From Aquisediminimonas profunda (GTDB lineage: Bacteria > Pseudomonadota > Alphaproteobacteria > Sphingomonadales > Sphingomonadaceae), in contig NZ_CP080327.1 of the NCBI RefSeq assembly GCF_019443285.1, forward strand, positions 1,116,001 through 1,180,000: 64,000 bases of DNA, written 5' to 3'. Positions 1 to 64,000 of the stretch are shown one piece after another. Under the pieces are notes generated by a model. The model worked only from the letters and a program-made list of their open reading frames with translations, ran no database searches and was not told the DNA's origin. Within the stretch, counting starts at the first letter, position 1; every line of letters starts with the position of its first letter. Both the position numbers and the translations under genes were made by a program.

Positions 1-129
1 TTGCAACTTGGGAGCAAGCCGCTATTGGCCACGCCAATCGTCCATTCTCGGACGACAGGGGTTCGCAGTTTCAAAGGCCGGTGCCAATGGAATTGCTGTC
101 TGAAGAGTGGAAAAAGGGCAGGTTATCTC

Positions 130-696
130 ATGGCAGTGGTCGAAACTGATCCATCAGCCAATGCGGGGATGGAAGATGGCGTCAGGCGTCGGGATTTCAT
201 CAACATCGCGGCGGTAAGCTTTGCAGGTGTCGGAGTGGTCGCAGTTGCGTTGCCACTGATCAATCAAATGAATCCGTCGGCCGATGTGCTGGCGCTTGCA
301 TCGATTGAAGTCGATCTGTCCGCAATCCAGCCCGGCCAGGCGATCAAGACCAGCTGGCGCAAGCAGCCGATCTTCATTCGCAACCTGACCCCTGCCGAGA
401 TTGAAAGCGCGAAGAAGGTTGATGTTGCCAGTTTGCGCGACCCGCAAACGCTTGATGAGCGTACCAAGCCGGGCAAGGAAAACTGGCTGATCACGCTTGG
501 GGTGTGCACGCATCTCGGTTGCGTCCCGCTGGGTGCTGCAGAAGGTGAAGTGCGTGGCGATTTCGGCGGATATTTCTGCCCATGCCATGGTTCACACTAT
601 GATACGGCCGCGCGTATACGTAAGGGCCCGGCACCGAAGAACCTCGTCGTGCCCGAATATGCGTTCACGTCAGACACTGTCGTCCAGATCGGTTGA
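130..696 (+). CDS. petA: Ubiquinol-cytochrome c reductase, Rieske iron-sulfur subunit
   Basis: This is the Rieske [2Fe-2S] subunit of the cytochrome bc1 complex; it passes electrons from ubiquinol to cytochrome c1 on the periplasmic side of the inner membrane. The 188-aa protein has an RRRDF motif followed by a hydrophobic stretch (about residues 20-42), which fits the Tat-exported, membrane-anchored form of the family. Both cluster-binding boxes are intact: CTHLGC at 126-131 and CPCHGSH at 150-156. The frame is open upstream to base 1, but the ATG at 130 gives a family-typical N-terminus and follows a purine-rich GGGCAGG stretch. petB follows 12 bases later and petC after that, so this is the first gene of a petABC operon. 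The 129 bases before it show no recognisable gene. Confidence 0.96.
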   Translation: MAVVETDPSANAGMEDGVRRRDFINIAAVSFAGVGVVAVALPLINQMNPSADVLALASIEVDLSAIQPGQAIKTSWRKQPIFIRNLTPAEIESAKKVDVASLRDPQTLDERTKPGKENWLITLGVCTHLGCVPLGAAEGEVRGDFGGYFCPCHGSHYDTAARIRKGPAPKNLVVPEYAFTSDTVVQIG

Positions 697-708
697 GGAT
701 AGAAGAAC

Positions 709-1971
709 ATGAGCTTCCCCTGGGCTAAGCAATATGAGCCGACCCATCCCTTCATGCAGTGGATGGATCAAAAACTCCCGCTCCCGCGTCTGGTCTACAG
801 CGCCATTGGTGCGGGCTATCCGGTTCCGCGGAACCTGAATTATTTCTGGAATTTTGGCGTGCTTGCCGGCGCGGCGCTTGTCATACAGATCGTGACGGGT
901 GTTGTCCTCGCGATGCACTATGCGGCGAACGGCGCAGTGGCGTTCGATTCGGTCGAACACATTATGCGTGATGTCAATGCGGGCTGGTTCCTGCGTTACG
1001 CGCACGCGAATGGCGCCACGATGTTCTTCATCGTGGTGTATTTGCATATCTTCCGAGGACTCTATTTCGGGTCCTACAAGGCACCGCGTGAGATGGTTTG
1101 GCTTTTGGGCGTTGTGATCTTCCTTTTGATGATGGCGACAGCGTTCATGGGTTATGTCCTTCCTTGGGGGCAGATGAGTTTCTGGGGCGCACAGGTCATC
1201 ACGGGCTTTTTCTCGGCCATTCCGGTGGTGGGAGAGCCGATCCGCCAATGGCTGCTCGGCGGTTTCGCGCCTGACAATGCTGCCCTGAACCGCTTCTTCT
1301 CGCTGCACTACCTGTTGCCGTTTGTCATCGCTGCGGTGATCATCCTTCACATCTGGGCGCTGCACATTCCCGGGTCGTCAAACCCGACTGGTGTCGAAGT
1401 GAAGGACGAGCAGGACACGGTACCGTTTCATCCCTATTATACGGCCAAGGATGGCTTTGGGCTGGCGATCTTCCTGATCGTGTTCGCCACGCTTCTGTTC
1501 TTTGCGCCAAACATGCTGGGTGAGCCGGTCAACTATGTGCCGGCCAACCCGCTTTCGACGCCAGCGCACATCGTTCCTGAATGGTATTTCTGGCCATTCT
1601 ACGCGATCCTTCGTGCGTTCACGGTCAACTTTCTGTGGGTGCCAGCGAAGCTGTGGGGCGTGATTGCCATGTTCGCGTCGATCCTGTTGCTGTTCATCCT
1701 GCCATGGCTGGACAAGTCGCCAGTGCGCTCGACAACCTATCGCCCGCTATACAAGTGGTTTTTCTGGATCTTGATGATCGACATTGTCATCCTGGGTATT
1801 TGCGGGATGAAGCCGGCAGCGGAACCATGGGTCCGGATGGGCCAGATCGCGGCTGCCTATTATTTTGCGCATTTCCTGATCATCTTGCCGATCGTTTCGC
1901 GGATTGAGCGTCCGCTGCCACTGCCGAACTCGATCACCGAGGCGGTTCTGGCAAAGCACAAAGCGGCTTAA
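709..1971 (+). CDS. petB: Cytochrome b of the bc1 complex
   Basis: Membrane-embedded cytochrome b, which carries both b hemes and the quinol-oxidation and quinone-reduction sites of complex III. The 420-aa product has the expected series of hydrophobic helices, histidines at the spacing used for the two b hemes in the second and fourth helices, and the Qo-site motif PEWY in the second half (translated from about 1576). The length is normal for an alphaproteobacterial petB that is not fused to cytochrome c1. It lies between petA (12-base gap) and petC (14-base gap), so the three are almost certainly one transcript. Confidence 0.97.
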
Positions 1972-1985
1972 GGGGGCTATAGACC

Positions 1986-2807
1986 ATGATCCGTATCATT
2001 GCCTTTCTGGGCGGCCTGGGTTTTGTGGCGGCGCTTCTCGTCGCCGCTTTGATGCCGCGTGAGGCCACTGAAAAGTCTGTGTCCGAACGGTTTCACAAGG
2101 AACCCAAGGAAGTCTCGTTCACGACAGATGGACCCCTTGGAAAGTTTGACCATGCCCAGCTTCAGCGTGGCTTTCAGGTTTACAAGGAAGTCTGTTCCGC
2201 CTGTCACTCGCTCCGCTTGGTTTCCTTCGGCGATTTGACGGGCATTGGTTACACGCCGGGCCAGATCAAGACGATTGCCGCTGAGTGGACTCAGGAGCAG
2301 CCGACGATCAATCCGGACACAGGAGAAGCTGCCACGCGCAAGAACCTGCCGTCTGACAAGTTCCCGCCGCCATTTGCCAACGAAACGGCTGCGCGTGCTG
2401 CAAACAACAATGCAGCTCCGCCAGATCTTTCGTTGATGGCAAAGGCGCGTGAAGGCGGTCCAGCCTATATCTACTCTTTGCTTACAGGGTTCCAGGACCC
2501 TCCCGCGAACCTGCCCAAGGATTCCCTGCCCGGCCCGGGGCTGCACTATAACCCCTATTTTGCCAACCTGAACCTTTCGATGGCACCGCCACTCGTGAGC
2601 GATGGCCAGGTTACCTATGGGGAAGGATCACCGAAGCCGACCGTCGACCAGATGGCCAAGGACGTTTCGACATTCCTGATCTGGACTGCCGAACCCAAGC
2701 TTGAGCAGCGGCACCGCGCGGGCATTGCCGCGATTGTCTTCCTGCTGATCTTTGCCGGGCTCTGCTGGGGAAGCTACCAGGCGATCTGGGCCAACAAAGA
2801 ACATTGA
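1986..2807 (+). CDS. petC: Cytochrome c1 of the bc1 complex
   Basis: Cytochrome c1 accepts electrons from the Rieske protein and hands them to soluble cytochrome c. The 273-aa protein starts with a hydrophobic signal/anchor (residues 4-22), has the covalent heme motif CSACH at 70-74, a later MAPPL segment that supplies the distal methionine in this family, and one C-terminal transmembrane helix just before the end. It completes the petABC operon; an inverted repeat just downstream probably ends transcription. Confidence 0.96.
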   Translation: MIRIIAFLGGLGFVAALLVAALMPREATEKSVSERFHKEPKEVSFTTDGPLGKFDHAQLQRGFQVYKEVCSACHSLRLVSFGDLTGIGYTPGQIKTIAAEWTQEQPTINPDTGEAATRKNLPSDKFPPPFANETAARAANNNAAPPDLSLMAKAREGGPAYIYSLLTGFQDPPANLPKDSLPGPGLHYNPYFANLNLSMAPPLVSDGQVTYGEGSPKPTVDQMAKDVSTFLIWTAEPKLEQRHRAGIAAIVFLLIFAGLCWGSYQAIWANKEH

Positions 2808-2819
2808 TAGCGAAACCGG

Positions 2820-2844
2820 CCACCCTGAACCTGTGTCAGGGTGG
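2820..2844. terminator. Inverted repeat between petC and gshA
   Basis: A perfect 9-base inverted repeat (CCACCCTGA, 7-base loop, TCAGGGTGG) lies between the convergent petC and gshA genes. There is no clear T-run on either side, so the hairpin is what supports a (bidirectional) terminator. Confidence 0.6.
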
Positions 2845-2868
2845 CGGGTGTTGCCGTCAACAGAGCGA

Positions 2869-4242
2869 TCAGAAGCTCAGTTCGTCATAGACGCGGCCAA
2901 GGTCTCCCTTCCACTCACGGTTGAATTTTTCGAGCAACTGGTGAGCGGGGGACATTCCCGAATCGACAATGTCCTGAAGCGGGTTGAGAAACCCGCTTTC
3001 ATTGTCGCCCATTGAATTGACTTGGCCACGCGCATTCAAGCCGCTGCGTGCAATGTCGAGAACCTGTTTGCCGAGGTCCTGCATGGTTCGGCCATCCGGC
3101 ATCACTGTACACAGTCCTTCTTTGGGTACTGCATCACGAATCTTCTGGTGGTCTTCGATCGACCAGTTCTTGACTAGGTCCCAGGCGGCATCGAGTGCGC
3201 CCTGGTCATAAAGCAACCCGACCCAGAGCGCCGGCAAGGCGCAGATCCGGTTCCAGGGGCCACCGTCACTGCCTCGCATTTCGAGGAAACTCTTGAGGCG
3301 GACTTCCGGAAAGGCAGTCGAAAGATGATCATTCCAGTCTCCGACGGTCGGGCGCTCGCCCGGCAGCACGGAGAGTTTTCCTTCGAGAAAGTCCCGGAAA
3401 CTCAATCCTGCAGCATCGATATACTTGCCGTCGCGGAAAACAAAATACATCGGTACGTCGAGCATATAGTCAGCATAGCGTTCATAGCCAAAGCCATCTT
3501 CGAACACGAACGGCAGCATGCCAGTGCGATGCGGATCGGTATCCGTCCAGATATTGCTGCGATATGAAAGAAATCCGTTCGGCTTGCCTTCAGTGAAAGG
3601 CGAATTGGCAAAGAGCGCTGTTCCAAGGGGTTGCAGGGCCAGGCTGACCCGGAACTTCTTCACCATATCTGCTTCGGACGCATAATCCAGATTGGTCTGG
3701 ATGGTGCACGTGCGCAGCATCATGTCCAACCCCATTGTCCCGACGCGCGGCATATGCCGCAGCATGATGGCATAACGGCCCTTTGGCATGATCGGCAGTT
3801 CTGCCCGGGTCTTGTCTGGCCACATGCCAAGGCCGAGAAAGCCAAGGCCAAGTTCGGCGCCAACTTCCTTTACTTGCTTCAAATGCCGTCCTGTTTCGGC
3901 GCAAGTCTGGTGGATGTTTTCAAGGGGGGCGCCCGAAAGCTCGAGCTGCCCGGCTGGCTCGAGACTGATGGCGCCGTCAGCGCCCGACAAGGCGATGACA
4001 TTGTCACCCTCCATTACCGGTTCCCAGCCATAGCGGGTCAATGCCATGAGAAGGTTACGAATACCGTCCGGTGCGTCATAGGATGGAGCGCTGTGATCGC
4101 TGGTTCGGTAGACGAATTTTTCGTGTTCGGTACCAATGCGCCAGCGTTCGGGCGGCTTTTCCCCACCGGCAAATACGCCAATCATATCGGCGCGTGATTC
4201 GATGACGGGGTCGATCTTGTCGGAAGTCGTGCGTGTGCTCAT
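2869..4242 (-). CDS. gshA: Glutamate-cysteine ligase (plant/alphaproteobacterial type)
   Basis: This enzyme makes gamma-glutamylcysteine from glutamate, cysteine and ATP, the first and limiting step of glutathione synthesis in the cytoplasm. The 457-aa protein has the IGTEHEKF segment near residue 37, the glycine/methionine-rich nucleotide-binding core, and the LEMRGSDGG motif typical of the EgtA/plant-GCS (GCS2) group rather than the E. coli GshA group. Length is normal. It stands alone, convergent with petC. A glutathione S-transferase and a monothiol glutaredoxin elsewhere in the window use the product. Confidence 0.94.
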   Translation of the reverse strand: MSTRTTSDKIDPVIESRADMIGVFAGGEKPPERWRIGTEHEKFVYRTSDHSAPSYDAPDGIRNLLMALTRYGWEPVMEGDNVIALSGADGAISLEPAGQLELSGAPLENIHQTCAETGRHLKQVKEVGAELGLGFLGLGMWPDKTRAELPIMPKGRYAIMLRHMPRVGTMGLDMMLRTCTIQTNLDYASEADMVKKFRVSLALQPLGTALFANSPFTEGKPNGFLSYRSNIWTDTDPHRTGMLPFVFEDGFGYERYADYMLDVPMYFVFRDGKYIDAAGLSFRDFLEGKLSVLPGERPTVGDWNDHLSTAFPEVRLKSFLEMRGSDGGPWNRICALPALWVGLLYDQGALDAAWDLVKNWSIEDHQKIRDAVPKEGLCTVMPDGRTMQDLGKQVLDIARSGLNARGQVNSMGDNESGFLNPLQDIVDSGMSPAHQLLEKFNREWKGDLGRVYDELSF

Positions 4243-4365
4243 CGTGCTCGTTTAGGCGGAATCAGTTGCGCATGGAAACCCTGTTTCGATCCAATGCGCG
4301 CCATTGGTTACCCGGCCTTAACCAAACATCTCTATTGCCGTTCTCGTCTTGAATGGGTTTCCAAT

Positions 4366-5568
4366 ATGCAGTGTGCAAAGACTGTCACGAAAATGCTGCT
4401 GGCCGTCATCTGCTGCACTGCGCTGCCGGGCGTTGCAGACGCTTCTTGCTCGGCGGCCAACCAATATAATTTCAGCTTCGCCAGTCAGGCTGCTGCGACG
4501 CTCAATTATGCAAACAGCTACACCTACACAGCGACGAGCACTGCACTCGGAAACCAGACCTTTACGGTCAGCTGGTTTACCAATGGCATGTCCTCGACTG
4601 TGGCAGGCGGAGCGCAAATGCCCGCGATCAGCGGGCTGATAACCGATGGTGTCGCAGCACGAAATCTTGTGGTGGGCGGGATATTTACAGGGCGAACTGC
4701 CGACGTTTCTGCCAACTCCAGGGTCGTCGTGACGCGTTTTACGTTCCCGACTCCGATTCGGGACTTTTCTGTCCAGCTCAATGACATGGATTTTACGTCC
4801 AACCAGTTCCGCGACTGGCTCCAGGTCAATGGCATCAACGGCGCGGCAAACTATGATCCTTCGCTGACAACGCCGTTCGGCACCAACAACACGGCGGCCG
4901 GACCGCATTCCAACGCAAGTTCCAGCCAGGTTGTTGGTGCCGTCTCGACCCCCTTTTCGCTGACTGTCAGGCAGAGCGGCGGCACCAGCACCAGCGGGAA
5001 TAATGCGACCACAGGCACGATATCGGCGAGCTTCGCACAACCGGTGACCCAGGTCGAAATCCGCTATGGCAATTATCCCTATACGTCGGGGGAAAATACA
5101 ACCGGGCAACAGGCAATCGGCATTCAGGCGATCAGCTTCTGCCCTATGCCATCCTTGACGGTGACCAAGACATCGGCACCCTTTTCGACAAATGGCGCTG
5201 ACCCGAACCGGTTCAACATTCCGGGCGCTGACATAATCTACACGCTGTCGGTTTCCAATTCGAACTCAAGTCCGGTTGATTTGGGAACAGTCGTGCTGAC
5301 AGATCCGCTTCCCACCACCATGACTTTCTATAATGGCGATATCGACGACAGCGGACCTCTTGCGACAAATTTCGAGTTTGTTGCCGGAGCCAGCGGCCTC
5401 ACTTTTGCGGCGTCCGATCTTGCCTACTCAAACAACGGTGGCGCCAGCTATGGTTACACACCCTCAGCCGGCTATGACACTGCCGTCAATGCCATAAGAC
5501 TGAGCCCCCAAGGCACGATGGCCGCAAATTCGAGCTTTTCAGTCAAGTTTCGCGCGCGCGTAAAATAG
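4366..5568 (+). CDS. Secreted protein with a DUF11-like C-terminal domain
   Basis: A 400-aa exported protein of unknown function. From the ATG at 4366 it has a clear signal peptide (MQCAKTVTKMLLAVICCTAL, cleavage expected after ADA near residue 27). The body is rich in Thr, Ser, Asn and Gly and looks beta-stranded. The last 140 residues, starting PSLTVTKTSAP, resemble DUF11/isopeptide-type repeats (TVTKT opening, IIYTLSVSN, VVLTDPLPTTM), which build extracellular stalks. The frame is open 72 bases further upstream, but that stretch has no signal-peptide character. It is monocistronic, divergent from gshA. Surface or extracellular location is inferred. Confidence 0.75.
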   Translation: MQCAKTVTKMLLAVICCTALPGVADASCSAANQYNFSFASQAAATLNYANSYTYTATSTALGNQTFTVSWFTNGMSSTVAGGAQMPAISGLITDGVAARNLVVGGIFTGRTADVSANSRVVVTRFTFPTPIRDFSVQLNDMDFTSNQFRDWLQVNGINGAANYDPSLTTPFGTNNTAAGPHSNASSSQVVGAVSTPFSLTVRQSGGTSTSGNNATTGTISASFAQPVTQVEIRYGNYPYTSGENTTGQQAIGIQAISFCPMPSLTVTKTSAPFSTNGADPNRFNIPGADIIYTLSVSNSNSSPVDLGTVVLTDPLPTTMTFYNGDIDDSGPLATNFEFVAGASGLTFAASDLAYSNNGGASYGYTPSAGYDTAVNAIRLSPQGTMAANSSFSVKFRARVK

Positions 5569-5588
5569 CGCCCGGATTGGCGGCTATT
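5564..5588. terminator. Inverted repeat spanning two convergent stop codons
   Basis: AATAGC at 5564-5569 and GCTATT at 5583-5588 form the base of a hairpin with additional GCC/GGC pairing inside. It covers the stop codons of two converging genes and could terminate both. Confidence 0.4.
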
Positions 5589-6294
5589 GCAGTTCGAACA
5601 CGACGGAGACATTGACACTGATCGCCTGCTCGCCGGGCATGATTTCAGTCTTTGCCGCTGAATCCATGCTGCGCATGGCCATCACCGGAACCGGACCGCC
5701 TGAATAGCCTTCCGATTCGCTGATCGAAACGATCCTTACGACTTTCATCCCCAGGGCTGATGCGTAAAGGCTGGCCCGAGCCCGCGCCGCCTTGATTGCA
5801 GCGGTGCGCGCCTCATCCTGTGCCGCCTCGGGCTTATCTATCGTCAGCATTGGCCCGCTGATCTGATTTGATCCTTCCTTGACGAGCACATCAAGGATGG
5901 CGCCCGATCGCGCGATATCGCGAAACCTTACGGTCACCTGGTTCGATGCCTGGTATCCGACGATAACCGGCGGCTGATTCTCGACATAGCGGTACTGCGG
6001 GGAAAGATTGATCGAGGATGTCGTGATATCCTTGTCAGCAACGCCGGCCTTTTTGAGGGCCGCAAGTACGCGGCTCATGCGGCCCGCATTGTCACGCATG
6101 GCGCTGGCTGCATCGGCAGCAGTCGTGGTGACACCCGCGCTGATGACGGCAATATCCGGAACACGCAGCACATCACCCCGAGCCGTCACGTCAAGGCGCG
6201 TGCCGGAGATCGGTGTCTGCGATATCTCGGCGCTCGCGGCGGCTGGCACCATGCAAACGGCTGCCATCATCGCAGCGCCCAAACCCGTCTTCAT
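5584..6294 (-). CDS. SIMPL domain (DUF541) periplasmic protein
   Basis: A 236-aa exported protein: signal peptide of about 22 residues (ending ASA), then a single SIMPL/DUF541 domain. Family features visible are an early stretch of the form VTARGDVLRVPDIAVISAGV, the pattern of two alternating beta-alpha units, and the terminal VSVVFELQ strand. SIMPL proteins are periplasmic or outer-membrane associated; E. coli YggE is linked to oxidative-stress tolerance, but no biochemical activity is settled. It stands alone on the minus strand, about 100 bases downstream of the GlsB-like gene and in the same direction. Confidence 0.88.
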   Translation of the reverse strand: MKTGLGAAMMAAVCMVPAAASAEISQTPISGTRLDVTARGDVLRVPDIAVISAGVTTTAADAASAMRDNAGRMSRVLAALKKAGVADKDITTSSINLSPQYRYVENQPPVIVGYQASNQVTVRFRDIARSGAILDVLVKEGSNQISGPMLTIDKPEAAQDEARTAAIKAARARASLYASALGMKVVRIVSISESEGYSGGPVPVMAMRSMDSAAKTEIMPGEQAISVNVSVVFELQ

Positions 6295-6321
6295 TGTCGA
6301 TCCTCCATTGCTGACTGCGCC

Positions 6322-6347
6322 CTGCCCCGAACCATTGGGGCGGGCAG
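6322..6347 (-). terminator. Possible terminator after the GlsB-like gene
   Basis: CTGCCC (6322-6327) pairs with GGGCAG (6342-6347) around a GC-rich, partly paired centre. It sits 48 bases after the stop codon of the GlsB-like gene. It lacks a T-run, so it is only a candidate. Confidence 0.35.
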
Positions 6348-6394
6348 CGCCTCATAGCATCTTGCGGCCTGCACGTTTCCTGAACAGACTGCGC

Positions 6395-6652
6395 TCAGGT
6401 CGCACGGCCTTTCAGCATCCGATAAAGTGCGAGCAGGATGACAACACCGACGATTGCATAAGCCAGTTCCTTGATTGTGCTTCCCTCTGCAGAAAGCCCG
6501 ACTATCGGCGCCGCGTAATTGGCACCCACAGAGCCCGCAATGCCAAGCAGTGTCGTGATAACGAATCCGCCCGGATCCTTGCCCGGCATGACAAGTTTGC
6601 CCAGCGCGCCCGCTATGGCTCCAAAAATTATCCAGCCAATTATGCCGCCCAT
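6395..6652 (-). CDS. GlsB/YeaQ/YmgE-family stress-response membrane protein
   Basis: A small (85-aa) integral membrane protein made of three hydrophobic segments with the family pattern: GWIIFGAIAGALGKLVMPG, then GGFVITTLLGIAGSVGANY, then a last helix before a short basic tail. Members are glycine-rich transglycosylase-associated proteins often induced by stress; no enzymatic role is established. It is transcribed away from the RND efflux operon and probably has its promoter in the 240-base divergent gap (6653-6892). Confidence 0.88.
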   Translation of the reverse strand: MGGIIGWIIFGAIAGALGKLVMPGKDPGGFVITTLLGIAGSVGANYAAPIVGLSAEGSTIKELAYAIVGVVILLALYRMLKGRAT

Positions 6653-6811
6653 GAGACGTCTCCCTCCAAGAAGATCGGCAGGGTAAACGGCAGGTTCACC
6701 GACGGCAAGTGCGGCCCGATTTTCGGCGGAAATGCTTGAAATCTATTGCGCACTGCAACAAAATGCAGCAAAGACACCCAGTGGCCGAGGGATGGCGTGC
6801 CGCAATCAGAC

Positions 6812-6840
6812 TTGAGGTCGGTGACTTATTAGGATAATAC
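6812..6840 (+). promoter_or_regulatory. Sigma-70-type promoter of the RND efflux operon
   Basis: TTGAGG (6812-6817) and TAATAC (6835-6840) are separated by exactly 17 bases, about 50 bases before the adaptor start codon. A small dyad TATTA-gga-TAATA (6827-6839) overlaps the -10 box and could be a repressor site. No regulator gene is adjacent. Confidence 0.6.
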
Positions 6841-6892
6841 AGTCTCCTACCAAAGGGCAATGCCTGTGCGCCAGGCCTGAAAGCGGAATATT

Positions 6893-8089
6893 ATGAATTA
6901 CGAATCAAGCATCTCGCATCAATCATCCGACGTCGATTATCTGACGGATGAGGACATTGCTGCGCGCCGCAAGCGCCGCAATCTGATTATTGTCGGCGTA
7001 CTGCTCGTGCTTGCGATCGTTGCCGCTTATGTGATGTTTGGACGTGGGGGAAACTCTGCTGGCGGCGCGGGGGCTAACAGTGCTGCGAACAAGCAGGTGC
7101 CGCGTGTGACTGTCGTTGTGCCTGGCCAGACAAGCGTAACAAACGTGATTACCGCAACCGGATCCTTGGGCGCTCGGCGTGAAATGCCGGTCGGTGTGGT
7201 CGGCGAAGGCGGCATGGTTTCGCACGTCTGGGTCGAGCCGGGCGATTGGGTCAGGCAAGGCCAGGTCCTGGCTTCGATTGAACGATCGGTGCAGTCGCAA
7301 GAGGTCAATCAATTGGCAGCGAATATTGCTGTGGCACAAGCCGACGCACGTCTGGCGCAGTCGGAACTCGATCGGGCAAGCGCGCTTGTTGCGCGTGGTT
7401 TCATTTCCAAGGCCGATCTTGATCGCAAGACAGCAACCCGCGATGCGGCCCGAGCACGGGTTGCCGTCGCTCAGGCGCAGTTTGGTGCCGGCCGGGCTCG
7501 TGTTGGCCGGCTGGACGTTCGCGCACCTGCATCGGGCCTCGTTCTGACGCGAGCAGTCGAACCCGGACAGGTCGTCGGTGCAGGTTCCGGCGTCCTGTTT
7601 CGCCTTGCCCGCGACGGCGAAATGGAACTGAAAGCCCAATTGGCCGAAGGCGATCTTGCCAGAATGCGCGAGGGATTTGCAGCCACGGTGACGCCAGTCG
7701 GGACACCCACAACTTTTACCGGGCACATTTGGCAGCTTTCGCCTGTTATCGATCCTCAGGCGCGACAGGGGGTAGCCCGCATCGCACTTGCCTATGACAA
7801 GGCCCTGCGTCCCGGCGGCTTTGCGACGGCGGAAATCGTGAGCGGCACCATTCAGGCACCTTTATTGCCCGAGTCAGCGGTTCAAAGCGACGAAAAGGGC
7901 AATTTCGTTTTGATCGTTGGCAAAGGTAACAAGGTCGAGCGGCGCGACGTCAAGGTCGGATCTGTTACCAGCGCGGGCATACCGGTGACGTCTGGCCTGT
8001 CCGGCAAGGAACGCGTTGTCCTGACAGCGGGCGCTTTCCTCAACCCCGGGGAAACGGTCATACCCGAACGGGCCAAGGCGACGAAGTAA
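6893..8089 (+). CDS. RND efflux periplasmic adaptor (membrane fusion protein)
   Basis: A 398-aa membrane-fusion protein that links an inner-membrane RND pump to an outer-membrane channel. It has a short cytoplasmic N-terminus ending in RRKRRN, one transmembrane anchor (about residues 30-47), the first lipoyl half (VSHVWVEPGDWVRQGQVLASI), an alpha-hairpin rich in Ala and Gln, the second lipoyl half (LDVRAPASGLVLTRAVEPGQ) and a beta-barrel/membrane-proximal region. No lipobox, so it is anchored by the helix. The RND permease follows 10 bases later. No outer-membrane factor is adjacent, so the pair must borrow a TolC-like channel from elsewhere. Confidence 0.93.
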   Translation: MNYESSISHQSSDVDYLTDEDIAARRKRRNLIIVGVLLVLAIVAAYVMFGRGGNSAGGAGANSAANKQVPRVTVVVPGQTSVTNVITATGSLGARREMPVGVVGEGGMVSHVWVEPGDWVRQGQVLASIERSVQSQEVNQLAANIAVAQADARLAQSELDRASALVARGFISKADLDRKTATRDAARARVAVAQAQFGAGRARVGRLDVRAPASGLVLTRAVEPGQVVGAGSGVLFRLARDGEMELKAQLAEGDLARMREGFAATVTPVGTPTTFTGHIWQLSPVIDPQARQGVARIALAYDKALRPGGFATAEIVSGTIQAPLLPESAVQSDEKGNFVLIVGKGNKVERRDVKVGSVTSAGIPVTSGLSGKERVVLTAGAFLNPGETVIPERAKATK

Positions 8090-8099
8090 GGCAACGGGC

Positions 8100-11000
8100 A
8101 TGAACTTTCGCAACATATCGGCTTGGTGCATCCGCAACCCGGTGCCGCCCATCGTCCTTTTCATTGCCTTGCTGCTGGCCGGCGTGGTGAGTTTTTCTAG
8201 GCTGGACGTCAACGACAATCCGGACATCGAGTTTCCGGCCGCCATGGTTGTGATTGTTCAGCCGGGTGCGGCGCCGCCGGAACTCGAAAAGCAGGTAACC
8301 CAGATTGTCGAAGCATCGCTGCGTTCAATCAACGGTGTCGAGGAAATCAATTCTTCCGTACGTGAAGGCACGTCCTCCACCTTTGTCCAGTTTGCGCTCG
8401 GTACGGACATTGACCGCGGTGTGAACGACATCCGCGATGCCCTGACCAAGGTTCGCAGTGACTTGCCTGACGGCATTCTTGAGCCGCAGGTCGAGCGTGA
8501 AGATACCTCGGGCAATCCGATTGCCTATATCTCAGCCGAAGCGGTGGACATGACGCTGGAGCAACTGAGTTGGTATGTCGACGATGTGGTGATCAAGCGC
8601 CTGCAGGGCATTCCGGGAATGGCAGTGGTGTCGCGTGGCGGTGGTGTAAGCCGCGAGATTCGCGTAATTCTTGATCCCGCGAGGCTGCAGTCGCTTGGCA
8701 TCACGGCAGCCCAGGTCAATGCGCAACTCCGCCAGGTCAACGTGAATGCAGCGGGCGGCAGGACTGAAATTGCAGGTTCAGAGCAATCGCTGCGCGTTCT
8801 TGGCAATGCCCGCGATGCATACCAGCTTGGTGATACCGATATTGCCATAGGCGGCGGTCGGACAGTCAAGCTTTCAAGTATTGCCGAAGTGCGAGACCTT
8901 TATGGCGAACAGCGTCAGCTGGGCACGATGGACGGGCGGCAGGTCTTGTCCTTTTCGATCCAGCGCGCAAAGGGGGCGTCGGACGTAAAGGTCTATGAAG
9001 CGGTTCAGGAAGAGCTGGCGAAGATCCATAAGGAAAATCCGCGGATCAAATTCACTGAACTCTACACGTCTGTCGACTATACCAAGGCCCAATATAAGAG
9101 CTCGCTAACCTCGATGGTCGAGGGAGCAGTCCTTGCCGTGCTGGTGGTCTTCCTGTTCCTGCGCGATCGGCGGGCGACCCTGATATCGGCTATCGCGATT
9201 CCGCTTTCGGCCATTCCCACCTTCTGGTTCATGGATTTGCTCGGCTTCAGCCTCAACACCATCTCGATGCTCGCGCTGAGCCTTGTTGCGGGCGTGCTCG
9301 TCGACGATGCGATTGTTGAAATCGAAAATATCGTGCGCCACATGCGCATGGGCAAAACGGCCTATCAGGCCGCGATCGACGCCGCCGATGAAATCGGACT
9401 GGCGGTGGTCGCCACCACCTTCTCAATCGTCGCAGTCTTCTTGCCCGTCGGTCTGATGCCCGGCGTTTCCGGCCAGTTTTTCAAGAATTTCGGATTTACC
9501 GTCGTCGCTGCGGTTCTGATGAGCCTTGGTGTGGCGCGCATGATTACTCCAATGGTCGCGGCCTATTTCCTGAAGGCACAAGGCGAAGCGTCGCATGGCG
9601 AAGGCTGGCTAATGGACAATTACATGAAAGTGCTCCGCTGGTCGCTTGGTCATCGCCGCTGGATCGTCTTTGCGGGCTTTCTCTCGCTTGTCATGACAGG
9701 CGCCACGATTGCGTCACTACCGTTCACCTTCCAGCCGACGCTTGATTTTGACTATAGCTCCGTGCGCGTCGAAATGGTGCCGGGTTCCACGCTCAAGCAG
9801 ACGCGTGATGTAACTGACAGGATTCAGCGCATGCTGAAAGAAGACGCGCCCGGCGTGAAGGCCTTTGCGGATGTCAATCCGGCGAAGGCGAGCGTCTATC
9901 TGAGGCTCCCACACGAGCGCGACTACACAAGCGATCAGTTCGAAAAGCAATGGGCCAAGCGCTTTCAGGAAATTCCGGATGCGCGCGTGACGTTCCAGTC
10001 GCAAAATGGCGGTTTTTCGGGGCGCGACATCACAATCACGCTTGGCGGCAGCGATCCGGATAAATTGCTGGCGACGGCTCGCAAGATTACCGAGCAAATG
10101 AATGATGTGAAGGAAATTGTCGCTCCGCGCATCAATGGCGATCTGCAACGACCTGAAATCACGATCAAGCCGCGCAGCGACCTTGCTGCATCCATGGGCG
10201 TGACAACTGCGGCACTCTCGCAGACGATCCGTATCGCAACCATCGGCGATATAGATCAGAACAGCGCGAAGTTCTCCTTGTCTGATCGCCAGGTGCCCAT
10301 TCGTGTTGCTCTGTCTGAGGATTCCCGCCGCTCGCTGGCGACGGTCGAGAATCTGCCGGTCCCGACCTCGACGGGCGGTTCAGTCCCGCTCAAGACCGTG
10401 GCAGAAATCAGCTTTGGCGCCGGGCCAACAACCATCCAGCGTACGAACCAGAACCGCCGGATTTCGATTGGCGCCGATCTGGCCGTCAACCCGGATACGG
10501 GCAAACCGTATGTGACGAGCGAGGCAAACAAGAAGATCGATGCCTTGCCAGCCATGGCGAACCTGCCGTCGGGCGTCACCAGGCTGACGCTAGGACAGGC
10601 CAAATGGCAGGAAGAGATGGTCAAGAACTTCCTGATCGCCCTTATAACTGGGGTATCGTCTGTCTTTGCCGTCCTCGTGTTGCTGTATCGCCGCTTCATT
10701 CCGCCGTTGGTCAACATGGGGTCGCTGCTGCTCGCCCCGCTTGGTGGTGTGCTGGCTCTGAAGCTCGCGGGGATGCCGATCTCGATGCCGGTCCTGATCG
10801 GCATGCTGATGCTGTTCGGCATTGTCGCCAAGAATTCGATCCTTCTGGTCGATTTTGCGCTTGAGGAAATGGACAAGGGTGTCGACAAATTCACGGCCAT
10901 CATGGATGCGGGCCACAAGCGCGCGCAGCCGATCGTGATGACAACAGTGGCGATGGTCGCTGGCATGATCCCGACCGCCGCGGCTCTTTCCGGAGATGGC

Positions 11001-11264
11001 AGTTTCTCCCAACCCATGGGCATCACCGTGATCGGCGGACTTATTGTTTCAACCTTGCTGACACTCCTGATTGTGCCTGCAACATTCAGCCTGGCTGTGG
11101 GTGCCGAAGCACGCATCGGGCCCTGGATGTCTTACTGGCTGACAACAGGCGGTGAAGGAGAGCAACCTGCCCGACCACCGCGCCTGTTGGCCAAGGGCTT
11201 CTGGAAACGTGTGGCTGGCCGGTTCCATCCGCGTGCGGATCACGCAATCGAACCCGCAGAGTAG
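8100..11264 (+). CDS. RND efflux permease (HAE1/AcrB-like)
   Basis: A 1054-aa inner-membrane proton-driven exporter. It shows the two-fold repeated architecture of the family: TM1, a large periplasmic loop, TM2-6, then TM7, a second loop and TM8-12. The paired acidic residues of the proton relay are present in the fourth helix (VAGVLVDDAIVEIENI), and the GMPTAAAL-like loop occurs in the C-terminal half (GMIPTAAALSGDG). Near the start it has the typical FRNISAWCIRNPV opening. Substrate range cannot be told from sequence. It is cotranscribed with the adaptor upstream. Confidence 0.94.
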   Translation: MNFRNISAWCIRNPVPPIVLFIALLLAGVVSFSRLDVNDNPDIEFPAAMVVIVQPGAAPPELEKQVTQIVEASLRSINGVEEINSSVREGTSSTFVQFALGTDIDRGVNDIRDALTKVRSDLPDGILEPQVEREDTSGNPIAYISAEAVDMTLEQLSWYVDDVVIKRLQGIPGMAVVSRGGGVSREIRVILDPARLQSLGITAAQVNAQLRQVNVNAAGGRTEIAGSEQSLRVLGNARDAYQLGDTDIAIGGGRTVKLSSIAEVRDLYGEQRQLGTMDGRQVLSFSIQRAKGASDVKVYEAVQEELAKIHKENPRIKFTELYTSVDYTKAQYKSSLTSMVEGAVLAVLVVFLFLRDRRATLISAIAIPLSAIPTFWFMDLLGFSLNTISMLALSLVAGVLVDDAIVEIENIVRHMRMGKTAYQAAIDAADEIGLAVVATTFSIVAVFLPVGLMPGVSGQFFKNFGFTVVAAVLMSLGVARMITPMVAAYFLKAQGEASHGEGWLMDNYMKVLRWSLGHRRWIVFAGFLSLVMTGATIASLPFTFQPTLDFDYSSVRVEMVPGSTLKQTRDVTDRIQRMLKEDAPGVKAFADVNPAKASVYLRLPHERDYTSDQFEKQWAKRFQEIPDARVTFQSQNGGFSGRDITITLGGSDPDKLLATARKITEQMNDVKEIVAPRINGDLQRPEITIKPRSDLAASMGVTTAALSQTIRIATIGDIDQNSAKFSLSDRQVPIRVALSEDSRRSLATVENLPVPTSTGGSVPLKTVAEISFGAGPTTIQRTNQNRRISIGADLAVNPDTGKPYVTSEANKKIDALPAMANLPSGVTRLTLGQAKWQEEMVKNFLIALITGVSSVFAVLVLLYRRFIPPLVNMGSLLLAPLGGVLALKLAGMPISMPVLIGMLMLFGIVAKNSILLVDFALEEMDKGVDKFTAIMDAGHKRAQPIVMTTVAMVAGMIPTAAALSGDGSFSQPMGITVIGGLIVSTLLTLLIVPATFSLAVGAEARIGPWMSYWLTTGGEGEQPARPPRLLAKGFWKRVAGRFHPRADHAIEPAE

Positions 11265-11338
11265 CGTCAATAGCGGTCGAACGTCACACCCTCTTCAAAG
11301 CGCCCGTCCGGTTTCCAGTCCAGAACGGGGCGACAGGC

Positions 11339-12547
11339 ATGAAGCGCGTGGCCACTGGCATGCTTTTGGGCATGGCGGCTGTCTACCTCCTTGCACGCGC
11401 CTTCGTCGATCTGCATCCCGCGATCGGATTTGTGAAGGCCTTTGCAGAAGCCGCGATGGTTGGCGGGCTTGCGGACTGGTTTGCCGTGACGGCGTTGTTC
11501 CGTCACCCCCTCGGCCTGCCCATTCCGCACACGGCCATCATTCCCAGGAACAAGAACCGGATTGGTGAGACGCTCGCCCAATTCCTCAAGGATAATTTCC
11601 TGACGCCTGCCGTCGTTGCACGCCGGATGCGGCACATGGATGTGGCCGCAGCGGCAGGACGATTCCTTGCAGATCCCGATCATGGCGGGGCCGGGCGTCT
11701 GCGGGAAGGCGCATCACGGCTGCTGGCAGACATACTTGAAGCGCTGGACGACGACCGGTTGGGCGGCATGGCCAAGGGCGCAATTGCCAGTCGCATCCGC
11801 GCACTGGAAGTTTCCCCGCTGCTTGGCCAGTCTCTCGAAGCCGCGATGGCTGATGGACGCCATATTCCCTTGCTTGACGGCATAATCAATCGTGCCTCCT
11901 TGATCGTCGCTTCCAATGAGGAGATTATTCGCGACATGGTCCACGAACGGGCCGGGCGCATCCTCCGCTGGACGGGGCTTGACGAGAATGTCGCGGATGC
12001 CCTGATAACCGGTCTGAACAAGCTGCTCTACGACATGGCGGATTATCCCGATCATCCGCTTCGTATCCGGGTGAACGAGATGCTGGCCGATCTTGGCCAT
12101 GATCTTCAATATGATCCGGAGATGCAGGCAAAGGTGGCCAGGCTGAAGGATGAGATTGTCGATAATCCCGCCATGCAGCGCTGGATTGATGGGCTGTGGC
12201 AACAGGCACGAAGCGCGCTGCTCAGGGCCGCCCGCGATCCGGACAAGGCCATGGCAGGCAGGTTCGGAGAGGCACTGCGCCAACTCGGCACAACCCTGCA
12301 ACAAGACGATGCGCTCCGCGATACGATCAACCGCTTTGCCCGCCGGGCAACTGTTGGAGCGACAGCGAGCTATGGGGACAATATCGTTCGGCTGGTCTCG
12401 GACACCGTCCGTGGCTGGGATGCCAGTCGTGTAACGGACCGGGTGGAAAATGCAGTCGGGCGCGACCTGCAATATATTCGGATCAATGGCACGCTGGTCG
12501 GCGGGCTGGTCGGGCTCGGACTGCATGCGTTGGACGTCGTGCTTTAA
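11339..12547 (+). CDS. DUF445 family membrane protein
   Basis: A 402-aa protein of the DUF445 (YjiN-like) family: an N-terminal hydrophobic helix, the conserved stretch GGLADWFAVTALFRHPLGLPIPHTAIIP around residues 41-68, a long helical middle region, and a C-terminal hydrophobic segment containing GTLVGGLVGLGLHALDV. The family is membrane-associated and its function is not known. It follows the RND permease after 75 bases in the same direction, so read-through transcription is possible but a functional link is not shown. Confidence 0.9.
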   Translation: MKRVATGMLLGMAAVYLLARAFVDLHPAIGFVKAFAEAAMVGGLADWFAVTALFRHPLGLPIPHTAIIPRNKNRIGETLAQFLKDNFLTPAVVARRMRHMDVAAAAGRFLADPDHGGAGRLREGASRLLADILEALDDDRLGGMAKGAIASRIRALEVSPLLGQSLEAAMADGRHIPLLDGIINRASLIVASNEEIIRDMVHERAGRILRWTGLDENVADALITGLNKLLYDMADYPDHPLRIRVNEMLADLGHDLQYDPEMQAKVARLKDEIVDNPAMQRWIDGLWQQARSALLRAARDPDKAMAGRFGEALRQLGTTLQQDDALRDTINRFARRATVGATASYGDNIVRLVSDTVRGWDASRVTDRVENAVGRDLQYIRINGTLVGGLVGLGLHALDVVL

Positions 12548-12622
12548 GATGGTTTCCCGATACGATTGGGAACCAATTCAGGCTGTGATGGTTAACGTAA
12601 GGCGTCACAGAGGATTGATACA

Positions 12623-12976
12623 ATGGCGAACCACCACCCCGAGCCCTTGGCTCTGTCGGGACCACTCAGCCCTCCGCTGTCGGGTGCTACAGGCACGGAT
12701 CCGAAACGTCCGTTCTTGAGAGCAGGGCGCGGAAGCGAGTCAGTGAAACTTGATAATCTGTCATCGCGTGGCTTTCGCACCGATTGGCCGAACAAGCTCG
12801 CGCTGGGCGACTCGGTCTGGCTCAAATTGCCGGGGCTGGCGGCAATGCCAGCCAAGGTTACCTGGGAACTGGACAATATGATCGGATGCACATTTGACGT
12901 CCGGCTTCATCCCGCCCTTTATGCCCAGTCTCTGGAAATAATCGCGGACGCGCAAAGATCCGTCGATCTCAATTAG
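12623..12976 (+). CDS. PilZ domain protein
   Basis: A 117-aa protein with the two c-di-GMP contacts of a PilZ domain: RPFLR (RxxxR, about residues 29-33) and NLSSRG ([D/N]xSxxG, about 44-49), followed by beta-strands with LGDSVWLKLPG and AKVTWELDNMIGCTFD. The spacing between the two motifs is short. There is no output domain, so it would act as an adaptor. PilZ single-domain proteins of this size are frequent in sphingomonads. It lies 75 bases after the DUF445 gene. Confidence 0.8.
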   Translation: MANHHPEPLALSGPLSPPLSGATGTDPKRPFLRAGRGSESVKLDNLSSRGFRTDWPNKLALGDSVWLKLPGLAAMPAKVTWELDNMIGCTFDVRLHPALYAQSLEIIADAQRSVDLN

Positions 12977-13025
12977 AGGCATGTCGCGGCATGATGTCGC
13001 TTCATTTGACTGATCCTGTGCGCGC

Positions 13026-14258
13026 TCAGTAACGCTCCAACTCCACTAACATCGATTTGTAGCCGTTGACGAAGCTTTGCGCGACGCGGACGGGCTCTTC
13101 GCAAACGTTGACGCGCATCCGGCGCCGGGCCATTTCCTCAAGCAGGATTGTGACTTGCAACTCGGCAAGTCGTGCGCCGACGCAGCGGTGTATGCCATAG
13201 CCGAACGAGAGGTGGCGCCGCGCATTCTCTCGTGTGACTAGGAAATTGTCTGCATTGGGAAACACACTCTCGTCGCGATTTGCCGAGATGTACCAGAGGA
13301 CGACTTTGTCACCCTTGCGGATGCGCTGACCTTCCAATTCGGCATCGGCGAGTGCGGTACGACGCATATGCGCAAGCGGCGTTTGCCAGCGAATGGCTTC
13401 TGCGACGCTGTTCGGGATGTGCGCCGTGTCGCCCTCAAGAAGTCTGCGCTGATCCGGGAATTTGTTCAAAGCGTAAACCAGGCCGGACATTGTGTTGCGC
13501 GTCGTATCATTGCCGCCCACAATCAGCAGGATCAGATTGCCCATGAATTCCTGGGCATCCATATGGCTCATCGCATCGGAATGGAGCATCATGGAAATCA
13601 GGTCGGGAGTCGGGTCTTTGCCTGACTTTGCATCCCACAAGGTCTTGAAATAGGCCCCCATGTCTTGGAGGTGCCGCGTCCGCTCGGCATTCTTCACCGG
13701 ATCCTTGCGCACTTCGACATCGCCTGCCCAGTCGGACCAGAAAGTCAGCAAGCGTCGATCTTCCCAAGGGAAATCGAACAATATGGCCAGCATCTGCGTG
13801 GTTAGCTCAATCGACACGCGATCGACCCAGTCGAACCGCTCGCCCCAGGGAAGTCCGTCGAGTATCTCGACTGTCCGCTGGCGGATGTCGCTGCTCATCC
13901 GTACCATTTCGCTTGGTGTGAACGCAGGTGCGACAGTGCGGCGCTGATCCGTGTGCTTCGGTCGGTCCATCGCAATGAAGTTGGGCATCGGCTTTTCGTC
14001 TGCACCGCGATCAACAATGCTGATCCCGCCTCCATTGGTCCAGGATGAGGAATAGATGTCGGGAAGCGCCTCGACATGGACAATCGGCTTGTAAGTGGAC
14101 ACTGACCAATAGGGGCCGAATGCACTGTCTGGTGTATAGTGAACCGGTGCCTCTTTGCGCAGGTGACGGAACGGCTCATGCCATCGGTGTTCAGCGTAAA
14201 GTTCTGGTCGGCTGACATCAAGAGGGTCGACGGTATCGCCAAGAAATGCGGTCGCCAT
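13026..14258 (-). CDS. Cytochrome P450, CYP153-like
   Basis: A 410-aa soluble bacterial P450. It has the oxygen-activating I-helix motif GGNDTTRN, the ExxR motif in the K helix (AEAIR), and the heme loop FGYGIHRCVG with the cysteine ligand at about residue 359. The stretches FIAMDRPKHTDQRR and GGNDTTRNTMSG closely match the CYP153 alkane/terminal-hydroxylase group, but the protein may belong to a neighbouring family. The ATG at 14258 was chosen because everything upstream in this frame is antisense to the kinase gene. No ferredoxin or reductase gene is adjacent. It is divergent from the phosphotransferase across a 192-base gap. Confidence 0.9.
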   Translation of the reverse strand: MATAFLGDTVDPLDVSRPELYAEHRWHEPFRHLRKEAPVHYTPDSAFGPYWSVSTYKPIVHVEALPDIYSSSWTNGGGISIVDRGADEKPMPNFIAMDRPKHTDQRRTVAPAFTPSEMVRMSSDIRQRTVEILDGLPWGERFDWVDRVSIELTTQMLAILFDFPWEDRRLLTFWSDWAGDVEVRKDPVKNAERTRHLQDMGAYFKTLWDAKSGKDPTPDLISMMLHSDAMSHMDAQEFMGNLILLIVGGNDTTRNTMSGLVYALNKFPDQRRLLEGDTAHIPNSVAEAIRWQTPLAHMRRTALADAELEGQRIRKGDKVVLWYISANRDESVFPNADNFLVTRENARRHLSFGYGIHRCVGARLAELQVTILLEEMARRRMRVNVCEEPVRVAQSFVNGYKSMLVELERY

Positions 14259-14450
14259 GTATTTGCCCTTCCCCCTGTGAACGGTGCGCGCAGAGGATGC
14301 ACCTGTTCGCGCGAAGTGCAAAGCAATTCTGCGATCGACCGGTTTGATCATCCATGGTCTGCATGTTAGGCTCCGACTTCCGGAACAGTATGCGTCCACA
14401 GGCCACGTCCGGGCAGGGAGAAACTCCCGCGCCGAGGAAGGGGATGTGCA

Positions 14451-15800
14451 ATGGCTGACGAACCGCTTGGTTTTGCCCTGCCAAAGGGACTCGACGATGT
14501 CGACGCGGCTTTCATGACCCAGGTGCTGCGCCGCAGCGGTGCAATTTCTGAGACCAATGAGGTTATTTCGCAGGAGGAACAGGGTGTCGGCATGACCGCT
14601 GGCTATTTCTCCGCGATCAAGCGCGTACTGTGCACATACAAGGAGCCTACCAATGCGCCGCACGCATTTGTCGTCAAGGCTTGGCCTCAACTCGAAATTG
14701 CGCCCAAGGAAAATATCCGCGCGATGTTCGTCAAGGATATCAAGGGTTACCATATGCCTGCGGACAGTTTCTATCCCCGTCCGATAACGCATCTTGCCGC
14801 GTTCGATGCAAAAAGGGATCTTTGGGCCTTGGTGATGGAGGATGCCTGCGCCTACGCCGACCACAAGATCCACGAGGCCGAACTTAACTTCGAAGAAACT
14901 ATGCGGATGGTTCCCGGTCTGGTCGATGTCGCCATTGCATGGGAAGGTGCGGATTCCGGAGATAAGGCGGCACAACTTGATGATCTTGGCGTCGCGCTCT
15001 GGGCGTCGGACGATAATCTGGCAGATTTCAAGGCGCTGATGCCGGGGGGAGTGAAGATCCACGATTGGGTGACGACGATGGCGGATTCGCCGCTCGTCGG
15101 GACGCCGACCTGGGACGCCTGTCTTGGCGGCCCCGGATTCAGCGAGGCTTTCGCTCGCAAATCCGATGCATTTTTTGCAAATTCTCATCCTGCCAACGGC
15201 GCGACTTGCACTCTGTCTCACGGCGATATGCGCGGCGACAACATCTTCTTCTGCGACGGCCACTCCAGTTATCCCGGTGGGTGGCTATGCATCGATTTTC
15301 AGTTGATGTTTCGAGGACCGGTGCCGTCCGACCTCGCCTATCTGATGTGCTCCGGTTCAGTGCTACCAGAGGTCTATGCCGAGGACAATTTGCAGCGGAT
15401 ATTGGGTACCTTCTACGACGGTTTCATGGCGAAGACGCGCGCATATCCCAATTACAGCTATGAACAGTTCGTTGACGAGTTTGCGACGATGGCGACCGTA
15501 AACTTTTGCTACTATATGGCTTTTGGCGTTCCCTTTTATCAGGGCGGAGCCTTTCGCAACGAACTGGCAATGCGCGTCGAACTCGGCGGCCAGGGGGTGA
15601 CCGAGACCGACCTCACACCTGAGGAAATGCGGCAGCGCATGTGGTGGCGCAAGACGTGGCGCAATCAGCGCGAGCTTTTTCGCACTTTCAACCTGCGCGA
15701 ACGATTGCGGGCATTACCGGAAAACACCTCCGGTATGGGCGAATGGGCCGAATTGCCAGCCCATCTGGCCCAAGCCGGAGACGAAATCAGCCGTCGCTGA
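14451..15800 (+). CDS. APH/ecdysteroid-kinase-like phosphotransferase
   Basis: A 449-aa member of the protein-kinase-like fold close to the EcKL/DUF1679 and aminoglycoside-phosphotransferase groups. The catalytic loop [12 protein letters not shown] and the metal-binding IDFQ (in place of DFG) are intact, followed by [12 protein letters not shown], a pattern common to EcKL proteins. It probably phosphorylates a small hydroxylated molecule, but the substrate is unknown. It faces a P450 gene across a short divergent promoter region, and its last 14 bases overlap the end of murA on the other strand. Confidence 0.8.
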
Positions 15801-17070
15801 CGCGCTCAATGTCGGCGCCTACTGCCGAAAGCTTTTCCTCCAGTCGCTCATAGCCGCGGTCGAGGTGATAGACGCGCTGGACGTTGGTTTCGCCCTCGGC
15901 GACGAGCCCGGCGATAATCAGGCTCATCGACGCGCGCAGGTCTGTTGCCATCACGGGAGCGCCGACGAGCCGGTCTACACCGCGAACCACGGCGGACCGA
16001 CCGCGCACCTGAATGTCCGCGCCCATGCGGGCCAGTTCGGGCACGTGCATGTAGCGGTTCTCGAAGATCGTCTCGGTCAGCACGCTCGCACCACCAGCCT
16101 TGGTCAGCATCGCCATGAATTGCGCTTGCATATCCGTCGCAAAGCCGGGGAAGGGGGCAGTGGAAAGCGTCAATGGACCCAGTTTGCCGTCAGAGCTGAC
16201 CCTTATGCCTTTTCTGTGCTCTTCGACTGTCACACCAGCATCGCGCAGAGCGCCGAGTGTTGCCTGCATGTCAGCCGGATTTGCCCCCACCAGATCGACG
16301 TCGCCGCCGGCAATGCCAACCGCGCAGGCATAACTTCCCGCCTCGATCCGATCGGGCATGACGCGATAGGTGGCGCCGTGAAGCCGGTCGGTGCCTTCAA
16401 TCGTCAGTGTCTCGGTGCCGATCCCGTCAATCTGGACGCCCATCGCGACCAGGAGATTGCACAGATCGACAATTTCCGGCTCGCGCGCGGCGTTCTCTAT
16501 GACGCAGGTGCCGCGCGCCCGCGCTGCTGCCATCAGGGCGTTCTCGGTGGCACCAACAGAGACGACGGGGAAGATGATCTTGCCTCCCGGAAGCCTGCCG
16601 TCCTTTGCGCGCGCAGTGACGTATCCGCTTGTGGTCTCCATCTGGGCACCGAACGCCTCAAGCGCTTTCAGGTGCAGATCGATCGGGCGATTGCCAATCG
16701 CACAGCCACCGGGCAGCGAGACTGTTGCTTCGCCTGCGCGTGCAAGCAAAGGGCCGAGTACCAGGATGGACGCGCGCATCTTGCGGACTATGTCATAGGG
16801 GGCGATCGTCGCGGTGACCTTGCCGGCGCGCAATGTCATGACGCGGCCAAAATCCTCTGGCCGCGCGCCTTCGATCATTGTCGAACAGCCAAGCTGGTTG
16901 AGAAGATGGCCGAAGCTATCGACATCTGCGAGGCGAGGCAGGTTCCTGAGCGTCAGGGGTTCATCTGTGAGCAGCGCACACGGCAACAGCGTCAGCGCCG
17001 AATTCTTCGCGCCCGAAATCGGGATTGTGCCGGAAAGGCGATTGCCGCCGCGAACCAAGATCCTGTCCAT
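15787..17070 (-). CDS. murA: UDP-N-acetylglucosamine 1-carboxyvinyltransferase
   Basis: MurA transfers enolpyruvate from PEP to UDP-GlcNAc, the first committed step of peptidoglycan synthesis. The 427-aa protein has the N-terminal GAKNSAL motif and the active-site loop LPGGCAIG, with the catalytic, fosfomycin-binding cysteine at about residue 123. That cysteine is retained, unlike in the Asp-containing variants. Length is normal. It converges on the kinase gene with a 14-base overlap and diverges from the glutaredoxin gene. Confidence 0.97.
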
Positions 17071-17172
17071 GAACGGCCTTTACCGCCTGCGCGGCCAATC
17101 GCAAGCGTCCCACTTGACCTTGCGTGTCGGGCTTCCCAGATTTACAGCGACCCCATTCGAGGAGACATGACG

Positions 17173-17508
17173 ATGAGCGACGCAATCCAGGCCCGAATTG
17201 GCGAAATCGTGAACGGTAGCGACATCGTCCTGTTCATGAAGGGCACACCTTATTTTCCGCAGTGCGGGTTTTCGAGCAAGGCCGTTGCAATCCTCGAACA
17301 TCTGGATGTCGAGTTCGCGAGTTTCGACGTACTGCAAGACCCGGAGGTCCGCGCCGGTATAAAGGAATATTCCGACTGGCCGACGATCCCTCAGCTTTAC
17401 GTGAAGGGTGAATTCGTTGGCGGGTCGGACATCATGATGGAAATGTTCGAAGCCGGCGAACTTGCCCAGCTAATCGCCGATCAGGGAATTGCCCAGCTTA
17501 GCAGCTAG
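17173..17508 (+). CDS. grxD: Monothiol glutaredoxin, Grx4 family
   Basis: A 111-aa CGFS-type glutaredoxin that carries [2Fe-2S] clusters with glutathione and takes part in Fe-S cluster delivery. The signature YFPQCGFS is at residues 27-34, and the glutathione-binding stretches WPTIPQLY and GGSDIM follow. The start at 17173 is preferred because the AGGAG at 17160-17164 is 8 bases away; another ATG at 17167 is too close. The longer open frame upstream is antisense to murA. Often in alphaproteobacteria the gene follows bolA; no bolA is seen here. Confidence 0.94.
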   Translation: MSDAIQARIGEIVNGSDIVLFMKGTPYFPQCGFSSKAVAILEHLDVEFASFDVLQDPEVRAGIKEYSDWPTIPQLYVKGEFVGGSDIMMEMFEAGELAQLIADQGIAQLSS

Positions 17509-17511
17509 ACG

Positions 17512-18267
17512 TCAAAACTGCGGCGCAGGCAGCGCGGGCGCGTCGCGTGCCATCAGCGCCTCCGTCGCGATGTTCCAATCAATGCTGATCGTCTCGCTCT
17601 CCCCAACCTGCTTGCCTGTGCCCAGGTCAATGTCCTGACTGCGGAATGGAGTGACGATTCCTCCGCTCTTGCGAAAATCCGAAAAGCGCGATTCGACTCG
17701 CTTGACGGTCGGGTCGAGGTCAACATGATAGGCTCGTTCATCGCGTCGCGCGACGATCTGCCAGTTTTTGGGGCTGATGAATAATCGTGTTTCAAACCCG
17801 TCGTGCAGTGAGAGCTTGAGCCCATAGAGGCCGGCTTCGAACGGAGGCGATGACAGGGCCAGCCGATGGCCGCGGCTGGCCATGCGATTGAGGCCAATCA
17901 GATTGAACTCAATGCCGTGCAGAAGTGCCTGCCTGCCTTTTTCACTTCCCTCTTTGGGTGCCGAGTCTCCGGCAGCCAGTTCCCAGACGCCGGTTGCGTC
18001 GACCCCTTCGCTGAAAACGCGCCGGCCCTGTCTATAGACATCGACTCGAACTTGGCCCCTTGCATCAGCAAGATAACGACCAATCACCGTAAAACCCGGC
18101 TCCGTGATGCGGACGACGCTGGCCATCGAGTTGAGCGCATTCATGCGTCGCGCCCCGCCACGCGCGGCCGTGTTGAGGGCGATTAATCGGTTGATTGAAC
18201 GTGGTGTCGCCATCGCCTGCGAGCAGCTTGCAGCCAGACTTCCAGCAACAAAGAATCGCCGGTTCAT
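17512..18267 (-). CDS. Exported LolA-like/outer-membrane lipoprotein-sorting-type protein
   Basis: A 251-aa exported protein. The N-terminus MNRRFFVAGSLAASCSQAMA is a signal peptide, possibly Tat-like (RR then hydrophobic); an alternative start lies 15 bases upstream at 18282. The rest is a run of beta-strands with sequence like that of LolA/LolB-fold proteins (VRVDVYRQGRRVFSEG, then a late GGIVTPFRS strand), so lipid or lipoprotein binding is plausible but unproven. It lies tail-to-tail with grxD with a 3-base gap. Its upstream region contains a strong dyad that looks like a BlaI/MecI operator, so it may be induced by cell-envelope or beta-lactam stress. Confidence 0.65.
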   Translation of the reverse strand: MNRRFFVAGSLAASCSQAMATPRSINRLIALNTAARGGARRMNALNSMASVVRITEPGFTVIGRYLADARGQVRVDVYRQGRRVFSEGVDATGVWELAAGDSAPKEGSEKGRQALLHGIEFNLIGLNRMASRGHRLALSSPPFEAGLYGLKLSLHDGFETRLFISPKNWQIVARRDERAYHVDLDPTVKRVESRFSDFRKSGGIVTPFRSQDIDLGTGKQVGESETISIDWNIATEALMARDAPALPAPQF

Positions 18268-18305
18268 CGTTCCGAATTTCATCCAGATGGTCTTTGTTCA
18301 AATGG

Positions 18306-18323
18306 CGACTACAAACGTAGTCG
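18306..18323 (-). promoter_or_regulatory. BlaI/MecI-type operator over the promoter of the LolA-like gene
   Basis: CGACTAC-AAAC-GTAGTCG is a perfect 7-base dyad. Read on the minus strand it contains ACTACGTTTGTAGT, one mismatch from the BlaI/MecI consensus ACTACA-nn-TGTAGT. A minus-strand TTGACA (18345-18340) lies 17 bases upstream of GACTAC (18322-18317), so the dyad covers the presumed -10 box, as expected for a repressor site. The regulator gene is not in the window. Confidence 0.55.
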
Positions 18324-18398
18324 TTGATTGGCTCGGGATTGTCAAGCGCTGCAGTCTCCAAGTTCGACTGAGCATAATCTCAACCGAAAAGGAATAAT

Positions 18399-18431
18399 AT
18401 GAAACGGCGACCGGGTTTGGGCCAGCGATGA
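18399..18431 (+). CDS. Possible 10-codon leader peptide
   Basis: ATG at 18399 follows AAAAGGA with 5 bases spacing and a CATAAT (18373-18378) that could be a -10 box. It encodes 10 residues (MKRRPGLGQR) and its TGA overlaps the next ATG (ATGA at 18428). The ribosome-binding site and overlap are suggestive; the length alone proves nothing. Confidence 0.25.
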   Translation: MKRRPGLGQR

Positions 18432-18493
18432 CCGGCTTGCCCTTGTTCGAAACCGAGGAGGCATTCCTGAGCGGAGAGAGGTTTCCCGGGTGA
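18428..18493 (+). CDS. Possible 21-aa small protein coupled to the leader peptide
   Basis: A 21-residue frame (starting MTGLPLFETEE) begins within the stop codon of the preceding mini-ORF and ends just before a strong hairpin at 18495. No family is recognised. Function and even expression are unknown. Confidence 0.25.
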   Translation: MTGLPLFETEEAFLSGERFPG

Positions 18494-18494
18494 G

Positions 18495-18585
18495 GGCGGG
18501 TCGGTGCGAGACCAGGGAAGCAACCGACCCGCCACTCTGAAGCGTGAAAACGCTTTGGGGGAACGCCAATAACTATGCAGCCCCC
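18495..18585 (+). other. Cluster of three hairpins in a 399-base gene-free gap
   Basis: In order: an 11-base perfect stem (GGCGGGTCGGT 18495-18505 with ACCGACCCGCC 18523-18533, 17-base loop); AAGCGT-GAAA-ACGCTT (18540-18555), a 6-base stem closed by a GNRA-type tetraloop; and GGGGG/CCCCC (18557-18561 with 18581-18585). Two near-identical 10-base repeats, CGTGCCAAAC and CGTGCCAATC, follow. None of the stems is followed by a T-run in either direction, so a plain terminator of proS is not the obvious reading. A structured RNA on the plus strand is possible. Confidence 0.35.
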
Positions 18586-18681
18586 GTGCCAAACCGTGCC
18601 AATCCCGAAAATCTGCCAGACTCGGTGGTGAAGAGAAATTAACCACAAGGCCGTTTTGTAAAATTCCCCGACAGCCAGCAA

Positions 18682-20202
18682 TCAGTAGGTCCGCCCGATC
18701 AGGATCCGTTCAACGGCCGGGGCTCCAGTGAAAAAGCATGGCCCGTCTGCAGGCGCAGCATCCATTGGCGCATTGCGCATTGTGATCTTCAGGGCCTTCA
18801 GCTGTTGGACAATCGCGTCGAGCGCGTCGCCCGTTGGTCTTGACCATTGGACTTCGACCCAGCCGACGACCTTTTCATCGCCCGCAAAATGCGCTGCCAG
18901 ATCAGTCACGTCACGCCGAATGCCGGCGTCCAGTCGACCCTTGGCTTCAGCATAGAGCGATGACTGGATATCTTCGAGCATTGCACAAACCGCGGCCACA
19001 AAGTCGCCCCGCGCCGTAATGGCCGATGCCAGCTTGCCCTCATCCGTATAGAGGCGATCGCGGCGAATGACGGCGACGTTGCCGCCAGCCACGTCGCGCG
19101 GGCCCACCTCCACGATCAGCGGGGCACCTTTCTTGACCCAGGCCCAGCGCTTGTTGGAGGCCTTGATGGCTTTGGTATCAAGGAGCACACGAACCGGCTC
19201 TCCAAAGGCGGTCAGCCCGCGCAGATCGCTGGCGAGGGCCCGGGCATAGTCGATCACCGCCGCATCCTCGTCATTGTCGCGCAACATAGGAACGATCACA
19301 ATCTGCTGCGGTGCAATCTGCGGTGGGCAGCGCAGGCCATCGTCATCGCCGTGCACCATGATGACGCCGCCGATCATGCGTGTCGATACGCCCCAGCTTG
19401 TCGTATGGCAAAGCTGGAGGCCGCCATCCTTGTCCTGGTAACGGATGCCAGCGGCTTCCGCGAAGGTCGTTCCGAGATAGTGCGACGTCCCGGCCTGGAG
19501 CGCTTTGCCGTCCTGCATCATTGCTTCGATGGAATAGGTTGCATCGGCACCCGGGAAGCGTTCATTCTCGGGCTTCTCGCCAGCCACGACGGGCATCGCC
19601 AGCGGGCCTTCGGCAAAGGCGCGATACATTTCGAGCGCGCGCAATGTTTCGGCCATGGCTTCAGCCTTGTCGGCATGCGCCGTATGGCCTTCCTGCCAGA
19701 GAAATTCGCTCGTGCGCAGGAACATGCGCGTCCGCATTTCCCACCGGACGACATTGGCCCATTGGTTGGTCAACATCGGCAGGTCGCGCCATGACTGGAT
19801 CCAACGGCTCATTGCAGCGCCGATCACGGTTTCGGAGGTTGGCCGGACGACGAGCGGTTCTTCCAGCTTTGAGTCAGGATCCGGCGTGAGCTTCCCGTCA
19901 ATCGATTTCAGGCGGTGGTGCGTGACGACAGCCATTTCCTTGGCAAAGCCTTCGACATGATCCGCCTCCTTTTCGAAGAAGGACAGGGGAATGAAGAGGG
20001 GGAAATAGCAGTTTTCGACACCCGCAAGCTTGATCTGCGCATCCATCAGCTTCTGGATGCGTTCCCAGATGCCATAGCCCCACGGGCGAATGACCATGCA
20101 GCCGCGCACGCCCGATTCCTCCGCAAGGTCTGCCTCGGCAATGACCTCCTGATACCATTCGGCGAAATTCTGGGCTCGGGTAATGGAAAGGGCGTGCTTC
20201 AT
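18682..20202 (-). CDS. proS: Prolyl-tRNA synthetase, archaeal/eukaryotic type (ProS type 3)
   Basis: Charges tRNA-Pro with proline. The 506-aa protein has the class II motifs (VVRPTSETVIG; WEMRTRMFLRTSEFLWQEGHTAH; GVSTRMIGG) and the archaeal/eukaryotic-type features GTSHYLGTTFAEAAGI and a C-terminal extra domain ending in Tyr (GRTY). It lacks the editing insertion of the standard bacterial form. The start at 20202 (MKHALSITRAQ) is used because the 12 residues before it in the open frame look like noise. This type is sporadic in bacteria; whether it is the only ProRS of this genome cannot be seen here. Confidence 0.92.
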   Translation of the reverse strand: MKHALSITRAQNFAEWYQEVIAEADLAEESGVRGCMVIRPWGYGIWERIQKLMDAQIKLAGVENCYFPLFIPLSFFEKEADHVEGFAKEMAVVTHHRLKSIDGKLTPDPDSKLEEPLVVRPTSETVIGAAMSRWIQSWRDLPMLTNQWANVVRWEMRTRMFLRTSEFLWQEGHTAHADKAEAMAETLRALEMYRAFAEGPLAMPVVAGEKPENERFPGADATYSIEAMMQDGKALQAGTSHYLGTTFAEAAGIRYQDKDGGLQLCHTTSWGVSTRMIGGVIMVHGDDDGLRCPPQIAPQQIVIVPMLRDNDEDAAVIDYARALASDLRGLTAFGEPVRVLLDTKAIKASNKRWAWVKKGAPLIVEVGPRDVAGGNVAVIRRDRLYTDEGKLASAITARGDFVAAVCAMLEDIQSSLYAEAKGRLDAGIRRDVTDLAAHFAGDEKVVGWVEVQWSRPTGDALDAIVQQLKALKITMRNAPMDAAPADGPCFFTGAPAVERILIGRTY

Positions 20203-20229
20203 GCGCGCCCCTATGCCGACCCCCGGCGG

Positions 20230-20245
20230 CTCCCGCAAGCGGGAG
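20230..20245 (-). terminator. Hairpin after the siderophore receptor gene
   Basis: CTCCCGC-AA-GCGGGAG is a perfect 7-base inverted repeat with a 2-base centre, 30 bases beyond the stop codon of the TonB receptor and just before proS. It fits a terminator, without an obvious T-run. Confidence 0.5.
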
Positions 20246-20274
20246 AGAGGATCATGCGAGTGCCGCCGGAAGAC

Positions 20275-22407
20275 TCAGAATTTTGCTGCAAGGGTGAATC
20301 GACCGTTGATCGGGGCTCCGGTCGAGATGTTGTTGTCATTGTGAGCAGTCGGAAAATAGCGCGTGTCGGTCAGATTCTCGACGTTGATCTGCAATTCGAG
20401 ACGATCGCTTACCGCATAGAACAGTGCGGCATCAATCCGGGTGTAGGCCGGCAGAAATGTTGTATTGCTGATCGAGGTGAATTGGCGCGACTGATGGGCA
20501 AGGCCAAGCCCAAGGCCGAGTCTGGGTGTCACATCATAGCGGCTCCAGAGCGAAAACTGATTGCGCGGCACCTGACCGACACGGCGCCCTGCCGGCGCTG
20601 CCGATGTCGTCTCACGGATCTTCGCGCTGGTGTGCGCATAGCCAAGGGTTGCGGTCCACTTGCTCGTGATCTGTCCAGCCAACGCAAGCTCGAAGCCGCT
20701 GCTTCGTTGCGATCCGGTCTGGACAATTGTCCCGGCAGTCGGGCCGGGGGCTCGGGTGTTGCCCCGGTCCAGGCGGTAGACGGCTGTCGTGAACGTCAGC
20801 TGCGGCGTGACGTTCCACTTCGCACCGATTTCGTAATTGTCGAACGTTTCCGGTTCCAGCGCCGCATTTGTGACGTCGAAGGTCACGAACTGGTCCCCGC
20901 CCTGCGGCAAGTAGGATTTGGAATAGCTTACATAGATCGACGCCTGGGGCACCGGTTTGTAAACCAGTCCGATGCGCGGCGACCAAAGCTGATCGACACG
21001 CGAGGCAATCGCGCCGGTGAACACATTGGAAATGCGGTTTTCATAGCGATCATAGCGTAGCCCCCCGATGAGGTCCAAATGCTCGCCAAGGCTGATCTGG
21101 TCCTGGACATAGGCGGAGACCTGGTCGAGATTGCCCCTGACTTTCCGGTTTCCATTCGCGGTCGGCCCGGCGATGAAGAAGATCGTTGGAATAGCCAGAG
21201 GGTCGGCAAGCGCAATCGTGGCGCGCCGGTTTGCCGCAGTTGGTGCGGTCGCACTGAAAAAGCCGTTTATCCGTTCATTGTGCGAATCCTGGCTTGTGAA
21301 CTCGCCGCCCAAAAGGATGACGTGCTTGATCGGGCCGGTTGAAACCTGCCACTCAAGATTGGCTTGTCCGATCAGCGTCTCGCGGCGTGTCGGATCGAAA
21401 TAGGCCTCGATCCCGACCGTCGGTGCGGTGGTCGTCCCGCCGACCGGCGTCGCGGCATAGGCATTGCGGTAGGATTTGTCATAATGCCCATAGAGCGCCT
21501 GGGTGGAAAAGGTGAGAGACGGCGAGAGGCGAGTCTCACTGCGGAACCTCACCATATGGGCGTCGAATTTGGAAACGTTGACACCGCTCAGCCCGAAAAA
21601 CCTGTCCCGATAGCCCTTGAGCGGTCCCGCGGGTGCTGAGATCGTGCCAGCGAAGGCAGATGGTATGCCGCGATCCGTCACGCGATCGTCATGGACATAT
21701 TCATAGCCGATCATGACCGTCGTCGTGCCAAGCTCTGCACCGAAGGTCGGGTTGATGGCATATCGCTCGCCAGAATAGGCATCGCGGTGATTGTTGAGGT
21801 CTTCATAGAGAGCGTTGAACCGGACCGCTGCTGTTCCAAGGTCAACGTTGATGTCTGTCGTGCCATAATAGCTGCCAAATGTATCCGCGGACAGCGTGGC
21901 CCCATAGAAGCTGCGATCCTCAACCGCGGTCTTGGTCACACGGTTGATGACGCCGCCGCCGCCGCCACGGCCGAAGATCATGGCATTGGCGCCTTTGAAC
22001 ACTTCAACCCGGTCGATATTATAGAAACTCCGAAAATACTGGACGTCGTCACGCAGGCCGTCGACGAAGAAGTCTGCACTCGTGTTGTTCCCACGCAACG
22101 TGACCTGGTCCCGATTGCCTTCGCCCTGACCTGCGCTCACCCCGGGAACATAGCGCACCAGATCTGTAATCGACCGGATCTGCTGGTCTGCAATTTGCTG
22201 CGACGTCACAACGGAGATCGATTGCGGAATGTCGAGAATGGGGGTGTCGGTCTTTGTCCCGCTCCGGGTCTCGGGCGACCGATAGCCGTCGAGTGTCGCC
22301 GTCACGATGATTGGAGTGCTCTCCCCATCTGCCGCGTCGCTGGCACAGGCTGGGCCGACCTGGGCGAAGACAGCGACCATTGCGGCGGAAATCCGGGGCA
22401 GTTTCAA
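20275..22407 (-). CDS. TonB-dependent siderophore receptor
   Basis: A 710-aa outer-membrane receptor of the FhuE/FpvA/FoxA-like class that imports ferric siderophores using TonB energy. It has a signal peptide (ending ACASDA, about residue 24), a plug domain containing DIPQSISVVTSQQIADQ and VEVFKGANAMIFGRGGGGGVINRVTK, and a barrel ending in a phenylalanine (TLAAKF), as outer-membrane proteins do. Upstream are two overlapping-family 7-1-7 motifs that look like Fur boxes, so iron repression is likely. No siderophore biosynthesis or permease genes are adjacent. Confidence 0.92.
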   Translation of the reverse strand: MKLPRISAAMVAVFAQVGPACASDAADGESTPIIVTATLDGYRSPETRSGTKTDTPILDIPQSISVVTSQQIADQQIRSITDLVRYVPGVSAGQGEGNRDQVTLRGNNTSADFFVDGLRDDVQYFRSFYNIDRVEVFKGANAMIFGRGGGGGVINRVTKTAVEDRSFYGATLSADTFGSYYGTTDINVDLGTAAVRFNALYEDLNNHRDAYSGERYAINPTFGAELGTTTVMIGYEYVHDDRVTDRGIPSAFAGTISAPAGPLKGYRDRFFGLSGVNVSKFDAHMVRFRSETRLSPSLTFSTQALYGHYDKSYRNAYAATPVGGTTTAPTVGIEAYFDPTRRETLIGQANLEWQVSTGPIKHVILLGGEFTSQDSHNERINGFFSATAPTAANRRATIALADPLAIPTIFFIAGPTANGNRKVRGNLDQVSAYVQDQISLGEHLDLIGGLRYDRYENRISNVFTGAIASRVDQLWSPRIGLVYKPVPQASIYVSYSKSYLPQGGDQFVTFDVTNAALEPETFDNYEIGAKWNVTPQLTFTTAVYRLDRGNTRAPGPTAGTIVQTGSQRSSGFELALAGQITSKWTATLGYAHTSAKIRETTSAAPAGRRVGQVPRNQFSLWSRYDVTPRLGLGLGLAHQSRQFTSISNTTFLPAYTRIDAALFYAVSDRLELQINVENLTDTRYFPTAHNDNNISTGAPINGRFTLAAKF

Positions 22408-22442
22408 GTGAGTCTCCTGTGTTGCTGGCAGCAGTCTTTAGT

Positions 22443-22485
22443 CGCGAACGATTCGCATTAGCGCTACTATTGCGAACTATTATCA
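22443..22485 (-). promoter_or_regulatory. Two Fur-like boxes upstream of the siderophore receptor
   Basis: CGCGAACGATTCGCA (22443-22457) and TGCGAACTATTATCA (22471-22485) are both of the 7-1-7 form with arms GCGAA/ATT, resembling Fur sites of the type GCGAATnATTCGCA. They lie 36-78 bases upstream of the receptor start codon. The first has an exact GCGAA-CGA-TTCGC dyad. Assignment to Fur rests on the pattern and the iron-related target. Confidence 0.5.
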
Positions 22486-22520
22486 TTTACAACTGAATTT
22501 CGAGCGAGATTGTCCCTTTG

Positions 22521-23456
22521 ATGGCAAGTCGCTACGGCGTGCAGAGCATGTCCCTTGCTGCTGCCCCGACCGAGAACCGCCTTCGCCCGCTTGGACTGCG
22601 GCTTTTTGGCATCTCCTGCCTTTCGGTAATGGGCGTCCTGATCAAACTTGCGAGCGATGCGCACATCCAGCTGCCTGAAATCATGTTCTGGCGGCAAGCG
22701 CTTGCGGTGCCCGTTGTGCTGATGGCTGTGCTTGCCGGGCCCGGGCTGGCCTCGCTCAAGACGCAGCGCTTTGGTGCACACGTCAAACGCAGCGTGATGG
22801 GTTTGACCAGTATGGCGTTCAATTTCGGGGCCATCATCCTGCTGCCGTTGGCCGAACAGACGACGCTGGGCTTTGCAGTTCCCATCTTTGCGACGATCCT
22901 GTCCGCACTCATTCTCAAGGAACAGGTCGGCAAGCATCGCTGGGCGGCCGTCCTTGCGGGCTTTGTGGGTGTATTGATCGTTGTGCAGCCTGGCGGCAGC
23001 CATATCCCCCCACTGGGCGCGTTGGTCGGCCTGACGTCGGCGATCATGATTTCCTTCACCAGCCTGCAGATCCGCGACATGGGGCGGACAGAGGCTGCCA
23101 TGACGACAGTCTTCTGGTTCTCCGCGCTTTCAGTGTTGCCCATGAGCTTCTTGCTGCCCTTCTTCATGACAAGTCATGACGGCTATGAATGGCTCCTGCT
23201 CAGTGGCATCGGAGTATTGGGCGGGATCGGCCAGATCGGGTTGACGGGTGCGCTTCGCCTTGCCCCGGTCGCGACAGTGCTCGGCATGGATTACATCGCG
23301 CTCCTCTGGTCAACTTTCTTCGGCTGGCTGATCTGGAATCATGTGCCCGGTCCAGCGACCTGGATCGGCGCCTCAATCATAATTGGGAGTGGCCTTTACA
23401 TTGCGCTTCGCGAACACAGGCTCGCAATCGAAAGAACGAAGGACATCATCGTATGA
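22521..23456 (+). CDS. DMT-superfamily transporter (EamA type)
   Basis: A 311-aa inner-membrane protein with ten hydrophobic helices arranged as two EamA repeats (first repeat includes MGLTSMAFNFGAIILLPLAEQTTLGF; second GGIGQIGLTGALRLAPVATVLGMDYI). Such proteins export or exchange small metabolites; the substrate is not predictable. The ATG at 22521 is chosen; a later ATG at 22548 is also possible. Its TGA overlaps the ATG of the next gene (ATGA at 23453-23456), so the transporter and the GST are translationally coupled. Confidence 0.88.
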   Translation: MASRYGVQSMSLAAAPTENRLRPLGLRLFGISCLSVMGVLIKLASDAHIQLPEIMFWRQALAVPVVLMAVLAGPGLASLKTQRFGAHVKRSVMGLTSMAFNFGAIILLPLAEQTTLGFAVPIFATILSALILKEQVGKHRWAAVLAGFVGVLIVVQPGGSHIPPLGALVGLTSAIMISFTSLQIRDMGRTEAAMTTVFWFSALSVLPMSFLLPFFMTSHDGYEWLLLSGIGVLGGIGQIGLTGALRLAPVATVLGMDYIALLWSTFFGWLIWNHVPGPATWIGASIIIGSGLYIALREHRLAIERTKDIIV

Positions 23457-24079
23457 GCCGACCCACGCTTTATCACTGCAAGGATGCGCGGTCCTTCCGC
23501 TGCGTGTGGGCGGCAGAAGAGCTCGGGCTAGATTATGAACTGGTGACCATGCCGTTCCCGCCACGCGTTCGCGCACCGGAATACAAGGAGGTCAATCCGC
23601 TTGGGACGATCCCCTGCTGGGTCGATGGAGAAGACAAGCTCACCGAATCCGCCGCGATCTGTCAGATGCTCGCCCACGGCACGAAACTCGAAGTGGCACC
23701 GAATGAAGCGGATTGGCCAGCCTATCTGAACTGGCTTCATCGCTCCGACGCGACGCTGACATTCCCGTTGGCCATCATCATGCGCTACAGCGTCTTTCCC
23801 AAGCCCGAGGAGCGCAAGCTTGACGTGGCTGAAGATTACAAGCTCTTCTTCCTTGGCCGCGCCCGCTCGATCGAGGCCGCCTTGTTGGATGGTCGAGAGA
23901 CCTTGTGCGGAGGGCGCTTCACAGTTGCCGACATCTGTGTGGGCTATTCCGTCATGCTTGCGCTGACGCTAGGCATTGGCCCGGAACTTGGTCCAAACAC
24001 ATTGACCTGGTGGAACCGGCTTTCGGAAAGGCCTGGCTTCAAGGCAGCAAAAGCGCGCCAAGGTGATTCTCCGCAATAA
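23453..24079 (+). CDS. Glutathione S-transferase family protein
   Basis: A 208-aa cytosolic GST: N-terminal thioredoxin-like domain (CKDARSFRCVWAAEELGLDYE; the cis-proline loop LGTIPCW; then ESAAICQML) and an all-helical C-terminal domain with FTVADICVGY. Coupled by a 4-base overlap to the DMT transporter upstream, suggesting a shared role, for example conjugation and export. The actual substrate is unknown. Confidence 0.9.
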   Translation: MSRPTLYHCKDARSFRCVWAAEELGLDYELVTMPFPPRVRAPEYKEVNPLGTIPCWVDGEDKLTESAAICQMLAHGTKLEVAPNEADWPAYLNWLHRSDATLTFPLAIIMRYSVFPKPEERKLDVAEDYKLFFLGRARSIEAALLDGRETLCGGRFTVADICVGYSVMLALTLGIGPELGPNTLTWWNRLSERPGFKAAKARQGDSPQ

Positions 24080-24094
24080 GTAAGCGGGAATCGG

Positions 24095-24123
24095 TTGACA
24101 GCGGCGCTCGGGTCGCTTAGCGG
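24095..24123 (+). promoter_or_regulatory. Candidate promoter of rplU-rpmA
   Basis: TTGACA (24095-24100) with a weak TAGCGG 17 bases further on (24118-24123), about 80 bases before the rplU start codon. The -35 box is perfect and the -10 box poor. Confidence 0.4.
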
Positions 24124-24201
24124 GCTGCTTTCCGCGCGAGGGGTATGCCTCTGGCGATATCTGTTGCGCGGGCAAGCATTTGAAAAGAAGAGATTTACGC
24201 C

Positions 24202-24672
24202 ATGTTCGCAGTCGTGCGCACGGGCGGCAAGCAGTATCGCGTTGCCGCAGGAGACAAGATCGTCGTCGAAAAGATGGCGGGCAATGCCGGTGACACCGTG
24301 TCGCTGGGCGATGTCCTGTTCGCAGCCGACGGCAGCGAAGCCAAGGCGGTTGCCGGGCTCGCCGTTTCGGCCGAGATCATTGCGCAGGCGAAGGCCGACA
24401 AGATCATCGTCTTCAAGAAGAAGCGTCGCCACAATTATCGCCGCAAGGCTGGCCACCGCCAGCAGCACACGATCCTGAAGATCCTGAGCGTCGGCGCTGA
24501 AAAGAAGGCTGCTCCAAAGAAGGCCGAAGCCGCACCGGCTGAAGCGCCCGTCGAAACCAAGGCTGCAAAGCCTGCCAAGGAAGCCGCGCCCAAAAAGGCC
24601 GCTGCCCCCAAGGCAGAGGCAAAGCCAGCCGCAAAGAAGCCAGCGGCCAAAAAAGCCGACGCGGCCGAATAA
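24202..24672 (+). CDS. rplU: 50S ribosomal protein L21 with an Ala/Lys-rich tail
   Basis: L21 binds 23S rRNA in the large subunit. The first ~103 residues are the normal L21 domain ([14 protein letters not shown] start; [19 protein letters not shown] near the end). The remaining ~53 residues are a low-complexity tail of Ala, Lys, Pro and Glu ([12 protein letters not shown]-like), which is common in sphingomonads and other alphaproteobacteria. rpmA follows 13 bases later, the normal rplU-rpmA order. Confidence 0.97.
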
Positions 24673-24685
24673 GGAGTTTTGAACC

Positions 24686-24955
24686 ATGGCACATAAAAAA
24701 GCAGGCGGTTCATCGCGTAACGGTCGTGACTCGGCCGGTCGTCGTCTTGGCGTGAAGAAGTTCGGCGGCGAGCTCGCCATTCCGGGCAATATTCTTGTGC
24801 GTCAGCGCGGAACGAAATTCTATCCGGGCCGTAATGTCGGCATCGGAACGGACCACACCCTCTTTGCAACCGCCGAAGGCCGCGTGACCTTCCACTCGGG
24901 CAAACAGGGCCGAACCTATTGTTCCGTAGACGCGATGCCGATGGCAGCCGAATAA
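24686..24955 (+). CDS. rpmA: 50S ribosomal protein L27
   Basis: An 89-aa L27 with the typical [20 protein letters not shown] start, which reaches towards the peptidyl-transferase centre, and the GTDHTLFA motif. No N-terminal extension to be cleaved, as usual outside Firmicutes. Second gene of the rplU-rpmA operon, followed by a terminator. Confidence 0.97.
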
Positions 24956-25020
24956 CACGGCGATCTTTGAACGGGTCGCCCAAAGGGTGGCCCGAAGGTC
25001 TGGAAAGCCAGATCGATTTG

Positions 25021-25052
25021 AGGGAGACGGGCCACCCCCGCCTCCCTTTTTT
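25021..25052 (+). terminator. Rho-independent terminator after rpmA
   Basis: AGGGAG-a-CGG pairs with CCG-c-CTCCCT and is followed by six T residues (25047-25052). An alternative longer pairing joins GGGTGGCCCG (24985-24994) with CGGGCCACCC (25028-25037), so the two structures may compete. Confidence 0.75.
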
Positions 25053-25136
25053 ATGGGGCGGTTCGTCTCTTCCTCAAAGCCAATGTCTCTGTGGCGTCAT
25101 ATACACGCTCTAGGGGCACCAATGAGGAGAGTGCTC

Positions 25137-25694
25137 ATGTTTGCACGGACTGAAAGACTGTTGTTGAGGCCCGGCTGGGCAGAAGATGCGGCGCCGCTGG
25201 CAGCTGCAATTGGCGATGAAGCCATTCTGACGAAACTGGCCAAGGTGCCCTCGCCCTATAGACTGGCAGACGCCCAGGAATTTCTGGGGTTCGAACGGCG
25301 GGAAGGCGATGCCGACTTCCTGGTTGTCGCACGCACCGGCGGTGCGCCGCGACTCGTCGGAGGCGTCGGCCTGCACCCCGACGGGGAAGACCTTGAATTG
25401 GGATTCTGGATTGCCCGTCCCTATTGGGGGCTTGGCTTCGCGACCGAGGCCGCACGCGCTGTGATCGACATTGCGCGGCATACGCTCAGGAGGCCGCGGC
25501 TTGTATCCGGCCATTTCATCGACAACCCGGCATCGGGCCGTGTCCTGTCGAAGCTCGGTTTCAAGCCGACTGGCGACATTGTTGCCCGGTTCTGCCGTGC
25601 TCGCGGACATGCCGTGCCGTGCCGGCTCTTTGCTCTGGACTTCGGCGACGCTGGTGACGGCGACGCCGGGGTGTCGCGAATGCTTGCCGCCTGA
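25137..25694 (+). CDS. GNAT-family N-acetyltransferase (RimJ/RimL-like)
   Basis: A 185-aa acetyltransferase of the RimJ/RimL-like branch. It begins MFARTERLLLRP and contains the acetyl-CoA binding motif A (LGFWIARPYWGLGFATEAARAVI), followed by the late NPASGRVLSKLGF segment. The ATG at 25137 is used because GAGGAGA at 25125-25130 stands 6 bases before it. Its substrate is unknown. It ends 3 bases before the convergent SPOR gene. Confidence 0.87.
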   Translation: MFARTERLLLRPGWAEDAAPLAAAIGDEAILTKLAKVPSPYRLADAQEFLGFERREGDADFLVVARTGGAPRLVGGVGLHPDGEDLELGFWIARPYWGLGFATEAARAVIDIARHTLRRPRLVSGHFIDNPASGRVLSKLGFKPTGDIVARFCRARGHAVPCRLFALDFGDAGDGDAGVSRMLAA

Positions 25695-25697
25695 TGC

Positions 25698-26396
25698 CTA
25701 GCGCACAATCATGCAGTTGCTGACTTGTCCGCAAATTGCGGTCGCGTTCGCGGGCGAACCGGCATTCGCACGCAGGCGATAATAGGTCTTGCCGCCTACA
25801 TTCGCTGCTACGACTGACTTGGGCATCGCTGCCAGCGCTGGCGTTTTCGCGACAAGCGCGCGCCAGGCCGAATTGGCCACAGCTTCAGATTCATAGGCAC
25901 CCAGTTGGACCCATGCGCCGGGCACAGTCGGTGGCAGCAGCTTGCCGCCAGACGGCGGCATCGGTGTCGTCACTTGATGCTTGGCCACGACCACAGGCTT
26001 TGTCGAAGGCGACGCAGCCACGGGCTTCTGCGTGATGACCGGCGTTTCGGGCTGTGCTGTGGTGTCAATTGTTCCGTTGGCCTCAGCACCCTCTGAGGCG
26101 GCAAAGGTCGAATCGCCTTGCCCCTCAACCTTCATGCCCCCTGCCGCGTCGGGTTTGACCTTGTAGTCACCCTGAGGGGCCGCAATCAGCGTGCCGTCTC
26201 CCTTGGGCGCGGAATCCTGGCTGCGAAGCCACCAGACTCCACCAACCACAAGTATAATCGCCCCAAGCCCGGAAAGGAGCAGCGCAATCAGTTTGCCGCT
26301 TGAGATGCCATCGCCATCGTCCTCGTTTTCGACGGCTTCCAGCCATGGGAGGCGGTCCTCGTCCCGAAGTCCCAGTTCCGGTCCAGTCTCTGACAT
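25698..26396 (-). CDS. SPOR-domain protein
   Basis: A 232-aa inner-membrane protein: about 30 cytoplasmic residues, one transmembrane helix (about 36-56), a Pro/Thr/Val-rich linker, and a C-terminal SPOR domain beginning PGAWVQLGAYESEAVANSAW. SPOR domains bind septal peptidoglycan with denuded glycans, so a cell-division or envelope role is likely. It starts 3 bases after argS stops, in the usual sphingomonad argS-SPOR order. Confidence 0.88.
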   Translation of the reverse strand: MSETGPELGLRDEDRLPWLEAVENEDDGDGISSGKLIALLLSGLGAIILVVGGVWWLRSQDSAPKGDGTLIAAPQGDYKVKPDAAGGMKVEGQGDSTFAASEGAEANGTIDTTAQPETPVITQKPVAASPSTKPVVVAKHQVTTPMPPSGGKLLPPTVPGAWVQLGAYESEAVANSAWRALVAKTPALAAMPKSVVAANVGGKTYYRLRANAGSPANATAICGQVSNCMIVR

Positions 26397-26399
26397 CGA

Positions 26400-28145
26400 T
26401 TACATCTCCTCGGCTGCCGTCACACCCATGATTGACAACCCGTTAGCGATAATCTGCCCGATTGCCGATGCCATGAATAGCCGGGCGCGTGTCAAATCGG
26501 GACGGTCCACAATCAAAATGCGTCGGTCAGGCCTATCATTGCCCAGATTCCAATGGGCATGAAAGGCGGCCGCCAGATCATAGAGGTAAAAGGCAATCCG
26601 GTGGGGCTCGTGGCTTATCGCGGCAGCGGTTACAATTCGGGGGAATTGTGCAGCCAGTCTCGCAAGGGCCAGATCCTCGGCATCAAGCAGACTGAGATCT
26701 GCCTCTCCCGAAATGCCAGCTTCGGCAACCTTGCGTTTCAGCGATGCGATCCGGGCATGGGCATATTGCACATAAAAGACCGGATTGTCCTTTGACGCTT
26801 CAACCACCTTGGCAAAGTCGAAGTCCATCTGTGCATCGGCCTTGCGCGTCAGCATCGTGAAACGGACTACATCCTTGCCGACTTCGCGGACCACGTCGGC
26901 AAGGGTCACGAAATTGCCTGCGCGCTTGGACATCTTGATCGGCTCACCGCCGCGCAGCAGCCTGACCATCTGGACAAGCTTCACATCGAATTCGACCCGG
27001 TTGTCCGTCAGGGCAGCGACGGCAGCCTTGATCCGCTTGACGGTTCCCGCATGGTCGGCACCCCAGATGTCGATCAGCATGTCGGCCTTTTCGGCCTTCT
27101 GGAAATGATAGGCCATGTCGGCACCGAAGTAGGTCCAGCTGCCATCCGACTTGCGGATCGGCCGGTCCTGATCGTCGCCGAACTGGGTCGACCGGAACAG
27201 GGGAAGCATCACAGGCTCCCAGTCTTCCGGCGTCTCTCCCTTGGGGGCTTCCAGCATGCCGTCATAAACCAGATCGCGCGCGCGCAGCGTGGCTTCCGCC
27301 GCTTCGGGCTTTTTCGCCTTTTGTACTGCAGCTTCGGACGCAAACAGGTCATGATGGATGCCAAGCAGCGCAAGGTCGGCCCGGATAAGGTCGAGCATCG
27401 CGGCCACGGCCGTTTCGCGAAACAGGTCCAGCCATTCGCTTTCGGGCTTGCCGACGAACCGGTCGCCATGATCATGGGCCAGTTTCTGCCCGACCGGGAT
27501 CAGATAGTCTCCCGGATAAAGGCCTTCGGGGATCTCGCCGACGGCCTCACCGAGCGCTTCCCGATATCGCAAGTGCACGGACCGCGCGAGGACATCGACC
27601 TGACCGCCTGCGTCGTTGACATAATATTCGCGCGTGACGGCGAAGCCCGCAAATTCGAGGACCGATGCCAGCGCATCGCCGACCACCGCACCGCGGCAAT
27701 GCCCCATGTGCATCGGGCCGGTCGGATTGGCTGAAACATATTCGACATTGACCCGCTTACCCGTACCCAATGTCGAGCGCCCATAGGCTTGTCCCAGTGC
27801 GACGATTTCCTCGAGCTCATTGCGCCAGCTCGCTTCGACGAGCTTCAGGTTGATAAAACCGGGCCCGGCTATGTCGGCGGAGGCGACTTCGTCAAGCGAG
27901 CCCAGCTTGGCAACAAGCAGTGCAGCCAATGCGCGCGGATTTGTGCCTGCTCCCTTGGCCAGCACCATGGCGGCATTGGTTGCCAGATCGCCATGGGAAG
28001 GATCGCGGGGCGGCTCTACAGTGACTGCGGCACGTGACACGCCCGCCGTCAATGCGCCTTCGGCTTCCAACGCGTCGAGCGCGGCATCGAGATGGTTGGC
28101 AAAACGGGCGTAAAGGGTCACATTCGGACTTTCGAAGACGTGCAC
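26400..28145 (-). CDS. argS: Arginyl-tRNA synthetase
   Basis: Class I synthetase, 581 aa. It has the HIGH-like motif in VSANPTGPMHMGHCRGAVVGD, the N-terminal Add1 domain, and a C-terminal DALR anticodon-binding domain (YVQYAHARIASL). The KMSK-like loop is IKMSKRAGNFVTL. First gene of an argS-SPOR pair. Confidence 0.97.
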   Translation of the reverse strand: MHVFESPNVTLYARFANHLDAALDALEAEGALTAGVSRAAVTVEPPRDPSHGDLATNAAMVLAKGAGTNPRALAALLVAKLGSLDEVASADIAGPGFINLKLVEASWRNELEEIVALGQAYGRSTLGTGKRVNVEYVSANPTGPMHMGHCRGAVVGDALASVLEFAGFAVTREYYVNDAGGQVDVLARSVHLRYREALGEAVGEIPEGLYPGDYLIPVGQKLAHDHGDRFVGKPESEWLDLFRETAVAAMLDLIRADLALLGIHHDLFASEAAVQKAKKPEAAEATLRARDLVYDGMLEAPKGETPEDWEPVMLPLFRSTQFGDDQDRPIRKSDGSWTYFGADMAYHFQKAEKADMLIDIWGADHAGTVKRIKAAVAALTDNRVEFDVKLVQMVRLLRGGEPIKMSKRAGNFVTLADVVREVGKDVVRFTMLTRKADAQMDFDFAKVVEASKDNPVFYVQYAHARIASLKRKVAEAGISGEADLSLLDAEDLALARLAAQFPRIVTAAAISHEPHRIAFYLYDLAAAFHAHWNLGNDRPDRRILIVDRPDLTRARLFMASAIGQIIANGLSIMGVTAAEEM

Positions 28146-28159
28146 GATTTCAGGCGAAT

Positions 28160-28186
28160 GGCGCCCTTATCCTATCGAGGGGCGCC
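28160..28186. terminator. Inverted repeat between argS and the NAD(P)-binding gene
   Basis: GGCGCCC (28160-28166) and GGGCGCC (28180-28186) are a perfect 7-base inverted repeat in the 66-base gap upstream of argS and downstream of the oxidoreductase gene. It may terminate the latter. Confidence 0.4.
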
Positions 28187-28211
28187 GGTGCAACACGTGC
28201 TCATCCTCAAC

Positions 28212-28862
28212 TCAGCGATTCCCGATCAGGCCCAGCATGTCGCGGTTCTCAAGAATGCGGGTGTCATTGCCTTCCCGGCCAATGCACGCGGCCATTGCAG
28301 CTGCCACACTCTCTGCGGCGATAGAGCGATACTGATCGAAAACGTGCGGGGTCAGCAGGTCAGTAAAGGGGCTGATGGCCATCATGAAGGACTCTCCGGG
28401 GCGCGAGGCACCCGGGCGATGTCCGCGCAAAAGGCCGGGACGAAAGATGTCGATCCTCTCGAACCCGATCGACTGAACAGCGGCCTCCGCTTCACCCTTG
28501 GTCCGCAGATAGAAATTCCGCGTGGCGGGATTTGCACCGACCGAACTGACCATGAGGAAATGTCGGGCCCCGGCTGCCTTTGCGGCTGCAGCAAAGGCGG
28601 ACACAGCGTCGCGATCTACGGCCTGGAAGGCCGCCTGTGATCCCGCCACCCGAATTGTCGTGCCAAGACAGCAGATTGCTGCATCATAGGTCGATTGGCT
28701 GACAAGCTTTGGCCAGTCTTCCATCGGGCCTATCCTTTGCACAGCCCGTGCCGGTGCATCAGCGACCAGCCGCCGCCCGACCAAAGACAGGTCGTGATCG
28801 CCGAGCTTTTGGACAAGGAGCCCGCCGACGAGCCCGGTTGCTCCTGTCATCACGATCCGCAT
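28212..28862 (-). CDS. NAD(P)-binding oxidoreductase, atypical SDR
   Basis: A 216-aa Rossmann-fold protein of the atypical short-chain dehydrogenase (HTATIP2/NAD(P)H-binding) type: nucleotide motif TGATGLVGGLL at residues 6-16 and the later stretch HFLMVSSVGANPATRNFYLRTKGEAE, which holds the Ser and the YxxxK-like site (Y-L-R-T-K). Substrate unknown. It is transcribed on its own, with the ispE operon terminator upstream. Confidence 0.82.
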   Translation of the reverse strand: MRIVMTGATGLVGGLLVQKLGDHDLSLVGRRLVADAPARAVQRIGPMEDWPKLVSQSTYDAAICCLGTTIRVAGSQAAFQAVDRDAVSAFAAAAKAAGARHFLMVSSVGANPATRNFYLRTKGEAEAAVQSIGFERIDIFRPGLLRGHRPGASRPGESFMMAISPFTDLLTPHVFDQYRSIAAESVAAAMAACIGREGNDTRILENRDMLGLIGNR

Positions 28863-28939
28863 TGCCCAAACCTCCCGATCTTTCGAGGCGTGATAGACCA
28901 GTGAAGATCAAGAGCAAGGCATCGCGGCAGGAAAGGGAT

Positions 28940-28968
28940 GGGGCGGCAAGCTCTGGACTTGCCGCCCC
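28940..28968 (-). terminator. Strong hairpin after ispE
   Basis: GGGGCGGCAAG and CTTGCCGCCCC form a perfect 11-base stem with a 7-base loop, about 160 bases after the ispE stop codon. The minus-strand tail is ATCCCTTTC. A separate perfect palindrome GTGCCAA-T-TTGGCAC lies at 29104-29118, only 8 bases after ispE. Confidence 0.6.
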
Positions 28969-29125
28969 TTCATGGCGCGCATCAGCCAATGCGGGCCATG
29001 GGCGGACGATGCGCGCGGCGCATGACCCGTCGCGTCTGTCGACGCAACGACCATGCCAAGCCCAGATTTCCGCCAAACATGTCGAAAGTCACAGGCGAAT
29101 GTCGTGCCAATTTGGCACACGTGGG

Positions 29126-29944
29126 TCACCTGATCCGGCTCGCCATGTGCCAGAAGGGGATTGTTCCGGCAGCAGAATCGCGGGCTTCGGGACTGTCGAA
29201 AAGCGCAAAGCAACTTGCGCCTGACCCGGACATGCGGACGAAATTTGCACCGGCTTGAGCTTCAAGGAGCGTGAGGAGTCCGCTGATTTCAGGCACGATA
29301 GCACTGGCTGATGCCGTCAGGTCATTTCGACCTGCGCGCCACTGGGCGGGGATGAGTGGCCCCCTATCGCGCTGATCCCAGCCAGCAAAGACCGGCCCGG
29401 TTGCAAGCGCAATGCCGGGATTTGCGAGCAGCAGGGGCGTGCCACTCAGCGTGGCATCGTCAAACGGAATAAGGGCATCGCCACGACCCCGCCCAAAGCA
29501 GGTCTGGCTCAGCACGCATGCCGGCACATCGGCGCCGAGCGATTGCGCCACCTGCATGATTTCCGGGGCGTCAGCGTTAATCCGCCAGAGCCGGGCCAAC
29601 AGCCGCAAGGCGGCAGCCGCATCGGCTGAGCCGCCACCAAGCCCGGCAGCGACCGGCAAATGCTTTACAAGATGGAGGGCCGCACCCCGTGCGGTGCCCG
29701 TCGCAGCCTTGAGGGCATGTGCTGCACGCAGAACAAGATTGTCTGCGTCCGGGCCCAGCGAACCGACCAGCGGACCTGAGATCGTCAGGGAAATATCATC
29801 TGCCTCTCTGCCATCGATCCGGTCTCCATGTTCGGCAAAGGCGAAAAGCGTCTCGAGTTCGTGATAGCCGTCTGGTCTGCGCGCCCGGACATGAAGGGCC
29901 AGGTTGATCTTGGCGTATGCAGTCTCGGTCAGAGAGTCAGTCAT
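29126..29944 (-). CDS. ispE: 4-diphosphocytidyl-2-C-methyl-D-erythritol kinase
   Basis: GHMP-family kinase of the non-mevalonate isoprenoid pathway; it phosphorylates CDP-methylerythritol. The 272-aa protein has the opening AYAKINLALHVRARRPDGYHELET and the ATP-binding motif PVAAGLGGGSADAAAALR. Its ATG overlaps the stop codon of the TPR gene by 4 bases (29941-29944), so it is the last gene of an ETF-QO/TPR/ispE operon. Confidence 0.96.
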   Translation of the reverse strand: MTDSLTETAYAKINLALHVRARRPDGYHELETLFAFAEHGDRIDGREADDISLTISGPLVGSLGPDADNLVLRAAHALKAATGTARGAALHLVKHLPVAAGLGGGSADAAAALRLLARLWRINADAPEIMQVAQSLGADVPACVLSQTCFGRGRGDALIPFDDATLSGTPLLLANPGIALATGPVFAGWDQRDRGPLIPAQWRAGRNDLTASASAIVPEISGLLTLLEAQAGANFVRMSGSGASCFALFDSPEARDSAAGTIPFWHMASRIR

Positions 29945-31581
29945 TTGGTGCGTGCAGGCAGACCATTGGCAATCTTGTCTTCTATGCGCTTGATGTCATC
30001 TGCACCTTCGGACTGGACCAGCGCTGCGCGCCAGGCATATCGCGCATCGACGCGCCGGCCTGCCGCCCAATAGGCGTCTCCCAGATGCTCCCCGACAGCG
30101 GCTTCGGTCGGGTCTGCCGCCACTGCGCGTTCGAGCAAGGGAATGGAATCGTCAGGCTGGCCGCGCAGGTAGAAGGCCCATCCCAGTGAATCCGTGATCG
30201 CTGCACTGTCCGGGCGGAGGGCGCTGGCTTTTGCAATCAGCCGCGTCGCTTCTGCAAGATCGTCGCCATGTTCAAGCATCGCATAGCCAAGATGGTTGAG
30301 AGCATCGGGCTCTTCTGGGGCGGCAGCAACCGCGCTTTGCAGTACAGGTTTGGCCTCGGCCCATTGTCCGGCCTGATCGAGCGCGCCCCCGTAAAGCAGA
30401 AGCAGGTTCCAGGGCGCATTGCTGCCAGCCAGCCGAATGGCCTCGCGATAAGCCGCGGCGGCCTCACGGGGCTTTTGCAACTTGGTGAGAACGCCGCCCA
30501 GCCGTGCATGATCATACAGGTCGGCATCAGGGCGGTTCACGGCCTCCTGCGCTAGAGTCAGGGCTTCCAGGTTTCGGTCGACACGGCCCAGGGCGCCAAT
30601 CCTGATGTCACGGACCAAGGCTCCGTAGAGCGGTGCAACGCCGTCCAGAACGGTCAGAGCCTCAACAGTGCGGCCATTGTTGGCGAGCGCCTGAGCCAAT
30701 GTCATGCGGATTGCATCATTGTCGGGTGCTGTGAAGCTGGCAATGCGCGCGAATGTCAGTGAAGCACTGGATCCAGTGTCTCGCAACAGATCGCTTGCAA
30801 TCCGGGCGATCAGAAAGGCCGTCCCTGCGGTCGGGCTGTCGATTGCTCCGGGCAGCGGCTTGCCGCTTTCGACAAGGGCCCTTGCCGCCTGCATTGTGCT
30901 GCTGTCGTCAACGAGCAACTCGAGCGCCTTGGCGCGCTCCTTGAGCGCGACCAAGCGGGCAGCGACCGCAAGTCTCAGGATCAAGCCGCGTCCATCCGGG
31001 CGAGTCAGCGCCTTGGCTGCCGTCAGGCCGTCGTCGACCTGCTTGCGGGCAAGCAGGATCAGGGGTTGCTGTTCGCGCAGGTAGGTTGAACCAAGGCCGT
31101 CGCGCGGCTGGCGCGCGGCGCTGGTCAAAGTACTTGCATCGCGCGCGGCCAGATCCGTCCAGATGCGCAGGGCTGGTATCAGGAAATCGAACCCGCCTGA
31201 CTCCTCCAGCTTGTCCACCATGAGCCGCGCGCCGCGCCAATCACCTTTGGACAAGCTTTCGCCAATGAGCAGGAGGCGAGCATCTTGGGGGAGCTTTTGC
31301 TGGGCATCGAGCGCGTGTGCCGCCCGAAGCGCGAGCGACCTGTCTCCGGCTTCAATCGCTTCACGATAGGCGCGCATGGCAATCCGGTCATTGTCGGGCG
31401 CGCCGCTGAGAGCCAGGGCATAGGCTTGGGCAGCGGCTGCCCCCTTCTCTTGCCCTTCAAGCATCCGGGCCGCGACATAATCTGCCAACGGAGATGACGC
31501 ATCGGGTTTGGCCGCCGCCGGTGCAGACCACAGGGCAAGCGCGAAAGCCGCGACGCTACATGTTCGGATAATTGGGGCCAC
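29941..31581 (-). CDS. Exported TPR-repeat protein
   Basis: A 546-aa protein with a signal peptide (ending APAAAKP near residue 25) followed by tetratricopeptide repeats, clearest in the last 200 residues (for example ALNHLGYAMLEHGDDLAEATRLI and SLGWAFYLRGQPDDSIPLLERAV). It is probably a periplasmic protein-protein scaffold of unknown role. It overlaps ispE by 4 bases at the end and the ETF-QO gene by 26 bases at the start, an arrangement also found in other sphingomonads. Confidence 0.86.
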   Translation of the reverse strand: MAPIIRTCSVAAFALALWSAPAAAKPDASSPLADYVAARMLEGQEKGAAAAQAYALALSGAPDNDRIAMRAYREAIEAGDRSLALRAAHALDAQQKLPQDARLLLIGESLSKGDWRGARLMVDKLEESGGFDFLIPALRIWTDLAARDASTLTSAARQPRDGLGSTYLREQQPLILLARKQVDDGLTAAKALTRPDGRGLILRLAVAARLVALKERAKALELLVDDSSTMQAARALVESGKPLPGAIDSPTAGTAFLIARIASDLLRDTGSSASLTFARIASFTAPDNDAIRMTLAQALANNGRTVEALTVLDGVAPLYGALVRDIRIGALGRVDRNLEALTLAQEAVNRPDADLYDHARLGGVLTKLQKPREAAAAYREAIRLAGSNAPWNLLLLYGGALDQAGQWAEAKPVLQSAVAAAPEEPDALNHLGYAMLEHGDDLAEATRLIAKASALRPDSAAITDSLGWAFYLRGQPDDSIPLLERAVAADPTEAAVGEHLGDAYWAAGRRVDARYAWRAALVQSEGADDIKRIEDKIANGLPARTK

Positions 31582-33196
31582 CGCCGCCCTCCGGCGTTAC
31601 CCAGTTGATATTCTGGGTCGGGTCCTTGATGTCGCACGTCTTGCAATGGACGCAATTCTGCGCGTTGATCTGGAGTTTGGGGTTGCCCTCTTCGCGCCCG
31701 ACGATTTCATAGACACCGGCCGGGCAATAGCGTTGTTCAGGCGCATCATAGAGTGGCAAGTTGATGCTGATCGGCACCTCCGGATCGCGCAGCTGGAGGT
31801 GTACCGGCTGGTCTTCCTCATGATTGGTGTTCGACAGGAAAACCGAGGATAGGCGGTCGAAACTGATGACGCCGTCAGGCTTGGGATACGCAATCGGTGC
31901 ATAGAGATCCTTGCGCCCGATCGTGCCATTATCCGGGTGATGCTTCATCGAAATCGGCAGCCCGATCTTCAGCGTGCGCATCCACATGTCGATGCCGCCC
32001 AGGATTGTGCCGTAATCGCCGCCAAACTTGGCAATTGCCGGTTCCGCATTCTGGACGAGTTTCAGTTCCTTGGCGATCCAGCTATCGTTGACCGCTGGCT
32101 GGTAATCGACAAGCTCATCTCCTGAGCGTCCGGCACCGAGGGCCGCGACAATGCTCTCTGCTGCAAGCATGCCCGATTTCATTGCAGTATGGCTGCCCTT
32201 GATGCGGGGCACATTCACGAAGCCCGCCGAACAGCCAACCAGAGCGCCGCCGGGGAAGGCAAGCTTCGGCACCGACTGCCAGCCACCTTCATTGATTGCT
32301 CGCGCGCCATAGGACACGCGCCGTCCGCCCTCGAGGATCGCGCGGATCTCGGGATGCTGCTTCCAGCGCTGGAATTCCTCGAACGGGAAAAGGTGCGGAT
32401 TGGCATAATCGAGCGCGACCACGAAGCCCAAGGCAACCTGGTTGTTCGCCTGATGATAGAGGAACCCGCCGCCCCAGGCGTCCGAGAGCGGCCAGCCCTG
32501 CGTGTGGATGACACGGCCCGGAACATGTTTCTCCGGGTCAATGTCCCAAAGTTCCTTCATGCCGATGCCGTAGACCTGTGGCTGGCAATCGGCCTCCAGG
32601 TTGAACTTGTGCTTGAGCTGCTTCGTCAGGTGTCCTCGCGCGCCTTCGGCAAAGAGCGTATATTTGGCAAGGAGTTCCATCCCTGGTTGATAATCGGGCT
32701 TGCGGCTGCCGTCCCGCGCGATGCCCATGTCTCCTGTGGCAACGCCGCGCACTGAACCCTTGTCATCATAAAGGATTTCGGCGGCCGGAAAGCCGGGGAA
32801 TATCTCGACCCCGAGGTTTTCCGCCTGTCCGGCAAGCCAGCGGCACAGATTGCCCAGACTGCCGGTATAGTTGCCATGATTGCTCATGAGTGGGGGCATG
32901 AACGCGTGTGGAAGTGCAAATTTGCGCTTTGACGTCAGCACCCAGTGCCAATTGTCGGTGACCTTGGTTTCGGCCATCGGGCATCCCTGCTCGCGCCAAT
33001 CGGGAATCAGTTCGTTCAGTGCCTTCGGATCGACGACTGCTCCAGACAGAATGTGCGCGCCAACCTCGGATCCCTTTTCAAGGATGCAGACCGAGACTTC
33101 GGGGTTCAGCTGCTTCAGCCGAATGGACGCGGCAAGGCCGGCCGGTCCGCCGCCGACAATGACGACATCATATTCCATCGATTCGCGTTCACTCAT
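31556..33196 (-). CDS. etfD: Electron-transfer flavoprotein-ubiquinone oxidoreductase
   Basis: Membrane-associated flavo-iron-sulfur enzyme that passes electrons from ETF (fed by acyl-CoA and other dehydrogenases) to ubiquinone. The 546-aa protein has an N-terminal FAD motif (DVVIVGGGPAGLAASIRL), the ubiquinone-binding core, and a C-terminal 4Fe-4S ferredoxin-like site (NCVHCKTCDIKDPTQNINW). First gene of the operon with the TPR protein and ispE. Its role connects fatty-acid-type oxidation to respiration. Confidence 0.96.
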   Translation of the reverse strand: MSERESMEYDVVIVGGGPAGLAASIRLKQLNPEVSVCILEKGSEVGAHILSGAVVDPKALNELIPDWREQGCPMAETKVTDNWHWVLTSKRKFALPHAFMPPLMSNHGNYTGSLGNLCRWLAGQAENLGVEIFPGFPAAEILYDDKGSVRGVATGDMGIARDGSRKPDYQPGMELLAKYTLFAEGARGHLTKQLKHKFNLEADCQPQVYGIGMKELWDIDPEKHVPGRVIHTQGWPLSDAWGGGFLYHQANNQVALGFVVALDYANPHLFPFEEFQRWKQHPEIRAILEGGRRVSYGARAINEGGWQSVPKLAFPGGALVGCSAGFVNVPRIKGSHTAMKSGMLAAESIVAALGAGRSGDELVDYQPAVNDSWIAKELKLVQNAEPAIAKFGGDYGTILGGIDMWMRTLKIGLPISMKHHPDNGTIGRKDLYAPIAYPKPDGVISFDRLSSVFLSNTNHEEDQPVHLQLRDPEVPISINLPLYDAPEQRYCPAGVYEIVGREEGNPKLQINAQNCVHCKTCDIKDPTQNINWVTPEGGGGPNYPNM

Positions 33197-33318
33197 TGCC
33201 CGTTCCCCAATTTCCCTTTTTGCTCAATTGCTTCACTCACCGCACTCGCAGACCGGTTGGCCAGTTAGCGCGTTCAGTCGCGTTGACCAATACGCCAAGA
33301 ATCCCTCTATCTATCGGC

Positions 33319-34044
33319 ATGGCAGATATCGCAACGGTGATTCCAGCGGCACAAGCGGCAAGCCTTCTCGGCTGGTGGCACGAAATGGGTGTCGATACGC
33401 TTGTCGATGAGGCTCCGGTTGCCTGGCTCGACCGCAGTCGGGCGCGCACGCCACAGGGACCGACCGCTTCAGCGCCTGTTGAATTCCGCATGCCCGGAAC
33501 GCTTCCTGCATTCGCCCGCTGGCTTCATCAGAGCCCCGATATTCCCGAAGCAGGTCCGCCGGCGCGGCGGATTGCGGTTTCCGGAAACCCCGCGGCTTCG
33601 CTGATGGTGATGGTGGACATGCCCGAACTGGGGGACCCCGACGCCGGCTACCTGCTCTCCGGGGACGTCGGCGAATTGTTCGACCGCATGCTGGCGGCGC
33701 TGCATCTTGATCGCGATTCCGTCTATCTGGCAGCGCTTTGTCCAGGCCGCATCCCGACGGGGCTGGTACCCCCCGCATGTGAGCCGCGTCTTGCGGAAAT
33801 CGCCCGTCATCACATTGCGCTTGCAGGCCCCAGACAGCTCTGGCTGATGGGAAGTGCGGTGAGCCGTGCGATTCTGGGGATGGATCTCCAGCAGGCCCGT
33901 GGAACTTTGCATGAAATTAACCACGAGAATGGCAGTGTCGAAGTGGTGGTGAGCTTCTCGCCGCGCTTCCTGCTCCAGAGCCCCCGCCGCAAGGCGGATG
34001 CCTGGGCAGACATGCAAATGCTGATCAAGGGAACCCAGGCGTGA
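33319..34044 (+). CDS. Uracil-DNA glycosylase superfamily protein, degenerate
   Basis: A 241-aa protein with the fold-level signature of family 4/5-type uracil-DNA glycosylases in the C-terminal two-thirds: LLSGDVGELFDRMLAALHLDRDSVYLAALCPGRIPTG and the C-terminal FSPRFLLQSPRRKADAWADM. The first catalytic motif (GExPG in the family) reads VDMPELGD near residues 99-106, and the Fe-S cysteines of family 4 are absent. It may therefore not be an active glycosylase. The ATG at 33319 is used; an upstream frame is not coding. Its last bases overlap the GTG start of the lytic transglycosylase. Confidence 0.7.
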   Translation: MADIATVIPAAQAASLLGWWHEMGVDTLVDEAPVAWLDRSRARTPQGPTASAPVEFRMPGTLPAFARWLHQSPDIPEAGPPARRIAVSGNPAASLMVMVDMPELGDPDAGYLLSGDVGELFDRMLAALHLDRDSVYLAALCPGRIPTGLVPPACEPRLAEIARHHIALAGPRQLWLMGSAVSRAILGMDLQQARGTLHEINHENGSVEVVVSFSPRFLLQSPRRKADAWADMQMLIKGTQA

Positions 34045-35783
34045 TCTTCAAATTCTCGTTCGCTGCTTCTGCAATGCTGGCGATGGCGGTAGCTGCGCCG
34101 GCGCTGGCAGCCAGCGACGGAGAGGCTTCGTTTGCGACAGTGCGAACATCGTACGCCGCGCAACTGGGCCCGCACGCCCGCGAGAAATATCGCGAAATTT
34201 TTGCGGCGATTCATGCTGGCGAATGGGCTGATGCCGCAGCCAAGCTGGACGCCATGCCCGAAGGGCCGCTGCACGCCGTGGCGCGGGCCGAACTTTATCT
34301 GGCAAAGGGCAGCCCAAAGGTGTCCGGCGAAGCGCTTGCTGCTCTTGCCGAAAAAGCCCCTGAATTGCCGCAGGCCCAAGCGCTTGAGCGCCTTGCCCTG
34401 TCGCGCGGCGTTGCCACGGTAACAGACCTGCCGACCGCCAAGGAGTTGCGCTGGCTTGGCTCAGCGCCGCGTCGCGGCAAAGTTGCCGGGTCGGCGGCAC
34501 GCGCCAGTGCAATGTCGGCGCGTCTCGTGCCCCTGCTGAAGGGTGATCGCCCCAATGAAGCCGAAGGCATCCTTATTGAAATGACGCCCGGGCTCGATCC
34601 GGAGACGCTCACCGAATGGCAGCAGCGAATTGCCTGGTCCTATTACCTGACGGGCGATGATGTTTCAGCCCGTCGGCTCGCAGCCACGGCCCGCGCGGGT
34701 TATGGCGATTGGGCCGCGCAGGCAGACTGGGTTGCCGGGCTTGCTGCCTGGCGCCAGCAGGATTGGTCGGCGGCACGTGAAGCCTTTGCGAGTGTGGCGG
34801 CCCGGTCCAGCGACCAGGAAATGGTCTCAGCGGGATATTTCTGGGCGGCGCGCGCCGACATGGCGGGCGGCCATCCGGAACGGGTGACGGCCCAACTCAA
34901 GGCAGCGTCTGCCAATTCCGAGACCTTTTATGGTCTTCTCGCCCTCAATCGATTGGGACTGACTATTCGCCCGGTCGATCAGTCGTCGCTTGGCAATGTC
35001 GAAGCGCGGCCCAATGTTCGTGCGGCGCTGGCTCTTGCCGAAATCGGCGAAATGGACTTGGCGGACCAGTTGATCCGTTATCAGGCGCGCATCGGCAATC
35101 CTCGGGATCATGCCAGCCTTGCAGCCATTGCTGGCCGCATGGACCTGCCCGCAACGCAGCTCTGGCTCGCACACAATGGCCCAGCCGGTGCGCAAACCGC
35201 AACGAGCGCGCGCTATCCGGCTCCACAGGGCTGGCAGCCGGTTGGTGGCTGGCGTGTCGACAAGGCACTGGTCTTTGCCCATGCCCTTCAGGAATCCCAG
35301 TTCCGCACGACGGTGACGAGCCCGGCCGGTGCACGCGGGCTTATGCAGGTCATGCCCGGAACGGCTGCAATGCTCGCCCGTCGCAAGGGTGAAGCCTCTG
35401 TTGGTCCACTCACCGATCCGTCGGTCAATCTCGAATATGGGCAGAGCTTCATCGAGATGATCCGCGACATGAGCGAAACAGGGGGACTGCTGCCCAAGGT
35501 CATCGCCGCCTATAATGCGGGACCTCAGCCCGTCGGCGCGTGGAACGCGCGGATGCGGGATAATGACGATCCCCTGCTGTACATCGAGTCCATCCCTTAT
35601 TGGGAAACCCGGTCCTATGTGACGATCGTGCTGCGCAATTACTGGATGTACCAGATGCAAGCCGGTACGCCCGCGAAGAGTCTTGCAGCGCTTTCGCAAG
35701 GGCTTTGGCCGCGCTTTCCCGGTCTACCCGGTGCCACAGCGGTCCGGCTGAACGCTTCCGGCGGGCTTGCCAGTGCCGATTGA
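34041..35783 (+). CDS. Soluble lytic murein transglycosylase (SLT)
   Basis: A 580-aa periplasmic enzyme that cleaves peptidoglycan to 1,6-anhydro products. It begins with a GTG at 34041 (GTGA overlap with the preceding gene) and a signal peptide ending PALAAS. The long helical superhelix domain is followed by the catalytic SLT domain with ALQESQFRTTVTSPAGARGLMQVMPGTA (catalytic Glu in QESQF) and AAYNAGPQPV. Overlaps on both sides point to one operon with the UDG-like and MoaB genes. Confidence 0.94.
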   Translation: MIFKFSFAASAMLAMAVAAPALAASDGEASFATVRTSYAAQLGPHAREKYREIFAAIHAGEWADAAAKLDAMPEGPLHAVARAELYLAKGSPKVSGEALAALAEKAPELPQAQALERLALSRGVATVTDLPTAKELRWLGSAPRRGKVAGSAARASAMSARLVPLLKGDRPNEAEGILIEMTPGLDPETLTEWQQRIAWSYYLTGDDVSARRLAATARAGYGDWAAQADWVAGLAAWRQQDWSAAREAFASVAARSSDQEMVSAGYFWAARADMAGGHPERVTAQLKAASANSETFYGLLALNRLGLTIRPVDQSSLGNVEARPNVRAALALAEIGEMDLADQLIRYQARIGNPRDHASLAAIAGRMDLPATQLWLAHNGPAGAQTATSARYPAPQGWQPVGGWRVDKALVFAHALQESQFRTTVTSPAGARGLMQVMPGTAAMLARRKGEASVGPLTDPSVNLEYGQSFIEMIRDMSETGGLLPKVIAAYNAGPQPVGAWNARMRDNDDPLLYIESIPYWETRSYVTIVLRNYWMYQMQAGTPAKSLAALSQGLWPRFPGLPGATAVRLNASGGLASAD

Positions 35784-36300
35784 CGAAACACGGGCTTTCC
35801 GGCCCGTCCGTATCGCTCTCCTCACCGTATCTGACACACGGACAGCGGCCGAAGACAAATCCGGTGATATTCTTGCCGATCGCATTGCCACGGCGGGTCA
35901 CATCCTTGCTGAACGCGCCCTGCTGAAGGATGATGCGGCCGATATCGTCGCGCTGCTGCATCGCTGGGTCGATGACGCGATGATCGATTGCATCATCGTG
36001 ACGGGCGGAACGGGTCTGACGGGGCGTGATGTCACGCCCGAGGCGCTCGCCCAGCTTGGTGGCAAGGATATTCCGGGCTTTGGCGAACTCTTCCGCTGGC
36101 TGAGCTTTGCCAAGATCGGTACTTCGACAATCCAATCCCGCGCCTGCGCCGTCGTCGCCCGCGGCACCTATGTTTTCGCGCTGCCCGGATCGACCGGCGC
36201 CGTGAAGGACGGCTGGGACGATATCCTCGTCCATCAACTCGACAGCCGATTCCGCCCCTGCAATTTTGTCGAACTGATGCCGCGCCTGAGGGAAGTTTAG
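35773..36300 (+). CDS. moaB: MoaB/MogA-type molybdenum cofactor protein
   Basis: A 175-aa protein with the molybdopterin-binding fold: VRIALLTVSDTRT near the N-terminus, then the signature VTGGTGLTGRDVTPEA, and ALPGSTGAVKDGW. It is involved in adenylylating molybdopterin before molybdenum insertion, although MoaB in many species is of unclear role. The GTG at 35773 gives an 11-base overlap with the transglycosylase gene; a TTG at 35767 is another choice. Confidence 0.9.
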   Translation: MPIDETRAFRPVRIALLTVSDTRTAAEDKSGDILADRIATAGHILAERALLKDDAADIVALLHRWVDDAMIDCIIVTGGTGLTGRDVTPEALAQLGGKDIPGFGELFRWLSFAKIGTSTIQSRACAVVARGTYVFALPGSTGAVKDGWDDILVHQLDSRFRPCNFVELMPRLREV

Positions 36301-36356
36301 GGGATCAAGATACCGAAAAATGGCCCACCCGGTTGCTCTGATGCAGCAACTATTGC

Positions 36357-37856
36357 ATGGCTTTGCGCATGACAGAGCCTCAGGATGAAACCCGCATTCC
36401 CGTGATCATTGGTGTCGGGCAGGTCAATGACCGACCCGCCGACGATGCAGACGCGCTTGATTCTCGCCAGTTGATGGAAGCCGCGATCCGCGCTGCTGAT
36501 GCCGATGCGGGCGGTGGCTTCATCAGCCGGATCGACTGGCTTGGCATCACGCGCCAGATTTCCTTCCCGTCGCTCGACAAGACAATGGTCGACGGGATTT
36601 GCACGGCGCTCGGCATTGCGCCTGTTCATGCTGAACAGAGCAAAGGTCCCAATGGCGATACGCCGATCAAATATCTGAATGATGCAGCCAATGCGATCGG
36701 CGAAGGCCGTGCCCAGGTTGCGATCGTTGCCGGCGCCGAAGCCCTGCGGACGGCTGCGCGGCGGCCGGACGGCGGTGGTATCGGGCGCAACATGCGCATG
36801 CCCGAGGTGCCGCCGATCCATGTGAAATATGGCTTGCGGACGCCAACAGACATTTATCCCCTGTACGAAAATGCCGGTCGCAAGACCTGGGGCCAGACCC
36901 TGGCGGAAGGTCAGGCGGAAACAGGCGTGATCTGGTCGCTCTTTTCACAGGTTGCTGCGGCCAATCCGGCCGCCTGGATCCGCAAACCGCTGCCCGCAGA
37001 AGAAATCATCACGGCCAGCGCCAACAATCGCCCGATCGCCTTTCCCTATACCAAGCTGATGGTCGCCAATTCATCGGTGAACCAGGGTGCGGCGTTGCTC
37101 GTTACCAGCCTTGCCGTGGCACGGGCTGCTGGCGTTCCGGAAAGCCGGATCATCTATGTCGGCAAGGGCGCTGCTGCCCATGAATCGGACAATGTTCTGG
37201 AACGCGCGCGCTGGGATAACTCGCCCAGCATGGCTGTCACCCTCGAACAGGTGGTCGCGCGCAACGGGTTGGATCCGCAAAAGCTCGATCATCTCGAACT
37301 CTACTCCTGTTTCCCGTGCGTGCCCAAAATGGCGCGGCGCACGCTTGGCCTGCCGGCAGACCGGGTTGCGACGATGTTTGGCGGGCTGACCTTTGGCGGC
37401 GGACCGATCGGCAATTATATGGCGCATGCAGCGGCTTCGATGGTCGAGAAGATGCGCGTCGAACCGGGCGACGGGCTGCTGTTCGCCAATGGTGGCTTTG
37501 CCACACACAATCATGCCATCCTGCTCACCACCCGCCCGCAACCAGCGGGAACATTCCCGCAGGACTATGATTGCCAGGCAGAAGCGGACGCGCGGCGCGG
37601 GGCGGTGCCCGAATTGGTCGATGGCTATGAGGGACCTGCCGAGATCGAGACCTACACTGTCATTTATGATCGGGAAGCGCAGCCCAAGTTCGGCGTCGTC
37701 CTTGCCAGGACACCGGATGGCCGACGAGCCATCGCGCGCGTTCCGGCAGAAGATGATGGCATGATCGCCTTCCTGACCTCTGGCGCAGAAGAACCCGTCG
37801 GCACAGCCGGCATTGTCGTTCGTGAGGGCGATTTTTGTTATTGGTCGAGAGGCTGA
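36357..37856 (+). CDS. Thiolase-like protein type 1 with C-terminal OB-type domain
   Basis: A 499-aa protein with a thiolase fold and an extra C-terminal domain (about residues 415-499) of the TLP1 type. It shows VAIVAGAEAL and the late GGLTFGGGPIGNYMAHAAASMVEKMR. The nucleophile-bearing segment, which in thiolases reads CxSG, is here SKGPNGDTP near residues 95-103, so the catalytic cysteine seems to be missing. In Mycobacterium TLP1, the better studied relative, thiolase activity is absent and acyl-CoA binding is proposed. Start 36357 or 36369 (MTEPQDE) are both possible. Not obviously in an operon. Confidence 0.85.
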   Translation: MALRMTEPQDETRIPVIIGVGQVNDRPADDADALDSRQLMEAAIRAADADAGGGFISRIDWLGITRQISFPSLDKTMVDGICTALGIAPVHAEQSKGPNGDTPIKYLNDAANAIGEGRAQVAIVAGAEALRTAARRPDGGGIGRNMRMPEVPPIHVKYGLRTPTDIYPLYENAGRKTWGQTLAEGQAETGVIWSLFSQVAAANPAAWIRKPLPAEEIITASANNRPIAFPYTKLMVANSSVNQGAALLVTSLAVARAAGVPESRIIYVGKGAAAHESDNVLERARWDNSPSMAVTLEQVVARNGLDPQKLDHLELYSCFPCVPKMARRTLGLPADRVATMFGGLTFGGGPIGNYMAHAAASMVEKMRVEPGDGLLFANGGFATHNHAILLTTRPQPAGTFPQDYDCQAEADARRGAVPELVDGYEGPAEIETYTVIYDREAQPKFGVVLARTPDGRRAIARVPAEDDGMIAFLTSGAEEPVGTAGIVVREGDFCYWSRG

Positions 37857-37910
37857 TTTACATTTGACCCGCTGCCCACTTAACTGACGCAAAATTCTCG
37901 GGGGAGCCTG

Positions 37911-39779
37911 ATGCGTCTTTATCTTGCCGGCCTGTTGCTTGCGGTCTCCATTCCCGCCACGGCACTGGGGCAGACCCGGGACTCTCCCTTTCCCGGGACC
38001 ATGACGCTCAATGTTGATGCGACCGACACGGAGCAGGGCATTTTCCGGGTGACCCAGACAATTCCTGTCGCGTCGTCGGGGCCTATGACGCTCAACTTCC
38101 CGAAATGGCTCCCGGGCAATCATGCGCCGCGCGGTCAGATCGAAAAGCTGGCCGGTTTGACAATCCGGGCCGGGGGCAAGCTGTTGTCATGGTCGCGGGA
38201 TCCGCTGGATGTCTATGCATTTCGGGTCGATGTTCCAGCAGGGGCGCGGCAACTGGACATTGACTTCCAGTTTCTCTCCGCGACCGAAGAGGATCAGGGG
38301 CGCATTGTTGTTTCGCCGGAAATCATCAACCTGCAATGGCAGTCTGTCTCGCTCTACCCGGCCGGGTGGGCCACGCGACAGATCCCTGTTGCAGCAACCT
38401 TGAAAATCCCGAATGGATGGCGGGCGGCAACGGCCCTTCGACCGACTTCCGGATCGGGCGAGCGGCTTGCCTTTCCTCCCGTCGATTATGAAACACTGGT
38501 CGACTCTCCCGTTCTTGCGGGCAAATATTTCCGGTCAGAGTCACTCGGCCACAATGTGACTCTCAACATCGTCGCGGATGAGGCGAAATATCTGGCTGCC
38601 ACCCCTGCCCAGATCGAAGTGCATCGCCGATTGGTCGACCAGGCGGTCAAACTCTTTGGATCACGACCTTTCGACCATTATGATTTCCTGCTCGGATTGA
38701 CTGAGCGGATCGGCACCATCGGACTTGAGCATCATCGGTCTTCGGAGAACATTGCATACCCTGAATATTTCATCGACTGGGCAAGTGGACCGGGGCGCCG
38801 CAATCTTCTGGCGCATGAGTTAAGCCACAGCTGGGTGGGCAAGTATCGGCGTCCGGCGGGCCATATGGTCCCTGATTTTTCAACACCACTCAATGATGAG
38901 CTGCTCTGGGTCTATGAGGGGCAGGATCAGTTCTGGGGATATGTCCTCGGCGCGCGTGCAGGACTTTTCAGCAAGGTTGAAACGCTCGATGCGCTGGCTG
39001 CGATTGCAGCGGCACAGGATGTGCGCGTCGGCCGCAGCTGGCGCGACCTGGCAGACACGACCAATGATCCTGTCATTACGCCCCGCCGCCCCAAGGGCTG
39101 GATCAGCTATCAACGCAGCGAAGACTATTACAATGATGGCTTGCTGATCTGGCTGGAAGTCGATGCCCTGCTTCGCGCACAAACAGGGGGCGTGAAGGGA
39201 ATGGACGATTTCGCACGAGCCTTTTTTGGCGGACAGGACGGAGACTTCAGGCCGCGAAGCTTCACCTTCGACGATGTGGTTGCCACGTTGAATGCCATTT
39301 CGCCTTTCGACTGGGCGGGACTGCTCATCCGGCGCACGACCAAAGAGACGGCGAATGCCCCCCTCGAAGGCATCAGCCGGGGTGGCTATAGGCTGGTCTA
39401 TACCGAAGAACCGAGCCTTTATTTTCGCGACAAAGAGAGGCGTGCCGGAGAAATTGACCTCAGTTTTTCGGTCGGCCTGACGATAGGCAAAGGTGGAAAG
39501 GTCAACACCGTGGTTTGGGATGGCCCGGCCTTCAGTGCCGGGCTGACTTCAGCGGCGGAGATCGTTGCAGTCAACGGCCGTGTCTATTCCGATCAGGGCC
39601 TGATCGATGCCATTTCCGCCGCAAAGGGTGGCAGCGAACCGATCCGCCTTATTGTCAGAACGGGCAGCCATGTGCGCGAAATCCCGATCAGCTGGAATGG
39701 CGGGCTGCGCTATCCCCGCTTGGCCAAAGCAACTCCCGGGGACTCCAGCCTCGACCTGCTGCTGCGCCCGCGACCCTGA
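37911..39779 (+). CDS. M61-family metallopeptidase with a C-terminal PDZ domain
   Basis: A 622-aa exported peptidase of the M61 (glycyl aminopeptidase-like) family. Visible are a signal peptide ending ATALGQ, the beta-rich N-terminal region, the zinc motif HELSHSW, the further glutamate region LLWVYEGQDQFWG, and a C-terminal PDZ domain (VVWDGPAFSAGLTSAAEIVAVNG). It probably acts in the periplasm on proteins or peptides; specificity is unknown. It is monocistronic, convergent with the porin operon. Confidence 0.9.
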   Translation: MRLYLAGLLLAVSIPATALGQTRDSPFPGTMTLNVDATDTEQGIFRVTQTIPVASSGPMTLNFPKWLPGNHAPRGQIEKLAGLTIRAGGKLLSWSRDPLDVYAFRVDVPAGARQLDIDFQFLSATEEDQGRIVVSPEIINLQWQSVSLYPAGWATRQIPVAATLKIPNGWRAATALRPTSGSGERLAFPPVDYETLVDSPVLAGKYFRSESLGHNVTLNIVADEAKYLAATPAQIEVHRRLVDQAVKLFGSRPFDHYDFLLGLTERIGTIGLEHHRSSENIAYPEYFIDWASGPGRRNLLAHELSHSWVGKYRRPAGHMVPDFSTPLNDELLWVYEGQDQFWGYVLGARAGLFSKVETLDALAAIAAAQDVRVGRSWRDLADTTNDPVITPRRPKGWISYQRSEDYYNDGLLIWLEVDALLRAQTGGVKGMDDFARAFFGGQDGDFRPRSFTFDDVVATLNAISPFDWAGLLIRRTTKETANAPLEGISRGGYRLVYTEEPSLYFRDKERRAGEIDLSFSVGLTIGKGGKVNTVVWDGPAFSAGLTSAAEIVAVNGRVYSDQGLIDAISAAKGGSEPIRLIVRTGSHVREIPISWNGGLRYPRLAKATPGDSSLDLLLRPRP

Positions 39780-39788
39780 AAAGCGAAA

Positions 39789-39822
39789 GGCCGCTCCTTC
39801 GTCTTGATACGAAGGAACGGCC
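39789..39822. terminator. Strong bidirectional terminator between M61 and porin genes
   Basis: GGCCG-c-TCCTTCGT and ACGAAGGA-a-CGGCC form a 13-pair stem with one mismatch and a 6-base loop. On the minus strand it is followed by TTTCGCTTTT, so it best fits the end of the pstS-porin operon, and may also stop the M61 transcript. Confidence 0.8.
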
Positions 39823-39868
39823 CATCTTCAGGCCCCGGCATGGGGAGGGCGGTGCCGGAACCCTGTTT

Positions 39869-41449
39869 CTACCAGTCGATCGACGCGCGGATCGCGAATG
39901 CGTCAGTGCTGTACTTGCGCTTGTCGACTGGCGCTGTCGAAAGCGGCTTGACGGTTGCAGCTAGCGGTCCGCCTTCAACTTCTGTGTGGATATAGTTGAA
40001 CAGGAACCGGACATAGTCGGTCGGAATCCAGGTCAGGCCCGCGAGATATCCGGTCTGCTTGCCGCCGCGACCAAGCCGGGTGTTCAGCGCTGCGAGGGAC
40101 GTGGCTCCAGTCGCAAAGTTGTTGGTCAGTCCGTTCTTGAGCTTGGCTGTATCAAGGTCAAGATAGTCGACACGACCGATCAACTGGAATGCGCCCGACC
40201 CGCCCTTGTTGAAGGGATGAAGGACCTTGGTCCGGTCCCAGAGGCCGTTCTTGTAGCCGCGGGTTTCACCCGTCAGGAAATACCCGACTTCGAAGAAGCC
40301 ACTGAAAAAGCTGGGGTCTCCGGTTGGTGTAACCAGCGAGCCGCCGTTGAACGCGTCGAGACCAGTCGCTGTATCGCCAGCGCTATAGGCATTGACCTTA
40401 ACATACTGTGCTTCGCCGCCGAAATGGAGCGACTTGAACACGCCATAAAGTTCGGCACCGAAGATGTTGTCGCTCTTTGCGGCGAAGTTGCCCGTATCGA
40501 CATAGCGCACGTCCGTCGTCTGCAGGAACGGGCGAGCACGATAACGGGCGATCTGGTTCGTTGACGGTGCACCGACCGAAGTCGACGCGACAGCATTGTC
40601 GTTGGACTGGAACTCGCGGTGTTGGAAGTTCAGGCCCATGTGCACAAAACCGTTGCCGACATAGGGCGTATAGGTCGTCCGTGCAGCGAGAATGTAGCCG
40701 TCATTGTCCAGCGAGGCATCAATGCTGTGTGCTGCAAAGATGCCAGTGTCGAACCGGAACAGATTGTCCTTCGAGTGAAGGTTGACCGAAAGGCCAAGCC
40801 GACGTGTGTTGCCAAAGGCATCGTTTGCCTGCGCGCGTTCGATGAACGAGGACCAGCGTGAACTTGTGATCTGTTCCATACCGTCCAGCGACTCTTGGTT
40901 GCCGAACGTGAAGCCATAGATCTTGCCCGTCGGTGCGTAGGTCAGGACGACATCACCGAAGCCAACTGTGCTGTTGGCATAGTCGACTTCCGCCTTGTAC
41001 CCGAAGCCACCCGGAATTGCACCCTCAACGCCGATGCGGAACCTGCGAACACGCGTGTTGAAACCAAGGTTGCGATTCGTGACATAATTGTCCGGCTTGG
41101 GCGCATAGGCAGTGTCGATCATCAGGCGCCCGCGCACCTTGAAACTCCAGCCTTCGCTGTCGGTCCATTGCGGCGCGCCCTTCCAGCTTGGTGTGGCCTT
41201 TGTGACCGCCGCTTTCAGTTCGGAGATCTGTGCCTGAAGCCCTTCGATCTGTGCTTCAAGGGCTGCAGCGCGCGCATCCGCCGCACTGATATTGGCCTCT
41301 TCAGCAGGAACAGCGGTATCGACACTGTCGGGTGAGGGCGCATCAGCCGGCGGTTCAACTTCCTTGTCCGCCGTTTGTGCGTTGACTTGCGGTGCGAAGG
41401 CCATTGCACTGGCCCAGAGCAGAACCCGCAACAGGGTAAAGCGTTTCAT
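39869..41449 (-). CDS. Phosphate-selective porin (OprO/OprP family)
   Basis: A 526-aa outer-membrane porin. It has a signal peptide (ending VNAQTA), a short coiled-coil (DARAAALEAQIEGLQAQISELKAAV) typical of this class, then a beta-barrel, and ends in aromatic-rich YSTDAFAIRASIDW. The OprP family forms trimers for phosphate or polyphosphate uptake. It follows pstS by 27 bases on the same strand, behind tandem Pho boxes, so it is probably phosphate-starvation induced. Confidence 0.9.
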   Translation of the reverse strand: MKRFTLLRVLLWASAMAFAPQVNAQTADKEVEPPADAPSPDSVDTAVPAEEANISAADARAAALEAQIEGLQAQISELKAAVTKATPSWKGAPQWTDSEGWSFKVRGRLMIDTAYAPKPDNYVTNRNLGFNTRVRRFRIGVEGAIPGGFGYKAEVDYANSTVGFGDVVLTYAPTGKIYGFTFGNQESLDGMEQITSSRWSSFIERAQANDAFGNTRRLGLSVNLHSKDNLFRFDTGIFAAHSIDASLDNDGYILAARTTYTPYVGNGFVHMGLNFQHREFQSNDNAVASTSVGAPSTNQIARYRARPFLQTTDVRYVDTGNFAAKSDNIFGAELYGVFKSLHFGGEAQYVKVNAYSAGDTATGLDAFNGGSLVTPTGDPSFFSGFFEVGYFLTGETRGYKNGLWDRTKVLHPFNKGGSGAFQLIGRVDYLDLDTAKLKNGLTNNFATGATSLAALNTRLGRGGKQTGYLAGLTWIPTDYVRFLFNYIHTEVEGGPLAATVKPLSTAPVDKRKYSTDAFAIRASIDW

Positions 41450-41476
41450 GTATTGCCCCTTATTCTCTTTGGAGTG

Positions 41477-42517
41477 TTACTTGAGACCCGCCGCGTTCAT
41501 CGGCGTCATCGTGGTTGCGAAGGCGGCAGCGCGCTTGCGCGACGCGTCGGGACTGGCGATCAGCCCGTATTGCAGCAGGTAGCCACGCGGCCCGAAAGTT
41601 GTTTCCTTGGCATATTCGGCAGCGAACTGACGGATGCCTGGAATAGCCTTCAAGTGCGCATTCTTCACATAGATGTAGAGTGCCCGCGATCCCGGGTATT
41701 TGAAGCTCGAGATGCTTGCGCCGGTCGGTGCAACGCCATTGATCGCTACACCACTCAGTCGGTTCGCATTCTCTTCAAGGTAGGAATAGCCAAAAATTCC
41801 GACTGTGCCCGGATTGGCTTCCAGCTTCTGGACAATAAGATTGTCGTTCTCGCCAGCATTGACATAGCCGCCGTCTTCACGAACGCCTTTGCAGATCTGG
41901 TTGTACTTCGCCTCGTTTGCCTTCTTCATGGCGGCCATAGCTGGGTTTGCTGCGCAGGCTGGCTCAAGGATCAGGTCTTCGAGCGATGAGCGGGTACCGC
42001 TGGTCGTCGGCGGACCGTAGACGCGGATCGGAGTCGCCGGAAGCGAGCCGTTTACATCTTTCCAGGTCTTGGCTGTGTTCGGCTTGCCGAATGGCGTTTT
42101 TGCGATTGCCATATAGATGTCGCGCAAACTTACGTTGCGAAGCGGTCCGCCCTTGGCTGTTGCCAGTGAAAGCCCGTCGAGGCCAACCTGGATTTCCGTG
42201 ATCTGCGAAACGCCATTGGCTGCGCACTGTTTGAACTCGGAAAGCTTGATACGACGCGAGGCATCGAGAATGTCAGGATGAGCGGCGCCAACGCCTGCAC
42301 AGAACAGCTTGGCGCCGGCGCCGGTGCCCGTGGATTCGACGATCGGTGCCGGAATACCGGGGTTTGCCCGCGCAAAGCGTTCAGCAACGGCCTTTGTGAA
42401 CGGATATACGGTCGAGGATCCGACGACCCGGATGTTGCGGCGCATTTGCGCCGATGCTGGAACAGCCGCAACGCATGCCGCAAGCGCGGCCACGGTCAGC
42501 TTGGTGGAAAATTTCAT
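41477..42517 (-). CDS. pstS: Phosphate-binding periplasmic protein
   Basis: A 346-aa substrate-binding protein of the PstS type: signal peptide MKFSTKLTVAALAACVAAVP ending in ASAQ, the phosphate-binding stretches VVGSSTVYPFT and ESTGTGAGAKLFC, and the typical GTRSSLEDLIL and GIFGYSYL segments. The start at 42517 is chosen for the signal peptide; the frame runs further but lacks sense. The pstC, pstA and pstB genes are not next to it. First gene of a Pho-box-controlled operon with the porin. Confidence 0.95.
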   Translation of the reverse strand: MKFSTKLTVAALAACVAAVPASAQMRRNIRVVGSSTVYPFTKAVAERFARANPGIPAPIVESTGTGAGAKLFCAGVGAAHPDILDASRRIKLSEFKQCAANGVSQITEIQVGLDGLSLATAKGGPLRNVSLRDIYMAIAKTPFGKPNTAKTWKDVNGSLPATPIRVYGPPTTSGTRSSLEDLILEPACAANPAMAAMKKANEAKYNQICKGVREDGGYVNAGENDNLIVQKLEANPGTVGIFGYSYLEENANRLSGVAINGVAPTGASISSFKYPGSRALYIYVKNAHLKAIPGIRQFAAEYAKETTFGPRGYLLQYGLIASPDASRKRAAAFATTMTPMNAAGLK

Positions 42518-42589
42518 GATAGCCCCTGAAACTGGATGACCTTCCGTGCGACTCGTTCGCCCGGATGGCCACTGCACTAGAGCCAGCGC

Positions 42590-42629
42590 ATTCCAGTTCG
42601 GTGACAGTTGGATTTCACATTTGTGACAA
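42590..42629 (-). promoter_or_regulatory. Tandem Pho boxes of the pstS operon
   Basis: Reading the minus strand there are four 7-base units at strict 11-base steps: TTGTCAC, GTGAAAT, CTGTCAC and CTGGAAT, matching the PhoB half-site CTGTCAt. Two consecutive Pho boxes (four half-sites) are thus predicted, beginning 73 bases upstream of the pstS ATG and directly behind the DUF4167 gene. PhoB control in low phosphate is the expected outcome. Confidence 0.8.
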
Positions 42630-42635
42630 TGGGCC

Positions 42636-43307
42636 TTAGCCTTCGGCCGGAACGTCACTTTCCGTGGCGGCACGGCGCGGTCGTCCACGTCGGCGCGGTG
42701 CGGGTGCTTCTTCCTCGACGTCTACCGGGAAATCAGGAATGGTCGCAACCATTCCGTCACTTCCAAACGACGGCGGCAGAACATTTACATCAATCGTTGC
42801 CGGTTCCACGGGTTCGTCGTCATTGCCGCGATTGCCATTGTAGCGGCCATTACCGCGATCGTTGGCGTAGCGATCTCCGTTCCTGTCACGCTCGCTGCGC
42901 TCGGGCCGGGCATTCCGCTCATTGCGATCATTGCGCTCGCGGTTGTCTTGCCGGCGCTGCGGCCGACGTTCCTCTTCGCCTTCGTCGCCGTCAATGGATT
43001 CAGCAGTAATCTGGTCTTCGCCTTCATCGCCTTGCCAGTCATCGCGCTGCGGCCGACTTTCTTCAAAGCGAGCGCGAGTCTCTGCAACGACGCGAAAGTA
43101 GTGATCTGCAAACTGCAGATAATATTCCGTCATCACCCTGTCGCCAGCGAGTTGAGCATCGCGGGCAAGGCTTTTGTACTTCTCGAGCAACTGCGGCGCA
43201 TTGCCGCGCGCGCGATTGTCGATGCGATTGCCTTGTTCGCGCCCGCCGTTTTGCTGGCGCTGTCCACCCCGGCCGCGACGGCGGCCAGCTTGACGATTGT
43301 TGAGCAA
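42636..43307 (-). CDS. DUF4167 family protein
   Basis: A 223-aa protein whose N-terminal half is the DUF4167 domain (NNRQAGRRRGRGGQ at the very start, then LLEKYKSLARDAQLAGDRVMTEYYLQFADHYFRVV). The middle is very rich in Arg, Asn, Asp and Glu, and the C-terminus is basic (PRRRGRPRR). The N-terminal domain is found beside prmC in alphaproteobacteria; RNA binding is often suggested but not shown. The start is a TTG at 43307 preceded by AAAAGGGA; no ATG fits the conserved N-terminus. Confidence 0.88.
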   Translation of the reverse strand: MLNNRQAGRRRGRGGQRQQNGGREQGNRIDNRARGNAPQLLEKYKSLARDAQLAGDRVMTEYYLQFADHYFRVVAETRARFEESRPQRDDWQGDEGEDQITAESIDGDEGEEERRPQRRQDNRERNDRNERNARPERSERDRNGDRYANDRGNGRYNGNRGNDDEPVEPATIDVNVLPPSFGSDGMVATIPDFPVDVEEEAPAPRRRGRPRRAATESDVPAEG

Positions 43308-43494
43308 AGATTGTCCCTTTTCTCTGGGTGTAATGCCTGTGTAGTTCGAATCAGCCTGCAAGACCCCGACCAGACGCGCCCTTGCGCGCCGTCCGCCTGC
43401 CAAAGCCGGATCATCCCAATCAGGCCTCAGATGGTGGGGGTAAGAACTGGATGGCGTCCCGCTGGATGCGCTCGTCCAAATCTTGCGACCGCCT

Positions 43495-44352
43495 TTATCT
43501 GCCTTTCCCGTCCAATCCAAGGGAAAAATGCACAATAGCGCGGTCCCGTCCCCCAAGATCCTGCCTCACCTGTGGAGTAAGCCCATTGGCAACGAAGAGT
43601 TCAGACACAGCGGCCGCCTGCGTTGCACCGATTTCAACCGCAATCATGCCGAGCGGATTGAGAAGGGGCGGGAGCTGGGGAATCAGGTGGCGATAGGCAT
43701 CAAGCCCGTCTGCGCCCGCAAACAGGGCAGACTGTGGCTCATAATTCCTTACCTCTGCAGGCAGGTCAGCATCGAGCTCTACGTATGGAGGGTTGCAGAA
43801 AATGAGGTCGAATTGTTCGGACAGGCCGGTGCCCCAATTTCCTGTCGCGAATCGGGCTCTAGAGGCAAGGCCCAGTTGCGTCGCATTGTCACTGGCAACC
43901 TCAAGGGCGACGTTTGAAGCATCAACGCCGAGCCCTTGTGCCTCTGGCCATTCCGCAAGGGCAGCAAGCAGCAAGGCTCCGGACCCGGTGCCAAGATCGA
44001 GGATGGAAGATGGCCCGCGGCCACCGCGTGTTGACGATCCGAAGTAATCGATGGCAGCCTCAATCAAGGTTTCGCTGTCAGGCCTTGGAATGAGAACCCC
44101 GGGAGAAACAGCAAGGCTGATTGTCCAGAAGTCGCGAGTCCCGGTAATATAGGCAATCGGTTCATGCGCTGCCCGCCTGGCCACCAATTCAGCAAAGGCG
44201 GAAGGAGGCGGCCTCTCGAGAGAACCGAGGAGAAGCGCTTCACGCGACAGGCCCAAGGCTTGAGCCAACAGCAATTCGGCATCAAGCCGCGGGGTGTCCG
44301 AAATCGAAGCGAGCCTTTGGGTCGCTTCGTTCAGGGCCTCACGCAGAGTCAT
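43495..44352 (-). CDS. prmC: Peptide chain release factor N5-glutamine methyltransferase
   Basis: Methylates the glutamine of the GGQ motif in RF1 and RF2. The 285-aa protein has an N-terminal helical domain, the SAM-binding [20 protein letters not shown], and the substrate-side motif FCNPPYVE. The ATG at 44352 lies inside the last codons of prfA (14-base overlap), so the methylase and one of its targets are translated together. Confidence 0.96.
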
Positions 44353-45412
44353 CCAGCCCCGCAAGCCGCTCTGCTTCGTCAGCCGTGATGAGCGCATCGA
44401 TCAGTTCATCCATCTGTCCCTCAAGAATCTCGGGGAGCCGATGAAGCGTCAGGTTGATGCGGTGGTCGGTGACACGACCCTGCGGAAAGTTGTAGGTCCG
44501 GATGCGCTCCGACCGGTCGCCGGAACCGACCATTGACTTGCGTGTGCCCGCGCGCTCGGAATGCAATCGCTCGCGTTCAAGCTCATACAGGCGCGTGCGA
44601 AGAACTTTCAGCGCTTTGGCCTTGTTCTTGTGCTGTGATTTTTCATCCTGCTGAATGACCACAAGCCCGGACGGGATGTGCGTGATGCGCACCGCACTGT
44701 CAGTCGTGTTGACGGATTGGCCGCCCGGTCCCGACGATCGATAGATGTCAATCCTGAGATCATTGTCATTGATCTGCACATCGACATCTTCGGCTTCCGG
44801 TAGGACCGCAACTGTCGCAGCAGACGTGTGGATACGACCGCCCGATTCGGTGACGGGCACACGCTGGACGCGGTGGACGCCGCTCTCGAACTTCAGGCGC
44901 GCGAACACACCCTGACCGGTGACCGAAGCAACGACTTCCTTGTAGCCGCCCATTTCAGCCGACGATGCGGAGATCAGTTCGACCTTCCAGCCACGCTCTT
45001 CTGCATATCGCGAATACATGCGAAACAGATCGCCGGCGAAAAGCGCCGCCTCGTCTCCACCGGTCCCGGCCCGGACCTCAAGCATGGCCGAGCGCTCGTC
45101 GGCCGCATCCTTTGGCAGGAGTGACAGCGCGAGTGCACGTTCCGCCTCGGGCAAAGTGGCCCGGATCGCTTCTGCCTCTTCCTGCGCCATTTCGCGCATT
45201 TCGGGGTCGGCGAGCATGTCTTCCAGCCCGGCGAGTTCTGTCCGAAGCCGCTGCAACTCGCCGGCCGCGGCAGCCACAGGCTCCACTTCGGCATATTCTT
45301 TGGACAGCGCAATGAACCGATCGGTCGGCAGGTCGCCGGACGACAGCTGTGCTGACAACTCCTCCCGCTTCGCCAGCAGTGCGGCGATCCGTTCTGCGGA
45401 GATGGTGGTCAT
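44339..45412 (-). CDS. prfA: Peptide chain release factor 1
   Basis: RF1 recognises UAA and UAG and triggers peptide release. The 357-aa protein has the catalytic [18 protein letters not shown] motif and the RF1-type [23 protein letters not shown] stretch. The start at 45412 overlaps the stop codon of hisS by 4 bases. Forms a hisS-prfA-prmC operon. Confidence 0.97.
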
Positions 45413-46686
45413 GCGTCGATGCCGCTCAAGAGAAATTTGGAGCCAATGGCATCCCATACCTGACGCGCAACGCGATTGCGCTCCTGATCATCCTTGCCCG
45501 AATAGCTGAAGTAATATTCTCCCATCGGGTCGCCTGCCTGGCGAATGTAGAGAATGGACAGCGCGCCTTCTTTCCGCGCAATCTCCGCCCGGCGTTTCGC
45601 GTTACCGCGGAAGGCCATTTCGGTCGCGACGCCCGCCCGACGCAGTGCCGCTGCAACGGCAAGGGCCTTGTTTTCAAGGCCAGCTTCCGTTGGAATGACG
45701 GCGACAACCGGGACTTTGATGGGCTGCGATTCGAGCAACATGCCCAATCGTTCAATGCCTGCCGCCCAGCCGACCGCAGGCGTGTGCGGACCGCCCAGGG
45801 CCTCGATCAGTCCGTCATAGCGTCCGCCGCCCAGCACGGTCCCCTGCGCGCCAAGCCGGTCCGTGACGAACTCGAACGCGGTGTGGCGGTAATAATCGAG
45901 ACCGCGCACGAGCCGCGATGCGCGCGTCCAGGCAATACCTGCAGCATCCAACCCCGCTGTCACTGTGTCGAAAAAGTCCCTCGCTTCGTCCGTCAGGAAC
46001 GTATCGATATCGGGTGCGCTGTCGGCGGCAGGCCGATCGCGCGGGTCCTTGCTGTCGAGGATGCGCAGCGGATTCTTGTGCAACCTCTCGAGGCTGTCTT
46101 CCGAAAGATCGGCGCGATGCGTTTCGAAGTGGGCGATCAGTTCGGCGCGCCAGGCCTCGCGCGATCCCGCGTCGCCCAATGTATTGAGCTGCAGCGTGAC
46201 ACCCTCGCTGATCCCGAGTTCCTTGAGCAACTGGTCTGCGAAGCAAAGCAGTTCGATGTCCGCCGCCGGCTCGGCTGCACCGATCACTTCGGCGTCAAGC
46301 TGGTGAAACTGCCGAAAGCGTCCCTTTTGGGGACGCTCGTAACGGAATAGCGGGCCGTGGGTCGCGACCTTCAGCGGAGCATATTGCTGCCACCCCTCGG
46401 TCAGATAGGCGCGCCCAATCCCGGCTGTGAACTCTGGCCGCAGCGTGAGCGAATCGCCGCCCCGGTCCTCGAACGTATACATTTCCTTGGATACGACATC
46501 GGTCGTTTCACCGAGCGACCGTGCAAAAACAGCAGTCGCTTCGAAAACGGGCACTTCGATGCGCTTGAAGCCATAGAGCCTGCGGACGCGATCGAACGTT
46601 TCCACCACATGATGGAAGCGGTCAGCAGTCTCGCCGAGCATGTCCTGTGTGCCACGTATGGGCCGGGGTGTTTCGATTTTCGCCAT
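45409..46686 (-). CDS. hisS: Histidyl-tRNA synthetase
   Basis: Class II synthetase, 425 aa. Visible are the motif 2 region ([33 protein letters not shown]), the histidine-specific signature [15 protein letters not shown] and [14 protein letters not shown]. First gene of the hisS-prfA-prmC cluster. Confidence 0.97.
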
Positions 46687-46734
46687 TGCGGGCGCTCTCT
46701 AGGCGAGCCGAAGCAAAAACGCTACCACTCGGTC

Positions 46735-47373
46735 ATGACAGCTCCCGCCAAGCGCAAGATCGGCAACCGGATTGCCCCTGTCCGTTTCATTGCTTTTCTG
46801 GCTGCATTTGCCCTGTTCGGCGCGGGGATCCAGATCGAGCTGGGGCAATGGCACTATGCCGTGATGGGAGGGTTCGATCTGGCAGCACTCCTGTTCTTCA
46901 TATTGCTGGCGCCGACCCTGCGCGATGGGGAAGCAAGCGCAATCCGGCGACATGCCGCGGAGAATGATGCTAACCGGGGCACGCTTCTGGTGATTTCTGC
47001 GCTTATCGGCGCGGTGCTGCTCATCACGATCGGTGTGGAACTTACGGGCCCGGGCGAGCCCATGGCATCCTTGATCATCGTCACGCTCGGCCTGGCCTGG
47101 GTCTTCGCCAACATGCTCTATGCCCTGCACTATGCCCACCTCTTCTATGGGCAAGGCAATACGGATGGCGGCTTGAGCTTTCCGGATACCGACACACCCG
47201 ATTATCTGGACTTCGTCTATTTTGCCTTCACTCTTGGGATGACATTCCAGACCTCGGACGTTGCGATCAACAGCCGCGCGATTCGCCGGGTGGTGCTGGC
47301 CCAATGCCTGGCCGCCTTCGTCTTTAACATCGGGATCCTGGCCTTCACGATCAACACGCTGGGGAGTCGTTAG
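46735..47373 (+). CDS. DUF1345 membrane protein
   Basis: A 212-aa integral membrane protein of about five hydrophobic helices with the DUF1345 motif DTPDYLDFVYFAFTLGMTFQTSDV near residues 160-185. Function unknown; the motif resembles ion-channel pore loops in a distant way. It is divergent from hisS, and it is the last core-type gene before the tRNA-Val fragment. Confidence 0.88.
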   Translation: MTAPAKRKIGNRIAPVRFIAFLAAFALFGAGIQIELGQWHYAVMGGFDLAALLFFILLAPTLRDGEASAIRRHAAENDANRGTLLVISALIGAVLLITIGVELTGPGEPMASLIIVTLGLAWVFANMLYALHYAHLFYGQGNTDGGLSFPDTDTPDYLDFVYFAFTLGMTFQTSDVAINSRAIRRVVLAQCLAAFVFNIGILAFTINTLGSR

Positions 47374-47393
47374 GCGATTGCCGGAGGAAAAAA

Positions 47394-47442
47394 TGGTGGG
47401 CGTGGCAAGGATTGAACTTGCGACCCCTGCGATGTCAACACA
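47394..47442 (-). tRNA. 3' fragment of a tRNA-Val(GAC) gene, probable att site
   Basis: Read on the minus strand, 47442-47394 gives the right half of a tRNA-Val: the anticodon loop TTGACAT with GAC, the 3' anticodon stem CGCAG, a variable region, a T-arm with a perfect stem around TTCAATC, the 3' acceptor strand ACGCCCA and an encoded CCA. Beyond 47442 the match to the expected 5' half (D-arm and 5' acceptor strand) stops at once. The fragment cannot make a tRNA. A 3' half with CCA is what integrases of the tyrosine family leave as the duplicated attachment site. Confidence 0.85.
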
Positions 47443-48017
47443 CGTGAATGTTAAAGTATGCGGGAAATCTGCCACATTGATCGCGAATTCCTCGACCTTT
47501 TTGGGGCAAATGCCTGCAATTAAGGCGCATTTCACCGGACTTGCACCGGACCGAATCTGTTTGGTTTCAGTTGGCGCCGGTTGAGCGCGTCGACTGTGCG
47601 ACCCTTATCATAAAGTATCGCTGACTTTCCCCACTTCTACTGACCCAGCAGAAACTACCCAAGCTCATGGCATTCCCGGCGGACTTTGCGATTTTGTAAA
47701 ATCAAGAAATTTGGGCCCCAATAAAATCAATTGGTTACCGAGGCACTGTAAAACCTGTCTGGATTGTTGGAACGGCACAAAGCTTAGCCTTCCGCCAAAA
47801 CCCCTCTACAGAAGCGAGGCAAATTCGATTTGGCTGAGTGGCGTTTTGGTACCACCTTGGCTCGATTTGAACCGACCGAATACCGCGAAACTATCGTGAG
47901 CCTTTTGAGAACGTACAGGCATCAATGAGGCCCCTTAGAATGGGGGCAAGACGTTATCCCGTCACTCTACGTCGAACTAAATGAACTAGATTTCTGATGC
48001 AATCATCCCGTTTCCGC
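47443..48017. other. Gene-free spacer at the left end of the island
   Basis: 575 bases with no convincing coding region. A 62-codon open frame at 47711-47899 has no ribosome-binding site and no recognisable domain. The stretch is less GC-rich than the core genes to its left. Nothing resembling an integrase, even decayed, was recognised. Confidence 0.6.
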
Positions 48018-49172
48018 TCAACTTAGGTTGGCGAGAGATTCAACTGCGTAGAGAGCCTCAAGCAGCCGAGACAGGCGAGGATCGCAGGGGAACCAACTCA
48101 GCACTACTATGCGATTAGTGGTGTAGCCGACGCCAAGCCTTCGCGCGGGATCGGCGAAGCCGACCGTACCACCCAGTCCTGGGTGGCCGAAGGAATCCGG
48201 GTTGGCTCCATACGCGCCAATATTCAGTTGAAATCCGGCGGCGTAACGACCCAAACTACCGGTGCTCCGTCCTATGCCGCAAACGCGCTCACGCGTCGCT
48301 TGAAGGAGAGTTTCCTTTCCGATCAATCTTGGCTTCGGATCGCACACCAGCTGAGCATAAATCTGCGCCAGGCTCCGCGCGTTTGCAGTCGCGCCGGAAG
48401 CGGGTTGACCGTTTTTCCGAAAGATTCTCTGATTGGGCCAGTCCCAGTCGATCACGGGATTTGTCATCGAGTCCACGAAGGCCTGTGGATCGGGCGGCGT
48501 AAAGGTTTGCAATGCAGGGGCCGGGTCGCCACAGCTGCCGACATGGCGGTGGTCTTGTTCTGCGTCCAGCCCCATGTAAATGTCCAAACCAAGGGGGTCG
48601 GCGACCTCCTCCGCAAAGAATTGGTGGATCGTTCTCCCGTCAATCCGACGCACGAGTTCGTCCGATAAAACGCCGATTGTCAGCCCATGATAACCCCAAG
48701 TACCCGGCTCAAAATACGGCTTTTGCCTGGCAAGTTCAGCTGCGATCGGGTTATGGGCGTAGTAGTCGAAGATCGTGGCCGGACACCTTGTCGCTACAAG
48801 GCCAGCCTGATGCGACATGAGTTCGCCGACGGTAATTCGCTCCTTGCCACTGGCGGCGAATTCAGGCCAATATTTCGCGACTGGCTCTTCATAAGTAAGC
48901 CGCCCCCGATCGACCAGCATTGCGATACAGATTGCAGCCAGGCCTTTTGTTGCTGAAAAAATCGTGAACAGCGAATCTGAGGCAATTTTAGAAGATTTGT
49001 CGTTGGCGAATACACCACCCCAAAGATCCACTAAAGGTTCACCATCGCGATACACGGCAAATGCGGCGCCAACTTCCAGCCCTGAAGACAGGTTCTCTTC
49101 AAATGCTTCTCGAACGCCCTCATACCCGGGGACCACGGTTCCATGTATCTCTGATGGCTCCATTTGGTTCAC
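48018..49172 (-). CDS. Serine hydrolase, beta-lactamase class C/EstB-type
   Basis: A 384-aa enzyme of the serine beta-lactamase fold. It has the SxxK nucleophile motif SATK at 73-76, the tyrosine motif (Y160-HG in GTWGYHGLTIG) and the later HPGLGGTVGFADP region that replaces KTG. No signal peptide, so it is cytoplasmic like EstB-type esterases, some of which open lactones or cleave esters. Starts at GTG 49172 or ATG 49163. It is the first recognisable gene inside the island, and a hydrolytic step in the neighbouring degradation pathway is plausible. Confidence 0.85.
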   Translation of the reverse strand: MNQMEPSEIHGTVVPGYEGVREAFEENLSSGLEVGAAFAVYRDGEPLVDLWGGVFANDKSSKIASDSLFTIFSATKGLAAICIAMLVDRGRLTYEEPVAKYWPEFAASGKERITVGELMSHQAGLVATRCPATIFDYYAHNPIAAELARQKPYFEPGTWGYHGLTIGVLSDELVRRIDGRTIHQFFAEEVADPLGLDIYMGLDAEQDHRHVGSCGDPAPALQTFTPPDPQAFVDSMTNPVIDWDWPNQRIFRKNGQPASGATANARSLAQIYAQLVCDPKPRLIGKETLLQATRERVCGIGRSTGSLGRYAAGFQLNIGAYGANPDSFGHPGLGGTVGFADPARRLGVGYTTNRIVVLSWFPCDPRLSRLLEALYAVESLANLS

Positions 49173-49399
49173 TTTCTAGCCAACTCAGTTGTCATGGCGG
49201 ATACGACTCTATTTGCTGCAGGTCTTTCTGAGAAAGGCTCAATTCGATCCATGTGGTCCCGCTGTTTCCGGCGCGCGCATGCCCGTCTAGCTGCATCAGT
49301 TGCCCGATGCCTCTGCCCATTCGCGCAGTCTAAGGGCAAAATGTTGAGCGGGTTGCCAGTGACAGTGATAACAGGCAGCCGCTTCATGGTCTTATCCAT
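49169..49399 (-). CDS. Small ORF overlapping the serine hydrolase start
   Basis: A 76-codon frame (starting MDKTMKRLPVITVTGNP) whose TGA overlaps the GTG start of the hydrolase (GTGA). It has no recognised domain, and its C-terminal half is unusually Arg-rich, as in out-of-frame translation. It may be a coupled small gene, or the remnant of a frameshifted larger gene. Confidence 0.25.
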   Translation of the reverse strand: MDKTMKRLPVITVTGNPLNILPLDCANGQRHRATDAARRACARRKQRDHMDRIEPFSERPAANRVVSAMTTELARK

Positions 49400-49622
49400 T
49401 TATCATTCCTTGATTTTGGCATCTGCCCCTTTGACGGGCAATCGCATAAATGTTAAAATGAAGTCATGTTCTCTACTTTAGTTTGTTGCCCTTTCCGGAT
49501 AACATTCGCAATAGCATTATAATTGGCGACGTGGACGCTTGGGAACAAGCCGAGGCCGGACAACAAGTCAAAAGGTCGCTCCGGAAGAGACCGGCTGTAG
49601 GGATATCGAAGGATAAAGATCG

Positions 49623-50015
49623 ATGCTGAAGATGATATGCCATTTCAAGCGCAGGCCAGGCTTGACTCTCGAAGAGATGAAGGATCGCTACGAGAACGGA
49701 CATGTTCCGCTGATCTTAAAAATGTGCCCGCCAGTAATGGATTATCGCCGGAATTACAGAATCGAGGACGGCAAGTTCGATCCTTTCGAGGATGGAAGCA
49801 CCGCGGAGCCGGACTATGACGTGATCACCGAGGTTTGGTTCCGCAATCGGGAAGAGTTCGAGGCCATGGCGGAATTCGTCTCACGTCCAGATATCGCTCC
49901 GGTCATAATTGCCGATGAAGAGCAGTTCATGGATCGGTCGGCGTCAAGGATGTTGTTGTTCGAGGAGTTCTCCACAGATCAAAGCGCGTTTCAGCAGAGA
50001 ACCGATGAGGGCTAA
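49623..50015 (+). CDS. EthD-domain protein
   Basis: A 130-aa protein of the dimeric alpha/beta-barrel EthD family: MLKMICHFKRRPGLTLEEMKDRYENGHVPLI at the start and EVWFRNREEFEAM further on. The family is named for a gene required for ethyl tert-butyl ether degradation; members occur in many catabolic clusters, often without known chemistry. It sits alone between the hydrolase and the dehydrogenase on the opposite strand. The 224 bases after it hold no gene. Confidence 0.82.
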   Translation: MLKMICHFKRRPGLTLEEMKDRYENGHVPLILKMCPPVMDYRRNYRIEDGKFDPFEDGSTAEPDYDVITEVWFRNREEFEAMAEFVSRPDIAPVIIADEEQFMDRSASRMLLFEEFSTDQSAFQQRTDEG

Positions 50016-50239
50016 TTTGCAGCGTCGTGCAAGGTCGATATACGGTTGCTGCAGGCGCAAGCTTCAGCCCATTGGGCGTTAGATCCCAGTATTCTGGGTG
50101 GAATCCAGATTCCTTCGTTTGATCATGTGCGAAGTCGAATGATCGCTGACCTTCTCATCGGAAGCATGTGGCTCAATCGCAACTGAATATAGCTGCCGAC
50201 AAAGGCGCCCATGCATGCAATCATTTTGCGACTTTTAGA

Positions 50240-51082
50240 TTACTGATTCTTCGCAAGGAGATAGGATTGACGCTCGCCGTCAATCTCCCCTGTGAAGCCA
50301 AGAGCGGCTTCGAGCATTCTCAATCGTACATTGCGTGCTTTGGCCGTATCGAGAATTTCCGCAGACTGTTTGATTGCCATTTTGGTGCCAAACCCGCTGC
50401 GGACGTGCTGATCGAAATAGCCGAGATTGTCGATCACAAAGCAGGAACCGCTGCTGATCTTTACCGCCTTGACCAGACTTTCTTCGGGCAGGCCCCAAGC
50501 GCGGGCATAGGCCATTGTCTCGGCAACAGCGAGTCGGGTCACCATCATGATGGCGTTGTTGGCAAGCTTCGCGACTTCGCCTCCGCCCAAGACATCAAAA
50601 TAGAGCGGGCGACCTATCGATTCCAGCAGATCCTTCACTTGGCCTACGTCGTTCTCGCTCGCGCCGGTGAGGACCGAAAGTGTCCCATTCTTCCGGTCTT
50701 CATAGCTTCCGCTCACAGGAGCATCAAATAGCGTTGCACCTACAGTCGCAACCTGTTTTGCCATTTCACCCAGCCACTGCGGAGGTATTGAAGATTGAAT
50801 AATGACCGCCTGGCCCGCTCTCATGTGCGGCACCAGCCCGTCCAGAACATTCCTGACTTGCGCTTCGGGGTCGACACAAATCACAATGACATCAGCTGAG
50901 GCAGCGACTTCCTCTAATGACCCTGCGCCGCGAGCACCCTTCGCGACCATATTATCGATCGCAGCCGTGTTCAGATCGAAGACGACCAGTTTGACACCGA
51001 CTTCAGCGAGGTGTGCTGCTATGCCGCTTCCCATGTCTCCAAGGCCTATGTAGCCGACCACTCCTTTGTATTTGCTGGTCAT
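50240..51082 (-). CDS. Beta-hydroxyacid dehydrogenase (3-hydroxyisobutyrate dehydrogenase family)
   Basis: A 280-aa NAD(P)-dependent oxidoreductase: dinucleotide motif GLGDMG at 13-18, substrate loop DAPVSGSYEDRKNG from about 120, and the catalytic lysine in EVAKLANN (K172). The ATG at 51082 is preceded by GGAG; the frame is open a little further. It lies downstream of the TonB receptor on the same strand. In this cluster it could oxidise a hydroxyacid intermediate; the real substrate is not known. Confidence 0.88.
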   Translation of the reverse strand: MTSKYKGVVGYIGLGDMGSGIAAHLAEVGVKLVVFDLNTAAIDNMVAKGARGAGSLEEVAASADVIVICVDPEAQVRNVLDGLVPHMRAGQAVIIQSSIPPQWLGEMAKQVATVGATLFDAPVSGSYEDRKNGTLSVLTGASENDVGQVKDLLESIGRPLYFDVLGGGEVAKLANNAIMMVTRLAVAETMAYARAWGLPEESLVKAVKISSGSCFVIDNLGYFDQHVRSGFGTKMAIKQSAEILDTAKARNVRLRMLEAALGFTGEIDGERQSYLLAKNQ

Positions 51083-51203
51083 GGGAAACTGCTCCGGAAT
51101 ATGGTTTACCAACTGAAGGCGCGAAACGCCTCTGACGAAGAAGAGGCGGCCGCTCCGATTGGAATGGCTGCCCTGTTGCGGTTAAATCACTTAGTCATCA
51201 TCC

Positions 51204-53621
51204 TCACTGGAACAGCGAGTTCCGAAGCGTGAGCTGGAACATAACCGCGCGCGGCTCGTTTGGCTGCCCGACGAGATCGCCCAGGAAGCCCGAGGAAGTA
51301 CCAGTCCCACTGCCGGTCAGGCCAGCGGCGTTTGCCTCGCTGACGCGCAGGACGTTGGTCAGGTTCTTCCCGATCAGTGCAGCCTCCCAAGCATTGTTTG
51401 ATGCACGCAGTGCGATAGAGGCATTAAACAACCAGGATGATTTCTGATTTGCTCGGGGATCCATCTCAAGCATCGGCTGATAAGAGCTCTTGTAGGCCGC
51501 ATCGGCAGACAGGCTCAAGGTCTTGCCGCCGCTAATCTCCGACTCGTAAGTGGCGCCGATGTTTCCGAACCAGTCGGCCGCACGCAACAGGCGACGGCCA
51601 CTGAGATCCTGGCTTTGGAACGCGCTGATGCCGGTGAAAGGATTTACAACCGGGTTAAGGTTGCAGCCTTGCGCTGGAGTTTGCCCGGTGTAGCACGCCG
51701 CTGTGCGGAAGTCCCCGTAGCGGGCATGGTTCCAAGCCAAGGAACCCCGCAATGACAGCCCTGGAACAGCTTGCGGCCGGAATTCCATCGCCAGGTCGAC
51801 GCCGTAGCTCTTGCCGCCTGTCGCGTTCGTGATCTTGTAGGCGAGAGTGGCACCGTCGAAGGCCGATAACTGCAGTCCATTATATTTGTAGCTGTAAGCT
51901 GCCACATCGAACTTGAGTTGGCGGTCTAGCAGCAAACCCTTTGCGCCGACTTCGCCACCCTTCACATTCGACTGATTATATGGCGCACGGTCAGGCCCGG
52001 TGACATAGCCCCCCGACACGAAACCATGCCTGTAGGTGCCATACAGCATCAGGTCTTCGGTCGGCTTGTATCGAAGTGTCATCTCAGGTGAAAAGTTGTC
52101 GTAGCTAGACCTCGGCTTGGGATAAGTGATCGGTCCCGTAACGGCGTCAACCAGACCTGCATCCACTGCTGTGGCGGAAATTTTCTTGACTTCATGGGAG
52201 TATCTTCCGCCAATGTTGAAATCAACTTTGGACGCGACCTGGAACGTCACCTGTCCAAATACCGAATATGCTTCGGTATCAAGGTCCGTAATCTGATGAT
52301 AGTAGGTTATGGGAATTCCATTCGGAACTTGGAAGAACGCCGCGCCCATGTCGAGCAAGACCAGGCCATGGTCCCGAAACTTGTTGCGTTGATAGAAGCC
52401 GCCGGCCATGAAATTGACAGGGCCGTCATATGAAGATGTTGCCCTAACTTCTTGCGTAAACTGCCGGGTGCGGTTCTTGTCATAAGCGGGGATAAGGGTA
52501 AGTGTCGTCCAACTGACATTGTTGTTGTAGAGATCGGTGCCATAATAATAGGTCGTAACTGATGCGAGAGAGAGGGCATCCCCTACCTGTAGGTTCGCGC
52601 TGTCAATGACGGCAACTTGTCGTTGGGCGCCTTTGGTCGGCCCCTTGATCAGAGGATTCGCTGCCTGTGCCGCCGCGCTGGAGTCACTGTCAACAGTGAA
52701 GCGATCAAGCTTGCATGGCAAGGCTGGTATCGCCGTCTCGAAAAAGGGCCGACCCAAGGGACAAGCAAACATTTGAGCGCTGTTGGCCTGGCCCGAATGA
52801 TTGTCCGACTGTGCATAGGACACCTTCAGAGTGTTGTCGAAGGATCCAGACTCGTAACGTAGCGTGCCTCTGAAGAAATAATCCCTACGATCACCCAGCT
52901 TCTTGTGTGACGAATTTGGGGCGACGTTGCGGAACCAGCCGGACTGATCAGCGGCATAGCCGACAATACGTATGCCCAGTCCGTCGGCGAGAGGCGCAGA
53001 AACCATAGCCTCAACAAACTTTTGCCCGGCATAGGCCTCATATCCGGTCCTGAGGCTTGCTTCGAATTCTCGGCCCGGATTGGCTGAAACAAGCGAAATA
53101 ACGCCCCCGGGGCTGTTCTTGCCATAGAATAGGGCCTGCGGACCCTTGAGCACCTCGATACGTTCAAGGTCATGGAATCCCAGCCTCAGAAGGTTGCCTT
53201 GACTTACTTGGAGACCATCCAGATTGACCGACACTGCCTGGTCCAATGTGGCTGAACTGGTGCCCGAGCCAATTCCGCGCAAATTGACGACTGCTGAATT
53301 AGGACTCGACGAATTTCCGATTGAAAGGCCGGGGACCTGCGTGGCAAGACTGCTGAAAGTCGTGGTCGCATAACGCTCGATCTGCTCGGACGACATGGCC
53401 TGGATCGCAATCGGCACATCGGAAACACGCTCGCTCTGTTTGCGGGCGGTTACCACAATATCCCAGTCGCTGTTGGCCTGCTCTCCCTGTGGCTCACTTG
53501 GTTTCTCAGGCGCGGTCTGAGCCTGTGCAGCGACCGCAAAGGTCGATGTCGTGAGCGCAAGAAAAAGGATTAGTCCGGTTCGTCCGGCCCCGGAATTTCG
53601 ATCGAAAAGTCGTACCATCAT
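51204..53621 (-). CDS. TonB-dependent receptor (catabolic-type)
   Basis: An 805-aa outer-membrane receptor. It has a signal peptide (ending AAQAQTA near residue 36), a TonB box-like DIVVTARKQSERVSDVPIAI, a plug with IEVLKGPQALFYGKNSPGGVISL, and a barrel ending in Phe (LTLRNSLFQ). It belongs to the large sphingomonad group with IVVTARK openings, which take up varied hydrophobic compounds. Being in a degradative island, uptake of the substrate is the natural guess. Its 494-base upstream gap contains a TGACGTCA palindrome (53744-53751). Confidence 0.9.
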   Translation of the reverse strand: MMVRLFDRNSGAGRTGLILFLALTTSTFAVAAQAQTAPEKPSEPQGEQANSDWDIVVTARKQSERVSDVPIAIQAMSSEQIERYATTTFSSLATQVPGLSIGNSSSPNSAVVNLRGIGSGTSSATLDQAVSVNLDGLQVSQGNLLRLGFHDLERIEVLKGPQALFYGKNSPGGVISLVSANPGREFEASLRTGYEAYAGQKFVEAMVSAPLADGLGIRIVGYAADQSGWFRNVAPNSSHKKLGDRRDYFFRGTLRYESGSFDNTLKVSYAQSDNHSGQANSAQMFACPLGRPFFETAIPALPCKLDRFTVDSDSSAAAQAANPLIKGPTKGAQRQVAVIDSANLQVGDALSLASVTTYYYGTDLYNNNVSWTTLTLIPAYDKNRTRQFTQEVRATSSYDGPVNFMAGGFYQRNKFRDHGLVLLDMGAAFFQVPNGIPITYYHQITDLDTEAYSVFGQVTFQVASKVDFNIGGRYSHEVKKISATAVDAGLVDAVTGPITYPKPRSSYDNFSPEMTLRYKPTEDLMLYGTYRHGFVSGGYVTGPDRAPYNQSNVKGGEVGAKGLLLDRQLKFDVAAYSYKYNGLQLSAFDGATLAYKITNATGGKSYGVDLAMEFRPQAVPGLSLRGSLAWNHARYGDFRTAACYTGQTPAQGCNLNPVVNPFTGISAFQSQDLSGRRLLRAADWFGNIGATYESEISGGKTLSLSADAAYKSSYQPMLEMDPRANQKSSWLFNASIALRASNNAWEAALIGKNLTNVLRVSEANAAGLTGSGTGTSSGFLGDLVGQPNEPRAVMFQLTLRNSLFQ

Positions 53622-54115
53622 GTTGCACCTCCCACGGTTGACTTGATGCTGTCATTGCTCTGCAGGGTGGCGACCGGACATCAGATTGTCATTGGTCCAA
53701 TTCCAATACGCACCATTCCTCGATCAACCCTGTAGAGCAATTGTGACGTCATATTCGTTTTTTTGCAACCCCTCTCATAAGACTCATTTTGTTTCTGCGA
53801 TGAAGGGAATTAATCGTGACGCAATGTTGCGTCTGCTCTCAAGAATGCGGTGCTTCGCTGCGTTCCAATTGATGGCGGTTTTCCGTCCTGCCTAACCAAG
53901 AGATCTAGCGTGACACGAAACGGATTTGTTGAGTGATGTCACTATCGCAAAAGAAATTTGTGGTGCGGTGCTCTGCCATGAAGCAAGCTATGAAACGTCG
54001 AGGTAGATGCATGGATCCCTCCAACTCTTGTGAGCGCCACCGCCAATACTACGGGCGAGTCTTTGCATGGCAAATTCGGCACTGCCATTGTGGCGGAACG
54101 ACAAGACAACCAGAA
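53622..54115. other. Gene-free upstream region of the TonB receptor
   Basis: 494 bases with no supported gene. It should contain the promoter of the receptor; the only structure noticed is the 8-base palindrome TGACGTCA at 53744-53751, and a T-rich stretch after it. Confidence 0.55.
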
Positions 54116-55057
54116 TCAATTTTCTAAGACGAACCGCAATTCGCCGTTACCGTCGTCCGGCATTATGAAACCGTTGAGTTCATTGATAATGTCCCAATTG
54201 CGCGCGACGTCTTCCGGAGTAGATGGTTCCTGAATTGATCCCTGCCATCCTTTGGCACTGCCAATGAAATTGCGCGCAAAGCGACCTGCGATAGCGGAAT
54301 AGATCGACCTCGTCACATTGCACTGCTCGCTAACCAGAAAAAGCGCGAGCGGCGTCACGAATTCTGGCGACATCGCCGTCTGAAGTTTCGCCATGGCTTC
54401 GAGGACTGACCGAAACTCTTCATCAGGGACTGCATCCGACGTTGCCATGCGGGTCAAAGCGCCTGGAGAAATTGCGTTGCTCATGATGCCATACTCACGG
54501 CCCTCAATTGCAACGGCATTCATAAGCCCGATGACCGCACCTTTTGCAGCTCCATAAAATGACAATCCCGGCAAACCATAGAGACCGGCAGTCGAAGTGG
54601 TAAAGACGATGCGCCCATAATTTTCTGCCCGCATTGCCGCATAGGCTGGTTGAGTGACGTAAACGGCACCGTGCACATGTGTCGCAAGCGTCAGCTCCAG
54701 CTCCCCAACCGTTCCTTCGGTAAATCGCCTCTGCCTTAAAATTCCAGCATTGTTGATCAAGATGTCGAGCTTACCAAATTTATTGAGAGCAGTGCGCACG
54801 ATAGCTTCGCCTCCCTGCGGGGTCGCCACGCTTTCGTATGATGCCACGGCAACCCCACCGGCAGAACGTATTTCCTCAACCACGGCATCGGCACTCGCTC
54901 TTGAACTCCCGGTTCCGTCGACCTGTCCTCCAAGGTCATTTACCACAACCGATGCACCGCGCTTGGCCAATGCCAATGCATGTGCACGCCCAATGCCGTT
55001 TCCCGCTCCAGTGACAATCGCTACGCGTCCATCGAATCGAATTTCATCAACCACCAT
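54116..55057 (-). CDS. Short-chain dehydrogenase, MFE-2/HSD17B4-like
   Basis: A 313-aa SDR with TGAGNGIG at 16-23, NNAG at 102-105, and catalytic Ser155, Tyr168 and Lys172. The stretches GRAHALALAKRGASVVVNDLGG and ESVAT match the dehydrogenase domain of peroxisomal multifunctional enzyme 2 (3-hydroxyacyl-CoA dehydrogenase). It therefore may oxidise a 3-hydroxyacyl-CoA. The start at 55057 fits the family; earlier codons of the frame do not. Confidence 0.86.
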   Translation of the reverse strand: MVVDEIRFDGRVAIVTGAGNGIGRAHALALAKRGASVVVNDLGGQVDGTGSSRASADAVVEEIRSAGGVAVASYESVATPQGGEAIVRTALNKFGKLDILINNAGILRQRRFTEGTVGELELTLATHVHGAVYVTQPAYAAMRAENYGRIVFTTSTAGLYGLPGLSFYGAAKGAVIGLMNAVAIEGREYGIMSNAISPGALTRMATSDAVPDEEFRSVLEAMAKLQTAMSPEFVTPLALFLVSEQCNVTRSIYSAIAGRFARNFIGSAKGWQGSIQEPSTPEDVARNWDIINELNGFIMPDDGNGELRFVLEN

Positions 55058-55980
55058 TTCTCGTCCAGCCCTTGAAATTGTAATGAGAGGAAATCTGACG
55101 TTGCTTAACTTGATCAGACGATTGAGTAGAATGCCAGCCGGCGCCAACTGCCGGATCAAGTGCGAATCTAAACGAATCCGATTGGGCTTGGCCGACCGCA
55201 GCGAAGCTTGCTCCCGCGCCGTTCATCGTGCCTGAGCGGCTTTTCAAAGCCAACGCGCCACTGCCAATATTGCCTGAATGCATGCCCTCAGCCCTGAATC
55301 ACGCAGCAAGTTCGAACTAATGTGTCACCCGTCGAAACATCGCCATCAGATTGAATGCGGTGACCAACTTCTAGAACAGAGCCATCTTACAAAATGTACG
55401 TTCGATCGGACAGTTCATCCTCGTCCAGCCCTAGTGCAGGGTCTGGAATTACTCAATAGTGAATATGACATCGTCTTACTATAAATGTCAGTGGCGGCGT
55501 CAGATGCCGTGTTTCGATGGGTAAGGGCTCTGGTTGAGGCTCTTTCTTGTATTTTCGTATGGCTTGAAGTTTGCGTCGCAATGCACACCCATGTTTCAGA
55601 CGTTTATGCCGAGATGCAGTGAGCCTGCTTGCTGACAGTCGGCCAACACCCGAATCTGTGCAATCGCACGTCCGGTATCAGGCCCTCCTCTGCAGAGATG
55701 CCATGAATTAAAAACATTAATGGCATCAGTTTTAGGTTTTTGATTTAGATCAATGTAAGCCGCAGTCTTGCGCCTAAACGCCGACAAGGTGCAGCATTTG
55801 GTGGGCGGGAGGATAGATCGAAATAATTCTATATGAATAGAAATAAAAATATTACCTTTTATAAATAATATAGTCGGAATGGTAATTAAAGAATCGAACT
55901 ATATAAATATAATAGACAATATTGTGATATATATTCCAAAATATTGAAATACTCACCTGCCTTCAGGAGGGGAATTATTG
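55058..55980. other. Long non-coding stretch with possible decayed genes
   Basis: 923 bases between the SDR and the first monooxygenase gene. Only short frames without domains exist (for example 63 codons on the minus strand at 55596-55787). Its left half is of ordinary composition; from about 55800 it turns very AT-rich. It looks like eroded DNA plus a promoter region. No IS end was recognised. Confidence 0.55.
55806..55975 (+). promoter_or_regulatory. AT-rich regulatory region of the monooxygenase operon
   Basis: About 170 bases of mostly A and T in a GC-rich neighbourhood. It includes the dyad TTCTAT-atga-ATAGAA (55827-55842) and a perfect 10-base palindrome ACAATATTGT (55916-55925), then an AGGAGGGG ribosome-binding site (55965-55972) ahead of the ATG at 55981. 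It should hold the promoter and regulator sites of the two flavin monooxygenase genes. Confidence 0.55.
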
Positions 55981-57186
55981 ATGATTATTGACATTTTTGC
56001 GGAACTGCAGCGAGCTGAAGATTGGTCGTCGAAAGGTGAGGCTTCAGTCTTCAGGAACGCCATTGAGCAGGGAAGGTTGGCGGACGAGCTGGGCTATGGC
56101 GCTTGGTGGACCGTGGAGCATCACGGAGCGACCGAATTCAGCCTTTCGTCTGCGCCGGAATTGTTTCACGTCGCTTTGGCCATGACGACGAAGAGACTGC
56201 GGGTTGGTCATGCAGGAGTGCTTACGCCGTTCAAGGTCAATCACCCGGTTCGCATTGCAGAACGCGCAGCAATGCTCGACATTCTCAGCAATGGTCGTCT
56301 GGAGTTGGGTCTCGCGAGGTCGTCTGCCAACGAATGGGAAGTATTTGATGTCCCAAAAGAGGTGACCCAGGCCCAGTTTAACGAGCTGTCGGCGATGCTT
56401 CCAAAGATGTGGGCAGATGAGCCGTTCAGCTGGAATAGCGATCAGGTTCGCATACCTGAGATGAATGTTGTTCCTAAGCCGCTGCAGAAGTTTCCACGTC
56501 TTTGGGCCTGCGGGCAGTCACTTGAGGGGGCCCACAATGCTGGTCGCTTGGGTCTCGGCTTTCTTGGCGTTACAGTCATGGAATCGCTCGACAAGACGAT
56601 CGCGCTCAAGAGAGAATTCGAGAAGGGTGCCGAGGAGCGCTCTAGCGACATTGGTCAGCCCAATCTCGACTATGCTCTCTTTACCTTCACCCATTGCGCT
56701 CCCAGCAGGGAGGCTGCAATCGAAAGCCGCGCTGCTGAATCAGCGATGTGGTACGTGAATCGTGCGGCATCATATTTCAAGGTGCCGCGGGAAGGCCTTA
56801 TAGCCGGCGTCCGTGGATCAGCGGCGCTCGATGATGTCAGCTGGCGCCAGCAGAGCTATGCTAATAGGGCACCAGAGGCCTGCGACCCCGATGATCCTCA
56901 TCCCGTGATCCGCCTCTTGAACAGGCAGTATCTCGGGATGCCGATCGATCCTGAAGAAGCTTATGAGGGATTGGCAGGTATAGATTCAGTCATCTTCGGC
57001 GACCCTGACACTTGCTTGCGAAAGATCAAGAAGATCCAGTCGATCGGTGTCGATCGCCTACTCACCCTTCAACAGTTCGGGCATTTGAGTCACGAGCAGG
57101 TTTGCTCAAGCATCAATTTGCTCGGCAAGGAAGTTATTCCACAACTTTCCGCCTCTGCACCATTGGAATGTGTTGCGGCCGCCTGA
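55981..57186 (+). CDS. Luciferase-like flavin-dependent monooxygenase (LLM class)
   Basis: A 401-aa TIM-barrel flavin enzyme of the bacterial-luciferase superfamily. Typical segments are ADELGYGAWWTVEHHG, GHAGVLTPFKVNHPVRIAERAAMLDILSNGRLELGLARSS and the late FGDPDTCLRKIKKIQSIGVDRLL. It would use reduced FMN from a separate reductase and oxygen to insert an oxygen atom, by hydroxylation or Baeyer-Villiger reaction. Strong ribosome-binding site AGGAGG. A second monooxygenase follows 65 bases later in the same operon. No flavin reductase gene is adjacent. Confidence 0.86.
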   Translation: MIIDIFAELQRAEDWSSKGEASVFRNAIEQGRLADELGYGAWWTVEHHGATEFSLSSAPELFHVALAMTTKRLRVGHAGVLTPFKVNHPVRIAERAAMLDILSNGRLELGLARSSANEWEVFDVPKEVTQAQFNELSAMLPKMWADEPFSWNSDQVRIPEMNVVPKPLQKFPRLWACGQSLEGAHNAGRLGLGFLGVTVMESLDKTIALKREFEKGAEERSSDIGQPNLDYALFTFTHCAPSREAAIESRAAESAMWYVNRAASYFKVPREGLIAGVRGSAALDDVSWRQQSYANRAPEACDPDDPHPVIRLLNRQYLGMPIDPEEAYEGLAGIDSVIFGDPDTCLRKIKKIQSIGVDRLLTLQQFGHLSHEQVCSSINLLGKEVIPQLSASAPLECVAAA

Positions 57187-57251
57187 AGTCACAGGACTCC
57201 AATCGTAAGGCAGCCTCAACTTTTAAAATTGTAATTCACGGAGATGTAATC

Positions 57252-58703
57252 ATGACTGATACTTCCAGGAAGCCAATGCGCTTCTCGATGTTTGGTGACT
57301 TTTCGCCGGCAGCTCCACCGAACCTTTGGTATGGGGATAACGCCAGGGATTTCGATTTTCTGAACCTAAGCCACTGGATCAAGTTGGCCCAGGACCTTGA
57401 GAAGGCAAAGTTCGATACGTTCTTCTGGGCAGATCACTCCGGTCTGCACGACGCTTACAGGAACTCAGCCGCGCCCACGCTTGAAATGGCAGTGCAGTAT
57501 CCGATTGGGGATCCGTGGACACTTGCCGCGGCTCTCGCCTCTTCCACGACCCATATCGGTTTCGGGATCAGTGCCAACGTCATCCAGTATCACCCCTATG
57601 TATTTGCAAGAAAAGTCGCAACACTCGACCATATCACAGGCGGGCGGGTCGGGTGGAACATGGTCACGTCGTTCCAAAGGTCTGCCTGGCAGAACCAGGG
57701 CTTTGATGGTGCGGAATCTCATGTTGATCGATACCAGCGCCTGGAAGAATACGTTGACGTGCTTTACAAGTTGCTCGAGGGCTCCTGGGAAGACGACGCC
57801 CTTCTGCGCGATTTCGAATCGCGCAAGTTCGTCGATCCATCGAAGTGTCACCGGATTCACCACGCGGGGAAATTCTACAAGGTACCTGGAATCAATATGG
57901 TTCCGCCTTCTCCGCAGAGGATGCCCGTGCTCTTCCAAGCCGGAACTTCTGAGGAAGGACGCACATTCTCGGCCAGACATGCTGAAGGAGCGTTCATCGT
58001 CGGCTCTTCGGTGAACCAGCCCGAGTCTCTGCGCCGGGTGGTGGAAGATCTCCGAAAACGCCTGGTTGCAAATGGCCGCAAGGCAGAGGACATGCATATG
58101 CTTGCGGGCCGCTCATACATAATCGGCTCGACCGAGGAAGAAGCGCGGCGCAAAGACCGGGAAATCCAAGAGGCCTATCGCGAAACAGAGTACGGCCTCG
58201 CGTATATGAGCTCCATCATGGGGCTCGATCTCAGCGCAGTGGACATTGACACGCCAGTAGGACAGTTTTCAGGCGACGCGGTCAAGGGCGGATTCCGGGC
58301 TTTTGTCGATGCTGCGCCGAACAGGAATGCGACGTTCCGGGATATTGCGAACTTCCTCATCTCCAACCGCTTTGTGGGCACGCCGGATCAGGCCGCTGAC
58401 GAAATTGAGGAGTGGCTCAACCTTGGCGTTACAGGCATCAATTATCAGCAGATGAGTGGTGTGGGCGAAGTCTATACATTCATTGATCAGGTTTGCCCGG
58501 TCCTCAAGCGGCGTGGCCTCATGCAGTCCGAGTATGCGCCCGGCACTTTCCGCGAAAAGCTGTTCGGCGCAGGTCCTCGGCTTGGTGAAAGGCATCCCGC
58601 AGCTAAGGTTCGCAAATTGATTTGGTCCAGCCCCTCCATATTGGAGACGGACCCTGTCACAGCGGCACCTTTAGCTTCCAATCTGGCTGATGTGGCGGCC
58701 TGA
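57252..58703 (+). CDS. FMN-dependent monooxygenase of the NtaA/SnaA/DszA type
   Basis: A 483-aa enzyme of the LLM subgroup of nitrilotriacetate, pristinamycin and dibenzothiophene-sulfone monooxygenases. It shows the DTFFWADHSG, GDPWTLAAALASSTTHIGFGISANVIQYHPYVFARKVATLDHITGGRVGWNMVTS and FQAGTSEEGRTFSARHAEGAF motifs. Such enzymes work with a separate FMN reductase. The ATG at 57252 follows CGGAGA by 7 bases. Pairing with the other LLM gene could mean two oxygenations, or alternate substrates. Confidence 0.9.
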   Translation: MTDTSRKPMRFSMFGDFSPAAPPNLWYGDNARDFDFLNLSHWIKLAQDLEKAKFDTFFWADHSGLHDAYRNSAAPTLEMAVQYPIGDPWTLAAALASSTTHIGFGISANVIQYHPYVFARKVATLDHITGGRVGWNMVTSFQRSAWQNQGFDGAESHVDRYQRLEEYVDVLYKLLEGSWEDDALLRDFESRKFVDPSKCHRIHHAGKFYKVPGINMVPPSPQRMPVLFQAGTSEEGRTFSARHAEGAFIVGSSVNQPESLRRVVEDLRKRLVANGRKAEDMHMLAGRSYIIGSTEEEARRKDREIQEAYRETEYGLAYMSSIMGLDLSAVDIDTPVGQFSGDAVKGGFRAFVDAAPNRNATFRDIANFLISNRFVGTPDQAADEIEEWLNLGVTGINYQQMSGVGEVYTFIDQVCPVLKRRGLMQSEYAPGTFREKLFGAGPRLGERHPAAKVRKLIWSSPSILETDPVTAAPLASNLADVAA

Positions 58704-58953
58704 AGACAAGGCGGGCATAGCAGCCATAGGCCAGCCAACAAGTTTTGGTCTTGGAGGTAGCCTCGCCATCATCCATCCCCGCCGGACCACGAGGCCGCGT
58801 GCCTTGTATCCGGCGGTTGAGCACTAAAGCCACTCCTTAACCTCTGCAGGCATGCAAACGCCGCTTGCCCGATCGCTTTAATAAAAAAACGACATCACTA
58901 TCACTATTGCATCGTTGGCGAACAATGTTTAGGGATGGCGCAGCTATTTAGAT

Positions 58954-58974
58954 AACGACGGCCCTTTCGTCGTT
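58954..58974 (+). promoter_or_regulatory. Hairpin in the leader of the dehydrogenase gene
   Basis: AACGACG and CGTCGTT form a perfect 7-base inverted repeat with a 7-base loop, ending 23 bases before the ATG at 58998. It may be an operator or leader structure. It lies in the 294-base gap after the monooxygenase, which otherwise shows two TATCACTAT-type direct repeats but no gene. Confidence 0.4.
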
Positions 58975-58997
58975 CAGCGTCCAAAAGAGGGTGTGTC

Positions 58998-60116
58998 ATG
59001 GACAAATTTGCCTCTGCCGTGATTTATGAGAAGCCAGAAACATTTGCGCTGCGGCAATTTCCGATACCGCATATTGCCGATGGTGACATGTTGATTGAAG
59101 TTCTGGTGGCGGGAGTCGATGGTTCTGAACTTCATATGTTCAACGGTGAAATGGAGTTCATCAACAACAATGCTCCGGTGGTCTTCGGGGATGAGATAAT
59201 CGGCAAGGTTGTTGCAATCGGGGACGATGCAGCAGCGAGGCGCAGCCTGAAGCTGGGCGACGTCGTCGCTGTGGAAGCAAAGTGGCCATGCAACAAATGC
59301 CCGTCCTGTTTGCAGAACCAGTACTATCTCTGTCGCAATGGCTTGGGCAAGAACGGTTACGGCACGCGTAATTGCGCTGAGCCGCCGCATCTTTGGGGTG
59401 GATACGCAACGCACGTCTTCGTCCCACCCGAAGCGCTGGTTTACCGCGTGCCCAATGATCTTTCCCTCAATACGGCATTGGTCGCATGTTCTTTGCTAGC
59501 AAATTCTGCCAGATGGTCCGAACTGGCAAAGTCTGCCGCCGGACAGACAGTCGTTGTCATCGGCCCTGGCCCCCAGGGAATCGGTTGTGCACTTGCCGCG
59601 GTTGACGTTGGTGCCAAGGTGCTGGTCGTGGGACTGGAGCGCGACGCCACCCGTCTCGAGTTTGCCGCCAAATTCGCAACAGCGGAAACCATGGCGATTT
59701 CCGGGAAGGAGACACATCAGCAGGTCGCAGAAGCGATCAGGGCCATTGTGGGGGAAGTCGACTCCGTGATCGAAACGGCAGGATCGGCGCCAGCCAAGCA
59801 ACTTGCGCTGGAGTTGGTCAAGCCGATGGGGACGGTCGTTCACATCAGCTGGCCAAAGCCCCTTGAGCAACCCGTAAATTGGATGACACTTCTCATGAAG
59901 GAGGTGACTGTCCTCAACCCGATGTCGCATCCCTATTTCGTGGATCGTGGCTTCGAGCTTGCACAGCGATTGAAGTCGCAGGGCATCGACGTTGGCGAGA
60001 TGGTCACACACTCCTTTGGCCTGAAGGATTGCGAGCATGCCATACGCGTGGCCGCGTATCAGACCGACGAAGTCCCGATCAAAGTTGTTATCGAACCATC
60101 ACTTGACGGCCGTTGA
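58998..60116 (+). CDS. Medium-chain (zinc-type) dehydrogenase with altered catalytic site
   Basis: A 372-aa MDR-family oxidoreductase. The structural-zinc lobe is intact (C98, C101, C104, C112 in CNKCPSCLQNQYYLC) and the nucleotide motif is GPGPQGIG. The catalytic-zinc positions look changed: the usual Cys of GxCGSD is Asp41 (VDGSELH), and the usual His of GHE is Asp65 (GDEIIG). It may bind a different metal geometry or work without catalytic zinc. Start ATG 58998 follows AAGAGGGTG. Probably oxidises an alcohol or reduces a carbonyl in the island pathway. Confidence 0.85.
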   Translation: MDKFASAVIYEKPETFALRQFPIPHIADGDMLIEVLVAGVDGSELHMFNGEMEFINNNAPVVFGDEIIGKVVAIGDDAAARRSLKLGDVVAVEAKWPCNKCPSCLQNQYYLCRNGLGKNGYGTRNCAEPPHLWGGYATHVFVPPEALVYRVPNDLSLNTALVACSLLANSARWSELAKSAAGQTVVVIGPGPQGIGCALAAVDVGAKVLVVGLERDATRLEFAAKFATAETMAISGKETHQQVAEAIRAIVGEVDSVIETAGSAPAKQLALELVKPMGTVVHISWPKPLEQPVNWMTLLMKEVTVLNPMSHPYFVDRGFELAQRLKSQGIDVGEMVTHSFGLKDCEHAIRVAAYQTDEVPIKVVIEPSLDGR

Positions 60117-60169
60117 AGCAATGCAGGCTGTTCCAGAGTTCTAAGGGGTGGAAGAGCCTCTGGCCTCCC

Positions 60170-61822
60170 TCACTTCGCGAGGCCCAGTTCCTCCAAACGT
60201 TGTTGCTTGAGGACAAACCGCTGCACCTTGCCGCTCGGTGTCTTCGGTAGTTGTGATGCGAAATGGACACGGCGCGGGAATGCGTGTGCAGCGTACTTCG
60301 TTTTGACCCAATGTTTTATTTCGTCTTCGAGTTCCGGTGAGCCAACGTGCCCCGCCTCCAAAGTGACAAACGCCTCCATGATTTCGCCCCTGACATCGTC
60401 AGGCACAGCGATCACTGCGGCCTCTGATACTGACGGGTGCAGCACCAGGATCGATTCCACTTCAAAGGGTCCGATGCGATAGCCGGCCATAAGAATGACA
60501 TCGTCGTCACGCGAGCCGAAGGAAAAATAGCCATCTTCGCTGATGCTGCCGAGATCGCCCGTGAAATACCATCGGCCATCGTCGGAAACCTTTCCAAGCC
60601 ACCGCCCTGGGACACCGTCATATCCAGAAAGCCATTGTAGCGGGCTTTGCGAAAGGTCCATTGCAATGCGACCGGTCTGGCCCGGCGGGAGTTCGTGATC
60701 GCTCTCGAGGTCGAGAACGACAGCGCGCCAGCCCGGCATCCCGTGTCCCATCGACCCCGTCCGGATCGGGTAGCGCAAAAGCTCGTGCTGGTGATTATTG
60801 ATGAGCATCCCCGTTTCGGTCTGGCCGTAATGGTCGTGTACGGTGACTCCCAGCTCGCGCTCTGCCCATTGATTAACATCCGGAGTGAGCGGTTCTCCAG
60901 CGCTCGAGGCGCAACGCAACGCCAGACCTGTTGGCACGGCGATGCGGGACGAACGGAGTGAACGATATACTGTTGGCGCAGCCGCAAAATTCGTCACCTT
61001 CTGTCCGGCGAGCACAGCCATTGTTGATTCAGGCGCAAAATTGCCTGCCAAAAGGATGCTCGGAACCCCGGTGGTGAAAGTTGCCAGGATGCCAAAGTAT
61101 AGCCCATACGCCCAGCCTGGATCGGCCGCACACCAAAACACATCATCTGCGCGCAGTCCCAACCCGAACTCGGCATAGGTCTGAAAGCTGGCCAAGGCGC
61201 GGAGTGGCACAACGACGCCCTTGGGCGCGCCAGTCGTGCCGGACGTGTAAATGTGAATAAAGGGTGCATCTCCTCCCAACGCTGCGGCTGGATATCCCGG
61301 CGACTCCCCGTACATCAGCTCTGCCAGCGAAAGCTCAGTTTCCTCCGCCTTCCCGTTGCAGATAAGCTTCCAGCTTGGATCGTTCGGCATATCCGCACTC
61401 GGGGACAGCTTCGAGATATGGTCGGAATCGCTCACGACTGCTTTTGCTTGGCTGCCGATAAGCCGAACTGCGATTGCCGCAGGCGCAAATGCCGTGAACA
61501 ATGGAACATGGACGGCTCCAAGGCGCCAGATCCCCATCAGCACGATGAGAAACTCCCGGCTCTTTCCCATCAGCGTGGCAACGCGATCGCCCGGCCCGAT
61601 TCCTAGACGGGATAGAGCAGCTGCAAATTTCTCCGACTCTTCTCGCAACTCGCCATAAGTGAGGTCACTTTGTCTGAGGTCAGCCTCAATGACTCTGTAA
61701 GCGAGCCTCGCCGCGGGATGCCGATCGCACAGCAAATCAGCAGCCGAGGCATTCGCCGCCGAGAATGTTTCGATCAAAGATGCCACTCTCTTGTCTACTA
61801 TCGCCTGCGTCTTCGCACTCAT
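60170..61822 (-). CDS. Acyl-CoA synthetase, AMP-forming (ACSM-like)
   Basis: A 550-aa adenylate-forming enzyme that activates a carboxylic acid with ATP and CoA. It has the P-loop YTSGTTGAPKG, the YGQTETG motif, the GDLG hinge region and the C-terminal PKTPSGKVQR with the catalytic lysine. Overall sequence is nearest to the medium-chain/aromatic ACSM and acetyl-CoA synthetase-like group. It converges on the dehydrogenase and is separated from the thiolase by 205 bases. Confidence 0.92.
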   Translation of the reverse strand: MSAKTQAIVDKRVASLIETFSAANASAADLLCDRHPAARLAYRVIEADLRQSDLTYGELREESEKFAAALSRLGIGPGDRVATLMGKSREFLIVLMGIWRLGAVHVPLFTAFAPAAIAVRLIGSQAKAVVSDSDHISKLSPSADMPNDPSWKLICNGKAEETELSLAELMYGESPGYPAAALGGDAPFIHIYTSGTTGAPKGVVVPLRALASFQTYAEFGLGLRADDVFWCAADPGWAYGLYFGILATFTTGVPSILLAGNFAPESTMAVLAGQKVTNFAAAPTVYRSLRSSRIAVPTGLALRCASSAGEPLTPDVNQWAERELGVTVHDHYGQTETGMLINNHQHELLRYPIRTGSMGHGMPGWRAVVLDLESDHELPPGQTGRIAMDLSQSPLQWLSGYDGVPGRWLGKVSDDGRWYFTGDLGSISEDGYFSFGSRDDDVILMAGYRIGPFEVESILVLHPSVSEAAVIAVPDDVRGEIMEAFVTLEAGHVGSPELEDEIKHWVKTKYAAHAFPRRVHFASQLPKTPSGKVQRFVLKQQRLEELGLAK

Positions 61823-62027
61823 TCTTGTTCTTCCTAATTACGAGCGGGAAGTATTCCCGCGATGCCAGACTTTCAATGCGTCTTGAGATCGGGTGCTCTG
61901 CGCTTTGCAAAATGTGAGTGGTGCTTTCGCCCGCTTGTTTCACACCCACAGATTGAACGACTGTGATCTTTTCTCATATGTCGTTGGGCAATGATCACAC
62001 CATCTCATCTTCCATGTGGACAAGGAT

Positions 62028-63200
62028 TCAAAGAACCTCGAACAGACCAGCTGCTCCCATACCCCCGCCGACGCACATCGTTATGACGACGTTTTTGACT
62101 CCCCGCCTTTTGCCCTCGATCAACGCGTGGCCAACCATTCGGGCTCCAGACATGCCATAGGGATGCCCGATCGAAATTGCGCCGCCGTTGACATTCAGCC
62201 TTTCATCCGGAATGCCCAGCACGTCCTGGCAATAAAGGACCTGAACCGCGAATGCCTCGTTCAATTCCCATAGTCCGATATCGTCCATCCCCAGGCCAAA
62301 GCGTCTGAGCAACTTGGGTACTGCGACGACCGGACCAATGCCCATCTCGTCTGGCTCCGTGCCCGCAACCTCCATGCCGACATAGCGCCCAAGCGGCGCC
62401 AGACCTCTCCTCCCGGCGTCCTGGCTCGTCATGATGACACAAGCCGAGGCGCCATCGGACAATTGCGAGGCATTGCCGCCCGTGATGCAGCCGCCCTCCA
62501 ATACGGCCTTCAATGCAGAAAGGCCCTGCAAATTTGTGTCGGGGCGGTTGCCCTCATCCTTCGACAGTGTGACTTCCTTGCTATAGGCTTCGCCCGTTTC
62601 CTTGTCGGTCAAAAGCATTCTAGTTGTCACTGCCACGATTTCGGCATCAAACGCGCGGGCCTGTTGTGCTTTTGCAGTAAGCTGTTGCGAGCGCAGTCCG
62701 TAGGCGTCTTGGCGCTCCCGCGAGATCCCGTAACGGTTTGCAACTGTCTCGGCAGTGTGCAGCATGGGCATGTAGATGTCTGGCACCATGGCACTCAATT
62801 CCGGGTCGTGCGCGATCCTCAATTCGGGTGTTTGCACAAGTGAAATCGACTCGACGCCGCCGGCCACAACCACATCCATGCGATCGACAATGACCTGTTT
62901 TGCGGCGGTCGCGATTGCCATGAGTCCCGAAGAACATTGACGGTCAATTGTCATGCCGGCAACCGAAACGGGCAGGCCCGCGCGAAGCGCTGCAGTCCGT
63001 CCGATCGTTTGCTGGGCAGCCTGGGGCATTGCGCATCCAATTAGTACGTCGTCAATCTCGGTCGGGTCTACCGCCGATCGCTCGACGGCTGCACGAATGG
63101 CATGCGCTGCCAGTGTAGGCGAGGGGGTTGCATTAAAAGCTCCGCGGTACGCGCGGCCTATGGGAGTCCTGGCGGTCGAAACGATCACTGCATCGCGCAT
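62028..63200 (-). CDS. Acetyl-CoA acyltransferase (thiolase)
   Basis: A 390-aa thiolase with all catalytic parts: the nucleophile in [36 protein letters not shown] and the terminal [13 protein letters not shown]. It would cleave a 3-ketoacyl-CoA, releasing acetyl- or propionyl-CoA, at the end of a beta-oxidation-type sequence. The ATG at 63200 is preferred, since the GGAG within an earlier ATGGAGCTAAAC is 6 bases from it. Confidence 0.94.
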
Positions 63201-63476
63201 GTTTAGCTCCATAACAAAGGGCGCGCTGAAACCTGGCTCAGCCTATTCGCAGTCTTTCCAGACCGAGACGAGTGCTGAGCGGCAGCTGGCGAAGCACCAG
63301 CCTACGTCACAGATCAAGCGCGGAAGGCGCCATTGAATTAAAATAAAATTGATGTCAAATTTGATTTGATTCTGCCGTAAGATTGGATTAGATGCAAAAC
63401 ACGAGGATAGTAGGTATTGTGAAGCAAAAAGGCACTAAGTTCGACCAAGAAAGTGCGCGCTGAAGAAGGGGTTGAA

Positions 63477-64000
63477 ATGAACATAAAACGTGATGTCGTT
63501 TTTGTTAAAGCGAGGGCGCGAAATGTGGCTACCGCAACAATTCTGGCGCTGTCGGTGTCGACATTGGCAACGACCGCTTATGCTCAATCTGCTGCTCCCC
63601 CCTATGACAGTAAAGTCTCCGCGACCCCCGCAGTCGACGGGGAAATTATCGTCACGGCCCGACGTCGCGGTGAAGACATTGCCAAGGTTCCTACTACTGT
63701 TACTGCAATCGGCGCGGATGCGCTGCGGGAGCGCAGCATTGCCACGCAAGCTGATCTTCAGGCAGCTGTCCCGGGTCTTACGATCCGAGAGACGCAGACG
63801 AACAACAGCCTGACCTTCGCTATTCGCGGCCAGACAGTAGACTCATTTTCGGGTTCAGCGACGGCGGTTGTGAATTACGTCAACGAAGTTCCATTTACTG
63901 CAGGCGGTGTCGCATCCTATTTCGATCTGGAATCGATTCAGGTGCTCAAAGGGCCGCAAGGCACGTTATTCGGTCGTAACGCTACGGGTGGTGCCATTCT
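63477..64000 (+). CDS. TonB-dependent receptor, N-terminal part (cut by window end)
   Basis: The frame opens at ATG 63477 and is still open at base 64,000. The visible 174 residues hold a signal peptide (a basic start, then a hydrophobic stretch, ending TAYAQ near residue 37), the box IIVTARRRGEDIAKVPTTVTAI and the plug motif QVLKGPQGTLFGRNATGGAI. This is a second catabolic-type TonB receptor in the island. Upstream, 63213-63476 holds no gene; it includes an AT-rich run with AAATTTGATTTGATT-type repeats. Confidence 0.88.
   Translation, partial: MNIKRDVVFVKARARNVATATILALSVSTLATTAYAQSAAPPYDSKVSATPAVDGEIIVTARRRGEDIAKVPTTVTAIGADALRERSIATQADLQAAVPGLTIRETQTNNSLTFAIRGQTVDSFSGSATAVVNYVNEVPFTAGGVASYFDLESIQVLKGPQGTLFGRNATGGAI

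Follow-up and report, generated by a model that had tools for sequence, protein, structure and literature searches.

The window analysed here is a 64,000-nt stretch of the Aquisediminimonas profunda chromosome (contig 1116001-1180000 of NZ_CP080327.1, a genome of 3,406,525 bp in one contig). Near its right-hand end, two chromosomal genes are followed by a truncated copy of a tRNA-Val(GAC) gene and by DNA that we assign to a genomic island, island A (Table 1). All 10 ORFs submitted from this part of the island match enzyme, EthD or TonB-receptor families. In the second of the two luciferase-like monooxygenase genes the PF00296 domain begins well inside the ORF, so the true start probably lies farther downstream.

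Table 1. Features at the right-hand end of the window, in window coordinates.
Feature	Position	Strand	Basis or remark
hisS, chromosomal side	45409..46686	-	name from the earlier note; homologue in the SJ20 contig 94% identical
DUF1345 gene, chromosomal neighbour on the outer side	46735..47373	+	PF07077 E 1.9e-50; adjoins intact tRNA-Val in the empty-site relative
att core, 57-bp block identical in outer fragment and intact tRNA copy	47386..47442	-	includes 8 bp past CCA; empty-site flank matches overlap 54 bp
tRNA-Val(GAC) 3' remnant, very probably outer att site of a tandem array and left end of island A	47394..47442	-	100% identity to contig 1323576-1323650; 45-nt core three times exact in genome
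Left 16.6 kb of island A	47443..64000		absent between DUF1345 and tRNA-Val in the SJ20 contig; G+C 54.5% for whole island
Serine hydrolase, Pfam Beta-lactamase superfamily, first gene of island A	48018..49172	-	PF00144 E 7.6e-60
EthD-domain protein	49623..50015	+	PF07110 E 9.6e-14
3-Hydroxyisobutyrate-dehydrogenase-like oxidoreductase	50240..51112	-	PF03446, PF14833
TonB-dependent receptor	51204..53621	-	PF00593, PF07715
Short-chain dehydrogenase	54116..55159	-	PF00106, PF13561
Luciferase-like monooxygenase	55978..57186	+	PF00296 E 7.2e-41
Luciferase-like monooxygenase	57012..58703	+	PF00296 E 3.7e-46, residues 118-474
Zinc-type alcohol dehydrogenase	58998..60116	+	PF08240, PF00107
AMP-binding enzyme, probably acyl-CoA synthetase	60170..61822	-	PF00501, PF13193
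Thiolase	62028..63212	-	PF00108, PF02803

Three copies of the tRNA-Val(GAC) 3' end

An earlier note on this DNA had read the remnant as a 49-nt minus-strand 3' half of tRNA-Val(GAC) without a 5' half, and had predicted an intact gene farther right on the same strand with an identical 3' end. All of this is borne out. Aligned to the intact gene, the remnant corresponds to nt 27-75 of the 75-nt tRNA and starts in the anticodon stem; its 5' half is absent, and within the window tRNA calling yields no gene and Rfam no match at gathering thresholds. The intact tRNA-Val(gac) gene lies on the minus strand 160 kb right of this outer fragment and is the only one in the 180 kb from 1160001 to 1340000. 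A further tRNA-Val gene, the only other one checked in the genome, lies at 2580607 and is CAC.

Across the whole 3.41-Mb genome, a 45-nt core searched at up to 3 mismatches has exactly three occurrences, all exact and all on the minus strand (1163394, 1231040 and 1323576), with the intact gene at the last of them. The reversed control pattern has none, and the match is therefore not due to chance. A middle truncated copy thus lies at contig 1231040, between the outer fragment and the intact tRNA. The identical blocks measure 57 bp for outer and intact copies, 55 bp for outer and middle, and 58 bp for middle and intact, so that the tRNA 3' end stands as a direct repeat at the island borders; outside these blocks the flanks appear unrelated by eye. 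Any further tRNA-Val fragments in the 180-kb stretch are merely 9-15 nt matches (E >= 0.56).

From site to site, the copies delimit island A (contig 1163394-1231040, 67.6 kb) and island B (1231040 to 1323576, 92.5 kb), an array of about 160 kb or 4.7% of the chromosome. The map reads chromosome, fragment, A, the integrase gene intA, fragment, B, the integrase gene intB, intact tRNA, cpdR. The shift in G+C is modest, from 59.5% on the left (window 1-47393) through 54.5% in A and 55.6% in B to 58.5% on the right.

Integrases and gene content of the two islands

IntA (contig 1229764-1231023, plus strand; Phage_integrase PF00589, E 1.6e-7) has its stop 16 bp left of the middle copy, and IntB (1322525-1323496, plus strand; PF00589, E 3.7e-23) has its stop 79 bp left of the intact tRNA, where the earlier note had expected an integrase. 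Both score above the curated cut-off, PHROGs likewise assigns both as integrases, and they are 25% identical to each other over 157 aa. Residues R246, R337, H360 and Y370 of IntA are kept in all 27 aligned IntA-type sequences, as are the matching R, R, H and Y in all 20 IntB-type sequences (IntA and IntB themselves counted). The alignment position that we take to be the first His of the HxxR motif of many tyrosine recombinases holds Lys (22/27) or Tyr (5/27) in the IntA type and His (14/20) or Tyr (6/20) in the IntB type. An N-terminal CxxCG occurs in 19 of the 27 IntA-type sequences.

Since the middle copy has its own integrase, and IntB, so distantly related, sits at the far end, we regard A and B as two separate elements. 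The earlier note had taken the fragment for the left border of a single island reaching to the intact tRNA. The acquired nature of the DNA to the right is supported, but the additional truncated copy and integrase in between make it two tandem islands; the fragment is a border, namely the outer one of a two-element array, and island A ends at the middle copy.

PF00589 has eight matches in the genome, three of them within the islands. A 160-aa ORF in island B (contig 1273412-1273894, or 157412-157894 in continued window numbering) carries a partial Phage_integrase domain scoring 28.2 bits against a cut-off of 27.1 and is likely a decayed integrase, so that island B may itself be composite. Beside IntB, a 175-aa ORF (1321028-1321555; window numbering 205028-205555) contains the stretch PHIHAVCR, which presumably recalls the HUH motif of replication and mobilisation proteins, and has no Pfam or PHROGs family match. 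Pfam gave no match for border ORFs o61, o62, o128-o132 and o145, nor PHROGs for o61, o62, o128-o130, o145 and a cut piece of o127.

VirB4 (PF03135) has no match in the whole genome; the same search found a match in 1 of 14 control genomes and in all eight relatives tested. The only match to the PF03432 relaxase lies outside the islands, at 2375668, and TrwC (PF08751) has none in the genome. By these searches neither island is an evident ICE or IME. Among the islands of the eight relatives, only one (genome G023, contig C37 135549-299158) contains a VirB4 match (143981); in the other seven relatives the VirB4 matches lie elsewhere in the genome, outside the island.

To the right of the window, 8 of 10 ORFs submitted from island A have NCBIfam matches: a biotin carboxylase, a carboxyltransferase, an enoyl-CoA hydratase, a CoA-transferase, two acyl-CoA dehydrogenases and two luciferase-like monooxygenase homologues, one of the latter submitted as a shortened sequence. 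The biotin carboxylase (NF006367) is above its cut-off; the other matches shown fall below their curated cut-offs, so these assignments apply to the family only. Pfam identifies one of the two NCBIfam-negative ORFs as an AtuA protein (PF07287, E 3.7e-137), and the gene content of island A suggests an acyclic-terpene-like acyl-CoA pathway. Homologues of this AtuA at 43-49% identity are present in 9 of 12 genus mates, with weak partial matches in G006 and SJ20 and none in G005 and G011. Island A also contains direct repeats of luciferase-like monooxygenase genes (1171980-1173134 and 1192527-1193681, 72% DNA identity) and of EthD genes (1165623-1165980 and 1217850-1218207, 93%), which suggests duplication of catabolic genes within the island.

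In the Pfam search of 10 proteins that also identified AtuA, five from island B matched: the respiratory nitrate reductase alpha subunit, a kynureninase, two IS240-type transposases (genes at contig 1246146 and 1288328) and a biopterin-dependent hydroxylase; the four without a match were o128-o131. Three of 13 genomes tested have close homologues of this alpha subunit, namely SJ20 (85%, one stop in frame), G012 (85%) and G010 (83%); the SJ20 homologue lies in a cluster with the same gene order as in B, on a contig other than the empty-site contig described below. This part of B is thus not confined to the island.

An empty site and the recurrence of fragments at tRNA-Val(GAC)

The earlier note had proposed a comparison with relatives lacking the island, and one such relative joins the outer flanks directly. 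On a single 4234-bp contig (JADLBY010000115.1) of the MAG Sphingomonadaceae bacterium SJ20, the order is hisS, DUF1345 gene, tRNA-Val, cpdR, with identities to our genome of 94% (hisS, aa), 95% (DUF1345), 100% (tRNA-Val) and 95% (cpdR); an N-formylglutamate amidohydrolase homologue (78%; product name from an annotated relative) is present too. Nucleotides 1-2757 align to our genome up to 1163442 (90.7%) and 2704-4234 from 1323571 (77.9%), and the overlap of the two flank matches, 54 bp, is the att core. The sole further match reported in our genome is the middle copy. The flanks of this one empty site, known from one relative, are of unequal identity; the cpdR DNA alone is 84.1% identical. The SJ20 MAG has a second, divergent tRNA-Val/cpdR locus (tRNA 97%, CpdR 69%), so the bin may be mixed. 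We surveyed 61 loci with flank proteins and tRNA, 31 of 80 fetched by DUF1345 similarity and 30 tRNA-centred ones (one our own). None of the other 60 has DUF1345 together with tRNA-Val, two of them (L022 and L036) stopping at the DUF1345 gene. The empty site is compatible with a site never occupied and with one from which the islands were excised.

We then consider how widely such fragments occur. In a survey of 98 genomes including this one, with a tRNA match in at least 91 and counts that are lower bounds, at least 9 have a full-length match with a 3' piece running from nt 23-30 to nt 75 farther downstream, both on one contig and strand. With at least 8 of the 97 other genomes (G020, G023, G024, G029, G039, G044, G073 and G084) carrying an intact tRNA and a downstream fragment, the sequences indicate that tRNA-Val(GAC) is an integration hot spot. 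In three genomes (G032, G034 and G080) such a piece sits on a different contig from the full-length match, among the matches listed; pieces in G051 (nt 42-75) and G003 (nt 14-75) and a second one in G032 (nt 27-68) were left out of the count. Among the 30 tRNA-centred loci (L093-L122, with our own L105 counted), 25 have CpdR next to tRNA-Val; none was found in L093, L096, L111, L118 and L121.

Proteins similar to IntA and IntB occur in 39 and 41 of 298 family genomes, respectively (E <= 1e-10, this genome counted), and both are absent, among the matches listed, from six genus mates (G002, G006, G008, G009, G010 and G012). ARAGORN places the 30 IntA loci fetched at tRNA-Val(GAC) (10), other Val (3), Thr (3), Pro (2) and Arg, Gly and Ala (1 each), and calls no tRNA at 9, including our own middle fragment (L123). 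For IntB, 20 of the 30 loci fetched gave Pro (6), Val(TAC) (4), Val(GAC) (1, our own) and Ala, Thr and His (1 each), with no tRNA at 6. Fourteen of the tRNA-less loci were compared with 37 pooled tRNA sequences of the fetched loci to detect fragments: L123 has the Val fragment, and L168-L172, distant IntB homologues, have the 3' half of a tRNA-Pro or tRNA-Arg and carry the integrase 5' of this half, which is the other element end; L125, L126, L129, L131-L134 and L154 have none. Trees of 27 IntA and 20 IntB sequences, inspected by eye and lacking support values, show targets that differ between neighbouring branches. Neither lineage is bound to a single tRNA, and since both are found at other tRNAs as well, site specificity here is deduced from position.

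In a megablast search of the 16.6-kb window part of island A against a plasmid collection, four records matched, each over the first 53 bp only. These are complete tRNA-Val genes by alignment, one confirmed by ARAGORN, and we discarded them as evidence of island A on plasmids. The 60-kb plasmid pTomMM7Ab of Sphingobium sp. TomMM7A (AP027313.1; locus L214, 6001-6075) carries a complete tRNA-Val(GAC), which may act as a decoy site or may be a gene that has moved, as well as a tRNA-Gly; its sister plasmids AP027320.1 and AP027335.1 have the same full-length tRNA-Val match. A 201-kb record labelled as plasmid unnamed6 of Sphingomonas parapaucimobilis (NZ_CP155755.1; locus L215, 6001-7455) holds tRNA-Val, cpdR and an N-formylglutamate amidohydrolase gene.

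Origin of the array and its known parallels

We hold with high confidence that two genomic islands are stacked in a single tRNA-Val(GAC) gene and that the fragment is the attachment scar at their outer end; this confidence covers the stacking and not the order of arrival. Each island would carry an attP made of the tRNA 3' half (about nt 27-75 and a few bases past CCA) beside its own tyrosine integrase. Recombination of attP with the tRNA 3' half would insert the island, rebuild the tRNA at the integrase end and leave a 3' fragment at the opposite end. Insertion of another element at this place, by a different integrase that shares the site specificity, would then give the tandem array. We infer this recombination from the repeats, the intact gene, both integrases with their catalytic residues and the empty site, each of which is observed. 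Site-specific integration into a tRNA 3' half by two different integrases would amount to tandem accretion, a mechanism known from the literature, and the three direct repeats may even now allow A, B or both to be excised.

A single 160-kb island, with the middle fragment as an internal duplication of its att site, would equally have an empty site that joins the outer flanks directly, and on the 5' side the outer fragment does match the intact copy over two more bases than the middle fragment does. Yet the middle copy and its neighbouring integrase repeat the geometry of the right end, IntA and IntB share little sequence, and two elements need no extra steps; we dropped the single-island reading once the middle copy and IntA appeared, and consider it very improbable. 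Fragments of tRNA genes can also arise by duplication, and the remnant could in principle be the by-product of an ordinary rearrangement or partial tRNA duplication. We give this a negligible chance, given that both integrases stand where integration predicts them, that a relative has the empty site, that the G+C shifts and that similar fragment boundaries recur in at least eight other genomes.

The order in which the stacked islands arrived is a separate matter. We think that A came first and that B used the tRNA rebuilt by A, although the sequence does not fix the order. Since a complete tRNA is the usual attB, it would be simpler for an incoming element to enter there. It is conceivable, if somewhat less probable, that B came first and A entered B's outer fragment, or that A and B arrived as a ready-made composite, a scenario that overlaps with our preferred one: every order yields the same final map, and the review PMC5704250 does not exclude transfer of a whole composite.

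With two stacked islands, the borders of about 160 kb of acquired DNA are now fixed on the chromosome, and inherited metabolism can be separated from acquired metabolism, that is, acyl-CoA-type catabolism in A and nitrate respiration and aromatic amino-acid catabolism in B. One tRNA gene can be used to seek such islands across the family. The general idea of island function is unchanged: this is an ordinary case of bacteria gaining extra metabolic genes, for which the evidence is unusually complete. A bolder proposal, which we consider unlikely, is that tRNA-Val(GAC) beside cpdR serves throughout the Sphingomonadaceae as a dock for large catabolic islands that have an integrase and no recognisable transfer machinery, with two unlike integrase lineages acting on the same 3' half and the stackable units moving by a carrier not encoded in the genome. 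Our search of the open-licence literature found no paper on a Sphingomonad tRNA-Val genomic island with an integrase, which says little about the wider print.

In tandem ICEs, IMEs and CIMEs, as the review PMC5704250 describes them, neighbouring elements share an att site and have distantly related integrases presumably of the same specificity. Islands A and B resemble such arrays in the shared internal att site and the separate integrase of each element, and differ in that neither is an evident ICE or IME by the VirB4, PF03432 and TrwC searches; an ICE would be expected to bring its own VirB4. Other Sphingomonadaceae integrases are up to 51% (IntA) and 69% (IntB) identical to ours, and many adjoin an intact tRNA with the integrase stop toward the tRNA 3' end, but they also sit at Pro, Thr, Arg, Gly, Ala, His and other Val tRNAs. 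With tRNA-anchored islands that carry a tyrosine integrase, the array has in common the tRNA 3' half as att core, a tRNA rebuilt at one end and a fragment at the other, an integrase beside the rebuilt tRNA, a lower G+C and accessory metabolism. There is no difference in principle; here the target is the tRNA-Val(GAC) beside cpdR, and it has received two elements.
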